Assembly (NCBI GenBank): GCA_903813345.2
Contig: CAIIXF020000003.1
Location: 26,427,248-26,491,247 of the forward strand
From: Owenia fusiformis
Taxonomy: Eukaryota; Annelida; Polychaeta; Sabellida; Oweniidae
Direction of reading: 5' to 3'
Length of the DNA stretch: 64,000 bases
The position numbers and the translations under genes were made by a program. Below the pieces are notes generated by a model. The model did no database searches. It was not told the DNA's origin and saw nothing but the letters and a program-made list of their open reading frames with translations. Positions 1 to 64,000 of the stretch are shown here, one piece after another; within the stretch, counting starts at the first letter, position 1; each line of letters opens with the position of its first letter.

Positions 1-3000
1 AACGACGGAGGCCGATGGTAAACTATTACATTCTGATGTTTTGGGGATAATGGGTTTTTTATGTCACCGCCACAAGTGGTAACATATTGTCATAGTCTCC
101 AACTTTTTGTGGACGATTGTCGGTGATTGGTGTTCGGTGTTCAGCGTCTTTAACAAATGACGTCTGTAACAAAAGGCAGGTGGTGGCACTTTGCATGTTA
201 ATGCCTTATGTGATTCTTATGACTGGTTTCGATTTTCTTTTTAGATATTCCTTGATCTTTCCACTATTGCCACAATTGCTAACAAATTTATTTCGGTCAA
301 TCATATGGGAATACTTTTTTAGTTTATCAACTTATTGTGTATAGTTATATTTGAATTATCATCTGTCACAGAAGAAAGGTGATCAGTAATATCAGTCATG
401 ATCGAGAATAAGTATTTCTGATTTTGTTTGCCACAAGGTACGTAGGAGTTTTAGACAATAAAATGTAACCCGTCTACATTAATACACATTTCGTTGAAAG
501 GACAGAAGATCCACTCTCTAAGTACATGATGATATAGTAGTTTGATAAATGCTATGTTTTTTTATTTACAGTATGCGGAGGTACATTTGTTTCATCAAGT
601 GGAACAATTACGTCACCAAACTATCCACGCAACTATCCGAACAATCTGAATTGTACATACGTCATCCTATCTTACTACGGTCCTCGAACCATACACTTCA
701 ATGCATTCAGAACTGAAGGAAGCTACGATTATCTAAGGGTATTTGGAGATTTTCATGTATCCTTCCAGATAAAAATTAACAAACTTTGCATAATAAATCA
801 TACAACACATCTAACTCATAACACTACATGTTTAAACCAGGTCGTAACAAACTTGATGCAACGACATCGGAATCATAACGAGAGAAGCATATACCATTGT
901 ATTATTTTGCCAAATATCCCTTCTGGACTTAGAGAATCAGATGTAGCGAGCATTAAATTAAACATTTTCACCCATTTTTCATCGAAATAACTTCACCAAT
1001 TCATAACATGTCGTGAATCTTTAAATTTTTGGAGATATTGTTTTTGAGATTGTGAGGAATACATTGGTCGGTCAATTGTACATGTTGCTTGTAATTTTTT
1101 CACCAATGTATATCTGATTCTGCCTTTAAATATTAATCAGTTTTCTAATAATTATCATAGGTGTATGATGGGTTAGGTCGCACGAACACCTCCCTTGGAG
1201 TATTCAGTGGACGAAGCATTCCGGTAGATATTTCAACCACGGGGTATTTTGTGTACATTGTGTTTACGACTGATGGCAGTACTTCATTCAGTGGGTGGTC
1301 CCTTAATTATAGTTATAAACGTAAGTAAACAGACAGCGACTTATATTTCCAAACTTTGGAATACCGATATAGCCTAACACAACCTATCAGGATGTTGATT
1401 TATGAATCAAATGCGTGCGTGGTTTAGCAGAACAATACTTTTTTAAGAAATGACAAAGAATCCTGTTACATTATTTCTTGGAAATTAAAAGCACATAAAT
1501 GCACAATAGTGGAGCCCGAGTTAATAATAAGGATGGGTTTTAGAAAATGCATGAATAATTTCAAGGAAAAGAAAGAAAGGACAAGAAAAAGGACAAAAAT
1601 TGCATATTTTTTCTAATTAATTGGATTTTTCCGAAACCAACAAAGATATCAACCTATAACTTTAGGATAGTATTCATCTCTGTACTAACAATGTATGTTG
1701 TTGAACTCAGAACAATAGTTCATGTATCCTTTGAGTTATGAACTTATATTATAGTACCCCCCCCCCTAAAATATTTTCCTAGGGGCTAAAAAGCAGTGTC
1801 ATGGCCATCCCGTTGAGCTGTCATCTTTGAATCTCTTTATTAGCATGACAATCTGATCTAGAAAAATAGGTCTGTTGCTTTTTCTAAAAAATGCCTCAAA
1901 AACATTTTCCCTCGAGATATTCTGAAATTGGAACCTGTCTATAAGGTTCCTACTCGGGAATTCATTTAATATTCTTCTTGCCCCATAGTCTTCTCTTAAA
2001 ATTTGTATAAGAGCCGTATCTTCATTGCTTAATCTGGTCATACTGGCTCTTTTTGGCTCAGAGACCCTGGAATTAAGGGATGCTATTATCGGGCTACTTG
2101 TTCATAATTGAAATGGTAACTTAAAAACATAAAAATTTCGAAATTTCCCTTCATATTGCGGTCAAAGCTGCACTCAATATGCTAAATTGAATCATTATTT
2201 TATATGTAAGGATAAAACACAATTGATATTCAATTAAAAAGATATAAGTACTATGGTTAATTTTGCACTATTAAAGTTTAAATTGCGCTCCATTTCCACC
2301 ATTTTGGAATCCGCAGTGAATAAAGTTATGCTCACTCATCACACGTCTGGTGTCAATTTTAGCCTCTAACTCCACAAGAAAAACAAAGGTTTTCCAGTCA
2401 GATGGTGGCATATTGTAATTAGGAAATTATTTATCTTTAAAATGATATTCAATACATGGTATGATTTAAAATTTATCATGTGCTATTTATCTTCAAATTT
2501 GTGTATTGTTTTTTTGGCCCACTTTGTATTTACATTTCTCTCGTTTCTTGGTTATTAATCTCAACAAACATCTCCAGTATAATTTAGGGAACTAAATTAC
2601 CATGATTAAGCTTTAATTTTTACCCTCAATTAAAAAAGAAGTTTAAAGCAGGATGAACTGAATTTATATTATTTTCATTTATTTACTAACATACATACCA
2701 AAATATACGAACATTGGTGGATTTATGACCTAAGCGAGTCCCTAGTGTTGCGTACGCCCTCGAGTGCTTCAAATGTTTATTCGTTACAGAGTACAGCGGA
2801 AGCGGAAATGCTACAGAGACTCCTCCTACTGAATTTAACTCAACGACACCAGCTTTGCAGTTAACAACGGAGGCCGATGGTAAACTAAATATTCTGATGT
2901 TTTTGGAGACATTGGGGTTTTTATGTCACCGCCACAAGTGGTAACATATTGTCATAGTCTACAACTTTTTGTGGACGATTGTCGGTGATTGTGTTCGCAG

Positions 3001-6000
3001 CGTCTTTAACAAATGACGTCTGTAACAAAAGGCAGGTGGTGGCACTTTGCATGTTAATGCCTTATGTGATTCTTATGACTGGTTTCGATTTTCTTTTTTG
3101 ATATTCCTTTGTCTTTCCACTTTTGCCACAATTGCTAACGTATTTATTTAGGTCAATCATATGTGAATACTTTTTTAGTTTATCAACTTATTGTTGATAG
3201 TAATATTTGAATTATTATCTGTCACAGAAAAAAAGTGATCAGTAATATCAGTCATGATCGAGAATAAGTATTTCTGATTTTGTTTGCCACAAGGTAGGAG
3301 TTTTAGACAATAAAATGTAACCCGTCTACATTAATACACATTTCGTTGAAAGGATAGAAGATCCACTCTCTAAGTACATGATGATATAGTAGTTTGATAA
3401 ATGCTATGTTTTTTTTTTGAAGTATACGTATGCGGAGGTACATTTGTTTCATCAAGTGAGACAATTACGAAATCAACTAAAATCAAAAATACCTTAACAG
3501 CTACTTTTTTAGAAATATGGCTGTTCGATTGTAATCCCTTAAATGAAATGGGAACACGTTGTTGTGGGGAGTAGAAAGTTTTAAAAGCTGCTGACCTAAA
3601 TAAAAGTTGCTTCAATAAGTCCGAAATTACATGAGCTTTCATATGATATATGAGCCAGGCCACAGGAAAACGGGTCTTATCACAGATTTTTCAATATTTT
3701 GATTTTTTGTTTATCTTACGCCTTGGTCACATATGCTTCGATCAATCGGTCGCCGCCCGGCCGATTGAGTGTTTTGTTCAATATTGTATTCAATTTTGAA
3801 CAAAATACTCAATCGGCCGGGCCCCGTAGTGAAAATCGGAGCAAATATGACCAAGGCATTAAAAAGCGCAAAAAGACCTTTCAAATGAGCCATGCATATA
3901 TAGACCTAAAAGTTGGATCCTAATTTAGCACATTTTCCTCTTAATCTTGGGCACATTTTTGGCTCTGTAGCACAATTTAAATTTTTGTGAAAAGACCGGT
4001 TTTTCTATGGCCAGGCTCATATAACACGTGCCAGCCAGGATCGTTGATTGGCCAGGGACTCTCATTATTAAACAACGTGTAGAAACTATGAAGTTAAACT
4101 TCTAACTTATTTATAACTTACTGAAAACACATTTAGCACTGGCATTTTCCATAGACTTGGAGAAAACAAGTTGTTCTGTTAGGTACCAGGGGTGATTAAC
4201 AAATAACGCAAATAGAGCCCTACATTGTATCTCAGAAACTGTTTGGAGTTAGAACACCAAATTTGATACGTAGTATCACCAAATATTCATTATTATTGCA
4301 ACAAAATCAGAGGCACAAATATTACTTTATGTCAGAGTTACGGTTGCCATAGAACCCTGTGGTATGGGCACCTGAAGCAGGTCGTGAATCATAACAATAA
4401 GGTATTAAATGTCTGTCCAAAATGAGTTTGACACCGTTAAGTCATACAAAATTGATGTTATTTTGGTGTAAATCAATTCTGAAAAGTGTCTGTTAATTGT
4501 TATCTACTTTTAATCGTTATTTCATAATGCCTACCCAACAATAGCTTTGCCATTAGGCTATACAAGTTGAACCCAACGATAAGATGACAGAAACCTACAG
4601 GCATTGAGGAAATCAAAGTCAAGTCAGCCATGCTGAAAATGATAGAATTGAAAACTTCAGTCATCAGACTTCCATAGAAGACGGAGAGAACTGATATAAT
4701 GCTGTATTTTGAATGAAATGTCACTGCAAAGAACTTATGAGATGCTAAATAAGTCATTTGGTAATGAAAATGGACTAAGCAATGTCTACAGATGATACAG
4801 AACGATTTCTGAAAAACCAAGAAGATCTGCTGAGGATGCTTCCCGAAGAGGTGCTCCAAAAACAACACGCACAGCAGAGATGCTTAAAGAAGTAGAGCAG
4901 CTGGTTATGGTTGATAGGACTGTCACTTCTTAACATGAGCTGGGCATGAGTTATGAGTCTGAAAATGATTGTTAAAAAACTGTGACATCATATAGTTGAG
5001 GTGTTTCAGGTGCCCACGACTTGGGTTACCGTATGCTAAATCCTTATTATTACTTAATATTCAAGACCTACTTCAGGTACCCATACCACGGGTTACTATA
5101 GTAACTGTTACTTTGGCATATATCAATGTTTGTGCCTGAAACTTTCTGGAAATATTAATGAATGGTTGGTGATACTATGTATCAAGTTTTGTGTACTAAC
5201 TCCAATTAGTTTCTGAGATAGGGCTCTATTTGCGTTATTTGTTGATCACCCCTTGTATCATGTTTTACCACTGCCAAATCGTATTGTAGCGTCTGCCATA
5301 GTTTGTGTTTGTGCCACACTTGTTTTTGATAGCTTACCAAGTGTTCATTCTTAAAAAACAATAGAATGAATGTACTTTCCTTAAAATAACCTTACTTTCT
5401 TTAAAATAAACAACAACTCATTATATTGGTTTGGGATTTAAAGATAACTAATGTAGTATGGATGCATATACAACATGAATGACATAAGTTAACTTGTTAA
5501 CGAACAGTAAACGTGTCTTTAATACAGGATATCCGGAGTATTTCTACAGAGAATATGGAAATGAGATCAAACAAAGGTCTAGATATCTCAAAAGTTGGGC
5601 CAGAAAAAGTTGGTTTCAGGAAGCATATCTTGCCAGAGGCGTAGTCATTGGCTTTGTAATGTATATTCATGAATATTCTGAGACTGATGTTGCTAGAAAT
5701 ACAACTGTACTGCTACAAATATGGCGTCCATCCGTTCGGAGGTACAAGTATGCCTTAATTTGGGAAAAAGAAGTCACAGTTTTGGGAACTGAGAGTGGCA
5801 AAATCGAAGTAAGATATAAATAACATTGAAATCAAGAGATGAGTACATAAATCACACAGAATTTACTGAGTCATGTGTTGTCTTTTCACATACAGCAAAT
5901 ACCCGTTTCAATGGCAACCATATAACTGTGCAAGATTTTGTACAATTTTACTAAAATGAATAAAATCAAACCAGTTTATTCACAATGTTTTTTCAAGTTG

Positions 6001-9000
6001 AACATTTTGCCCATAATGGAGTTCTACGTTTTTTTTTATATATCCCTATAAAATAGGACGCCATGTGCAAAGGTGATATTGTTACGCGGGATTATGGCAT
6101 ATATTTATAGTCGCGTGCACTGTTCACCCTTATATGGCCTATATGACAACTGAAATTGGTTCTTGAATGGTGAGGAAAAGGGGGTATTATACAGTGTTCT
6201 TTTTTATATGATTGTTTTTCTTACAAAGCTGGTTTACACTTAAGGTTTTCACCTAGGTTACATGATACTTTTGATCTTTTCTCTTTGGTAATTGTGCTTT
6301 ATTAGAAACTTTAAAAACTTAAAAAATAAAATGTTCTGAGGAAGAAATCCTGAAAGTGAAACAATTTATTTTCCAGATATTCCTTTTACAAAATGAACAG
6401 TTTGAAATCAATTCTAGAGATAAAATAGGATGGACATATATCGATGATATAGGCCGTATTAGCTTCGACTATAGCTATAGATCTTGGAAAACATACTTCA
6501 TGCCCATAAACGAGACCAATCCTGTTGTGGGAAGCGTACATTATTTTGAAAAGGAACCCCTTCAAGCAATATTCTCCATTGGGACGTACATAGATACAAG
6601 TAGGTTTTTAGTTTAATATTGAGTTTAATGATAAAAGGCGACAAACACGCCAGAAGCCTGTCAGCCAGATGAATAACTCACTCCAGATCATGATTTGTTT
6701 AACCAAGAAAGCCTATTTAAATGTCAAAGTGAAATATACGTAAGTGGAAAATGAATAAAAACTGAGTTAAATTGAATTCAACCACTGGTTTATTAACGTA
6801 TGGAATTGTCCTTTAATTTTATGGCACGTTTCTAAAAGGGCCAGTGACAAAAGATGTTGTGATCCTTATTATGGACGTAACAACATCCCCAGAAGACGCT
6901 GCATATCAACTGGAAGCATTTGAGGGTTTAAAGGAATTATTAATTACAGAAGTAAGTTGATAATCATAATGTAAGGTTCGGGAACAATGAACAATGACTG
7001 AGTTAGAATGACTTTGATTTTTCTAAATCTTCAAACATGAACATTGCTTAAACATGAATGACGTTTAACCTTTCAAGACAATAGCTATATTAATCTTCAG
7101 CAGACGTACTCGAAGGCTCTGGAATTTATTTTGTGTAAAAATTGGACAATACATAATCAATGTGAAAAGTCGAACCATATGATGCAGCACTCGAACTATA
7201 TGATTCGAAACTCGAATCATAATATGCAAAATTCGCATCGTCATATCCGAAACTCGCATCATCATCTGCGTTTTATATCTATCTTAAACCAACAGTCAAT
7301 TTGCTTAGATAACTTATTTTCATTCACAGACGCACTGGCTCTATCAAGTATCACATATAGAGACACAAACTCGAATCACTTTGCAAACATTCAAAGCAAT
7401 GTTGAAATGTCACTCCGGATTGTGTTATAAGTAGCATAGAATACTAAACGAATTACAGACGAATCAAAGTAAAGGAGAACCCCCGATAAGGAGAGCTTTT
7501 TAGAAGGACACAACTATTTTATTCTGGAAGTGATCATCATGAAATTTTAAAATACTTTTAGAAATGAGGTGAATTTATACATCCTGAAATATTTTCTTCA
7601 TTTTGCTTAAAGTGTGCGCCTGACCCGGCTACGTATAGCACAGAGTTTATACTGGCGGATTAGACTAGTTCATTTTTTATATGTGTGTGAAAGCTTTCTC
7701 TTATTTGCGTTTTTTCGTTTAGTACGGTTTTGTTATAATTGCCGAGGTCATATAACCGGGATAAAACAATGATTATCGTTGACTGCCCATACACAAAACA
7801 TACGTTGAGTGAACAGTGTTATTACAAACAACAGGCTTTAGAATACAAAGCGTAGTGTGATAATAAGCTGCACACTATCACTGCTGCATGTACATATTAC
7901 TAATTTACTAGGGCTCCCAAAGAGTGGATAGGGAGGTTGTGTTTGTCACTTTTAAATTTTACATTTCAAAATTGTCATTTCACATGTCATAATTTGTTGG
8001 TTTCATTCGTTTAGCCAATCAAAACATTGTAAAACAATAAATTGTCTGTTACGTACAATCAATTTTGTTCAGTTTTGATTAGTTGTCAGAATAAAGTTAC
8101 GTTCGTCTGAATCCATGTATCAAAACAAAAATCCTATTTTCACTTCAAAATACTTCAGTGAGATGAAGGCTCGGAATTGTCACATGCAATAACTTATTGT
8201 CGTATTCGTTATTTTATCTTCTCGATAGTAGCATTTAGTCGCACATTTGATGCCAGGTCACCTTGTCGCGTACCTCTTGGGGAACCCCACATTTATGTGT
8301 GTACTCATGGAAGTAAATTCCCCGGTGTAGCCGAGAGCCACAAACTTTTCAACAGGTTCGAAATGACCAATTTCTCTCATATATACTCTAAATATTTTAT
8401 TATTTAGCACCTACAAAGTATTGCTAATAACCATATGTAATTTCAATAAGGAAACTTATCTGGCTACATATAAATTCAATATCAACACTAGCTGTTCTCT
8501 CAACACGTCCTGGCTTACCTTGTGGTGACAAACCCTGGATTTTCGCTATTTATAGTTTATCAACACCTGGACGCATGCGCATTTTATACTTTATCGGGCT
8601 CTTTAAAATCAATAACTTTCCCATTACTGTGCGAGCAAAATAGAATGTGGCTAACCCTACTATCACACCAAACTAGTTCTCACTACGTTCTCGAAAACGG
8701 GCTTCAACTGTGTACAAACGGACTGGACCTACTAAGAACCGTTTGGGATCTATTTACAAACTTCATCGAACGTACTCGAACGGGTAGGTCCTCTAGAACT
8801 TAGACAATGCTCAAAATGTTCTCGTGGTCGTCACGTTCTACAATTAGAACGAGTGACAACGTACTAACGACGAGCTGGACGTACTACAAACGGAACCGTC
8901 GTACTTCAATCCTACTAGGGACGTTTTAACAACGAGTTGAACTGTCTGAGGACGTGTTGAGAACGAGGTAGAACTAATTGCAAACTGGTTTTAACTGATT

Positions 9001-12000
9001 AAGAACGTGTTTAACACTGCTTATGAACGTGTTAGCAAAAATATAGCTATCACACCAAACAAGTTGCCACTGCGTTCTTCAAAACTGGTTTTAAACTGTG
9101 TGCGAACGGAATGATCGTAGCTGCAACTTTCTAAGGTCTATTTACGAACTTTATGATCGTTCTCAGACGGGAATGTGATTTTAGAATTTTGAATCGATTC
9201 AAAGTTCGATGGCGACCATACCGTTCTGTAATCAGGTCATGTTGACCTTCTAGACTAAGGGACGCGTTCTACTACGTTGCACACCGACGTAGTGCGACCT
9301 GAACGAATTGCGAACGAGATGGACGTATTGAAGACTGTTAAAGAACGAAGAAGCTAATTATTTCAGACATATTTCCCGACCACAGCCAGATTGAGCCCGT
9401 TTTTACGACGTTTTCATAGGACTGGCAAGAACGGATAAGAACTAGTTTGGTGTGATAGGGGGGTTAGTAACATAATGAACCCTACTATCACATCAAACTT
9501 GTTCTCACTACGTTCTCGAAAACGGGCTTCAACTGTGTATGAACGGACTGGACCTACCAAGAACCGTTTGGGATCTATTTACAAACTTCATCGAACGTAC
9601 TCGAACGGGTAGGTCCTCTAGAACTTAGACAATGCTCAAAATGTTTTCGTGGTCGTCACGTTCTACAATTAGAACGAGTGACAACGCACTAATGACGAGC
9701 TGGACGTACTACGAACGGAACCGTCGTACTTCAATCCTACTAGGGACGTTTTAACAACGAGTTGATCTGTCTGAGGACGTGTTGAGAACGAGGTAGAACT
9801 AATTGCAAACGGGTTTAAACTGATTAAGAACGCTGGTTATGAACGAGTTAGCAAAAATATAGCTATCACACCAAACAAGTTGCCACTGCGTTCTTCAAAA
9901 CTGGTTTGAAACTGTGTGCGAACGGAATGAACGTAGCTGCAACTTTCTAAGATATATTTACGAACTTTATGAACGTTCTCAGACGGGAATGTGATTTTAG
10001 AATTTTGAATCGATTCAAAATTCGATGGCGACCATACCGTTCTGTAATCAGGTCATGTTGACCTTCTAGACTAAGGGACGCGTTCTACGACGTTGCACAC
10101 CGACGTGGTGCGACCTGAACGAACTGCGAACGAGATGGACGTATTGAAGACTGTTTAAGAACGAAGAAGCTAATTATTTCAGACATATTTCCCGACCACA
10201 GCCAGATTGAGCCCGTTTTACGACGTTTTCGTAGGACTGGCAAGAACGGGTAAGAACTAGTTTGGTGTGATAGGGGGGTTAGCAAAGTCTTAGTTTTCGT
10301 AAAGAAATCGATGGGCGCTCCACCAAAAATATATTTTAAGATTTTTTTACGAATTGGTTCCATTATTCCGTCATTCTCATGAGTGGAAAAGGTCTCAAAA
10401 ACATATTTCAAGGGAAACGCCCATTGATTTCTTTTTATTTTCTATGAGTTCAGGTAAATATCTGTGACAATTTGTTCCTATCCCATCAGGCTATACACGG
10501 ATTTTAACCACAAATAAAGAGTCTTAAAAACGAGTTCATTGCCTTGGAAAAAATGTTCTTAATAAAGCAATTTATCACACTGTTTTGGTAATATCTATGA
10601 TCACTTAATATCTAAGATCATCTCTGATGTGGTGTTAAACTTCCATGATGATCACATCCAGAATAAAAGAGCAATATGTCCATTTAAAAAGCTCTCCTTA
10701 TCGGGGGTTCTCCGGAGCGAATATGTCAATTTTACACACGCATTTCAGTTCAAACTCGCATAAGATGGCTCCCGCTCGAAAAGAATGTCACAAACAACGT
10801 GCAACTCACATAGGGTGCGAGATTTGAAGTCACGTGACAATTACTTCCAAGTTTCCACATACGGCGCCCTCAATAGAAAGTCAAAGTCACGCAAGATTTC
10901 GAAAAAACAAATAAATCTCGAACATCTCTAGAAACCACTTTATGTTACATCATTGTGTGTGGTCTTCACATCATGCTTAGTGAAGGTAAAAACGTTCGTG
11001 CGCGTTGTATAAGCATTTGTTCGACCTGTATACTCTATTCGATGAAATTCTTAATCCACACCAGGGGGGAAGAATTCCCAAAGATGACGTTTCGTATTGG
11101 CATGTACGAAAACAAATTTTATTAACAGGCCTCATTTGCCATTGGAATGGATCTCCAAAAGTTCGCTTTAGTTTTATGAGTATTCTCTTCAAGTAGGTTA
11201 TGGATCGAGTAACTTCAATAGTATAACCGTAGGTTTGAAATGATGATGGTGAACTGATGTTAACGCTCGAACTCCCATGCAGTGTCTCGGTATAGTGATA
11301 TATCACTGCACGGGAGTTCGGTTAACGCCATTCCCGCGATTTCAAATTTAACTTTGCGCATGCGCAGCACTGAGAGAGCACGTGCTCATGATTGTTCAAG
11401 TGATCACATCCTGCAATTTGATTGGAGATGATTAAAATGACGTAGTGGGGAATCCCCGAATACGATAGAATATGAAAGAATTGTGGGAGCTGCTCACTTC
11501 TTCTGATTCACAGTCACATAGTTAGGCAAAGTGTGTCTGATTCCAGCCAAACCAAACACATCATTTCACATGACAGCAGCGCATGAAATTATCAATAACG
11601 CAAGTTAAATGTCACTAGTAAAACAGTATGCTGATGAATGGACTTTTCACATTGGATTTAATGACTTGCCAACTTGACCCTTAAAAAGTAAAACCATGTA
11701 TCGTCGTGAAGCGAATCATAAACAATGAAGATAAACAAAATGCTGCACAAAACTATATTATTTTATTATTTTCAGTTCAACTATGAGGTGATGGTATTTA
11801 GAATTGGAGACCACATGCAAATAGATCTACAGACAAAGATTATGCGCATTCGATCCGCCGTGATTGGAAGATATTACCAATACCCCGAGATGAACAAAAA
11901 ACTTCGCTGCATTGGTTTTGGAATTGGAGCCCATATTTGTGTCAATATTGTAGATGTTGAATTGGCTTGGATAACTGGTAATAAAATATTTTGTACATCA

Positions 12001-15000
12001 TATATTTAAATTGAAACTGTTAGATCTCATATGTGTTGAATTTCCATACATTTTTACAAATCATAAAAATAATGACACAAAGAAATAGTTTTCTACCCAT
12101 TGTTAAAGTTTGAACCTATTAAATACAATGACATCAACGATTTTTTTTATATATCGCTAAAGTTTGAACCAAACCAACTGCATTAATTCTAATCCAGCGC
12201 TGGCGCCTACAGATCTTGACCCATCCAGAGAATATATGTACAATCGGACGTACAGCTTGCCTCCAAATTTCCAACATCTGTCTGCTAGTAAAGCACAATT
12301 TGTGGAAGTCATTCATACATATGCAAAGTTTGAGGATAAACTTGGTGACGTCGATTACTTTATGATCGCGGATCATTGTGCTCAAGGTAAGGTTTTCTCG
12401 TATGACTAACCAAGATACCGTCATCCGTACCCCATGCAAGATATTGCCATCTTTCATCCTAAAAAGTAACACGTGCAAGATGAGTGTACTTGTGACATCA
12501 CAGGGTAAATAAACAACAACATGGCAACGATACAAGACCTTTTCTATAAAATATAGTAGCTGACGCTTGGAGGGCATAGTTGGATTTCATAGCTTTCTAT
12601 CCTTTGTACATTTCTTTCATTCCTCAGCAAAACAAAGATGATCTGCATTGTGGAGTATCATGTTTTGTGCGATGGTCACAACAATATGAGACTTATATTT
12701 AGAAATGTGGCCAATATTACATCCATTATTGACTCCGTATCCACCTGGATGTGTTTCCATTACTTTTCATTTGTTTGTTTAATTGTCTTCGTGTTTTATT
12801 CTAGCTATTATAGTTATCATGTTACGAAATACAATTCTATCAAACTCTGTATGTTTGTCATACATTGCGTGTCATTTTTTAATTTTGTCCATATTAGCTT
12901 TTCCTGTGTGTTTTGTGGTTCTTGAATGATGTCATTTAGACATTCCGATTAAAACATGTATCGTCCTACTCACCTAAGAATGATTGTGCTTTAAGTCAGT
13001 ATATGTCTGCTTGCAACAGATGAGGATAAAGATCAGTCTTCTGGTAAAGGGAAGGGCAAGTCATCAGATGAGGATAAAGGCGATTCTTCTGGAAAAGGGA
13101 AGGGCAAGTCGTCGGATGAGGATAAAGGCGAGTCTTCTGGTAAAGGGAAGGGCAAGTCATCGGATGAGGATAAAGGCGAATCTTCTGGTAAAGGGAAGGG
13201 CAAGTCATCGGATGAGGATAAAGGCGAATCTTCTGGAAAAGGGAAGGGCAACTCGTCGGATGAGTATAAAGGCGAGTCTTCTGGTCAAGCTTGTTCATCA
13301 TGCTTGTTGTTTTTCCTCCCAATATTATACAAAAGAATTGTGTAGGCATTCATGTATAGGAAGTGTTGTGATTTCGACTTTTGTCAAAAACGTATCATAT
13401 TTCATCATAGCCTACAATTTGTATCAGTGCGTGAGCCACAGCACTTTACATCCTTTAATATGAGCTGATTACGTTTCATTATTACTAATTTTAAATAATG
13501 CTTCAAATGCATTGCTGCAGCTGATATTGTGCTTATTTCTATCATTACCATGTTTAAACGTAAACCATGATACCATGGTTTACCATGGTCTATCATGATC
13601 GGCAATAAAATCATCATCAACTCTGACCATGGTGGCAATGATGTTTTTTGGTCAATTTTTTACCATGGTATACCATGGTATATCATGTTATACCATGTTT
13701 CATGGTGTTTCATGTTCAAAGTCAACCATCAAATACCATGGTATTATCATGGTTTTCATTACCATGTTCCTGACCATCATTTACCATGGTATTACCATGG
13801 TATATCATGGTTGATTGCATTTCATGGCATTTCATTGTAAGATGTGACAATCAAATACCATGGTATTTCATTGCCATGTTCCTGACCATCATTTACCATG
13901 GTATTACCATTGTATATCATGGTTGATGGTATTTCATTGTACGATGTAACAATCAAATGCCATGGTTGTACCATGATATTTTATTGTTATGTACCTAACC
14001 ATCATTTACCATGGTATTACCATGGTATATCATGGTTGATGACATTTCATTGCATTTCATTGTACCGTGTGACAATCAATTACCATGGTCATACCATGTC
14101 ATTTCATTGCCAAAATCATAACTCTCATTTATCATGGTTTTATCATTGTATTTCATGGTTGGTGGTATTTCATGGCATTTTATTGTCAAACCTGACCATC
14201 AAATACTATGGTCATACCATGGTATTTCATTGCCATAATCATAACTATCATTTATCACGGCATATCATTGCACTTCGTGGTTGATTGTATTTCATAGCAT
14301 TTCATTGTCAAACCTGACCATCAGATACCATGATTATACCATGGTATTTCATTGCCAAAAGAACTCTAGGAGAGTGTCGAAGTCTAAAATTGGTCAGAGT
14401 TGAAATGGATCATGAAATACAATGAAATGCCACGTTTCACCATGAAATGCAATGAAATACAATGATTGATCATGATATGCAATGAAATGCAATGGTCTCT
14501 CTTGCAATGCAGTGAAATACAATGAAAGACCATGTTCAAAAGTATTTTTTACATGAAATATCTTTATTAATAAATGTTAATTAGATAACCAAATTATTAT
14601 AATTAGTGATTCTGATATTCATCAAAATCACAACTTGTTCCTTTATTTAATAAATTAATTTCTATTATGAATAATTAAGTTAATAACCCTAGAAACAAAT
14701 TTTTTTTGTTAAACAAATTTGCTTTACTTTTTTTTGACTGTTGATGGTAAAATAGGAGATCAACTCAATATTTCGTAAGTCCAACCTCCAGTCTTCGATT
14801 AAACATCTTGACTGTACTTCATTGCATTTGATGGTTTGCAACCATGAAATACTGCAAAATAGCAGTATTTTTAAGTGCAAAATTTTAAGTATAGTGACCA
14901 TGGTATACAATGGTAGATCATGATAATTGGATGGCTCCATTGCATATCATGGTTGAATGTCTAGACCATGATATCACTGCACTTGATGGTATTAGACCAT

Positions 15001-18000
15001 GAAATACTGTGAAACTGTGTTATTTTTTAGATACAAAATTACATGTTAATTGACCATGGTATACCATCCAGGATGGCCATTGAATTTCAAATGGCTGCCA
15101 TTTTTCTTAAAATACCAATACCAGTGGACGAATTTTGTTCAAATTTTATATGTTGATGAGGTCTGCTGTACACATGAGTTCTGCTCAAGAAGAAATTCTC
15201 AAGACGGCAGACAAAATCAAAAATTTCAAAATGGCCGCCGTTATGTATAAAAAATAATTCTTAATTGCTCAAATACCAGTAGACGGATTTGGTTTAAAGG
15301 ATTGGTATCGATATGTGGAACTGAAATCAACATTGTTTTTCTCTTAAACCAATTATTGAAAACATTCTGTAAAAACACGGTCCTTTAAAGTTATTAAAGT
15401 TATACTAAGGAAAATTTGGTTGATTTGACAAAAAGTATTCAAAAAATTAAAACAAAAACAAGATAATTTTTCCAAATCAACCAAACTTTACTTTGAACAA
15501 TTAAAATATTGAGAGACCTAAACACGTTGTGTGTTTTGTTCCAATGAGGTTCGGATAGATGTTTCGTTTCATTCCGAACATATGATACCAAGAACAAAAG
15601 AAGAATCTGATGTGTTTTCTAAAACAATATAGAAAAAAGTATTTAAATACTCTTTTCAAATTAAACTGTTACCATTCAAAAGATGATCACTAGATTGACG
15701 ATGTGTAAAATTATTGATGACCGATATACCAATCCTTTTATAAGCTTTATCCGAGGGACGAAGGAGCTCTGTTCAAAAAGAAATGTTCAAGATGGCCATG
15801 TTTTGTTCGGTTCTTTTATGCGAAAGAAAATTAGGACATGACATTATTTCTTGTTGGCATATTTTGAGTTGGCAGCCTACTGTAAATGAATAATACATGT
15901 TCAATGATCTTACATAAAGGCTTCCATCCATCAGGCTACCAACATGCTAGTAAGGAATGTCGCTTTAAATAACTAAATTTTATCTCATTTTATCTACTGA
16001 CCATTACTTGTATTTACAGGAGATGAGAACAATACTTTGTGTAGACATAGACATGCTATTCAAGTCTTTAAAGAATCACTTATGACACGGGGCAGCGCCT
16101 ATGTTATAAAATCCCAATGTCCATGGGAAACAATAGTAAGTAAATGGATCTTTATATTGTCGGAGAGTTCTACATTAAAACTAGCATGTTACTTACCCAT
16201 CCGTATGACACTCCTATATATCTCACTATCTAGAGCGTAATTTGATTTATCCTACCCTGACCCTGAGTTTTTATGTTCCTATGACAACCATGGGTCATAA
16301 ATAGCTTCTTTATAAATGTAAATACTCTACTTTACACTCTTAAAGTATTGTTTTTTCAAAATCAGAGGTTTAATGATTTGTTATATCGCTATTTTCAAAC
16401 AACTTCATTATCAAGATTAGATTAGCATTCATCAAATATAGTTTATACAATCCGTTAAATGCAAAACTATTCAAATTATAATTTTGTTTATAGGATTCAT
16501 GTGGGGAATTTGTCATCCAACCCAGAATTGGTTACAAAACAAATCTCCGTGGTAGATGGGTCGTTTTGGACAGAATAGTTTCTCGTCGGTATAGTTTTGT
16601 TTGATTTATTAAATCTTTTTTAATAGTGCCGTTTTAAAAAGTTATACGTGATGCCTTAATATTGGTTTGAATACTGTATTCATTTTATACAGAATAATAA
16701 TTCAAATGATGAGTAGATATTGTTTTATGCTCGCAAGATTTAACCTATGGTGAACTACAAAAGAGAAAAAGATGACTGAAATACAGCCATTTGTATTCCA
16801 TAAAAACTTTTAACAGGTTTTCGATGAATATTTAGCTTATCGGAGGGTATTCACTGGTTCGGGTTTCTCGAGATTTTTGAAGGTGAAAAATATTTTCGTC
16901 CTTTATTTTATTCTTGTTTTCATCAATTGTCATTGGCTCATTAAAAAATTATATGGTTAGTACCCTTTGGTCAATAGCATATTGTGACGGAATAAACCCC
17001 ATACTTAATCCTTTCCAGAAAATAACAAATCTACGGGTATATTTCTTTATCTTATCAATTTCTATGTTTATATTAATTTGGTCATCGGGGAGTCTTAAGT
17101 TGAGCACTTAATTAGCTTAATTAGCTAGATAAGCATAAATAGCTTAATAAGCTTTATAATTAGCTAGATTAGCTTAATAAGATACGACCATAATCTAGCT
17201 AATTAGTACGATCACCTAATATAAAAACCTAATTAGCTTAATTAAGTGCATACTCACGTTCTCTGCTTATTAGTACAATTAAAAGTATTATAAAAAGATT
17301 AAGTGTGTAATACAGGGAGGAGGGAGGGAAATAAAACAAAATAATCCTACCTCCCTATCAATGTGTCTTTCCCGGTTGGGAATTTAAAATGAATAGAATG
17401 TATTGTGGTGTGTCATGTGACACATGTACCAATAAATCCAAAAGGGAATTGATCAATTTAAACTAAAACACATTGGGGAGTCCCTACTTTGCACGAAACC
17501 CCCATTCGTGTAAACAGAAGACTCCCTTATGCAATTAAAACAATAAAGCACATTTATATTACATATAATGTTTATAAATTGCAGATTTCGTGCAGTGACG
17601 TTCTCAATAACTGCTAATTTTTCTACACCTGATTGTGCACCAGAAGTCATCAACTTCTTACGTGGATTTAGTTCCATTGCATTTTACTCGACAACGGTAT
17701 GTAAAGAGTCAATGTTAACATCAACAATTATAGTCAAATACGGTCATCGAGGTGATTATGAAACATTTACTACTGCGATTGGGTCGATTGTAACCAGCCT
17801 CATTGCCCATGTACAGACAACAGCATCAACCATTGTAGGCACATTTGCTGTGACAGCAACTGTGAGAAATGGTAAGAATGAGCGCAACCCATCTTTTAAT
17901 TATATTTCAAATATAATTGACTCGATAGATAATCTTTCTTAATCTAACAGAAAAACTGATTCTTAACTTAAAACTTATTTACTTATTCTTAGTTATGTCA

Positions 18001-21000
18001 TGTACTTCGTATTGGTTCGTGTTCGAATCATTTTAAACCGTATCCAGGGACATCTTTTAACTCCAATTGGAACCTAACTCACGTTGCAGATGTTAAAATT
18101 TTCTCCGTTTGGGAGTTTTTAAGGAGAGACAATATTATCCCCATACGTTGATATAACTCATTGCAAAATAAAGATATCCATGAATGAAAATGGAAAATGA
18201 TGAAACATTGCAAAGTTTAATCTTTTGAAATTGATATTGCTATCATCGCTTTTACAAAAAAAACTTTGGTATTCTCTTAGAGACGATCCACATTGATGAA
18301 ATTGCCGAGTACATTGGGAAATGTGAAGGGAAGAAGAATATGGCATATGATAATTCAAAGGGCAACCGAACTGTAGGTAAGTCTGAAACACAAATTTGTT
18401 TTTGTGTTTTTCCATAGTGTTTAGCTAATGGGCACATAATGGGGCGTTAAAGGAAAGTATGTTTATGTAGTCGATTGGGAATGCTGTTTCGGATTAGTAA
18501 ATTATTTAGATAATATACAGAAATTGATTCTGGAATCTGGAACTTGCATTAAGGGTAAAGTAATACATTTGGGAAAATCCTTTCTATTTGTGCCTCGCTT
18601 TAATTCTTCTATATTGAAACCACCAATCGAATAGATGAGGTACCTGTCTATCTATAGGGATCGGGTTCAACATGGAACGTCCTGGCGCACGGAAAGTTTG
18701 GGAAACGATACTACCCGGGGTTGACTTTGACAAAGTTTACAACAAGCAACTTGCACTAAGAGATGATCAAATCAAAACATTATTCAAGGTACTGAAAGAT
18801 AAGCCATATGATATCCCTTTACATATTTTTGCTATTTCGTTCTTTAAAAGTTATATGCATTTCAATTCAGTTTATTTCAGTAGGTCATCATTGCTCCATG
18901 TCATTGTAATAAGGTAATACGCTTTTAAAGTTGTATGCATAGATTTGACAATTATATTTCAGGCAGACCTAGGTGCACAATTTATCCCTGTTGTTAGACA
19001 CTTGATACCAGGATTTGAAGTGATGTGTGCTGAAGTTCAAGCTGCAATTGTGGACGCCCTGTATCGAGGACATTTGAGCCCAGCCATGCAAGCTCTGATT
19101 AAAAAACGGAAGTGGAAAGAAGCTGCCAAAGAATACACCAACCAAGGAGACTACAGAAATGCTCTGAAAGGAAGAAGGGGATTCAAGGACATAAAGATCC
19201 GTATGGATGAAAACAAAGCTATCTTTGAGAAGCTAGGTACATGCGTACTCATTTCGGCCAATCTTTGGTTGGTACCGTACATGGTTGGGATATATTCAAC
19301 ATACGATGTCATATAATCCGTGCTAATGCTAATTGTTTCAACTTATTTGCCTCATTATATCAAGAGCATATAAATAAAATTGAAATAGAAATAACCTGTT
19401 TTCTGACTTCTGCATTAAAAGGTTTTGGAATATAGTAAACTTTTTATCGATGGCTCGATGAGCTTCAGCAATATAAGACTCATGTACGCTTCATGGAGCA
19501 ACTCCAAAAGAAGTTATAGATGACTTTGTCAACTAGATGCATGTATATGCACAAATGTACATACCATTGAAATTATTGGGGGAGAAAATATTTATTTGAC
19601 ACCCTGCAGAAAGCTATTTGAAATTGTCACTTCTTATTGAACACCCTGTATACCTACATCCATGTGCATCACATTCATAAACTCTATTCGGGTAAAAACC
19701 ACAGTGTATGAAATATTTTATATATGTTATAGTTGGAGGCGGAACGGAATGCTCTGGAAATACTATCAACACAACAATATCTCCATCGACTTCTGAACCC
19801 AAAACAGGTGATCCTTTGCAAAGTTGCTGCTTTGGTCACAGTCCATCCTTTTTGTATAAACACGTGATAAACTTCCTATTAACGATTTGAATGAAGAATT
19901 AAAAATAACCTTTATTTCATTATGAAATAATGTAAATAAATGCTGCTTTAAGGGTTAGTAATGCTATCTATTCTGCAGGAATCTGTCCAAGTGTTCCCTC
20001 TGGAACTATGGGGATTTAAGGGTTAGTAATGCTATCTATTCTGCAGGAAACTGTTCAAGTGCTCCCTCTGGAACTATGGGGATTTAAGGGTTAGTAATGC
20101 TATCTATTTTGCAGGAATCTGTCCAAGTGTTCCCTCTGGAACTATGGGGATTTAAGGGTTAGTAATGCTATATATTCTGTAGGAATCTGTCCAAGTGTTC
20201 CCTCTGGAACTATGGGGATTTAAGGGTTAGTAATGCTATCTATTCTGCAGGAATCTGTCCAAGTGTTCCCTCTGGAACTGTGGGGATTTAAGGGTTAGTA
20301 ATGCTATCTATTCTGTAGGAATCTGTCCAAGTGTTCCCTCTGGAACTGTGGGGATTTAAGGGTTAGTAATGCTATCTATTCTGCAGGAAACTGTCCAAGT
20401 GTTCCCTCTAGAACTGTGGGGATTTAAGGGTAAGTAATGCAATCCATTCTGCAGGAAACTGTCCAAGTGTTCCCTCTGGAACTATGGGGATTTAAGAATT
20501 AGTAATGCTATCTATTCTGCAGGAATCTGTCCAAGTGTTCCCTCTGGAACTATGGGGATTTAAGGGTTAGTAATGCTATCTATTCTGCAGGAAACTGTCC
20601 AAGTGTTCCCTCTGGAACTGTGGGGATTTAGGGGTTAGTAATGCAATCCATTCTGCAGGAAACTGTCCAAGTGTTCCCTCTGGAACTGTGGGGATTTAAG
20701 GGTTAGTAATGCTATCTATTCTGCAGGAAACTGTCCAAGTGTTCCCTCTGGAACTGTGGGGATTTAAGGGTTAGTAATGCTGTCCATTCTGCAGGAAACT
20801 GTCCAAGTGTTCCCTCTGGAACTGTGGGGATTTAAGGGTTAGTAATGCTATCTATTCTGCAGGAAACTGTCCAAGTGCTCCCTCTGGAACTATGGGGATT
20901 TAAGAGTTAGTAATGCTATCCATTCTGCAGGAAACTGTCCAAGTGTTCCCTCTGGAACTGGGGGGATTTAAGAGTTAGTAATGCTATCTATTCTGCAGGA

Positions 21001-24000
21001 AACTGTCCAAGTGTTCCCTCTGGAACTGTGGGGATTTAAGGGTTAGTAATGCTATCTTTTCTGCAGGAAACTGTCCAAGTGCTCCCTCTGGAACTGTGGG
21101 GATTTAAGGGTTAGTAATGCTATCTATTCTGCAGGAAACTGTCCAAGTGTTCCCTCTGGAACTGTGGGGATTTAAGGGTTAGTAATGCTATCTATTCTGC
21201 AGGAAACTGTCCAAGTGCTCCCTCTGGAACTATGGGGATTTAAGGGTTAGTAATGCTATCTATTCTGCAGGAAACTGTCCAAGTGCTCACTCTGGAACTG
21301 TGGGGATTTAAGGGTTAGTAATGCTATCTATTCTGCAGGAAACTGTCCAAGTGCTCCCTCTGGAACTGTGGGGATTTAAGGGTTAGTAATGCTATCTATT
21401 CTGCAGGAAACTGTCCAAGTGTTCCCTCTGGATCTGTGGGGATTTAAGGGTTAGTAATGCTATCTATTCTGCAGGAAACTGTCCAAGTGTTCCCTCTGGA
21501 ACTATGGGGATTTAAGGGTTAGTAATGCTATCTATTCTGTAGGAATCTGTCCAAGTGTTCCCTCTGGAACTATGGGGATTTAAGGGTTAGTAATGCTATC
21601 TATTCTGCAGGAAACTGTCCAAGTGTTCCCCCTGGAACTGTGGGGATTTAAGGGTTAGTAATGCTATCTATTCTGTAGGAATCTGTCCAAGTGTTCCCTC
21701 TGGAACTATGGGGATTTAAGGGTTAGTAATGCTATCTAATCTGCAGGAATCTGTCCAAGTGTTCCCTCTGGAACTATGGGGATTTAAGGGTTAGTAATGC
21801 TATCTATTCTGCAGGAAACTGTCCAAGTGTTCCCTCTGGAACTATGGGGATTTAAGAGTTAGTAATGCTATCTATTCTGCAGGAATCTGTCCAAGTGTTC
21901 CCTCTGGAACTGTGGGGATTTAAGGGTTAGTAATGCTATCTATTCTGTAGGAATCTGTCCAAGTGTTCCCTCTGGAACTGTGGGGATTTAAGAGTTAGTA
22001 ATGCTATCTATTCTGCAGGAATCTGTCCAAGTGTTCCCTCTGGAACTGTGGGGATTTAAGGGTTAGTAATGCTATCTATTCTGCAGGAAACTGTCCAAGT
22101 GTTCCCTCTGGAACTATGGGGATTTAAGGGTTAGTAATGCTATCTATTCTGTAGGAATCTGTCCAAGTGTTCCCTCTGGAACTGTGGGGATTTAAGAGTT
22201 AGTAATGCTATATATTCTGCAGGAAACTGTCCAAGTGTTCCCTCTGGAACTGTGGGGATTTAAGGGTTAGTAATGCTATCTATTCTGTAGGAATCTGTCC
22301 AAGTGTTCCCTCTGGAACTATGGGGATTTAAGAGTTAGTAATGCTATCTATTCTGCAGGAAACTGTCCAAGTGTTCCCTCTGGAACTGTGGGGATCTGTG
22401 TCAACTCCTGTTTGGACGATTATAGTTGTCCTGGTGTCCAGAAATGTTGCTCTAATGGTTGTGGTCATATCTGCAAGGATCCATTTGCAGAATCAGGTAA
22501 AACCAACAATAAACCATTGGTTTTATGCGGGCAATTCATATTTAGTTGATGATGCTATTGAAATATCTTACAATTTGAGATTTATTTACCAAGTTCATTG
22601 TCGCCAACCCCACAAATATTTCGGAGATAACCTTATTTCCGAGCTTAAATGGGCCCTCATTTACACCTTGATTACAAAATATAAAACATATGCAGATATT
22701 CAAAGCTCCTTGAATTTAAAGTTTCAGTTTATTTAGAACCGCTCCTGTTGCCATCTTCCTGATCCACGAGTTGCACATTTAAATGAGCAAGGAGGTGTGG
22801 TGCAAGATTTGTTAAACATTTTAGTTTATTTTTTAGAAACCACTACACCAACAGGGACAACTGAACAAACAGGTACTGTAATAATATTTATTTAAATGTC
22901 TCATACTTAATTGCTATTAGATTACAAAATAGACAACACTTGGGAGGGACCAAGGCCAGGAGAGGACTCATAGACTAATAATGCGTTGTAATATTGAACT
23001 TTATTTTGGCCAAACATTACATTTTAAAATGAATGTCACTTTTCTAATTTGAGAGTTGAACCATGATACTTGTCAAATTGATGTAACTTTGAATAACCTT
23101 TAAAATGATATATGACTCATACTATGATGGCACTGGTATGTGTCTGCCTAAGGGGGGGGGGGCATACATTCGGGACACCCTGTATATCTGGCAAATGTGC
23201 ATTTGTTTATGTTCTTGATGCTGTACAGTAGAGAAAAATGGAGTTGAGATTGAACCATGGGTATTTTGGCAACACTTGTAGTTTTGCAAATTAATTGCTT
23301 CAATGATAACCTGTTGAAACTTATGAAATCCTACCTAGACAATAGAAGAGTATGCACACGCCTTAATGGATCTTTATCCGAATTCTCTGAAGAAAATTTT
23401 ATAAACTCTGGTGTGCCTCAAGGCTCTATTCTAGGCCCCATCCTATTTCTGCTATTTATAAATGATCTCCCAGAGGTCATCCAATCAAAATGTTATATTT
23501 ATGCTGACGATACTTCTATACATGTCCCCGTTCACAAGTTTGAAAATGTTTTAACATCAAATACATTATTACAACATGATCTAGACAATGTCTATGACTG
23601 GTCAAGGGTTTGGGGGCTTAACTTTAAGCCCACGAAAACCAAAGAGATAATTTTTTCCAAATCAATTCAAAATGTAAGAAACTTTCCTATTTTGACCTTG
23701 AGCAACAGAATAATTGAAAGAGTAAATTATCATAAACATCTTGGAGTTATCTTAGATAACCACCTTGACTTCAAAGAACATATAGCCCAGTTAAAAGTCA
23801 AAATTGATAAAATGCTAAATCCACTTACAGCATTGAAAAATAAAATTTCATCCAAACACCTTGAAAGAATGTACTTATCGTTCATTTTGCCAAAATTAGA
23901 ATTCGGATCAATCTTTTATAATTGTTCACCACATTATGCCCTAAATACCTTGGATAGGTTACACTACAGAGCTGCCTTGTTAGTCTCCGGGGCCATTAAG

Positions 24001-25493
24001 GGCTCCTCTGAAATCAAAGTCTTAAATTCACTTAACTGGAAGACACTAAATCAGAGAAGAGAAGAAAAAATGGCAACTCTAATGTATAAGGTATCCAAAA
24101 ACAAGACTCCTAGTTACGTACAATCTATATACAATGAACTGAAAAATCCAAGTACAGAGCGTGTACTTCGTGCCCAGCACGAATATAATATTCCAGCAAA
24201 ATCTTCAATGAAATTTACAAACTCTCCTGCCATAGCACCAATAAGAATATGGAAAATGATTTCACCTGAAGTTAAACGCAGCCCCTCAATATCAGCCTTC
24301 AAGTCAAGGTATAAGAAAACCAAATATAACCCAAACCCTAGGTCTGTGTTGACAACAAAATTAAACTTAAATCGATCTATTGAAATTAAACTAAACCGTT
24401 TAAGAGCAGACCTAGCACTTAAATCAGACTTTTTTAGGCACAATTTCAACAACTATCCAGACCCAAGTTGCCCTTGTGGACATGCCCAGCAAACCAAGTC
24501 CCATTTATTACTTTACTGCCCTCTATCAACTGGAACAAGGTCAATCTTTACCCAAAAACTACAAGAGCTGCAAAATTTTAACTTTAGAGAATTTGCCAGT
24601 CTAATAGTGTAGATAAAGTCCACACCATACTTTTTGGTGATCATAAGTTCTCAGATAAATGTAATGCTGATATTATGAACCTTACGGCAAATTTTGTTGA
24701 TTCTATCATTTAGCATTAGCCTCAACATTTCATCACCATCATCATCACTATTGTTATCATCATCTCAACTGTGGCCACTGAGACTCTTATAAACAATACA
24801 TTTACAATACATGTCTGAAACCATTTATATCAACTTTATTTTGCTACTTTTATTTAATAGGGAGGCCAACAATGTAATTTTACCTCGGCCTTCCTAGTAT
24901 GTTAAATATTGTTATATAAAATTATGCAAAGAAATAAAACTTAACCTTAAAAAAAAATAAAAAAAATAAAAAATAAATAAAAAAAAATAAAAAAAATTAA
25001 TTGCCTTGATGCTCATAAAAGTCCCACTGGGAACTTGCCACATATATGTATGATGTATCACATGTGATTTAAAATAAGATATTAATTGATTTAAAACAAA
25101 TACAACGCAAGAGAAAAACAAGAATTAAAGATATAAGTTCATTTTTTTTATTGGATATGGTGTTTTAAAATCCATGCTTACATGTTGCTATGGGTTTTTC
25201 CTCATTCAGGTATTTCCTATACGAATATCACAGTAGATGCTACCTTGTGTTACTGCCTTGGTGGACAATGTCAGCATACGTCAAAAGGTTGCCAAGGCGG
25301 CAATTTCTATAGTGATCAATGTATTGGCCATGACGACGTGAAATGCTGTGTCAAGAACACATCAGAGGACAACCAATGTACGGCACAACAAGGCGGGTGT
25401 AAGTTGGTCTCTGATGGCTGTTTCTGTGGAGAGTTCACACCAGGACTTTGTGGAGGCCCATCGAATAGACAGTGCTGCTTGGTGACCCCGTAG
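1..25493 (+). CDS. Secreted mosaic protein, 3' part: CUB - lipase-like - GH24-like lysozyme - WAP
   Basis: Exons read by hand: 1-17 (partial), 572-738, 1161-1320, 2790-2879, 5528-5808, 6377-6599, 6839-6951, 11776-11977, 12213-12386, 13020-13283, 16020-16135, 16494-16588, 17585-17871, 18281-18376, 18658-18788, 18963-19236, 19733-19807, 22359-22496, 22837-22872, 25210-25493 (stop TAG). Every junction has AG/GT borders and matching phase, giving about 1,074 residues in the window. Approximate order by residue: linker 1-5, CUB 6-114, Ser/Thr linker 115-144, unassigned beta-rich module 145-312, lipase-like 313-634 with a repeat insert at 476-563, unassigned 635-730, lysozyme-like 731-897, linker, WAP 923-968, linker, Cys-rich end 981-1074. 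Many modules sit between phase-1 introns, typical of exon shuffling. The start codon and signal peptide are upstream of the window. One long gene is my inference from frame continuity; two or three genes with unseen internal ends remain possible. A host-defence or digestive role is inferred from the domains only. Confidence 0.75.
572..1320 (+). other. CUB domain, two exons (572-738, 1161-1320)
   Basis: The first exon opens with CGGTF, then TSPNYPRNYPNN and a Cys, and ends at YDYLR. The second continues VYDG, then GRSIPV and FSGWSLNY. These are the usual CUB landmarks: the N-terminal Cys-Gly-Gly, the SPNYP motif, the Y-D-x-L-x-V-Y-D-G stretch that often binds calcium, and the final FxGW strand. 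The intron splits the domain at phase 0 between LR and VYDG, while the outer borders are phase 1, so the pair is an insertable module. CUB domains are extracellular beta-sandwiches that bind protein or carbohydrate. The donor after the first exon (GTATTT) is weak, but the join reconstitutes the conserved motif exactly. Confidence 0.9.
1799..2041 (-). mobile_element. Possible transposase helix-turn-helix fragment
   Basis: An 80-codon minus-strand ORF sits in the intron after the CUB domain. Its first half (ILREDYGARRILNEFPSRN) resembles the N-terminal DNA-binding helices of some Tc1/mariner-like transposases, which carry an 'LREEKGWGARRI..EFP' type pattern. No catalytic domain, terminal repeat or target duplication is visible nearby. 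It may be a fragment or a chance ORF. Confidence 0.3.
2790..2879 (+). other. Ser/Thr-rich linker exon
   Basis: This 90-nt phase 1-1 exon encodes a Thr/Ser/Pro-rich spacer ending TTEADG, with an N-x-T and an N-x-S sequon. Positions 1-17 of the window are the end of a near-identical linker exon, so linker plus CUB was duplicated as a unit. Such spacers are usually O-glycosylated and separate folded extracellular domains. Confidence 0.8.
2863..3466 (+). repeat. Second copy of a duplicated linker-intron-CUB segment, truncated
   Basis: About 600 bp here repeats positions 1-605 at high identity: linker-exon end, intron, and the first ~45 bases of the CUB exon. The offset is about 2.86 kb. In this copy the CUB acceptor is altered (a TACG sequence replaces the CAG) and homology stops inside the exon near 3466. 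The second CUB exon is therefore dead, and the linker exon at 2790-2879 joins the exon at 5528 in frame instead. This is the footprint of tandem CUB-module amplification, and more copies may lie upstream of the window. Confidence 0.85.
4186..5255 (+). mobile_element. Mariner-like DNA transposon remnant with long inverted repeats
   Basis: The ends are inverted repeats about 200 bp long, opening CCAGGGGTGATTAACAAATA on the left and CAAGGGGTGATCAACAAATA on the right strand, and TA flanks both ends (4184-4185, 5256-5257). Between them the plus strand, near 4700-4960, reads as the N-terminal DNA-binding region of a mariner transposase: a YEMLNKSFG helix, a WYR motif, then APKTTRTAEMLKEVEQLV. A frame break and a stop interrupt it, and no DDE catalytic region remains. 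A TA target and a paired-domain-like HTH are standard for Tc1/mariner; arms this long are less usual. It lies in an intron of the mosaic gene. Confidence 0.8.
5528..6599 (+). other. Unassigned beta-rich module (LQIWRP...IGWTY), two exons
   Basis: The exons at 5528-5808 and 6377-6599 join at phase 0 and are bounded by phase-1 introns, so they form one 168-residue module. The sequence alternates hydrophobic and polar residues in a beta-sandwich style. Landmarks are VLLQIWRP, YALIWEKEVTV, RDKIGWTYID and ISFDY. The pattern 'LQxWRP ... xGDxIGW ... IxYDY' recurs, as I recall, in uncharacterised secreted invertebrate proteins, but I cannot name a family. The only candidate sequon is NETN. There is no cysteine in the conserved core. 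It could be a carbohydrate-binding fold. Confidence 0.7.
7157..7270 (+). repeat. Degenerate ~20-bp tandem repeat
   Basis: Imperfect repeats of a unit like ACTCGAATCATAATATGCA run for about 110 bp in the intron after 6951. The copies differ by several substitutions. No coding role is seen. Confidence 0.5.
8651..9467. repeat. Nested TIR unit, copy 1 (~817 bp)
   Basis: It begins CTAACCCTACTATCACACCA and ends with the inverted form (TGGTGTGATAGGGGGGTTAG). Internally a related segment (GCTATCACACCAAACAAG) recurs near 9047, so the unit is itself built from repeats. It is rich in short GAACG/CGTTC words on both strands. No ORF of note. Confidence 0.7.
9478..10282. repeat. Nested TIR unit, copy 2 (~805 bp)
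   Basis: This is a head-to-tail second copy of the preceding unit, highly similar throughout, with the same internal repeat near 9862 and the same inverted terminus. The two copies are about 10 bp apart, which suggests a recent tandem duplication or successive insertion. The larger element's right arm follows at about 10,625. Confidence 0.7.
11268..11320. mobile_element. 53-bp TIR-only MITE
   Basis: An almost perfect hairpin starts CGAACTCCCATGCAGTGTCT and ends GCACGGGAGTTCG. It is flanked by GTTAACGCT and GTTAACGCC, a 9-bp target duplication with one mismatch. Its two halves equal the two ends of the 423-bp element at 57220-57642, so this is the same family reduced to its termini. A 9-bp duplication is compatible with a Mutator-like transposase, but no autonomous copy is present. 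Confidence 0.8.
11500..11690. repeat. Dispersed repeat, partner of 39477-39670
   Basis: This stretch is the reverse complement of intronic sequence at about 39477-39670 in UTP4. Shared landmarks are TGTGTCTGATTCCAGCC, GGACTTTTCACATTGGATTT and GACTTGCCAACTTGACCCTT. No coding capacity. It is probably a MITE or SINE family whose ends I could not define. Confidence 0.6.
13020..13283 (+). repeat. 48-bp tandem-repeat exon encoding DEDKGESSGKGKGKSS units
   Basis: A 48-bp unit is repeated 5.5 times and reads in one frame as a 16-residue unit DEDKGESSGKGKGKSS with few changes. The preceding exon ends CAA-G, and the sequence after the AG at 13018-13019 completes GAT (Asp), so the frame is kept. A GT at 13284 gives a 264-nt (88-codon) phase 1-1 cassette that joins exon 16020 in frame. 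That donor (GTCAAG) is weak. Read-through would instead add a short Cys- and Leu-rich tail and stop at 13343-13345. The product is a highly charged, probably disordered loop just before the catalytic-His block of the lipase-like domain. Skipping it also keeps the frame, so alternative splicing is plausible. Confidence 0.7.
13545..15060. repeat. CCATGG-rich degenerate satellite with opposing halves
   Basis: From 13545 to about 14345 the sequence is a degenerate array of TACCATGGTAT and GTATTTCATGG words, with roughly 15-20 CCATGG palindromes. From about 14400 to 14535 the words appear inverted (ATGAAATACAATGAAATGC). A TCAACTCTGACCA motif near 13617 is matched by TGGTCAGAGTTGA near 14391, so the block is an imperfect inverted repeat. 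Scattered words continue at 14885-15060. Long translations through it are artefacts of the repeat. Confidence 0.75.
15064..15260. repeat. Dispersed 'ATGGCCGCCATTTTGAA' type repeat
   Basis: It contains AAATGGCTGCCATTTT, AATACCAGTGGACGAATTTG and CAAAATGGCCGCCGTTA. Related words occur at 15770-15800 and in UTP4 introns at 33486-33960 and 36995-37860. This looks like a non-autonomous family present in both large genes. Its borders are unclear. Confidence 0.5.
17100..17250. repeat. AT-rich TTAATTAGCT palindromic repeat
   Basis: Dense, overlapping TTAATTAGCTTAATTAGC and TAGCTAATTA words form a low-complexity palindromic patch of about 150 bp in an intron. No coding or splice signal of note. Confidence 0.5.
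17585..17871 (+). other. Unassigned segment between lipase-like and lysozyme-like domains
   Basis: A single 287-nt exon (phase 2 in, phase 1 out) encodes about 96 residues: FRAVTFSITANFSTPDCAP, FLRGFSSIAFYSTT, IIVKYGHRGDYETF, then a Ser/Thr/Ala-rich stretch ending FAVTATVRN. It holds two cysteines and one N-x-S sequon. The alternating pattern suggests beta-strands and perhaps a helix. It could be a SEA-like or lipase-accessory fold, but nothing diagnostic is visible. The in-frame splice to 18281 is clear. Confidence 0.6.
18281..19236 (+). other. Phage-type (GH24-like) lysozyme domain
   Basis: Exons 18281-18376, 18658-18788 and 18963-19236 join in frame to give about 167 residues. The start IAEYIGKCEGKK, then AYDNSKGNRTVGIGFNM, matches the T4-lysozyme active-site region E-(14)-T-x-G-x-G. 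With the Glu as position 0, the Thr falls at +15 as in T4 lysozyme (E11, T26). The T4 Asp20 position (+9) is Asn here, with Asp at +8. GVDFDKVYNKQLAL, DDQIKTLF, DL, the AEVQAAIVDALYRG helix and EYTNQGDYRNALKGRRG follow the family order. Phage-type lysozymes have, to my memory, been reported in bivalves. Muralytic activity is plausible but the shifted acid needs testing. Flanking introns are phase 1. Confidence 0.8.
19733..19807 (+). other. Ser/Thr-rich linker exon after the lysozyme-like domain
   Basis: A 75-nt phase 1-1 exon encodes GGGTECSGNTINTTISPST and SEPKT, a spacer with two N-x-T sequons. It ends ACA-G before GTGATC, in frame with the WAP exon at 22359. Confidence 0.7.
19947..22391 (+). 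repeat. 68-bp minisatellite duplicating the WAP exon's splice acceptor, 36 acceptors
   Basis: The unit is TTAAGGGTTAGTAATGCTAT, then CTATTCTGCAG, then GAAACTGTCCAAGTGTTCCC, then TCTGGAACTGTGGGGAT. The first CAG ends at 19978 and the real WAP acceptor at 22358. The distance is 2,380 bp, exactly 35 x 68, so there is no net length change across the array. Each unit therefore carries a pyrimidine-poor acceptor ending CAG or TAG, the first 38 bases of the WAP exon, and a donor-like GG|GTTAGT. A decoy exon from acceptor to donor would be 43 nt with an in-frame TAA. Variants among copies are few: GAAACTG/GAATCTG, TGTTC/TGCTC, CTATG/CTGTG. Confidence 0.95.
22359..22496 (+). other. WAP (four-disulfide core) domain exon
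   Basis: A 138-nt phase 1-1 exon encodes NCPSVPSGTVGICVNSC, then LDDYSCPGVQKCCSNGCG and HICKDP. The eight cysteines follow the WAP order, including the KCC and the C-G-x-x-C end. WAP domains are usually protease inhibitors or antibacterial peptides; the P1 region cannot be judged by eye. The exon is preceded directly by the 68-bp array and followed by a 36-nt linker exon at 22837-22872 (TTTPTGTTEQT). Confidence 0.9.
23223..25004 (+). mobile_element. 5'-truncated LINE (CR1/Jockey-group reverse transcriptase)
   Basis: The ORF at 23257-24612 encodes the second half of a reverse transcriptase: SGVPQGSILGPILFLLFIND, then YADDTSIH, then a thumb/C-terminal region with a CPCG...H...C knuckle. The palm start and endonuclease are missing, so it is a 5'-truncated insert. 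An A-rich tail at 24949-25000 and a CTTGATGCT target duplication (23214-23222 and 25005-25013) mark the ends. The ORF is uninterrupted over its ~450 codons, so the insertion is fairly young. It sits, in sense, in the last intron of the mosaic gene. The clade is assigned by motif style only. Confidence 0.85.
25210..25493 (+). other. C-terminal twin cysteine-rich module and stop
   Basis: The last exon enters at phase 1 and ends TAG. It encodes two related Cys-rich repeats: CYCLGGQC...GCQGGNFYSDQC...KCC, and QCTAQQGGC...GCFCGEFTPGLCGG...QCC. The 'GG.C....C.G..(F/Y)...C.G....(K/Q)CC' pattern resembles, from memory, small Cys-rich modules attached to peptidoglycan- or chitin-active enzymes in fungi and invertebrates. 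That would fit a cell-wall-targeting role next to the lysozyme-like domain, but I cannot confirm the family. Confidence 0.75.
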
Positions 25494-25898
25494 AAACAAG
25501 ACTTTAAATGAACAGTGGTCACGTTTCAGTAAACAAATTGCATTTGATTTTCAATCCTAATTTTAGTGCTTACAACGAGGGGATGAGGGATCGGGAAAGA
25601 TACTAAATGAATCTATAAATCCTACTTCCTGTGATTTCGATTGTGTTTTCTCGGAAAAATAGATACAGTCTGAGATAGCATTATGTAAACTTAGTACAAT
25701 ATTAAACGGACTCGCATATTATTCAGATCACTCTTTTTTTGTTATTAAAATCAATGTAACATATTTACAGGTTGTAGTGGCTATGACCCCCAAGAGGGAG
25801 TATTAGGTGCCACATAATGGTATTTACAATGATTTGTGAAATATTATGAGAAGTGTACATGTAATTGTGTAAAGTATGATATTGTACATAATTGAGAA

Positions 25899-25904
25899 AA
25901 TAAA
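25899..25904 (+). promoter_or_regulatory. Candidate poly(A) signal of the mosaic gene
   Basis: AATAAA lies about 400 bp after the stop, the first clear plus-strand signal downstream. The 3'UTR would include one copy of the 25.5-28.5 kb repeat unit. Confidence 0.45.
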
Positions 25905-26750
25905 CTGATCATTAGTGGCATATATAGTTTGGCACATTCGATTTTCAATCCTAATTTTAGTTCTTACAACGAGGGGATAAGGGATCAGGAAAGATACTTA
26001 ATGAATCTATAAATCCTGCTTTCTGTGATTTCGATTTTTTCTCGGAAAAATAGATACAGTCTGGGATATTATTTTGTAAACTCAGTACAATATTAATCGG
26101 ACTCGCATATTATTCAGATCACTCATTAGTGGCACAGTTTGTACATTCGCTTCTCGGAAAAATAGATACAGTTTGGGATATTATTATGTAAACTTAGTAC
26201 AATATTAAAGATTCTCGCAATCTTTATCCAATCAGCGTTTGCGAGTGTGTCGGCTCACGAATAAAAGGCGAATCCAACTCAAATCCATGCAGGGGTGTAT
26301 GAGGTACTCGAATAGGAAAGAGCTCGTGAAATCTGAATTTATATGCACATGGTAAATGTTTACACATGTTTGGAGTTATTGAAGAAAATGTGATATGGGT
26401 GTGGTTCCGAATTTGAAGTCATTGCTGGAAAATATGATTTAAATACGTGAAATTATATCTATAAATACAGCACTAAAAATAACAGTACACATGAAGTACA
26501 TGTATGATTGTGTTCAGAAATGTTTGAAACCCTTACGGAAAATTCTGTCTGCATTTTGTCACCATTGCTCTTTCTTCCCGCATTCTAGTGCTGTTTGAAT
26601 GAATATATTAATTAATGTATTTATAACTAAAATATATCACATTTTTTTATAAACCACAAACATTTAGATCATAAAAAAATTATTCAATACTTGAGTGAGC
26701 ACGATATGCAAGGGTTACTAAGTTGACACAGTAAATGACCACTGATATTG

Positions 26751-27235
26751 TGTTAGTCCATGCACACAGCGTATTCTGCTAAGGCCATAAGAAGTAGATT
26801 CTTTGCTTTGCGTCCCCTTGCTTGCACGATTTTGAGAAAATCAGAAAAAACAAACACATCAAAATAGCAATCACAAGGGTCTGAAAGTACCATTACATTT
26901 CGTTCAATCAGAATCAGACGAAATGGCGGATAATTTGATGTGCGTCAAAATTGACAGTGTTATAATTATTTTGGCATACATTGTGTATTTTCTTATTTTT
27001 TACCCTTGAAGTTTAAATATATTGTATAAAATGTATAGATATGTGTTTGTAATCACTGCAAATTGGTATGTCATCCCTTTTTATGCCCATAAAATGGATA
27101 AATTTCTCAGCAAACAAGTTTGTGTTTTTTTCTTGAGTTTGTGTTTGTTTTCCTTGTACCCTTGCATGATTTGGATTTTGCCAGGACGCAAAACAAAGAA
27201 TCTACTTCTTATGGCCTAATACACATTTGCTAACA
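26751..27235. mobile_element. MITE-like element with inverted ends
   Basis: The left arm includes AGGCCATAAGAAGTAGATTC and the right arm carries its inverse (GAATCTACTTCTTATGGCCT). The outer ends are TGTTAG and CTAACA, the length about 485 bp, and there is no ORF of note. No clear target duplication was found. Confidence 0.6.
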
Positions 27236-27374
27236 CCCCCACTTTCAAAGTGAAGTGACTAATTGGTTTATGTTTACGTTTTAATGTGTTTTGGGTTCCT
27301 TGTTACAGCAAGGGGGGCCAGTAAAGTGGACTAACATGTTTGCATGGCAAGTTTTGATCGAATATGTGAGACAC

Positions 27375-28139
27375 TTTAAGGTGCCATGGAAGTTAACAGG
27401 AAATGACAAAACAGGAAGTGACAATGCCATGCTGGATTTTGAAAAATTTTTGAAGCAAGATATCAGAGTTCTGTTTGGACCTCTAGTCAGTTTTACTAGT
27501 TCCACATATCATTTACATGACTGGGAACACACTGGAAATGGTCAGAATGACCATAAAAAATGATGAAATAACCTTTTCAGCCCTCTGAAAATGTGACTGA
27601 AAAATAGCTAAAAAGTAGGTGCTCAGGAAAGGTCACTGAACAGAATCTTTCGATTTTTTCAGAAACGTGTCCAATATATTGCTCTAAATGATACAATCTT
27701 TGAAATTTTAAAAATTGTCTGAAACAATAATGGCTGTAGTAAAAAGGTAAATCGATCAATTTTCGATTCAGTTTTTTCATTTTTTTCTTTTTCTAAGAAT
27801 GATATCAATTTTTTTTAAATTGTATCATTTTAAGCAATATATTGGGCAGATTTTCTGAAAAAGTCAAAAGATTCTGTTCAGTGACCTTTCCTGAGCACCT
27901 ACTCTTAGCTGTTTTCCAGGCACATTTTCAGAGGACTGAAAAGGTTATTTCACCATGTTTATGGTTATTCTTACCATTTCCGTTGTGTTCCTGGTCATGT
28001 AAATGATATGTGGAACTAGTTAAACTGACTGGAGGACCAAACAGAACTCTGTTATCTTGGTTCAAAAAATTTTCAAAATCCAGCATGGCTTTTCACTTCC
28101 TGTTTTGTCATTTCCTGTTAACTTCCATAGCACCTTAAA
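27375..28139. repeat. Foldback sequence with ~330-bp arms
   Basis: The left arm begins TTTAAGGTGCCATGGAAGTT and the right arm ends AACTTCCATAGCACCTTAAA. The arms match over about 330 bp around a ~110-bp AT-rich loop, with several small differences, so the RNA would form a long hairpin. It interrupts the repeat-unit array. ORFs here are shadows of the repeat. Confidence 0.75.
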
Positions 28140-28664
28140 TGGACTCGCATATTATTCACATCACTCATTAGTGGCATATATAGTTTGGCACATTCGATTT
28201 TCAATCCTAATCTTAGTTCTTACAACGAGGGGATAAGGGATCAGGAAATATACTTAACGAATCTATAAATCCTACTTCCTGTGATTTCGATTCAAGTTTT
28301 TTCGGAAAAATAGATACAGTCTGGGATATTATTTTGTAAACTTAGTACAATATTAAACGGACTCGCATATTATTCAGAACACTCATTAGTGGCACAGTTT
28401 GGCACATTCGATTCTCGGAAAAATAGATACAGTCTGAGATAGTATTATGTAAACTTAGTACAATATTAATCGGACTCGCATATTGATATTATTCAGATCA
28501 CTCATTAGTGGCAATTGCTTAAAAACTGTAATAAGTGATTACTGTCGTTCAAGTACAAGTAATTAATAAAAAATATGACACCATTCATTACTGTTGAATA
28601 ATAGATTATATTTCAAATCTTATCAGAACAAATCTTATCAAAACTTAACAATACCGTGGAACTA

Positions 28665-28885
28665 TACTATTTCTGACGCACAAGTTTAATAGGATCACGT
28701 CATTTATAATAACGTCAATCTGATCATCACTGTCACTGTAGCTTCCAGAGGGTGCATTGCTCATGTCACTGTCAGTTCCAATGGGCCATGTGTCAACTTT
28801 GAGATCGATAACATTCCTCGAAACAAACGCCCACTGGCTTGGGCCCCTTTGGAGAAATGTTTCACCCTCTTTATACGTTCACGTT
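28665..28885 (-). other. Exon-like minus-strand ORF, unassigned
   Basis: On the minus strand one frame stays open for about 73 codons. It reads YKEGETFLQRGPSQWAFVSR, then NVIDLKVDTWPIGTDSDMSN, then APSGSYSDSDDQIDVI. The composition (Asp/Ser-rich tract after a Trp-containing stretch) is more protein-like than its AT-rich surroundings. No start, partner exon or homologous family is recognised. It may be a remnant of a gene or of a transposon ORF. Confidence 0.3.
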
Positions 28886-28899
28886 ATTTTGTAAACTTA

Positions 28900-30690
28900 A
28901 GAGTTATCATATTTTAAATATAGCTTGTCCATGCGTGGGCTTTCATTTGTTTAATTAACAAGTCACCTTCCAATCAGAAGTAGCAGAAATGCCATATAAA
29001 TCTTGTAAGCAAAATTCCACGAAGACGTACATGCTTGCTAAAAAAAAATACAAATTGTGATCCACTTTTGTGAAAGTAATAGTAAAAGCCCTTATAATAT
29101 AAGTTGTCTAGATGATTTTTTGCACTTTGATGTTAAGGATCGATGTCGATTGAACATGATGAACGCTAGCCCCTATTTTTCTTTTCAAAATGTAATGTAC
29201 ATACCATAACTAAGTGTTTCTGTGAGTTAAAGAGAAAATTAAATAGTATGGTTTTTGGGATGGAAATTTGATTTTAGTATACATGGGATCTAATGAGAAA
29301 GTGCCACACTCACTTTTTTCAAATATTGACATTTTAGGGGCATCCTGCTCAGAAAAAGCACACTTAACATATGGCTTTTAAAATACTATTTGAATTTTTA
29401 AACCACCTGAGGGAACATCGGTTGTGCGTATAGGTTGACGTTTCGATTTAATATACAAGCTTAAACTCCCTATTGACACTATAAATAACACTAACATGAC
29501 CGATGTTAGTGTTAATGTATCTATCTTGACCGATAATACATTCCTAGCACCGTCATGTAAAATATATTCGGATAAGGCTGTCCTTATTTGGACTAGCTGT
29601 CCTTATTTAGACTAAGTCAATTGGACTTTAGATGAACAACGAAAATGAATTTCAACAGAACTGTCGTCCATTGAAAATGTTTGCCTCCTCTCTGACCAAG
29701 CCCCTAAAATCCTGGAATCTGAATGGCTATGGCTAAAGGCCTACTAAGTGTCCAGCATGAAGTACCGTATTTGCTACGAAACTCAAAAGTGTAAAGAAAT
29801 AAAAAAAATATTCACAATAAGTAAATAAAAAATGTCTTTAAAATATTGCAAGTAACAACGACGGTTGCTACATAAGATTTAGAAGAAGACCAGGTTCCAA
29901 AACAGCTATTCACTTAGGACTTCCGGTTCCGGTTGTGAAAGCTGTCTATCGCATTTGATTGTTCATTTCCGATTGGAGACATTCAAAGATGTTACATCTA
30001 ATGCCAATACGAGACAGTCACAAATACCAGAAGGATCATGGTGGCCACAGAAACGACAGCACTACTGGCTCCTGCAAGAGCAACATCATTTTTGCATTTA
30101 ATGTTCACCATGCTTTGAAGGAGAACCGTAGATAAAGTAAATGTAGCGGCAATTCTCGTTTTAAGAATACTAGGTATATGAATGCGGAATTAAGATGGCT
30201 GCAAAACAATGAAATACTTCATGGTATTCGATCACTGCCTAAATACAAGAGAGTTTTAAGAGGAGTGAATGAGAAATGATGGCTCCCTCTATGAGTTTTG
30301 CCAATCCAAAGTACTAAGTTGGTTATTTCTGGACACTTTCAAAGAGAAAAATAAAACTGAGAAAAAGAAATCATTATTTTCATTTGTTTTTTGGGAGTGC
30401 CAGATGGGGATCAAAGGTTGTCCCCTCCCTAAAGAATATTTTCCATTGCAAGGTGCTGTTTGATGATGTCATGGTTTTCCATTATTGCCCCCAGGCTAAT
30501 AGCAGATAGATATAAATCCATTACAGCTAGAGTATTGTATATGGGCAAGTTTCTTCTTGTAATTTGTATATTGTAATATCTGCATAGATTTTCTTTCTAT
30601 GATTTACACCATTTCATCTTCAATGAGTGAATCATTCAAAAAAATTATTTCATAACTAAAACAAACTGATCTCCAATTTTTTTGTATTGG
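28900..30690. other. Intergenic stretch, nothing assigned
   Basis: The end of the convergent spacer between the mosaic gene and UTP4. I see AT-rich sequence, a short GACCGATGTTAGTGTTAATG motif near 29500 and no supportable ORF, repeat or RNA gene. Confidence 0.5.
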
Positions 30691-30696
30691 AAGATA

Positions 30697-30702
30697 TTTA
30701 TT
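30697..30702 (-). promoter_or_regulatory. Poly(A) signal of UTP4
   Basis: TTTATT on the plus strand, AATAAA in the sense of UTP4, about 56 bp after its stop codon. Confidence 0.6.
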
Positions 30703-30757
30703 ATAGCATTTTTGTAGTTATTGACATAAAAAATTCAAATGTCCATTATGTACATAT

Positions 30758-33700
30758 TTATGTCCCAAATTTCTTCTCCTTCAGTGCTGGCGGTAGTCTG
30801 TCAACTATAGATGTAGGAGTCTGCTCTACCACTAACATAAAGTTGGGTCCTACCATGTCAGCAAACATCAGATACTAAAAAATACAAAATATACTAAAAT
30901 TTAAATCATAGGGCCACTGATTCTCATGTCCTTCAACATCAAAGGATAAGTCTGAAAATGGATAAAATCATGTAAAACTGTTCTTATTTATCAATTTATC
31001 AAGCACATGTACCATTTTTTAGCATAAGACTATGCACTGCAGATAAGTAAGGAAATTGCAAAAATAAACAAAACATGAACATGCAAAATGTCAACACCTG
31101 CCATTTGCCACAGGCATCAAACACCAACAATTGAAAACAGTCCACTTGTAGTGGTGACATAAAAATTACATTAAATATTGAATATTTTGCTACCAATATT
31201 TTCATCTAGACAGATGTGAGTACTTACCCTGAACTGAGTACACAGATGAAAGGCATGCTCCACTTTGTCCTTCTTTATTGGCTGCCCATCCTTGTTAATC
31301 AAGTATGTATTCTGCTTCGGAAATGGCTATGAATAAAAAATAGGTTATCAGGGGTTTCACTAGAATTTCTCACAAAACAGGCTAAATAAATGAAAACAAC
31401 AGGCAAAATTTATGGATATATTCATAAAAATATTTAAAAGTTGAAAAGTCCCCAAAAACAACAGGTGATTTTGTGAAAACAACCAGTGAAAATCGCCTGT
31501 TGCCTGCTGCTAATGATACCCTGTGGATAAAGATATAGGTTCCTCGGAGTCATGTTCATTTCTAGATACACTGTTTACAAAACAATTACACTTACATACA
31601 AACTGTAATACAAGAATGACATAGAATCAGTGTAATGAACGTGTCATACCTGAGATTTATCCAGGATACTGAACATCTGTTCATTATGGATCAATATTTG
31701 ATCAGGGTTTGATGGGTTAAATGCAACATGAGATATCTTATTGTGCTGCCGTAGCCATTGTAAAGGGAATGAATCTAATGCCATCCGGCACCATTTTGTG
31801 TATTGCTGTTCTTCTATATTAAACTCTACTATCTGAAAATCAAGAATATACTTCAATATGCAACTGAATATTTTCAATTTCTTTAGGAGTTATTTCAATT
31901 GTAATACAAAAAGCATCTGCTACAAAAGAGCTACAACTTGTTACAAACATCAACCAATAATGCCAGTCACAAAAAGATAGTTTATCATGATGTCTCGATC
32001 CACTTTTTGGTGGTGACCTAATAAACAAGAAACTGAGTGATAAATATTGCACTTAAAGAGCAAAATATCCAGCAGATTTAGAAAGAAAATGGGACCCTTG
32101 AGAATTCACAAAAATCCCTCTTCTCTCTAGACTTCCAGATTTTAATTGAATCAAAAGAGTGGTTTTCATTGAATTTAGATTACAAGATCGAACAAGAATT
32201 AAAAATGGCCCATGTGTAATTTACCCAGGGTGCCCAAAATCTAATCAGACTAGCCTGCTCAAGAGGAGAAATTACCCAGAATTCACAGATGAACCATCTT
32301 CATGTAAAGGAAACCCTCTACAGGTTCTAAATGTTAGTCTTTACATGAAGATAGCTCTTTATCTATTAATTTTGGAGTATTCCACTTCTTGGTCGGTTCT
32401 TGCATCTGTAAAAACATCAAGCTAATGAACTGTTTCCCTGAAATTCTAATGAAACGATTTATTTGGCAGCTGCATCAGCTCTGTGCGATAAAAAATTAAT
32501 GGTACGCAGCCCAATCTTGATTTAACCATTTAACATAATACTCAGCAGATTGGTGGTATCAATATATCATGAGATAACTGGCACAGAGCCTAATTGTTAC
32601 TGTTGTCATTGAATTTGAACAATAGGCCCATTTATTAAAGTCTTGGTACATTGACAAGTGTAGGAACTAACCTTTTGATTTGTGTAGGCTACTACAAGTT
32701 CTGTTGATGTCTGGTTGAAAGCTATAGCTGTAGGCTGGCAGCTATACACAGGGAGGCTACAGATATGCTGAAATAAAGATATTAAAAATTTACTTTGAGT
32801 CATATGTACTGTATTTTACTGACTCTGAGGCCTGGCTGTATGAATTCAATGTTTAGTTTCTGAATTGTGAGAAGGGTCAGGGGGGGGGGGTGTTTGACAC
32901 GGTTTCTTTGCTGGATAATAGTTGGGGATTCTGGGGATTTGTTTCCGAATGACTAGTAAGACTCTCTGTTTTATAAATGTGTTTTTCAACACTTTTCTAG
33001 TCTTTTATGGCACTTGCACTTACTTTGTCACATTTCCTACAACTCTTCTTGCACATCCATTCACATCAATTTCTACCCACAATAAGAAAATTGCAAAGTA
33101 ACAATGGATATTATGTTCAGTGCTACACATGGATACATAAAAAAGATTATCTCTATTTAAAAGTTTTGACTATTTCTGAGTCAAAGTAACAATGGATATT
33201 ATGTTCAGTGCTACACATGGATACATAAAAAAAGATTATCTCTATTTAAAAGTTTTGACTATTTCTGAGTCAGGACACTTGTGTGGTGAGTTTACCTTTC
33301 GTTGTTTTGTGCTAAAGATCTGGACATTGTTGCCATGGTCCCCTGTTGCTAGGTAATCTCCATTAGGGCTCAGCGTCATAAGATGTATGGGTTCCATGCA
33401 ATCTATAATAACATGTCAAGAAAGACAGGTAAAATACTAATGTCATTATAACATCCAATAATATCAATTAATTTTCATCTCAAATTATTTTTGGCCAATT
33501 CAAAACTAGACAACAGCAATGCCAAAGCGTAGCAAATCCCATCGAACAGCCATGGCTGGTATTTTTACAAAGTATATAGAAAAAATTGGCACCCATTTTT
33601 CAAAATGGAACTTTCTACCAAAAGTGTCATTATACAGTGTGCCATGCTTATAGTATTCACATACCAAATATGAACAAAATCTCTCCTCTACTTTTCGAGT

Positions 33701-36700
33701 TAGAGCAAAAATCGTAAAGAAACGAGTCAAGGCCGCCATTTTTCAAGATGGCTGCCATGTGCTTCTTAAATATCTACATTTCTAGCTTTAATAAAGTCCT
33801 ATCTAATTTTTTTACATTTAAAACATATTGCTATTACAGTTTTACATATTGCAGCTAAATTACTATAAAATAGGCACTAAAATGTCCACCATTTTTAAAT
33901 GAGCGGCCATTTTGAAAAAATCGGATGGACGGACAGACGGAGGCGTTAGAAGAGGGGAACACCACACAATCATAATTAATAATGACCTAGGTTTCTTTAA
34001 CCAATCACAGACACCCAAATCTGGAAAATTTATTTTACAAATAAAATTACCTCCTTTCCTAGAGAGTGTTGTCTCTTTAGATTCAGGTTCCAGGAAGTTC
34101 AGTACATTAACACGTCCTGATTTTGATGCAACATATAAACAGTCAGATTCTGCACTAAATTCAAGTCTGTGAGCATGATCAGGTTTTCCGATCTTCAATT
34201 TTTGTATCGTTAATTTTGGTGACATCACTGTAACTTGTTCCTAGAATACCAAAATCAAAATAATGAAAATAAAACAAATACATTGAAAAATCATAGCCCT
34301 CTTTTTAACATTCAATTAGCACATCATAAAAACTGTCATGAGAACTGTAGAGTATAATTGCATGCAGTAAATACAATTTCAAAGACTATTTTGCTTTAAT
34401 TTTTGTATGATATAGTACACATTGCTTTATGATAAACATCTAGCAGCTTTTAATTACTCTCAATATAACTTGATCTTAATATTTAGTGTTCTCCCTTGAT
34501 ATTTTCTAAAGTGATTTCTTGATACCGTTTTCAGAATTCTGCCTTAATTTGAAATTAATATGCCTATTTTCATAAGGCTACAATGAATTTTAGGTGAGTG
34601 AGTTGGTATATTTAATATATACTGGTTCACGTCGCTTAACTTAATGTCCCTTTGCTTATATGCCGAGGTCACTGAATTATGACATTACAAAATTACAGTA
34701 AAATAATAATAACTTACTTGGATTATCTTGAAGACTTTAATTGTAGTTGTGTCAGAGTATGCCACATACTCTCCATCCCTGGATATAGCACTACAGACTA
34801 TGTGATTCCCCCCTTTACTATGAAGTTCTATCAACTTCATTGGGTCCCTGTGTAAGGGTAGGGCTTCCCCTATTTTGCCTAATGTAGAAAATACAAATGC
34901 AAATACATAAATATGCATACAACAGAACACTTATTCCTTGTTCTATATCATTTTAATATGATCAATCAGTAAGGGGAAGGCATTCCCTATTTCATATTTA
35001 CAACCACACTGGGATTTTTCCATGATGTGTTTGAAATGTATTTAGCAAAAAATAAACAAAATAAATTTTTGAAATGTTTACACCTCCTTTTCCAGCACTC
35101 GATTTGACTCTGAAAGATCAGCAATATGAATTACCTGTTTCAGCCTTAGTTGAGCCCAGTTTCCATATCTCTAAGTTATCTGTGTACTGCAACATTACAA
35201 AGTCTGCATCCTTCGCAAGGTGAACCAGGCTATACTGTAACATATGAAAATTTGAACTACCATGTATCCATCAAATTCTTCTTTCTGTGATATAAACAAT
35301 GACATTTTTCTGAATGAGCAAAAGATGGGTATAACTAGGTGTCATTTTGCTCCATTTTATTGTATAGACACAGACGAAACCTGGTAAATTACATTACAAA
35401 CAAAAAGATATTTTGTATCTTCATTTTCAACATAATATATTATGTAATGGAAAGAAAGAAGTGACATAAAAACTATGTTAAGGATGATAAGACTTTTTCC
35501 TAAAAAAAATTACATGATATCTTGAGTATTTTTAAGTCATTCCATTATATTGTCCTAAGTAAATAAACTGTAAATATGTGTCTGATGCTTTAGGAACAAC
35601 ATAACCAACAATGTAGAGAAAACATGACTGGAATAAAATAGGAAAATCTTACCTGAGGTATGGGGGCAATCTTCCGATGACTCTTTGACTTATTAGCTTC
35701 TATTTGACTGTAAACCAACTTGCAGTCCATACCTGAGGATATCAACATAACAATATTTTACAGACAAAAATATAAGTCTTATGTCTTTGCGTTTTCAGGC
35801 AAACTGTTTGACTTTTCGATTTCACATTTTCAGATATGCCTTTCTGTATACAAACCTGAAACTGATTAGATTTTGGGCATTCTGGGTAAATGTTAAGTTG
35901 GGCATTTTGGATTCTTCATTTAACTGCTTAGAAAATTATTTTTTCAAAGGAGATACTTTTATCCCAAAGGAAATAATTATCCTGGAACAACTGAGAGGTA
36001 TGTACATTGTAGAAAATGGACAAGAGGCTCTTACCTCCAGATACCAAGAAGTTCCTTGATGTCAACACTAGTGCCCTAACATCATGTTTATGATGGACAT
36101 ATACTGATGATCGCACCCATTGTCTCCACGCGCTATCTGCATTTGATGTGATATATTCAAACTGAATTATGTTTGAGTCTGCCCCTGACAGAAACACTGA
36201 GTTACCCTCCTTGTTCATACATAGACACAAGATGTCTGCCTTGTGACTTTGATAGCTCCGAGATAACGTCCCCTGCTTCCCGTTCCAGAAGGATGTCTTT
36301 CCTCGGGAATCCCCACTGATGATTGTAAAATCTCTGTGACAAAAGAATTGTAACATTTTAATACAATAATGATGACATAAAAAGAATCCTATTGCATTCT
36401 GCTTGAGTATTTCATCCCAGGGTATTATATATTCAAGGATGTAGAAGATAACGCAACTGATGAAGATTTGATGCAGATGTGAACCATAAGATAACATATT
36501 TGTATAGAAAACTTCCCGAAACCATTGAACATTACTTCATAAAGTGAATATTTCCCCAATAAAACAACAAAAAAAAGAAAATTTAACACAGCATATACAA
36601 CACAAAAGTACTGAAATACACGTCCCTCCACCTATGATTCTATCATATCAAAGTCTGGTCGAGTATTGTATTTTCCAATGCAACTACATGTATAATATAA

Positions 36701-39700
36701 AAATGTAACTAAACATTATAGTGCAAATCACAAGAAAACATTTGTAAAAATCTTACTTTGTCACCCCAACACACCATACTAAAGTTTCTTTCGTGACTTC
36801 CTGCCGCCCAAGGGTCAACCGCTGAATAGCATGGCCAGATGTGGTGTTCCATATACGGATGTTATCAATGCCCCCAGTTACGATTAATTTATCCTCCTTT
36901 GCCCAGGCAAGGGACAGTACTCTACCTGTAATTACATAAATTAAGGTCCAATTGTTTGAAATGTATTATGAATATAGCAGAAATGATGAATTAAACAAAG
37001 AATAACGGTGGCCGTTTTAATTTAGCGGATCTGCCAAAATGTTTAATTCCGCCTAATTCACAGGTAATTTTAGTACCATGTAAATTTGTACCATTAGTGC
37101 AATTGTTATATTGCAAGTCTGCCAAATTAAGTAGCCGCAAAATGTTCAAAACAGCAAATCCGCCAAAACTAGAAAAACAGCAACTCCAAGGAGGAGCAAA
37201 TCCCACCGAACAAAACATATTTTGATAATAAGTGGCCATCTTGAATTTTTTTCTTGAACAGAATTGCTTTGTCCATAGGCCTTAGGTAACAGCATATAAA
37301 AGAAGCAATACTGCCAACAAAGATAACATTTTTTATAACAAATGGCAGTAATTTTGATAAATAGCAACCATCTTGAAAATATCTTCTTGAGAAGACCTCT
37401 TTATTAATCAAATATAATAGTTTTTTTATGAAAAATTGCAGCCATTTTGAATTTCAGTGAGCTAAAAATTAGATCAGATGTCATAACTTTTTAAAACCTC
37501 CATAATGAGAACCGATTTCACTTGTCAGTTTTGGGTATTTTAGTTGTACACACACTGAGCCTGTCAGTGGTATTTGTAATATCTTCAAATTAGAAAAAAG
37601 TCCTTTGCCCCTAGGTACAATCATATAGAATTTGAACCAAATCTGTACACTAGTATTTGAGTTATCAAAGATTACATTTTTTAGAAAAAATGGTGGCCAT
37701 TTTGAATTGAGTGGCCATATTGAAAATTTCATCTCGAGCAGAGGTCCTAAACCCATAAGGCATAAGCCTATTAAATTTGAATGAAATCTGTCAACCGGTA
37801 TTTGAGTTATTGCCTGGACACACAAACGGACAGACTGCTTTTCTATATTCCCCTCAAACTTCGATCGATGGAATAATAAGAAGCACAAAATTAAGTAGAA
37901 GTATGGTATATGTAATTACCTTCTTGTTTATCAAATGCTTTGAAATACTCAAGTCCCTCCTCAGTTAGCTCGTATAGAACAATACACCCTTCCTCAGTAC
38001 CAGCCTGGAAATAAGATTCATATGAGTCATCTCATATATGTCAACTCATTGGTAACTGGTCAACTCAACCTCAAGTCAACTCAACCCAAGTCAACTCAAC
38101 CCTTAGTTAACTTGAGATTCATGTGAGTCATCTCATATATGTCATCTCATTCAATCTATACTGTATAGTGGACAATATTAGGAGTCCTACCGCATTGAAA
38201 TACATACTGTTTATACTCATATTTCATGTTAGTGTAATTGTGGGAAAGAGCATAAAATGTATTGTGATTTTCCCAAAATTAGAGCAACAGGGAGGTACAC
38301 ACCCTGTTGAAAAACTTGAAAATCAAATGCAAACTTGTTGAAACTTTTTTTGTACCCTATCAACATGGGAACATACTAGCTCTTTATAAACTAAAACTAG
38401 TTCCAAAGTATCCTTTCATATAACCTGTAAGCTCTCTATACATTTTTATATTCTCATAGTTATACATTTGACTCACTGCAATGTGTGTTTCTGCCATATT
38501 GGATTCTAGACTCCAGACTGCTCCATTGTTGGACCATGACACGACCTAAATACAAATATATTCCATCAATTAAAGATCAAAACTTAAAAAAGTTCGAATT
38601 TGTGTGGCAATGTAATTAATAGCTGCCTACATTACAGTAAGACTTGTAAAATAAAACATCCAGTGTCAAACACTTTCCATTAATTATGCATGGTGCCTTA
38701 TATTAAGGTACCACAGGAAATCATCACACAGGTTTTAAAGTATGTAGAATGAAACCAAGACAATAAATGGATTAAATATGTGAATGAGGAAGAAACATGT
38801 ATGGCAACAACAGAAAAGAGGGGAGGGGACAACCTTGTTCCGTTAGTTTACTGTCAAGAATATTCACAAAATTGGCTTTTTCCTGGTGCCTGCTCCAGAA
38901 TACTCATCGAAAAAAACAATAATCGCTGAAAAATAACAATCCAAGTTTCTAATCCCCTGACTAGTGAAATGGTCCAAAAATTAATAGATGTGGCAAAAAT
39001 ACTCACTTTTCTCTCCAGTGTCAATAGATCATATTCCACGATACTGCCTTGAATACCTGCAGTAAAAACACGATTCCCACACCAAGCTACTGCTTCAATA
39101 GAGTTGTCATTAGACCCTGGGATAATCTGGAATAATATAAATGCCATTTTTTAAAATTCAAAATAGACCTGAAAGGTGGAATTAGTAAAATCAGGTCAAC
39201 AAACCCATAGGCACTGTTCACATAATTTAAGGATTTAAGCCCAAGACTCAGTGCATTGTTTGCTGAATCATACTATGAAGGTGTTGTTTCCAAACCTTTG
39301 CAAGACTGCGCGACAGGAATGCAAAGTCTAGGAAACAACGCCTGAGTGGAATGAAGCAGCTACAATGCATTGAGTCTTGGGCTTAAATTCTTTTCACATA
39401 TTGCAATTTTTTCTACAAACTCATCCAAAAGGAACAAAATCACTCTAAGAACACATTTTCAATCAATTTTTTTGCAAGGGTCAAGTTGGCAAGTCATCAA
39501 ATCCAATATGAAAAGTCCATTCATTACCATGACAACTATTTAACTAGTGACCTTGCATGTGTTATTGATATTTCACACACTGTTCATTATGTGAATACAC
39601 TGTTGATTGGCTGGAATCAGACACACCTTACCTAGCTATGTGTGAATGTAAAGTAATGTAAGAAAAGAAATAATGAATCACAGGCTGGTATCGAAAAATT

Positions 39701-42700
39701 TGTCCGCTGTGACGGAGCGTGCTATTTTGCATAGAAACACTAAGAAACCCAGACAATTTATTTTTTTACTCATATGTTTCGTTTTTCCAAAGAAAATTTC
39801 TTACTCCATGCAATGGGTATATCATTTGCGGGTAACTTTAACTTTTGTTTGAAGTCCAACAACGCTAAGAGTAAAAGCTACTGAAAACGGCGCCACCTAT
39901 CATACTCCAAAATGTACCATTTCTTTTATTTCTTTTTAATGGTACAATATAGTGATACGATAATATTTACATGTTTTTTCAGCATAACTCTGAAGGTATT
40001 AATGATATCTTGATGTATTGGGTATTTTTAATATTTTTTATAAAAAATAATGTTTACATTTTTTGTCAGCTGTGACGGAGCAGCTTTAACTGTGAACTAC
40101 GTTAAGAATTTAAGATGCAAATTATATCTTTTAAAAGTACCCTTAGAAGAGAGAACGTCACAAATCACTTTCCTAAATTATGACAAGTAGTCTCTTGGAG
40201 ATCTGGGGTAATGTAAATCTGAGATATAAAACGACAACGGAGGTTTGTACTGAAATCAACATGAATCAACATGGTGTAAACTCAACATAATATTTCTAAT
40301 ACGTTTTCGCCAAGACGTCTTGAAATGTCACGTGTAGTGTAAATAGGGCTAATATGAATTTATTCGAAATAGCGCACAGACATCCTGCATTCCGACAGAT
40401 GTATAACCTTTTACCACATAATATTACTGTACATAAGATGATCCCAATACAGATTTAATTTGTATTTATTTGAAATTCATGAAATTCATCGTTTTGCATA
40501 GACTAAAATTAAAAAAAAAAGTCTTGGTAAACGTGCTGCATTGTAAAACCTGTCTCAATGAATATCTTTCTCTAGTGAACACCTCTTCTTATCAAATATT
40601 CCTCTGACTTCTGTATGAAATGCCTGTATGAAGTGAACATCATCTACCAACTGGGAACACATTTTTGGGCTCCATATGTGTTCAATGTACACATGTTTTA
40701 CTGTAGTTACATCAGATAGCCATAACTCTTATTCAAATAAAGAACGATCTTAAAATCAAATTTTGCATTTTCGTATTTCAAGATACACTCAACTTACCTT
40801 TTGGAACGACTAAAGAGGGTAGAACAATCCACATTCCATACCATCATATGTATTTAGCCTCATCTTCAGCAAATCATTTTACTTCAAATAATCAAGTCAC
40901 CGTAAAAAATGACCATGTCAGGCCGATGGATCCACAGAAGGCACTACGAAAGGGAAATACCCTATACTTAAATGAAGTTGACTATCATTTTCATGAGTTA
41001 CCATGCATAAGTTGGATTGCAGTACAAACTGAGAAAAGATGCTTAAAGACTAAAGAGTGGTTGTATATACATCTCAGAATTTGAATTGTGTACTTTTATT
41101 ACGTTTCATTTTTCAGAATACTTTACGAGATTTGACACGCTCGCTCCTCTAACGTGTAGTTGTAAAGAGATATATTATAAATCTAAAATCTTATGTATTT
41201 CAGATTTGAAACTGCTCCGTCACAGCGGACAAAAAATCTAATTATTATTTTTTATCAAAAAAATTAAAAATACCCAATACATAAAAATCTCATTAATACC
41301 TTCAGAGTTATGCTGAAAACATATGTAAATATTATCGTGTCGCTACATTGTACCATTAAAAAGAAATAAAAGAAATGGTACATTTTGGAGTATGATACTC
41401 CGACGCCGTTTTCAATAGCTTTTACTCTTAGCGTTGTTGGACTTCAAACAGAAGTTAAAGTTACCCGCAAATGATATATTCATTGCATGGAGTCAGTAAT
41501 TTTCTTTGATATAGTAAAACATATGAGTAAAAAAATAAATTGTGTGGATTTCCTAGTGTTTCTATGCAAAATAACACGCTCCGTCACAGCGGACAAATTT
41601 TTCGATACCTGCCTGTGTGAATAGGTTTACAAATATGGTACTGCTGATTAATTGTTCAACAATGTCCAAAAATTTGTCACTGATGGACTATGCATTACAG
41701 GGTTTGCTTTGCTGTACATTGATTTATTTAAATGAGGAACGGATTTAACTGTCACAGTTTTTGGAGTTCTGATTTGTCCTCAAATAACCCGTACTTTTGA
41801 TCAAAATTCATGAAGAAAGTGAATTATTATTGTCACTGTTTTGGAGTTCTGATTTGTCCTCAAATAATGTTTATATTATATTAATGTTTATCTTCTTTAT
41901 ACAGTCAAACACAGTTGACAGGAATAATTTTGCTCTGTAAAATAGGACTGATTTATGAGGAACAAGAACAAAAAGAATCAAGATTTTAGTACCGCAGGAT
42001 TCGTGAATACATCAGGAATCTGGATATATAATTATTTTTGTGATATTGCAAGTGTCTAAATGACATTTGATGGAAATTATTTCAGATAAATTGAGGAAAA
42101 TATTTCAGACTTACACAAAAATACAGTATTGAACTGCATTGAGGTAATTAAGTTTTTAGCACTTAAAGAACTAGAAGGTGTTAATGTGCATATTAGCTGC
42201 CTATGACCATGGCTAGCCCTCAACCCTCAGAAGTTGGAACTGATATTGGCTTGCTTATTGGATCACCTGATTCTGTTTATAAAGAAAGTCAGGGGTCACC
42301 TGAATCAGCTGATATTCTGACCTTAAACCTGACTATCAACAACTCTCCTGAACAGTCTCAGTGTTCTCAGGGGGCATCTCAAGCTCGTGCTTTGACTCCA
42401 AGAGAACCAACCTGCTCAACTAATCTTGCTTCACCTTCACAGAATGACACTCAAAGGACTGTCCATAAACGCAGAAGTAAACGTATAGGCAAAAACACAT
42501 TGCCTTTGGATCTTAATGGTACTTTCAACTCAGACTCAGGAGCGAAGCGTAAACGTCCTGTTCGAGCGTGTAGGACGGCCCCTAAGACCCCAAAGCTTCC
42601 TAAGTCCAATAAATTACATACTCGCTGTACTTCCAAATATGACTCTGATATAAACACTCGCAACCTAGTAGCTATCATACAAGACCTTAAGGTGGCAGTT

Positions 42701-45700
42701 GATAACACCACAGCCAAGGTTGATGCTTTGCAGAGCACAGTGAGTGCAATAAACACTACGAATCTCGATCTTGTAAAACAACTATCTGCAAAAACTGCAA
42801 CAAGCAATGAACTTGAAAAAGAGTGTAAAAGCCTTCGTGAAACCCTTAACTGGCATAAAATGAACAAATCCCAAAATGAACCTGTCAAACCCCACCCCAA
42901 AAATGCTTCAAAAACGCTGGTGATTGGAAGTTCTATCGTTCGTGACCTGGATCAAGATAAACTCAATGACGTTGAAGTTATTTCTATTGGTGGGGCAGAC
43001 ATTGATATGGTCCATAAGCGACTCACTAATTTAGACACCAAGTACCAAAAGGCTATTCTTCAAGTAGGAAGTAAAGACTGTGCAAAATCATCAGATAAGG
43101 CCTCGATCAAAGCCAAATACCAATTAGCTATTAAGGGTGCCAAGAACATTGCTACCACTGTTGCCGTTTCTAGCATTTGCCCTCGAACCGACAAAGAATT
43201 GGCTCAGAATACCGCCGATGCCCTTAATGCTGAGCTACAGATCCTATGCGAGGAGGAAAAGATCGAGTTCATCAACAATGACACAAATGGCTTTAAACTA
43301 CAGAGTGGAGAAATAAATGAAGGTTATCTCTGGTCTGACGGTCTTCACTTATCAAAGCCAGGATCTAATAAATTGGCACGTAACATGGGACTCGGCTGTA
43401 AGACACGAGATGTTACAAAAAACAACCGTGCCCGTCAACAGCAACGTAACTTGCAACGCTCATCACAGGCTATAGCCCAACACAAACCCACCAGCAACGA
43501 TATTCATGTACCCTCTTTGCAGCAACAACAGCCCCCTGTACGTGACCAACGTGCCCAGCCCCCCTCCCATGATATTTCACGTAACATTTCACCAGCCTGT
43601 TTTAAATGCGGAGAAAGGAGTCACCTTGCCAATTCTTGTTGGCACACAAATTCCATACGCTGCCACTCCTGTTCTAATTTTGGACATAAGAAAGCAAGGT
43701 GCCCATTCACACAAAACTTAAACCACCCTAATTTTGTTAATGGACAGTTTGGACAGCGCTGGCCACAATAGGCTTTGGGCAATGTTTCTGCCTTCGTCCC
43801 ATCTGACTCATTTACAATATCTCCGCCCACTCCTGAACCTGTCATTCACCAACGTAATCGCAAAACTCGTCGGGGAAGAAGAAAGATCTATACCAGCTCC
43901 ACTCAAATGACCTTTGCTTTTAATAATGTATGCCACTTTGGCCTTGCTAAACAGCATGAGCTCAACCAGACTTTATCTAAATGTAGCTATGATATTGTTG
44001 CTATTGCTGAAACTTTTTTTGATGACACTAACACGCTTTCAATTTTAAATGATAACTATGTGTGGATCCCTAAAAACAGAGTTGGTAAAAAAGGTGGTGG
44101 TGTAGGATTCTTTGTTAAGAAAGGAATAGTAATCCTTGACAATGATTTACTTCACTCGAGTTGTGATGACCTAGAAAGATTATGGATTCGTGTTAAAATT
44201 AATAATAATGTTCTTAATCTTGGAGTTACTTACTTTCCCGTAGATGGAAAAAATTCAATTTTAAGCGAAAAGTTAATGGATGAGTTGATCTCTAATGTTG
44301 CAGAGGTTGAATCAGATGACACATATACTTTATTGATGGGTGATTTTAATGGGAAGGCAACCAAATTTTGTAAAGGGCAAAGCAGCCAAAATGGTAAACT
44401 TATCGATCTTTTCATTGATGTCACAGGCATGCACATGTTAAACTCTATTAACTGTCAGGGTGAGATAACATGGTCAAGGGGAACTCAACATTCATCCATT
44501 GACTATTGCTTTGGTAACCATAATTTTATGAAGGTGTACCAAAATATGATTATTGATGAAACCCACGAAGAGGCAAGTTTAGGTAGTGACCACTCTTTTA
44601 TGATTATAAATGCTATACTGCCCTCTCAGTCAGGTAACCTTAAGACCAATGTTCCCCCTGATAATAAAGATGAAGATACTGTAATTTGGAACATCAATGA
44701 TAACACAGATTGGGATTGCTTCAGAAACGCCATTAATACTGAATTTAGTTCCTGGGACATTTCCAAGTGCAGTAACATTGAAGATGCATGGTCCTCATTC
44801 AAAGAGAATATAATGAAGGCTGCTCATATAGGGGTTGGGATTAAGAGGGTACCAACGAACCATCGTTCATTTTGGGATAAAGAAATTAAATTATTAATAA
44901 ATAATCGTAAAGAAGCATCACGCTTCTACCGATATTGGAGTCGTTCAAAGTCAGCTGACCCTGACATACTTCGAGAAATTTGGAACTTATACCTCGAACG
45001 TAAAAAACAAGTTCAGTTGAAAATAGTTGAATCACATGTAAAGAATCACATCAAAGTTTTAACTAGTAATGCTAGGTCACTTTCTAAATGTTCAAGATCC
45101 TACTGGAAAAAATTGAAAATGTTCAATGAAAATAATGGATATCCCATTCAAATCCAAGACCCTAACAACAAAGATATGATCTTAACTGACCCCAAAGCCA
45201 TATCTGAGGCTCTACATTTGTATTGGGAAAGGGTGGGGCGTAATAATCGTAATCCAAAGTTTACCTCCAATAATCTATCAGATAAGATAGATTCTTTATT
45301 AAAGGAAACTAACTATGATAATAATGCCTTAAACAGCTTCTGCTTCACATATGCTGAACTTGTGCAATGTCTCAGAAAGCTTAATAATGGCAAGAAGTGT
45401 GGTACGGATAATATACCTAATGAATTTCTTAAATACGGGGGGAAATACAATGTTTTCTTCCCTTTTTGACCTTTTTAACAAAGTAAAATCCCTAGAAGTT
45501 ACGCCTACAGAATGGAAAGAAGGATTACTTGTTCCTTTATTCAAACGAGGTTTAAACATTGACTTAAATAATTACAGAGGTCTCACCATGAATTCCAATG
45601 TTTATAAAATTTATACTAGTCTACTTGATAGTAAAATTAAACTTAACTCAGAGTCATGTGACCTTCTTGGTGATTCCCAGGGAGCTTTCAGGGAAAATCG

Positions 45701-48456
45701 TAGACTTGAAAACCACATTTTTGCTCTAAAAGGTTTATGCTCACTTCGTAAATCCTCTAAGAAAAATACATTTTTATCATTTTTGGATATTTCTAAGGCC
45801 TTTGATGTTATTGACCGCAATATGTTATTTGTGAAACTTTGGGAAATGGGTATTCAAGGAAAAATATGGCGGTTGCTCCATGAGGCTTACAGGGATGTTT
45901 GTAATAAAGTTATTTTTGGTAATTTTACCTCTCCATGGTATTCTAGTACTTCTGGATTAAAGCAGGGCTGTTGTTTATCCCCATCCCTATTCTCACTAGT
46001 CATGACTGACTTAGTTGATAGACTGAATAAAGAAAACCTTGGTATTCCATTTAATAACATTAAAGTCCCAACATTACTTTTTGCTGATGACATTGTTCTT
46101 ATGGCCGAAAGTGAGAGCCAACTGAATCATATGCTAAAAATTGCAGATCAGTTTGGTTCTTGCTGGGGATTCAAATTCGACCCCAATAAATCTAAAGTAA
46201 TGGTTATTGGCAAGCGAATAGATAAAAATAAAACTTGGGTATTAGGTGACCTTGAAATCAAAGAAGTTGATACTTACAAATATCTTGGCATCCATCTAAA
46301 TAGGCAATTAAGAGATAACTACCACGTGAATGTTGTTTTAAAAGAAAAGGATAAGAAGTTAAGAAATCTAGTTGCATCAACCCTAACTTAGCATATTAAC
46401 TATAATAGAATATCATTTGGTAATACATTATACTACTCCCAGTACCTCCCTGCTTTGTTGCATGGATGTGGTGTTCTAATTCTTGACAAGACATCTGAAA
46501 AGACCCTTTCTTCAATGCAATATAAATTGGCCAAATCAATTTTTCAACTTAAATGTAACCCTGCCAAAGCAGCAATGTTAGGTGACCTTGGCTGGAGAAG
46601 CATTATTAACATTATTCAGAAAAGACAAATTGATTATTTTCTATATCTTAAGTTCTCCATGAGGAACGGCCTACATAAGGCTATTTTTGATCAACTGTTT
46701 GAAAATTTCAAGGGAAGAGTAAAAACATGTTGGCCATATTTTGAAAACATACAAGACATTTTAATTGAACGTGGCCTTGATGATGTTGTGTTTAGAGATG
46801 ACAATGAATGGTATGATTCTTTTTTGACCATATCCTCCCAACAACACAAAAGTAATTTTCTATCTGAATGTTCCTCGAAATCTTCACTAGAATTTTATGA
46901 ATCAATCAAACAAACCCCATTTCTGGAGAATTACCTTACTTCAAGTAATGATTTTGTTGGACAGAGATTGAAGTTCAAAGCCAGAACTGGGTGTTTAGGT
47001 ATTGGAACTGACCTCAAAAGAAGAAAATGTGATGATGGTTTTTGCAAACTTTGTTCCCTTCATCCAATTGATGATTTAACACACAGATTTTTTACATGTA
47101 GTCACAACCAACGTGAAAGAATTGATTTTTACAACAGAATTAAAACCTCATGCTCCCCTGATGTATTTAATATGTTCTTAACGCTTCCGTTAAATGAAAA
47201 ATTAAAGTGGTGCCTAGGAGATGTTGTTTTTAGTATTTGGGGCAAAGACCAAGGATTCTTGTTTGACAAGTGTGTCAAACAATTTTTAGTGACTATTAAT
47301 AACGATATTTTAAACTCATAACATATGTACAATTTAACATATTTATTTTATCTATCTATCTGTATTGTATTGTTTTTTATGAATATGTATTTGTTTTATG
47401 TACTGCCGCACTGGAATTTTCCATTGTGCCACTGATTAAAAAGTGTTTGGCAAATAAATAAATAAATAAATAAATAAATATTATAGTTAATAATAACTTT
47501 TATTCAAAATTCATGAAGAAAATGAATTATTTTAATGTATGATCAAAAGTAAATTTTTTTTTGTCTCGTGTAAGAGTGATGTCAGAAAGGCATTGGCTTA
47601 TGTTTATTGGTTACAAATAATGGTCACCTTTTCCTGGAACCAGTCATCCTTGATAGACCAAATCTCCAGACTGCCATCAGACCTTAAATAAAATTGCAAA
47701 AAATGCATTTTGTTTATTTGTTTATTAGGAGTGATTCATAAAATGCTAATACACAATCACAATTCATGACTCAATGAATTGTAGGTGACTCACTCCACTC
47801 ATGTTAGCCTTTAAATTTGAGCTATTGCCCTCATTGCAAGTTCTGATGCAAGACATCCATGCTTAAAATCAATCCACAATCTTAAATCCTTTATATAATA
47901 ATAACCAAGGTGGACAGAGGTGACGCGCCGCAGCTATATATATGCGTAGCTGTTTAAAACGAGGCTGCAATGTGGAATAGGCACAAAATGGCTGCTTTAG
48001 AAACCTTTGAATTGGCGGTAAGTTTATTTATAAGTTATTTACCCCGGTTTGAGTATCCTATAGTTATTATAGCATACACAATTCGATGGAGAACTTTACA
48101 AAGTATGTCTGTGTGAAGCTTCTTGAAATTTAGTCAATCGGGGAAATATATTCTGGAAACAGAAAGTCAATTATTTGCGGAAATTTGACTTGCCAACAAT
48201 ACAGTGGAAGTGGCTCAGATAATCAGAGTTGCCTCCATTTTGGTATGTAACGTGTTGCAGCCTCATTTTGAACAGCTACACTTGGCTGCGTTGCATCACC
48301 CCCGTCAACCTTGATAATGTAACTTAATAACCATTTTGATAACAAGACTTACCTGCCAATTGCTATCCTGTCTTGTTGACTATTATATGCTAGACATTGG
48401 ATGGACTTGGGCTGGTAGTCAAAGAAACGTATGTGGTGAACCTTGAAGTCTCCCAT
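30758..48456 (-). CDS. UTP4: UTP4 / cirhin, U3 snoRNP small-subunit processome WD40 protein
   Basis: Sixteen exons, 5' to 3': 48456-48353, 47682-47628, 39126-39007, 38545-38477, 38004-37920, 36925-36757, 36333-36035, 35732-35653, 35234-35135, 34878-34718, 34240-34051, 33402-33296, 32767-32672, 31832-31650, 31326-31228, 30874-30758. All junctions are GT-AG and in frame; the CDS is 2,034 nt, 677 residues (human cirhin 686). The start MGDFKVHHIRFFDYQPKSIQ and the end LPPALKEKKFGT mirror human MGEFKVHRVRFFNY and LPPPIKKKKFGT. WD40 blades are recognisable throughout (DGSLEIW, GGIDNIRIWNT, GDSRGKTSFWN, DNLEIWKLG, THISHVAF-like KISHVAFNP). UTP4 belongs to the t-UTP/UtpA subcomplex needed for pre-18S rRNA processing in the nucleolus. 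The long intron between exons 2 and 3 holds a LINE and a foldback element. Confidence 0.95.
31351..31522. repeat. Small hairpin MITE in a UTP4 intron
   Basis: It starts GGGGTTTCACTAGAATTTCT and ends near TGATACCCTG. Internally AACAGGTGATTTT is followed by AATCGCCTGTTGCCTGCTGC, a strong hairpin. The same sequence, in the same orientation, is in the CHTF8 intron at 59718-59869. Confidence 0.65.
33095..33271. repeat. Near-perfect 88-bp tandem duplication
   Basis: AAAGTAACAATGGATATTAT starts both copies, and they differ only by one A in a homopolymer. It lies about 25 bp downstream (in UTP4 sense) of exon 33402-33296, so it is inside the following intron and close to its donor. It looks recent. 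Confidence 0.85.
33486..33960. repeat. Dispersed 'GGCCGCCATTTTTCAAGATGGC' family copy in UTP4 intron
   Basis: It contains GGCCGCCATTTTTCAAGATG, then GAGCGGCCATTTTGAAAAAA, and GGACGGACAGACGGAGG. It is related to sequence at 15064-15260 and 36995-37860. Its sense ORFs overlap the neighbouring exon but are not conserved. Confidence 0.5.
36995..37860. repeat. Composite of dispersed 'gene-desert' repeats in a UTP4 intron
   Basis: Several degenerate units share GCAGCCATTTTGAATTTC, AAATGGTGGCCATTTTGAAT, GGACACACAAACGGACAGAC and CACCGAACAAAACATATTTT-like words. They resemble the units at 15064 and 33486. No exon falls inside; exons 37920-38004 and 36757-36925 flank it. Confidence 0.45.
38035..38150. 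repeat. Short degenerate tandem repeat (CAACTCAACCCAAGT)
   Basis: Repeats of CAAGTCAACTCAACCC lie between two copies of GAGTCATCTCATATATGTCA. It is about 115 bp long, in the UTP4 intron upstream of exon 38004-37920. Confidence 0.6.
39233..39388. mobile_element. ~156-bp MITE (ATTTAAGCCCAAGACTCA ends)
   Basis: Terminal inverted repeats open ATTTAAGCCCAAGACTCAGT on the left and the equivalent, with one difference, on the right. It sits about 100 bp upstream (UTP4 sense) of exon 39126-39007. Confidence 0.75.
39477..39670. repeat. Dispersed repeat, partner of 11500-11690
   Basis: It begins GGTCAAGTTGGCAAGTCATC and includes GGCTGGAATCAGACACACCT. It is in inverted orientation to the copy in the mosaic gene and directly abuts the CACAGG foldback element. 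Confidence 0.6.
39679..41617. mobile_element. 1.94-kb foldback DNA element, CACAGG ends, 5-bp target duplication
   Basis: The arms are about 400 bp (39679-40085 and 41210-41617) and open CACAGGCTGGTATCGAAAAA / CACAGGCAGGTATCGAAAAA. TGAAT flanks both sides (39674-39678, 41618-41622). A GCTGTGACGGAGC motif occurs at the outer end and again at the inner end of each arm, so each arm is bracketed by it. The ~1.1-kb centre has no recognisable transposase. A 5-bp duplication and a CAC start are compatible with Transib- or Chapaev-like enzymes, but I cannot decide. Confidence 0.8.
42203..43771 (+). CDS. LINE ORF1: SGNH-like domain plus two CCHC zinc knuckles
   Basis: Intact, 522 residues. A basic, Ser/Pro-rich N-terminus (KRRSKRIGK) is followed by a probable coiled coil (about residues 155-215, heptad-like IQDLKVAVDNTTAKVDAL). 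Then comes an SGNH/GDSL-like fold: block I TLVIGSSIVRDL near 238 and block V WSDGLHLSKPGSNKLARN near 390, where D-x-x-H supplies the usual Asp/His. Near the C-terminus are CFKCGERSHLANSC and CHSCSNFGHKKARC, both C-x2-C-x4-H-x4-C. LINE ORF1 proteins bind the element's RNA; SGNH-type ORF1s are known from CR1/L2-like elements. Both knuckles and an SGNH-like domain in one ORF1 is a less common combination. Confidence 0.85.
   Translation: MTMASPQPSEVGTDIGLLIGSPDSVYKESQGSPESADILTLNLTINNSPEQSQCSQGASQARALTPREPTCSTNLASPSQNDTQRTVHKRRSKRIGKNTLPLDLNGTFNSDSGAKRKRPVRACRTAPKTPKLPKSNKLHTRCTSKYDSDINTRNLVAIIQDLKVAVDNTTAKVDALQSTVSAINTTNLDLVKQLSAKTATSNELEKECKSLRETLNWHKMNKSQNEPVKPHPKNASKTLVIGSSIVRDLDQDKLNDVEVISIGGADIDMVHKRLTNLDTKYQKAILQVGSKDCAKSSDKASIKAKYQLAIKGAKNIATTVAVSSICPRTDKELAQNTADALNAELQILCEEEKIEFINNDTNGFKLQSGEINEGYLWSDGLHLSKPGSNKLARNMGLGCKTRDVTKNNRARQQQRNLQRSSQAIAQHKPTSNDIHVPSLQQQQPPVRDQRAQPPSHDISRNISPACFKCGERSHLANSCWHTNSIRCHSCSNFGHKKARCPFTQNLNHPNFVNGQFGQRWPQ
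43775..47321 (+). pseudogene. LINE ORF2: APE endonuclease and reverse transcriptase, two breaks
   Basis: The N-terminus is an APE-like endonuclease (IAETFF, LMGDFNGK, SIDYCF, GSDHSFMI). The RT follows (IPNEFLKYGG, SFLDISKAFDVIDR, SGLKQGCCLSPSLF, LLFADDIVLMAE, YKYLGIHLN), then a C-terminal CKLC...H...C knuckle near 47045-47100. One frameshift lies in a six-G run at 45437-45442, and one in-frame TAG lies at 46389-46391 in the same frame as the downstream part. ORF1 and ORF2 are only a few bases apart. The catalytic FADD is present. Both breaks are of the kind caused by a single event. Confidence 0.85.
47906..48313. mobile_element. ~408-bp MITE in UTP4 intron 1
   Basis: The inverted ends open CAAGGTGGACAGAGGTGACG and CAAGGTTGACGGGGGTGATG, and the similarity runs about 65 bp through a GAGGCTGCAA motif. 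Flanks ATAATAAC and ATAATGTAAC hint at a duplicated AT-rich target of about 8 bp. It lies 40 bp from exon 1 of UTP4. Confidence 0.75.
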
Positions 48457-49348
48457 CTTAAATTTTTAGCAATCGCCAAAATCTTCAAATACATCCATTC
48501 TGAAATAATAAAAATGAATTTAACTGGGAGGTGAATCCTATATGATACTGTGAATTGTTTAAAGACACCTGGATATTAGGCAAGACAAAGAGGAATGTGT
48601 AACCACAACCTCAATCTTTGGGTCATTAAAGGGTTTGAAGAAAAAATTGGGTACCGTTACAGGGTACTAAATTCTCCATGCAGGTCAAGTACATGTAGGT
48701 ACCCAATAAGTGGATATCAATTATACAAACCTTTTATAGTCTGCAAAGGGTCATGAGCTATTATTAATACATTAAATATAATCTAGACTCTGCTCGTAGG
48801 GTAAGACTACTATGCCCCTGAAGACTATATCCTCTAGTCTGAAATTTTTTTGAAATTCGGAATGAAAATATTCAGACCAAAGCCCACCTATGTTAAAATT
48901 TGGGATTGAAAATTATTTGTTTACATAGGAAGTGCTTTTCAAAATGGCTGATTGGGTAAATTAATTTGCATATTTGTTACTTTCCCTAGCTTTATTTCCA
49001 TTTGACAATACATATGCTTTGTTACGTTTTATAGCGTTTTATAGTACTTACTACTTAATTGAATTGTTATATACTTATCTTTGGGAATAGTGAGGCTTTC
49101 TAAAATTGATAATTTTGTGCAGGAAATTTCCTGTTTTTCACACATGAGGGACATAATGATCAAAAGAATGAATTCTCAAGAAATTCAGTCTATTGGATAT
49201 AGACTATATGCCCCTGTATGTCATGTACTTTTTTACAAATTGTGGGACTACTGGTCAATCAGTTTTTGGTTTTGGGTTGACAGCTCCCAAACAAGAAGAT
49301 GGCACAATTATCTTATTTTACATACGTATTTACTTCTGTTTCTGTCTC

Positions 49349-49875
49349 GACAAATTCCCAAGGAGGATTGGCTCTTAGGGTTTGAAATTTGATATTTTCC
49401 GCCAATCATGAAAATGTTGAAATGTTGTTACTACAACCACAGAAACTTGTAGCACTATGATATGAGATACTTATGCCAGATCTGAGTCTATACATGCGTC
49501 ATACATAAATGTATACAGTCAAAACAGTAATGTTTGTGAGTACTTTGAATTTAAAAAATAAGCAATCAAATGACCATTATGTAAAAATAGAAACATTTAT
49601 ATTTATCCTAACTTTTGTATATTTCAGATAGTAATGTATAATGTGCATCAAACCTGTGGCCTTTTGTAATTTAGGGAGTTTCAGCCATGTTAATTTTTCC
49701 GAAAATACAGTAACATGGCAGAGAAGTATCAAAATATACAATCAAATTTTTTATTCTGTGAATCAGTTCATATGGTTAGAATAAGGAAAGAATGTGATGT
49801 AACCACGTGTCTACTTACTAGCTTGTTCTATGTCATCCATCGGACTAGGTTACATCGTGGAACACAGCCAAACAC
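49349..49875. repeat. Left arm of a large inverted repeat flanking the CR1-like LINE
   Basis: Segments matched in inverted orientation to 55880-57760: GAGGATTGGCTC, AACTTGTAGCACTATGA, TTTGTGAGTACTTTGAATTT and CATCCATCGGACTAGGTTAC. The last ~130 bp are about 90% identical to the right arm. The right arm is longer because three elements inserted in it. Confidence 0.75.
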
Positions 49876-50367
49876 GACAATGTGGTGTATAAGCTACCAA
49901 CTCCAAATCGTAACACTTCTCCGAAAACTAAGAAATCTGAAGGATATCACCGAAAATTGCCAACACCCCCCAAGAATATTCAAACAATACCCCCTCTACC
50001 ACCTCGAATGAATCCAGTAGTTGTGAACCTGAATGAGTCATCAGACTCAGATCGCCCGGATGGAGCAGCAGCCTGGTGACTTAAAAATGATTATCTGAAT
50101 ATTATGTACACAAATGCAGACACGTTAACTAACAAGCTTGAAGAAGTTAAGATTTTAACCATGGAACACAGCCCAGATATTATGATCATCGTTGAGGTAT
50201 TACCAAAAAATTATGATGATGTTTTTACAGAACAAGTTTTTAAATTAGACAATTACAGTATGATATCAAATTTTGGTGATGCACAACAAACTGATAAATT
50301 GAGAGGAGTTATTGTATACATAAAAACAGACATTGTAAATAGTGTTATATTATGGACTTTGATGTAT

Positions 50368-52205
50368 TATTTATTTATTTTTTTTTTTTATTCCAGTTTT
50401 ATTCATGACTATAATATACAGGTCAATCGAACAATAAGGTATTTAATGTTGAATCTGGAAATAACAGTTTTGTAATACTTTAAAGGCATCAATATTTCAA
50501 AATGCTAGAAATAAAATGTGCAAAGTATCCATAGTCACCTTTGCTGTATCTAAAATTGCCCTATGTTTCTGGAAATCCAAGAACAACTTGGCGGTTATTA
50601 AATACCTCAGATAACGTCATACTATGTACATTTTAAAACTAATATGTTACGTAATATAAGTAATCAATAATGCTTCTTTAAATCCGTTAAAGATCATCAG
50701 AGCATTTCTGTGAATTTCAAATGCAAATTCAAATTTACTTAATTTATTGATATAAAATATAACTTGAAGGGGCATCATAAGCCAAAAGACCTGAATCAAA
50801 AAATGTGTGGCTATAAACAGATAAAATGTTATTATACAGAGCAGTCTTCATCCTCTTGCGCTATATCTAAACTTGTCCTGTGTATCTTGAGATCCAGAAC
50901 AACTTGAGACGGTCATTAGATACCTCAGAAGATGTTATAATACCTGCTGATAAGATAGGAATATTAAGATATTAATGGCACAACTGTTCATTGATTATTA
51001 TTCAAGAATGTAACTATTCTATACTATTCTGTATATGAGTATCGTTAATTCAAGCCCCTTTTAAGTCAAAACTTATTGAAACCAATATGTTACAATTATT
51101 GTTTAAAATTATATCATCTTTAATAAGTGTGTGATTCTGTCTCATATCCTTTATTTGTGTTAGGCACGGTTTCACTGTGTAAGTGAGGAGATACTGTTTG
51201 TTTAATTCAAAAGAGCGATTAATTGTTTAGAACGATATCTTGGTATCAAGCTTAAACATGCTGTCAAACTTTAGGAGTGATCTTTTTAAAGCGGCTTGGC
51301 ACATCTCATTAAATTCCTCTGTTGTAGTTTCTTCCTCGTCAGACAAATCATCCTCAGTTACCCCAGTTTGTACATTTCTGTGATTCAATTTCATGAGTTG
51401 GATGGTATCTGTTGATTTTGATTTTGCTGATAATGTTCTTTGTGTTTCAACAGTTCTCATGTAAGGGGTACACTGAACTGCTTTATCTCTCTTCTCACTG
51501 CTACTTTTTATCCCTCCTGTTTCTGTTTGTGATTCTTGATCATTGATATTGCAGCATATAATTCCTTGTAAAGGTTTGACCATGTTATTGATGTTAACTG
51601 TTTGGGATAATGGTTCGAATCCTGGTTTACTGCTTGTTACTTCTAAGGGACTATATAGGGTTTCCAAATGATCACTGTTGCTCTGTTGTGTGTTCATATT
51701 TGTTGAATGTGTCATGTTCTCCACCAAACGTCTCTGAGCTATTTGATACGGTCCCTTAATTTCTTGACTAGGAAATGTTTTAGCCTGAGTTGATTTTTCA
51801 TTCAAATGAGGTGTACTTGTTGCTTGTGGATTTAAGTCCATGCTTGATTGACCACTAGAAGTAAAACTACTCCGTGTATTGTTTCCTGAATCAGCTGTGT
51901 CAAACTGTTCATTGAAACGGCTAATCCTATTTCTATCACGCTTGACCTTGCTGTTCATTTGTTTGACCTCTGTACTGTCATGGCTAGTTGAAAATTTCAA
52001 TGTTACTGTTGTTTCCCCAGATGTTCCTCTTACTCTGTAGTCTATAAATCCTTGTCCTTGTTGAAACAGTAAATCCATGAGGTTCTCCAGTACTTTAGGT
52101 ATCATGCTGTACACAAATTGTTCAAGTCTATAGATTATTTCAACACAAAATTTGCTAAAATGTGGGAGCTAAATAAAACGTGTCTTGTTCTGCCTGATCT
52201 AAAAA
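50368..52205 (-). mobile_element. Retroposed 1.84-kb unit inside the CR1-like LINE
   Basis: TTTGATGTAT lies on both sides (50358-50367, 52206-52215). Removing the insert rejoins the LINE endonuclease (apart from one base of frame). On the minus strand the insert ends in an A-rich tail next to 50368, so it was inserted by target-primed reverse transcription, with its sense strand minus. It has ~100 bp before its ATG, a 292-codon ORF, and ~830 bp after the stop that includes an imperfect duplicated segment (near 50530-50640 and 50860-50945). It is either a processed retrocopy of a cellular mRNA or a non-autonomous or 5'-truncated retrotransposon. Confidence 0.75.
51227..52105 (-). CDS. Uncharacterised 292-aa ORF in the retroposed unit
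   Basis: The ORF is intact from ATG at 52105. The N-terminus has MIPKVLENLMDLLFQQGQGF then IDYRVRGTSGETTVTLKFS, a plausible short beta region, and a basic KVKRDRNRISRF stretch. The middle is Ser/Thr/Gln/Asn-rich and probably disordered. Four short motifs recur toward the end: SQTET, KAVQCTP, KSTDT and NVQTGVT, of the x-V-Q-T type used by some linear binding motifs. A DDLSDEEETTTEEF acidic patch precedes a C-terminal helix. No known domain is recognised. The VTLKFS...KRDRNR arrangement recalls repeat-borne ORFs of marine invertebrates, from memory and unverified. Confidence 0.5.
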   Translation of the reverse strand: MIPKVLENLMDLLFQQGQGFIDYRVRGTSGETTVTLKFSTSHDSTEVKQMNSKVKRDRNRISRFNEQFDTADSGNNTRSSFTSSGQSSMDLNPQATSTPHLNEKSTQAKTFPSQEIKGPYQIAQRRLVENMTHSTNMNTQQSNSDHLETLYSPLEVTSSKPGFEPLSQTVNINNMVKPLQGIICCNINDQESQTETGGIKSSSEKRDKAVQCTPYMRTVETQRTLSAKSKSTDTIQLMKLNHRNVQTGVTEDDLSDEEETTTEEFNEMCQAALKRSLLKFDSMFKLDTKISF

Positions 52206-52770
52206 TTTGATGTATATTTGATGTATATAGTGAAAGTATATGGTTAGAAATCACTTCTAACATGAAAACAAAACAAAAGTCAGAAAATATGTTAATTGGA
52301 GCCATATATAGGTCCCCAAACTCAGACGTGGAAAATAATGATAATCTCATCAAACAAATAAATAGAGCATGTGAAGGATGGGACAAGTTACTCATAGTAG
52401 GAGACTTCAACTACCCAAACATTGACTGGGAAACAACCACTACCTCAGATTGTAAAAGTCACCCATCACACAAATTTATAAATTGTATAAATGACAACTA
52501 CCTCATACAGCATGTGGAAAGTCCAACTAGATCCAGAGGGAGTAGTAGGCCAAGTATATGTGATTTGATCCTAACCAAAGATGAGAACACAGTTGAATAT
52601 TTTGAACACCTGCCAGGTATCAGACTAAGTGACCATGAATGCTTACTGATAAAAACCAGCTATAACAAAAAAAGGAAACTCAAAAAACAATTAAAGTAAA
52701 GACTAGCTTACAATAAAGGTGACTACAAAAGAATGAATACTATACTGAGTGAAACAGACTGGAATCACAA

Positions 52771-53150
52771 TTTAAAGGGGCAACAAGGCCTGTAGAGAGA
52801 AAATAGGAAAATTTTAACTTTTTATGAGCTATCAAGGCAACATTTGGCTTAACATCTTCTTTGACAGACCTATTTTCTTAAAATGTATGTATAAACTATC
52901 AATTTCAGCATTAAGAAGTGTAAATTCAGTTCAAAGCTTCAAAAAGGGGAAATCCGCTTTTATATTTTTAAGATCCACCATGTTTTAAGAGGAATATATG
53001 CTGAAATAATGTTTATCTAGTGGGTTTTTCTGTGGATAATAAAAATAGATGTTAGTCTTGATGAAATATCCAAACTTAAATATATTTTGACACTGGTCCA
53101 TGATCGTTGAATGGCCCCTCTGCACTAATACTTATTGTTGCACCTTTAAA
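52771..53150. mobile_element. 380-bp MITE inside the CR1-like LINE
   Basis: The ends TTTAAAGGGGCAACAA and TTGTTGCACCTTTAAA are inverted. The LINE protein resumes on the far side (ETDWNHNL before, SMEDSWSFFKTTYN after), which fixes the insertion. No ORF. Confidence 0.75.
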
Positions 53151-55564
53151 TAACAAATCCATGGAGGATAGTTGGTCATTCTTCAAAACTACCTATAATG
53201 CAGCCATAGAAGAATGTATCCCCAAAATAACCCCCAGAAGGGATAAACGTAAAAATAAATATATTAATAAAACTGCCATAAAGATGAGTCGTAAAAAGTA
53301 AAGATATTGGAAGAACTACAAAGCAACCAAAGTGAAATGAATCTAAAACATTACCAAGAAGCCAGAGACAATTTAAGAGCATATACTCGCAAACTTAGTT
53401 ATGACTATGAACAAAAAATTGCTCTAGAAGTTAAAGAAAATCCAAAACAGTTCTGGCAATTCACCAAATCTAAACAGGACACAGAGGAACCCATCTCTAA
53501 CCTACTGAAGGATGATGGAACTGAGACGACAACAGATGGAGAAAAAGCAGAGGCTCTGAACAAACAGTTCTCAAGTATTTTCACCAAAGAAGACCTAAAT
53601 AACATACCAAAAATGACAGAATCTACATATGAAAAGGAAATAAAGGAAATAAACATCACAGAAGAAATGTAGCACTCCAGCTGTCGAAGCTGAATACAAA
53701 TAAGTCACCCGGCCCTGATGGCTTCCACCCCCACCCTCTGAAGGAAGCAGCTAAAGCCCTTATCACCCCCCTCACCCTACTTTTCAATAAATCCATGAGA
53801 TCTGGCACACTCCCTAAGGATTGGAAATATGCCAACATTACACCCATATACAAAAAAGGAAGTGAAAAAACAAGACAAAACATCACAAACAGAAAGAAAA
53901 AGCCAAGTAACTGTAGACCAATTAGCCTAACCTCAATAGTAGTGAAAATGCTGGAAAAAATCGTGAGAGATGAAATTGTAGAACACTTAATTAAAAATGA
54001 GATACTGACAGATGACCAATTTGGCTTTGTACCCAAAAGATCCACAGTTCTTAATCTCTTGATTTACCTTGAGGATATAATCAAAGACATCGATGATGGG
54101 AACCCTGTGGATACAATTTACACAGATTTTAGCAAAGCGTTCGACAGTGTCCCGCATGAACGTCTGCTCATAAAATTGAAATCTTATGGAATAACGGGCT
54201 CTGTACTTGTCTGGATCAGATCTTTTCTAACTAATAGACTCCAGAGAGTATCAGTGAATGGAACGACATCTGAGTGGGCCCCTGTTCTCTCAGGTATCCC
54301 TCAAGGGACCTGCCTTGGACCATCCCTATTTGCAATGTTTATAAATGACCTCCCAGATGCCACACGGAACAAGCTTCTTATGTATGCAGATGACGCCAAA
54401 CTGTATGGAAAAGTTAAAGACCAAGAAGATAAAGAACAGTTACAAACAGATCTGGACAGTTTAACAAACTGGTCAAAAGAATGGCAACTCCCTTTCAATA
54501 CAGATAAATGTAAGGTGATGCATCTAGGTACCAACAATGAGAAACAAAACTACACCATGAACAACAAAACTTTGGAGCAAACAACATTGGAAAAGGACCT
54601 TGGAATCAATATTGATTGCAAACTCAAGTTCCACCAACATGTCGATAAACAAGTATCCAAAGCCAACAGTATTCTTGGGATAATAAAAAGAACTTTCTCT
54701 CATCTTGATAGAACCACCTTACCACTCCTATATAAATCCATGGTCCGGCCTCACCTTGAATATGGAAACAGTGTCTGGAACCCCCACACCTATATGGATA
54801 TTGACAAAATTGAAAGAGTACAAAGAAGAGCAACAAAACTAGTACCACCATTGAAAGATTTAAGCTATGAAGAAAGAATGAGATAACTAAAACTCCCCTC
54901 TTTACTGTATAGAAGAATAAGGGGTGATCTTATCCAAATCTTCAAGGTTCTAAAAGGTTACGACCGAATACAAATCAGTGACATCGCCCAGAAATCAGAT
55001 AATACCAGGACAAGAGGAAACACAGAAAAACTAAATCATAGATACAGCAGACTTGATGTGAGAAAAAATGTCCTTGGCAACAGAATTGTGAATACCTGGA
55101 ACAGTCTACCCCAGTCTGCCATTGATGTGGAAAGTATCAACCAGTTCAAGAATGAAATAGACAGACATCTAGCAAGCCAGATGTACCACTACCATAGCTG
55201 ATTCTCTAAACCCATGTCCAGTGAGCATTATAACAACTACCCCCCCCCAATCAATTATTAAGACACAACAACACAAAAAGATCTGGATCATATAGGAAAC
55301 ATCCTTCTTCCAGAACTATTGGTATAAAGGTATAAAGGTATGAAGCCAGTATTCTGAGGTTATAAAATCAAAATCTAAATAATTTCCCTTTGCAGCCCCT
55401 TGGAGATTTCCGGAATTGAACAAAGTAGCGAACGTTGCGATCTTTCAACTTTAGTTCGTTCTTTTTCACCACCTTATGTGTACTGTTTTTTCATTTAGGA
55501 GGCGGTCTTATTTGAATGCATCATTTCAGGTCTTTATGAATCAATAGATCAATAAACAGCTCTA

Positions 55565-55646
55565 AAATACAATTTAGCAGTTTCTTTCATTGCGTACTGC
55601 GCCTGTTAGGCACGAAATACAATTTAGCAGTTTTGTTCGTTGCGTA
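55565..55646. repeat. 50-bp tandem duplication
   Basis: AAATACAATTTAGCAGTTT is followed by TTGCGTA-like sequence twice, at about 55565 and 55615. Minor feature in the UTP4-CHTF8 spacer. Confidence 0.6.
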
Positions 55647-55745
55647 ATTGGGCCTTCTATAATCAGTAGCAAATGCTCGGAAAACATTTTCCAAAATATT
55701 TACTTCCGTTTTCCTTGAAGACATGGTTGGGTGACACGTCATTGA

Positions 55746-55818
55746 CACGTGATTAAGTCACATGATCGATACAGTAACTAGTCACGTGATCAGACATGTG
55801 TCACGTGTCAGTCACGTG
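55746..55818. promoter_or_regulatory. Cluster of four CACGTG E-boxes
   Basis: CACGTG occurs at 55746-55751, 55783-55788, 55802-55807 and 55813-55818, with CACATG and CATGTG variants between. Four perfect palindromic E-boxes in 73 bp is far above chance in AT-rich DNA. CACGTG binds bHLH-ZIP factors (MYC/MAX, USF, MITF/TFE). It is 2.4 kb upstream of CHTF8 and 7.3 kb from UTP4. It may be an enhancer or simply part of a repeat. Confidence 0.45.
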
Positions 55819-56013
55819 AGCTTGCAAAATGGACGATCTAAATTTCCAAAAATTTGGCTAAGATCAAGATAGATATGCTGTTGCCTTCAGTGCCCTGTTC
55901 GGCTGCATTCCACGATGTAACCTAGTCCGATGGATGACATAGAACAAGCCGGTAAGTAGACACGTAGTTACATCACATTCTTTCGTTATTTTAACCATAT
56001 GAACTGATTCACA

Positions 56014-56437
56014 CACTCCCCCCAGTTTTCTGCAAGTTAAAATGCTCAATTCTGCAAGTGAAATTAGTGAATTCTGCAAGAAGAAAGGGCTAATTCTGCA
56101 GAAATTCCGCGGATATTAATGGTTTTCGAACCAGTAAACGGGAAAATATCGTGATAGTCAGGTAGTCAGTCACTACATACATGCTGCCATCTAACGGCAG
56201 AAATCAAACGATGGCGTTTAGAATTTTCACTTCGCATAATTTGGGTTATTTCTGCAAGGGATTTGACTGAAAACGTGTCAAATTGTTACAGGTAAGACTG
56301 ACTTTTTAAACTTTTGGAAAATATATGGATTCTGCGGAAAATTCCGCGGAAATTGACCAAAATAGTTGATTCTGCAATTCCGCGGGCAGAGGCAAATTCC
56401 GTCCGCGCTCTGCAAACACGGAATCCTGGGGGCAGTG
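56014..56437. mobile_element. 424-bp TIR element (CACT-CCCCCAG), target duplication TTCACA
   Basis: The ends are CACTCCCCCCAG and CTGGGGGCAGTG. TTCACA lies at 56008-56013 and 56438-56443. Removal restores the sequence seen uninterrupted (inverted) at about 49760. The interior is rich in TTCTGCAA and CCGCGG words with no ORF of note. Confidence 0.8.
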
Positions 56438-56629
56438 TTCACAGAATAAAAAAAATGAGTGTAAGAGGACACAGATATGATAGCTGAACTAGAAAACAAA
56501 CTAAAATATACAAAAGTAAGGATAAATATAAATGTTTCTATTTTTACATAAATTGTTTCAATTTGGTTATTTGATTGCTTATTTTTTTAAATTCAAAGTA
56601 CTCACAAACATTAGATCTACTGTTTTCTA

Positions 56630-57199
56630 CATAGGCCAAGGGAAAAGTAATAGTAAGCTGTATATAGAAGAGACAGGTCCACAAGTAAGATTGAAAATTT
56701 TTTCAAATTTTTTTAGTCTTGGCACTAGTTCTCCTTACTGGTATCAAATTGTATTCCCAAATCTCTCCAAAATCTTCTTCAAAGTGTTTTTCAAACTTAT
56801 ATCATTGTTTTTTTCAAATCTTTATCTAAAAACTGCATATAATACTGCATATAAAACAACAACTATGGATATCTGCAATTGCCTGGCAAGCTGAAACTGA
56901 TTGTCACTGGTGGAGGTCAGGGAGGTCAGCAGTGACCAATCAGATCACTTGTTTAGTAATGAACTTGCCAAGCAATTGCAGGTTTTCAGAAATTCTCTCT
57001 TTAGACAGCATTATTCACTCTATATCATCTGACTGAGTTTCAATCTTAAATAAGAGCTACAAACTATCAATTTTCTATCAACTCCCCATGGCTTTTTGAA
57101 AATAATACACTAAATATTGTTGAAATCTCCATCTTAACAAGTGGTCTAAGTCAGAGTTGTTCACCTGTCAGCTTACTATTACTTTTCCCTTGGCCTATG
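56630..57199. mobile_element. 570-bp TIR element (CATAGGCCAAGGG), 8-bp target duplication
   Basis: The ends open CATAGGCCAAGGGAAAAGTA on both strands and the similarity runs about 35 bp. GTTTTCTA lies at 56622-56629 and 57200-57207. An 8-bp duplication fits hAT- or P-like transposases. Internally, ATCTGCAATTGCCTGGCAAG and its inverse form a second hairpin near 56870-56990. Confidence 0.8.
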
Positions 57200-57219
57200 G
57201 TTTTCTAAATGACTCAGAT

Positions 57220-57642
57220 CGAACTCCTATGCAGTGTCTCGGTATAGACACTGCGGCGGGCAGATTATGGAATCCCCAAAATTTGGGGAAGATAGTCCCC
57301 CTTTTTGTCACAGATGTACTTGTTTTTCACACAACTTATAAAATATATGTTCTTTTATGTTCACCAATAATTATTTTGTCAAAATATTCCAAAATCAATG
57401 AAATATAAGAGCAAATCCCCGCGGAAGGAATTCTGAGTAAAAGTTGTGTTGATAAAAGTTTACCGCACGTGTTGTTTATTAGTTAATACGCGCAATTCAA
57501 CCAATGAAATTGTCTAAATTTTACAATCACGCGACCTGAGCTTGGGACTAGAACCAATCACGTCAGTTGTTTATTACGATGTTACCATGCTTACGGTGAG
57601 ACACCTGCCCGCCGCAGTGATATATCACTGCACGGGAGTTCG
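57220..57642. mobile_element. 423-bp TIR element, parent family of the 53-bp MITE
   Basis: It starts CGAACTCCTATGCAGTGTCT and ends CACTGCACGGGAGTTCG, flanked by GACTCAGAT at 57211-57219 and 57643-57651, a perfect 9-bp duplication. The ends are the same as at 11268-11320. The interior includes a CACTGCGGCGGGCAG / CTGCCCGCCGCAGTG inner inverted repeat. No transposase is encoded. Confidence 0.85.
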
Positions 57643-58175
57643 GACTCAGATCTGAAATAAGCATCTCATAGTGCTACAAGTTCCTGTGATCACAACATGA
57701 CCATATATGGAACAGAATATTGATGTTGCACTCTTGGAGCCAATCCTCTTTGACAAATGCCTGTGTAATGTACATGTACCCTACAGGCTACTGTATTTAA
57801 AATATTCCGGGCGATAATATATGAATATATGCTATGATGTAGATTTTACACGAATATGTTCATACTTGAACTGTTCGTTTTACTGGAGGTTTTCCATTTA
57901 CTAAAATCTATAAAAAATATAACTGAAATAAAACTAACATCAATAGATTACAGAGAAAAACTAAAAAGAACTTACAAATTTGGATTTCACGTGAAAATGT
58001 TGAGTTGGCCCGACTTCTTGAACATCGTCTAATTTGATTGGTTGAAACGAAATAGGACCAATCAAATTCATTGTAACAATGTATTTCCGGATTCAATTTG
58101 CTCGCGGGAAAAGTTGTAAACTTTCGAAATAGATATTTATTCAAATTAAACGTGTACATTCACTCTGTACGCAAA

Positions 58176-60482
58176 ATGGTTCAGCTATACGTTAAAATGT
58201 AAGTATGGTTCTACTGTGAACGGATCCTAATGTCAGCATTTATGTTTCCATCTAGATCTAGATCTATCAAAAAAATCAAAATAATTTTCCACTGCTTATC
58301 TGACACTGATCTAACCAAACCCGTCTGGCCCAGTAATCTACTCCCGATTCTGAATTGTCGTAATTTATTTTACTTATATATAGAGAGTGGGGGGGATTAT
58401 TTCTATGTTCCATTGCCTGTGGTCTAACTTATCCTGTGCCAGGACTAGAGTCCATTTCACTGCTTCATTTCGTCAGTAGAACGGCAAAAATAAGAAATTG
58501 GGAGACCACTGTGCAATTTACTTCCTGCGAAAGCTATTTGGATTTTGATATAATAGCTTTCCCACGGAGCATTTGGACAGCTCAATGATCGTGACCTTTG
58601 AAATCGAATTAAGTCGATCCGCGGCTTACTTTTGGTCTCTAACTGTGTCTTACATCAGTATCATCAATCCGTGTAAGTATTGGAGCGCTGGAGTACTTCT
58701 TTTTCGATCAAGACTTGTAATTGTTAGTCGAGTGAATCGTTTTACTGCCAAATTCCAATATGGCGGTTTCTGCTCGGACATTTTCGTAAATCTCCGGAGG
58801 TTGTCCGAACCTAACTAATTCTCAAAATTCATTTCGTTCGTTGCGTATCTCGCACCTAGCAAACCGCCATATTGGAAATAGGTCTGTAAAACTTTAACTC
58901 GATGAACAATCGAAGTGGCCCAGAAGTACCAATAAATGGAGGAATTTGACAGTTGAAATAAGTTTAATATTACACGCAAATATAACAATCAAAATCGAAA
59001 ATTTCTTCGTTCTGCTGATAAACCCAGACAATTGTGGGGTGTAGATAATTCTCCCAAGTTGTAATCGTACAGGCAAAAGATTGCGCTCGGTCCAGGACTA
59101 TAGTCCTAGCACGGGATAAGTTATGTGCAGCATGGGCAATTTTGGCTTAGGGCATAAACCATGGAACTTGGCCTATCTGAGAGGAAAAAAACATTTGTCG
59201 AAGAGAGAGCCTTTTTTAGGTCAGAAATCAGTGTTTCTACAAAAAATGGTAATACATCAGTAAAATCAGTTGGCAAGGTCCTGGACAAATCACCCAACAA
59301 GTGGATTTTGTAGTTAATATACCAATATTACAGGAAATTTTCTCCCTTTTATAAGTCATATAAAGGCTACAGTCACGCGACAGTCATGATCTCCGAGAAA
59401 AAATTCTCAAGTTCAAAGCATCATGAGAATCATAATGTTCTGTCACTGTCTAATCACTCATTCCTCACTATTCATCTGAGACAATGTGTGTTTTACTGTC
59501 ATGACAAGGGTCAACTTGATTAAATATTTCTCTTGTGTTTGATTGGTTTTGTACATTTAGAATTGTGTTTTGTAGCCCTGGTGATCCAGAGAACTGTCCA
59601 GAATGGGCCATATTAGAACTTCAAGGAGATCTCCAGTCAAGGAATGAGACAGGCTTGTCAGGAAAATACATAGGAGGGCTTCACTTTTCCAAGGTACATG
59701 CACATTTTCATATACCATTGATTCCACTAGAATTTCTCACAACAGGCTAAATAAAGGAAAGCAACAGGCAAAATTAATGGAAAACATAAATATAACATGG
59801 GAAAGTTGAAAAGTCCTTAAAAACAACAGGCAATTTTCACCGCCTGTTGCCTGCTGCTTATGAAACCCATAATAATGTATTTGTATTCTCACTCAGGGAT
59901 TGCAACTACTATAACCCTTGGTGTTCATCTTTTTGATTAACTTATTTAATGAAGGTGAAGTTAATTTTCCTAGAATTCTAGAGATTAGGGTTGGGACAGG
60001 AATTTCATGCAAAACTAGAATCTTCGACAATGTTTTGTAAATTCTTAAAGAGAATATATAAAGTTACAAGCACCTGTTATAACTAAGTTTCATCACATAA
60101 TTAATTATTTGTTTGTTTTTTTGTTTGTTTGTATGTCTGTTTGTTTTATAATGCCAATAATCTTAATATCTTAAAATCTATGTACATAATAGAATGTAGA
60201 TGAATTATGTTTCAGAGTGACCAACCAATCATGATTATTGGACATCACATACTTCATGGAAAAATCGTAAAACTTGAAAAACCTTTGGCCGTGTTGTCTA
60301 AAAATCAACAAATGGACACTTCTTCCAATTCAGATCTGGATAAATCATTAACAGATAATGACTCTGACATTAAAATAGACAATAAAGACATTCACTACCT
60401 CGTGCAGGCCGTTATAACAAGAAAATTAGTCTTCAAAACCAGGCCTAAACCAATAATTGCAAATGTCCCCAAGAAATTATAA
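58176..60482 (+). CDS. CHTF8: CHTF8, CTF18-RFC clamp-loader subunit
   Basis: Exons 58176-58198, 59576-59693 and 60216-60482 join in frame to 135 residues (human CTF8 121). MVQLYVKI matches MVQIVIS. PEWAILELQGDLQSRNETGL matches the human [27 protein letters not shown] and then PIMIIGHHILHGKIVKLEKP match the conserved core, and KLVFKTRPKPIIANVPKK is almost identical to the human C-terminus (ILFKTRPKPIITSVPKK). A Ser/Asp-rich insert at about residues 79-97 explains the extra length. CTF8 works with CTF18 and DCC1 to load PCNA and supports sister-chromatid cohesion. It is divergent from UTP4. Intron 1 carries a MITE at 58425-59123 and intron 2 one at 59718-59869. Confidence 0.95.
58425..59123. 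mobile_element. 699-bp TIR element in CHTF8 intron 1
   Basis: The ends are TAACTTATCCTGTGCCAGGA and TAACTTATCCCGTGCTAGGA, inverted, continuing into CTAGAGTCC / CTATAGTCC. Inside, AATTCCAATATGGCGGTTTC and its inverse near 58850-58880 form a second hairpin. No ORF. Confidence 0.75.
59718..59869. repeat. Small hairpin MITE in CHTF8 intron 2
   Basis: Same family as 31351-31522. It contains CACTAGAATTTCTCACAACA, AAACAACAGGCAATTTTCAC and CGCCTGTTGCCTGCTGC. It begins 24 bp after the exon 2 donor. Confidence 0.65.
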
Positions 60483-60775
60483 AACATGCATGCTGGTAGA
60501 ACATTCTAGAATAATTTGAATTATGTTTATTTAATTTAAATATAAAATTAAGATCATATAAAAAGAATACCCTTTATTGTTTTGTTTTTATAACATGTTT
60601 TATTTTTATGTTGAAAGTGTAGTTGCTTGCTCTTTTGAATAACAGTTTTTCTCTTAAAATGTAACATTGACATTCAAGAGACTGCATTGCATAGTCCTTC
60701 TAAATTATAAAATACCACTTTAAATTTAATTAAAATAGCCATACTGATATTTTGACCATTTAGAAGAACTTGTCC

Positions 60776-60781
60776 AATAAA
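60776..60781 (+). promoter_or_regulatory. Candidate poly(A) signal of CHTF8
   Basis: AATAAA about 290 bp after the CHTF8 stop. Confidence 0.5.
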
Positions 60782-60784
60782 TGT

Positions 60785-62347
60785 AGCACCAACCTTCCTT
60801 TCCAAGAAGGTACTGGTCTAAGTCAGGTATTTTGGTTTGTATACTCAGTATGTGTGAAGCTTTCCTAGAAAATTCAAAAAGATCTCCAGGTAATGATATT
60901 TGAAATGGATTTCGAACAATCCATTAATCACAAATAGGATTCTTATGGTAAAGATTAAAAGGTGGATTGGATCGAGTGGATTGGATTCATGTAAAAGGTG
61001 GATTGGATCGGGAATCTTTGAAATATGGATTTTCCTTAAAAAATTCTATTGATCTCCCTCAAAGAAGATTGGTGCTCTTCTCACATCAACAATGTAAAAT
61101 AATAGATGTAATATTATTTTGCTTGGGTTGGCTAGAAGGGTGAACTGGTACCCGCTTTCTTATTCATTCCAAGTGTAATTTGAGACATTTATAAATCATA
61201 ATGCAGACTGGTTTGAAGATCCATATCATCTGTTTTCAGTCCAAACAGAAACCAGTGAAAATGTTTTGGGAACATCCACACATCAATTTGAATGACAGCT
61301 TTTATCTACAGATCTATGTTTAATACGTCTTACAAAAGTTGATTTACAAGGGAAAGCAGTTAGATACTTAAGGAGTATCTATCAACTAATTGGATTATAT
61401 ATTTGTTGTTGCCTTGTTCTGATTCCTCAAAGGGACCCAAGTGATCACAAAATACTTTAGAGGGAAATTGCTTAGAGGGAGATCTACAGAAGAAAAACTT
61501 AAGAAATTCCATATTTTGAAGATTTCGGATCCAAAGATTTCATACATCAAAATATTGGCCTGGCCCTTTAACGGTCAAATGTCTTATGATTGGTGTGTAT
61601 CAGATTCAATGTTTCAACTTGAGATATAGGACAATCAGATCCAAATAAGCAATACAATTCTGCAGGATACATAAAAATTGTTTTTTTTTTGTCAATATTG
61701 GGTGAATATTTTTTGAATTTTTGTTTTTTTAAATTTTCAGCAAAACTTACACCTAATAGGAAATCAGTGGAAATACTTCTTGGAAAAGTAAAAATGTTCC
61801 CTTGCTGAAAACTGATTTTGGATATGTACCTGACTGTCGACAATACAGTTTTTATTATGTATATTATAGGATTAGTTCTAATCCATAGTATAAGCTGGTG
61901 AATTCTAATTGATGTAAAAGCTTAATCCGACACTACAACTGATTTATCCATTTTCTTCCTGTAGAGTTTCTGATGATTAAAAAACAATAATTCTAAGAAA
62001 AACGAAGAGTAAAGTGAACATTATACGCTTATTATTACAGAATTCTCCGTTATTAAATAGCTTATGTCACAACAAGGAGCGTGCTGCGAATATTTCAACA
62101 TTCTCTCTTTTTACACAAACTGGGAAATGGAAGATGAACTGCTGCAACTGTATATGTTCTGATGAGGAAAAGATTAAAGTTTTGCAAGAAAAATTTTAAA
62201 GGCTTACAAGCTCTACTTAGTACCTAAAACATGTAAAAACAGAAGAACAAAGATGACATTAGCATAGAAAATCATATATGAGCTTTGAAAAGATGTGTAT
62301 TGGGAGGGTGATAATCTGATATCACTGGCTATTTTGTTCAGACAGCC
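60785..62347. other. Intergenic stretch, nothing assigned
   Basis: AT-rich sequence between CHTF8 and the lectin gene. A short AGGTGGATTGGATCG repeat is near 60960-61015. ORFs are short and look random. Confidence 0.5.
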
Positions 62348-63771
62348 ATGAGATATTTAATGGTAATTTGTCAACTTATCAGTGTGTTATCCTCAAGGAA
62401 AATAACTTTGCCTCAGAATGAATTGCAAAATGCTTTACAAGGTAGGAATTCTTATCATTTTATTACAAATTGTAGATACATTGTAATTGTACATTCATAA
62501 ATGGAACAAAAGGAAAAATACCAATCATTGCAATTGTGACAATATCAATTTCCGTTACCCTCAATCTGTTTTTATTTGAATTTTATATTTGAACCTTTAT
62601 GTCTTGCTTTATTGACTGATTTATTCCTTCAAAATTTATTCATTTTCATTTATTCATCATTTACTCTTAACCTGTATACTTTTCTGAGATGAACACTAAG
62701 TACAAAAGAAATCTAGGCCGTTAAATCTAAAGAATGTATAGGATGGAAAAATGGTTCAGCTTAAAAAGTGTTCAGCTTACAGAGGTGTTTATCCTTAGAG
62801 AAGTGTTCAAAGTAAGTTTTACTTTAAGTCTAATTAATGTGAATATTCCATTCTAGGTTGTGAAGAGACGGATAACACTATAAGATGGGATTTCAAGATA
62901 TTGAATAAATGCTTCATGGTCATAGCAACCTATTTGAATCAGGAAGAAGCTGTTGCTTACTGCAGGGCACTTCACCAGGAGACAACTGTTGCAAGTTTAA
63001 AGCTGAAAGAGCAAATAGGGAGGCAGCTGGAAAAGATGGCACGGGGAAAGGGACCCCACATGTACTGGTTGAGGGAGAAAAGAATCGAATCAAAGCAAGC
63101 TGAAATTGACCATATGAGCAGTGGTATGTTGTTTTGAAATAGTTATAATTATAATGAAATGGATCCATTATTTGAATCCATACTCTAATTGTTATGCTAA
63201 ATTCTATTCAAATACTGTGAATTTTCAAAATTATATTTCAAGGAAAAGTAACAAATTCAACATGGTAAAACAAAAATATTGGGAAAAACTTTTTAAAATT
63301 TTAAACAGGAGTTTTAATGGATAAGACTAAAATATTAATATTTAAAAAGTATTATCCTCTGTAATTTTTTGTTATAACTGAGTGCAATTATTAATCCATA
63401 TTATAATTTAGATAAGCCATTGTCTAATGAGAAATGTTTGATGATCTCAAACTCTAAACGACATCAGAGCAACTATGACCAGTTCCAGGTGTACTCCGCG
63501 AATTGTATGGTCAAAGCACCCTTCATCTGTGAGGCTACCACTCAGAAAGGTATCAGTTCATACCTGTTAATCATATGGTCAGAAAATAGATAAAAAGATC
63601 CACTGAATATCCTTGATCTTTTTCATGCATTATTCATCTTTTAAAGTTTGTTATTTTTTATTACTTAACAACACTTATATAGATAACATTGGAAAGGAAG
63701 GCTCTGCCTACAAAGGCAATATCCTTATCAAAATTGCAGAAAATGCTCTTTCAAGTGAAACTGAACATTAA
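62348..63771 (+). CDS. Small secreted C-type lectin-domain protein
   Basis: Exons 62348-62441, 62857-63123, 63412-63549 and 63683-63771 join in frame (phases 1, 1, 1) to 195 residues. The first exon is a probable signal peptide (MRYLMVICQLISVLSS). The CTLD spans about residues 32-165 with six cysteines in the long-form order: CEE, NKCF, AYCRAL, EKCLM, ANCM, FICE. GPHMYWLR stands where a WIGL-like motif is expected. No QPD/EPN or WND sugar/calcium motif is visible, so classical Ca-dependent sugar binding is doubtful. The tail (GSAYKGNILIKIAENALSSE) has no membrane segment. The last exon is the least certain. The first ATG follows an in-frame open stretch and was chosen for its hydrophobic core. 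Confidence 0.75.
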
Positions 63772-63880
63772 GTCTAATATCTTAGGCAAGGACTTCCTTG
63801 CATTTTTATTGAAAGCCTCACAAGATCTCAACTTAAAAATATTTATTAAAAGTACATGTTACCAATATAAACCACCACCA

Positions 63881-63886
63881 AATAAA
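63881..63886 (+). promoter_or_regulatory. Poly(A) signal of the C-type lectin gene
   Basis: AATAAA about 110 bp after the stop at 63771. Confidence 0.6.
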
Positions 63887-64000
63887 TAATAACAAGGCAT
63901 TTACATGTCAAAATGTCACCACCTACAGTAGTTGCTCACAATATTATTGAGAAAGATTTTGAAAATAATGGTGAATTTGAAGCAAGTTGAAAAAAGACCT

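Follow-up and report, generated by a model that had tools for sequence, protein, structure and literature searches.

Minisatellites across Intron/Exon Boundaries

Mirages are minisatellites that extend over intron/exon boundaries, and they are described in amphioxus for Adh3, the globin genes BflGb6 and BflGb9, and troponin C (PMC3087553, PMC3902484); papers that cite it credit the original description to Canestro 2002. According to their authors, the amphioxus mirage copies could act as cryptic splice sites (PMC3087553, PMC3902484). The Adh and troponin C mirages are said to give no aberrant mRNAs, and repeats of PGBD5 are likened to them (PMC3902484). It has also been suggested that new introns could arise by way of mirages (PMC3087553).

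Duplicated boundaries are likewise found in human genes. In the CBS 844ins68 allele, a 68-bp intron/exon junction is duplicated, which provides two sites, of which the distal one is used. hnRNP H and G-runs are reported to play a role in this case. The 37-bp repeats in IVS7 of human factor VII are a VNTR over an exon/intron boundary, in which the donor side is duplicated. The source on 844ins68 speaks of splice donor sites, although the junction concerned is that of intron 7/exon 8 (PMC2630376). The same source lists a 31-bp CBS VNTR (c.1444_1467+7) whose table coordinates place it over an exon/intron boundary; here too, the duplicated part is the donor side, unlike in Owenia (PMC2630376). Boundary repeats in human segmental duplicates are described as a possible source of novel introns (PMC2812944), whereas the Owenia array shows no sign of a unit turned exon. 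Among the papers listed by searches of the open-licence literature, none reports, by title and abstract start, similar arrays outside amphioxus and vertebrates, annelids included.

The array described here lies in a 64,000-nucleotide stretch of DNA (the window) from the annelid Owenia fusiformis, in a gene that joins a lysozyme-like part to a WAP exon. It is built from a head-to-tail unit that spans an intron/exon boundary, carries AG/GT signals, and shows concerted evolution, which are three features of a mirage; undisturbed regular splicing and length instability between alleles or cells also belong to the kind. Such a structure is unusual but already described; new here are its occurrence in an annelid, the copy number of 36, and the position of a functional unit within the variation of the array. 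This occurrence suggests that boundary minisatellites are not peculiar to lancelets.

There are several similarities and differences between the Owenia array and the known systems. The amphioxus mirages are also minisatellite-like tandem duplications across the boundary, with many repeats bearing AG/GT signals, and in BflGb6 it is likewise the 3′ end of the intron and the 5′ part of the exon that are duplicated. Concerted evolution is common to both, the 36 Owenia units being on average 95.5% identical in pairwise comparison. In contrast to the 36 units of 68 bp in the annelid, BflGb6 has 6 or 3 units of 150–160 bp, and the units of Adh3 measure 10–72 bp. The boundaries of the BflGb6 cluster are excluded from homogenization, whereas the functional boundary unit in Owenia is not set apart. 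CBS 844ins68 resembles the Owenia array in its duplicated junction and differs from it in having one extra copy, which is polymorphic and forms no array; the equal length of 68 bp is a coincidence.

Anatomy of the Array

TRF reports one array at this place (19947–22395; period 68, 36.0 copies, 0% indels, score 4408). Cut in a fixed register from 19947 to 22394, it yields 36 units of 68 bp that differ from the consensus at 0–4 positions each, and 25 of the 36 are distinct. From one AG|GAA acceptor to the next, the distance is exactly 68 bp in all 35 steps between the 36, which bears out the first-pass annotation in both step number and coordinates. Such an array cannot have arisen by chance. 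Strict unit length needs no special cause, since homogenized minisatellites keep their length and 68 cannot be divided by 3.

Each unit consists of a 32-bp intron end, TTTAAGGGTTAGTAATGCTATCTATTCTGCAG, followed by a 36-bp exon start, GAAACTGTCCAAGTGTTCCCTCTGGAACTGTGGGGA. The earlier reading of the unit as a duplicated intron/exon border thus stands, with sizes of 32 bp for the intron part and 36–37 bp for the exon part in place of the 38 bp that had been assigned to the exon. Only unit 36 (22327–22394) continues into the WAP exon. The acceptor AG is kept in 36/36 units, the changes being too few to test selection on the splice columns. A donor-like site had been noted for every unit with a single quoted sequence; a GT is indeed kept in 35 of the 36, but the quoted GGGTTAGT is present in 28 only. 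Six units carry GAGTTAGT, and in the unit table unit 8 reads GGGTAAGT, while unit 9 has no GT. By column count, 35/36 units also contain TAGTAAT, which we take to be a branch-like motif; its second-last A lies 17 nt upstream of the point where the AG ends.

The array matches one place in the 498-Mb assembly (525 contigs) among the best candidates scored in a DNA search. Elsewhere in the window, no degenerate copy of the unit rises above shuffled sequence (best score 23 versus a shuffled maximum of 27). No stop-to-stop frame of at least 55 aa lies wholly within the array on either strand. A higher-order repeat was considered and dropped; units at a distance of two resemble each other more (P = 0.0074, the best of 12 lags tested).

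Table 1. Position of the array and of the host-gene exons in the window
Feature	Coordinates	Strand	Remarks
Lysozyme-like exons (three)	18281–18376, 18658–18788, 18963–19236	+	Protein match P0001, PF00959
Upstream linker exon, 75 nt, phase 1-1, donor CAG|GTGATC	19733–19807	+	
68-bp × 36 minisatellite over the intron 3′ end/exon boundary (mirage)	19947–22394	+	Units 1–35 decoys, unit 36 functional boundary
Unit 8, donor-like AGG|GTAAGT, strongest decoy donor (10.3 bits)	20423–20490	+	Unit table and matrix
Intron part of last unit, presumed authentic acceptor TATTCTGCAG	22327–22358	+	Last intron base 22358
WAP exon, 138 nt, phase 1-1, donor CAG|GTAAAA	22359–22496	+	Begins with the 36-nt exon part of unit 36
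Downstream linker exon, 36 nt, phase 1-1	22837–22872	+	
Last exon, Cys-rich repeats, ends in stop	25210–25493	+	Resembles the P0001 C-terminus by eye

Host Gene

From 18281 onward, seven exons bordered by AG/GT and consistent in phase combine into a single open frame, 343 residues long, that ends in a terminal stop (Table 1). The lysozyme-like part is 54% identical to an Owenia protein (P0001) over 59% of the query, and it matches the Pfam family PF00959 (Phage_lysozyme) at 13.9 bits, under the cut-off of 22.3. The WAP domain scores 46.9 bits in Pfam (E = 3.4e-12), and its assignment, as judged from the sequence, is secure. The anatomy first proposed, with a duplicated acceptor, a decoy exon, and a WAP exon that follows the lysozyme-like part, is correct.

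With a length of 138 nt and phase 1 on either side, the WAP exon could be skipped without a shift of frame. An annotated Owenia protein that includes this exon was not found among candidates of ~137–436 and 189–600 aa, which leaves the use of the gene putative. The intron that follows the second linker exon contains an ORF that by eye resembles reverse transcriptase.

Consequences and Strength of the Decoy Sites

Entry at any of units 1–35 reads G-N/I-CPS-V/A-PSGT-V/M-GI, with a few single-unit variants, and then meets a TAA in the next intron part, such that the use of a decoy acceptor leads to a stop after 13 codons in 35/35 cases. The in-frame TAA and the 43-nt decoy exon that had been noticed at first reading are both correct, the latter by counting the sequence. 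Closed by the donor-like GT, a decoy exon of 43 nt is not a multiple of 3, and 25 nt separate the GT of one decoy from the AG of its neighbor. A stretch of 25 nt is too short for an intron. A cluster of mutually exclusive or alternative exons was rejected because all 35 decoys hit the TAA after 13 codons and their length does not keep the frame; a coding minisatellite was rejected because all 35 stop in the next intron part.

Scored with a simple donor/acceptor matrix, the real acceptor reaches 10.2 bits, a value that most decoys equal (range 5.6–12.5). It exceeds the five other scored acceptors of the gene and, measured against the AGs that the window has outside the array, stands at the 99.4th percentile. 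On the same matrix, a typical decoy donor scores 6.3 bits versus 6.5 for the donor of the WAP exon, and the GAGTTAGT donors of six units score 2.0 bits each. As most decoy acceptors and donors match the real ones, silence of the decoys would not be due to weak sites; decoys that are silent despite this strength must be silenced by context. Proximity is likewise on the side of the decoys: from the donor of the upstream linker exon it is 171 nt to the first decoy acceptor but 2551 nt to the real acceptor, placing the former 2380 nt nearer. With 35 near-perfect acceptor copies in their natural place, the locus offers a test of how the spliceosome chooses by context rather than by strength or nearness.

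Unit Variation and the Functional Unit

The units vary at 21 columns, 12 of them among the 32 intron positions and 9 among the 36 exon positions. All nine variant types of the exon part (5 transitions and 4 transversions) change an amino acid and none is silent. The lack of silent variants is marginal (P = 0.034 under an evenly spread model, one of several tests, uncorrected). With 9/9 variant types nonsynonymous, the decoys show no sign of retention as coding sequence.

With a mean of 2.63 differences (rank 9 of 36), the functional unit stands no further from the rest than ordinary units do, and over the 36 bp of the exon start 7/35 decoys are identical to the real one. This places the coding start of the WAP exon inside the homogenized array, the functional unit varying as ordinary ones do. 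The first 12 WAP codons are thus tied to 35 non-coding copies, which suggests that boundary minisatellites can couple the beginning of a coding exon to non-coding repeat turnover.

Related WAP Exons

When the WAP exon plus downstream flank was searched against the own genome as DNA, the best candidates scored included at least 38 matches, made up of the query, 35 array pieces, and two places on another contig, C11. Both C11 exons (L013 and L032) follow a single acceptor and read as phase 1, like the gene with the array, and L032 reads GICPKVPPGTSGMC. Neither relative has a tandem array at the exon, L032 being without a TRF row and L013 having only a 9-bp repeat away from it. Given the single-copy acceptors of these relatives, the array is private to the studied gene among the three compared.

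Origin and Splicing of the Array

The array is probably a near-neutral mirage, homogenized and read as intron, in which the last acceptor is used. The proposed course begins with the tandem duplication of a 68-bp segment over the intron/exon boundary in this lysozyme-like/WAP gene, followed by growth to 36 copies and homogenization through unequal exchange or conversion. Units 1–35 would then behave as intron and be removed from the pre-mRNA. Exon definition would favor the last acceptor, as only this one opens onto a full-length 138-nt exon with its own donor, while the decoy exons are 43 nt long and 25 nt apart. A slip to a decoy acceptor would lead to the stop after 13 codons and probably to degradation of the mRNA, so that the array would be close to neutral and impose a small mis-splicing load.

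The array may instead affect the product of the gene. The first-pass annotation suggested that it could tune inclusion of the WAP end or truncate the protein. As a working splicing regulator, the 35 decoys would compete with or poison the real acceptor, and copy number would set the output of WAP protein. Such a regulator would be in keeping with decoy sites that mostly score like the real ones, with one decoy donor that is near-consensus, with the intact AG of every unit, and with a frame that is closed by decoy use and kept by WAP skipping. In other systems, an intronic minisatellite of C. elegans is described as over-represented near regions of alternative splicing (PMC4039745), an intronic VNTR reportedly influences how ABCA7 is spliced (PMC5954066), and the human exon-intron boundary repeats mentioned above may yield novel introns (PMC2812944). 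RT-PCR of amphioxus mirages built in a like manner, as reported, nonetheless suggests that they leave regular splicing undisturbed (PMC3087553, PMC3902484). The distal copy is also the one used in CBS 844ins68, and the two related WAP exons manage without an array. Moreover, three two-unit stretches that were folded (one on the minus strand) show no RNA structure beyond that of shuffled sequences (z = 0.15, 0.28, and 0.97). A regulatory array is, on this evidence, unlikely.

It is improbable that the locus is a decaying or unused gene in which the array is tolerated junk. Seven open exons with proper borders and matching phases, together with a WAP domain that still scores strongly, argue against decay, although the annotated protein that was not found and the reverse-transcriptase-like ORF would fit it. 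Highly doubtful is a function as a reservoir of amino-acid variants, in which exchange or conversion would move decoy states into the last unit under diversifying selection and alter the WAP stretch between the first two cysteines, which presumably adjoins the reactive loop. Decoys hold N2I in 14 units, V6A in 6, and V11M in 15, and L032 has the same Ile at position 2 as the N2I decoys. The lack of silent exon-part variants and the ordinary look of the functional unit would also fit such a reservoir. There is very little probability that the copy number is an assembly artefact, in which a shorter real array was expanded or a longer one collapsed. Assembly of tandem arrays is difficult, and an amphioxus mirage appears to be aberrantly assembled in the draft genome (PMC3087553). 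However, with 25 distinct units and no run of two or more units that recurs exactly within the array, a copied block is unlikely. In addition, the published Owenia assembly is described as built from PacBio reads and optical maps, with 505.8 Mb in 12 chromosome-scale scaffolds (PMC9977687), versus the 498 Mb used here, from which it may differ in version.

Repeats and Elements around the Array

Boundary-spanning arrays were also sought in the 50 kb that flank the window on each side, where TRF rows with a period of at least 20 and at least 2.5 copies were taken. This gave 11 rows with periods of 22–147. Inspection of three of these array places (L003, L004, and the 36-bp array of L007) showed no clear exon border. 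The window further contains the ORF of a LINE-like element, the full length of which matches an Owenia fusiformis protein at 98% identity.

Lysozyme-like/WAP/Cys-rich gene

The exons of the plus-strand gene are all open, yet among the annotated Owenia proteins searched (candidates ~137–436 and 189–600 aa) none was found to carry its WAP exon. The 68-bp minisatellite over the start of the WAP exon may have upset gene prediction here. By comparison with T4 lysozyme, the lysozyme-like exon retains the catalytic Glu in KCEGKK, while its Asp region reads YDNSKG, with Asn at the expected second-acid position. Enzymatic activity of this part is uncertain.

Other tandem arrays and LINE-like ORFs

The 48-bp array, which reads as the 16-codon repeat DEDKGESSGKGKGKSS, starts on the final nucleotide of a CAACAG resembling a splice acceptor. 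It has the look of a coding minisatellite placed where an exon begins. In L003, a place within 50 kb of the window, a 51-bp minisatellite is flanked by two frames which, judged by eye, resemble pieces of a minus-strand gene for a 7TM receptor; on inspection, the array makes no clear contact with an exon border. The palindrome CCATGG is abundant in a further set of mutually overlapping arrays.

The first LINE-like ORF sits in the intron downstream of the second linker exon, and an Owenia protein matches ORF 42197–43768 at 98% identity.

Positions of the features (window coordinates; L003 in its own)
Feature	Position	Repeat (TRF)	Basis
48-bp array	13019–13289	48 bp × 5.6	TRF
CCATGG-rich arrays	13659–14360	~112–123 bp; one row 225	TRF
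Gene	18281–25493		
Lysozyme-like exon	18281–18376		
LINE reverse transcriptase-like ORFs and partners	23254–24609; 42197–47318; 52211–55198		by-eye resemblance
L003 minisatellite	1909–2563	51 bp × 12.9	TRF
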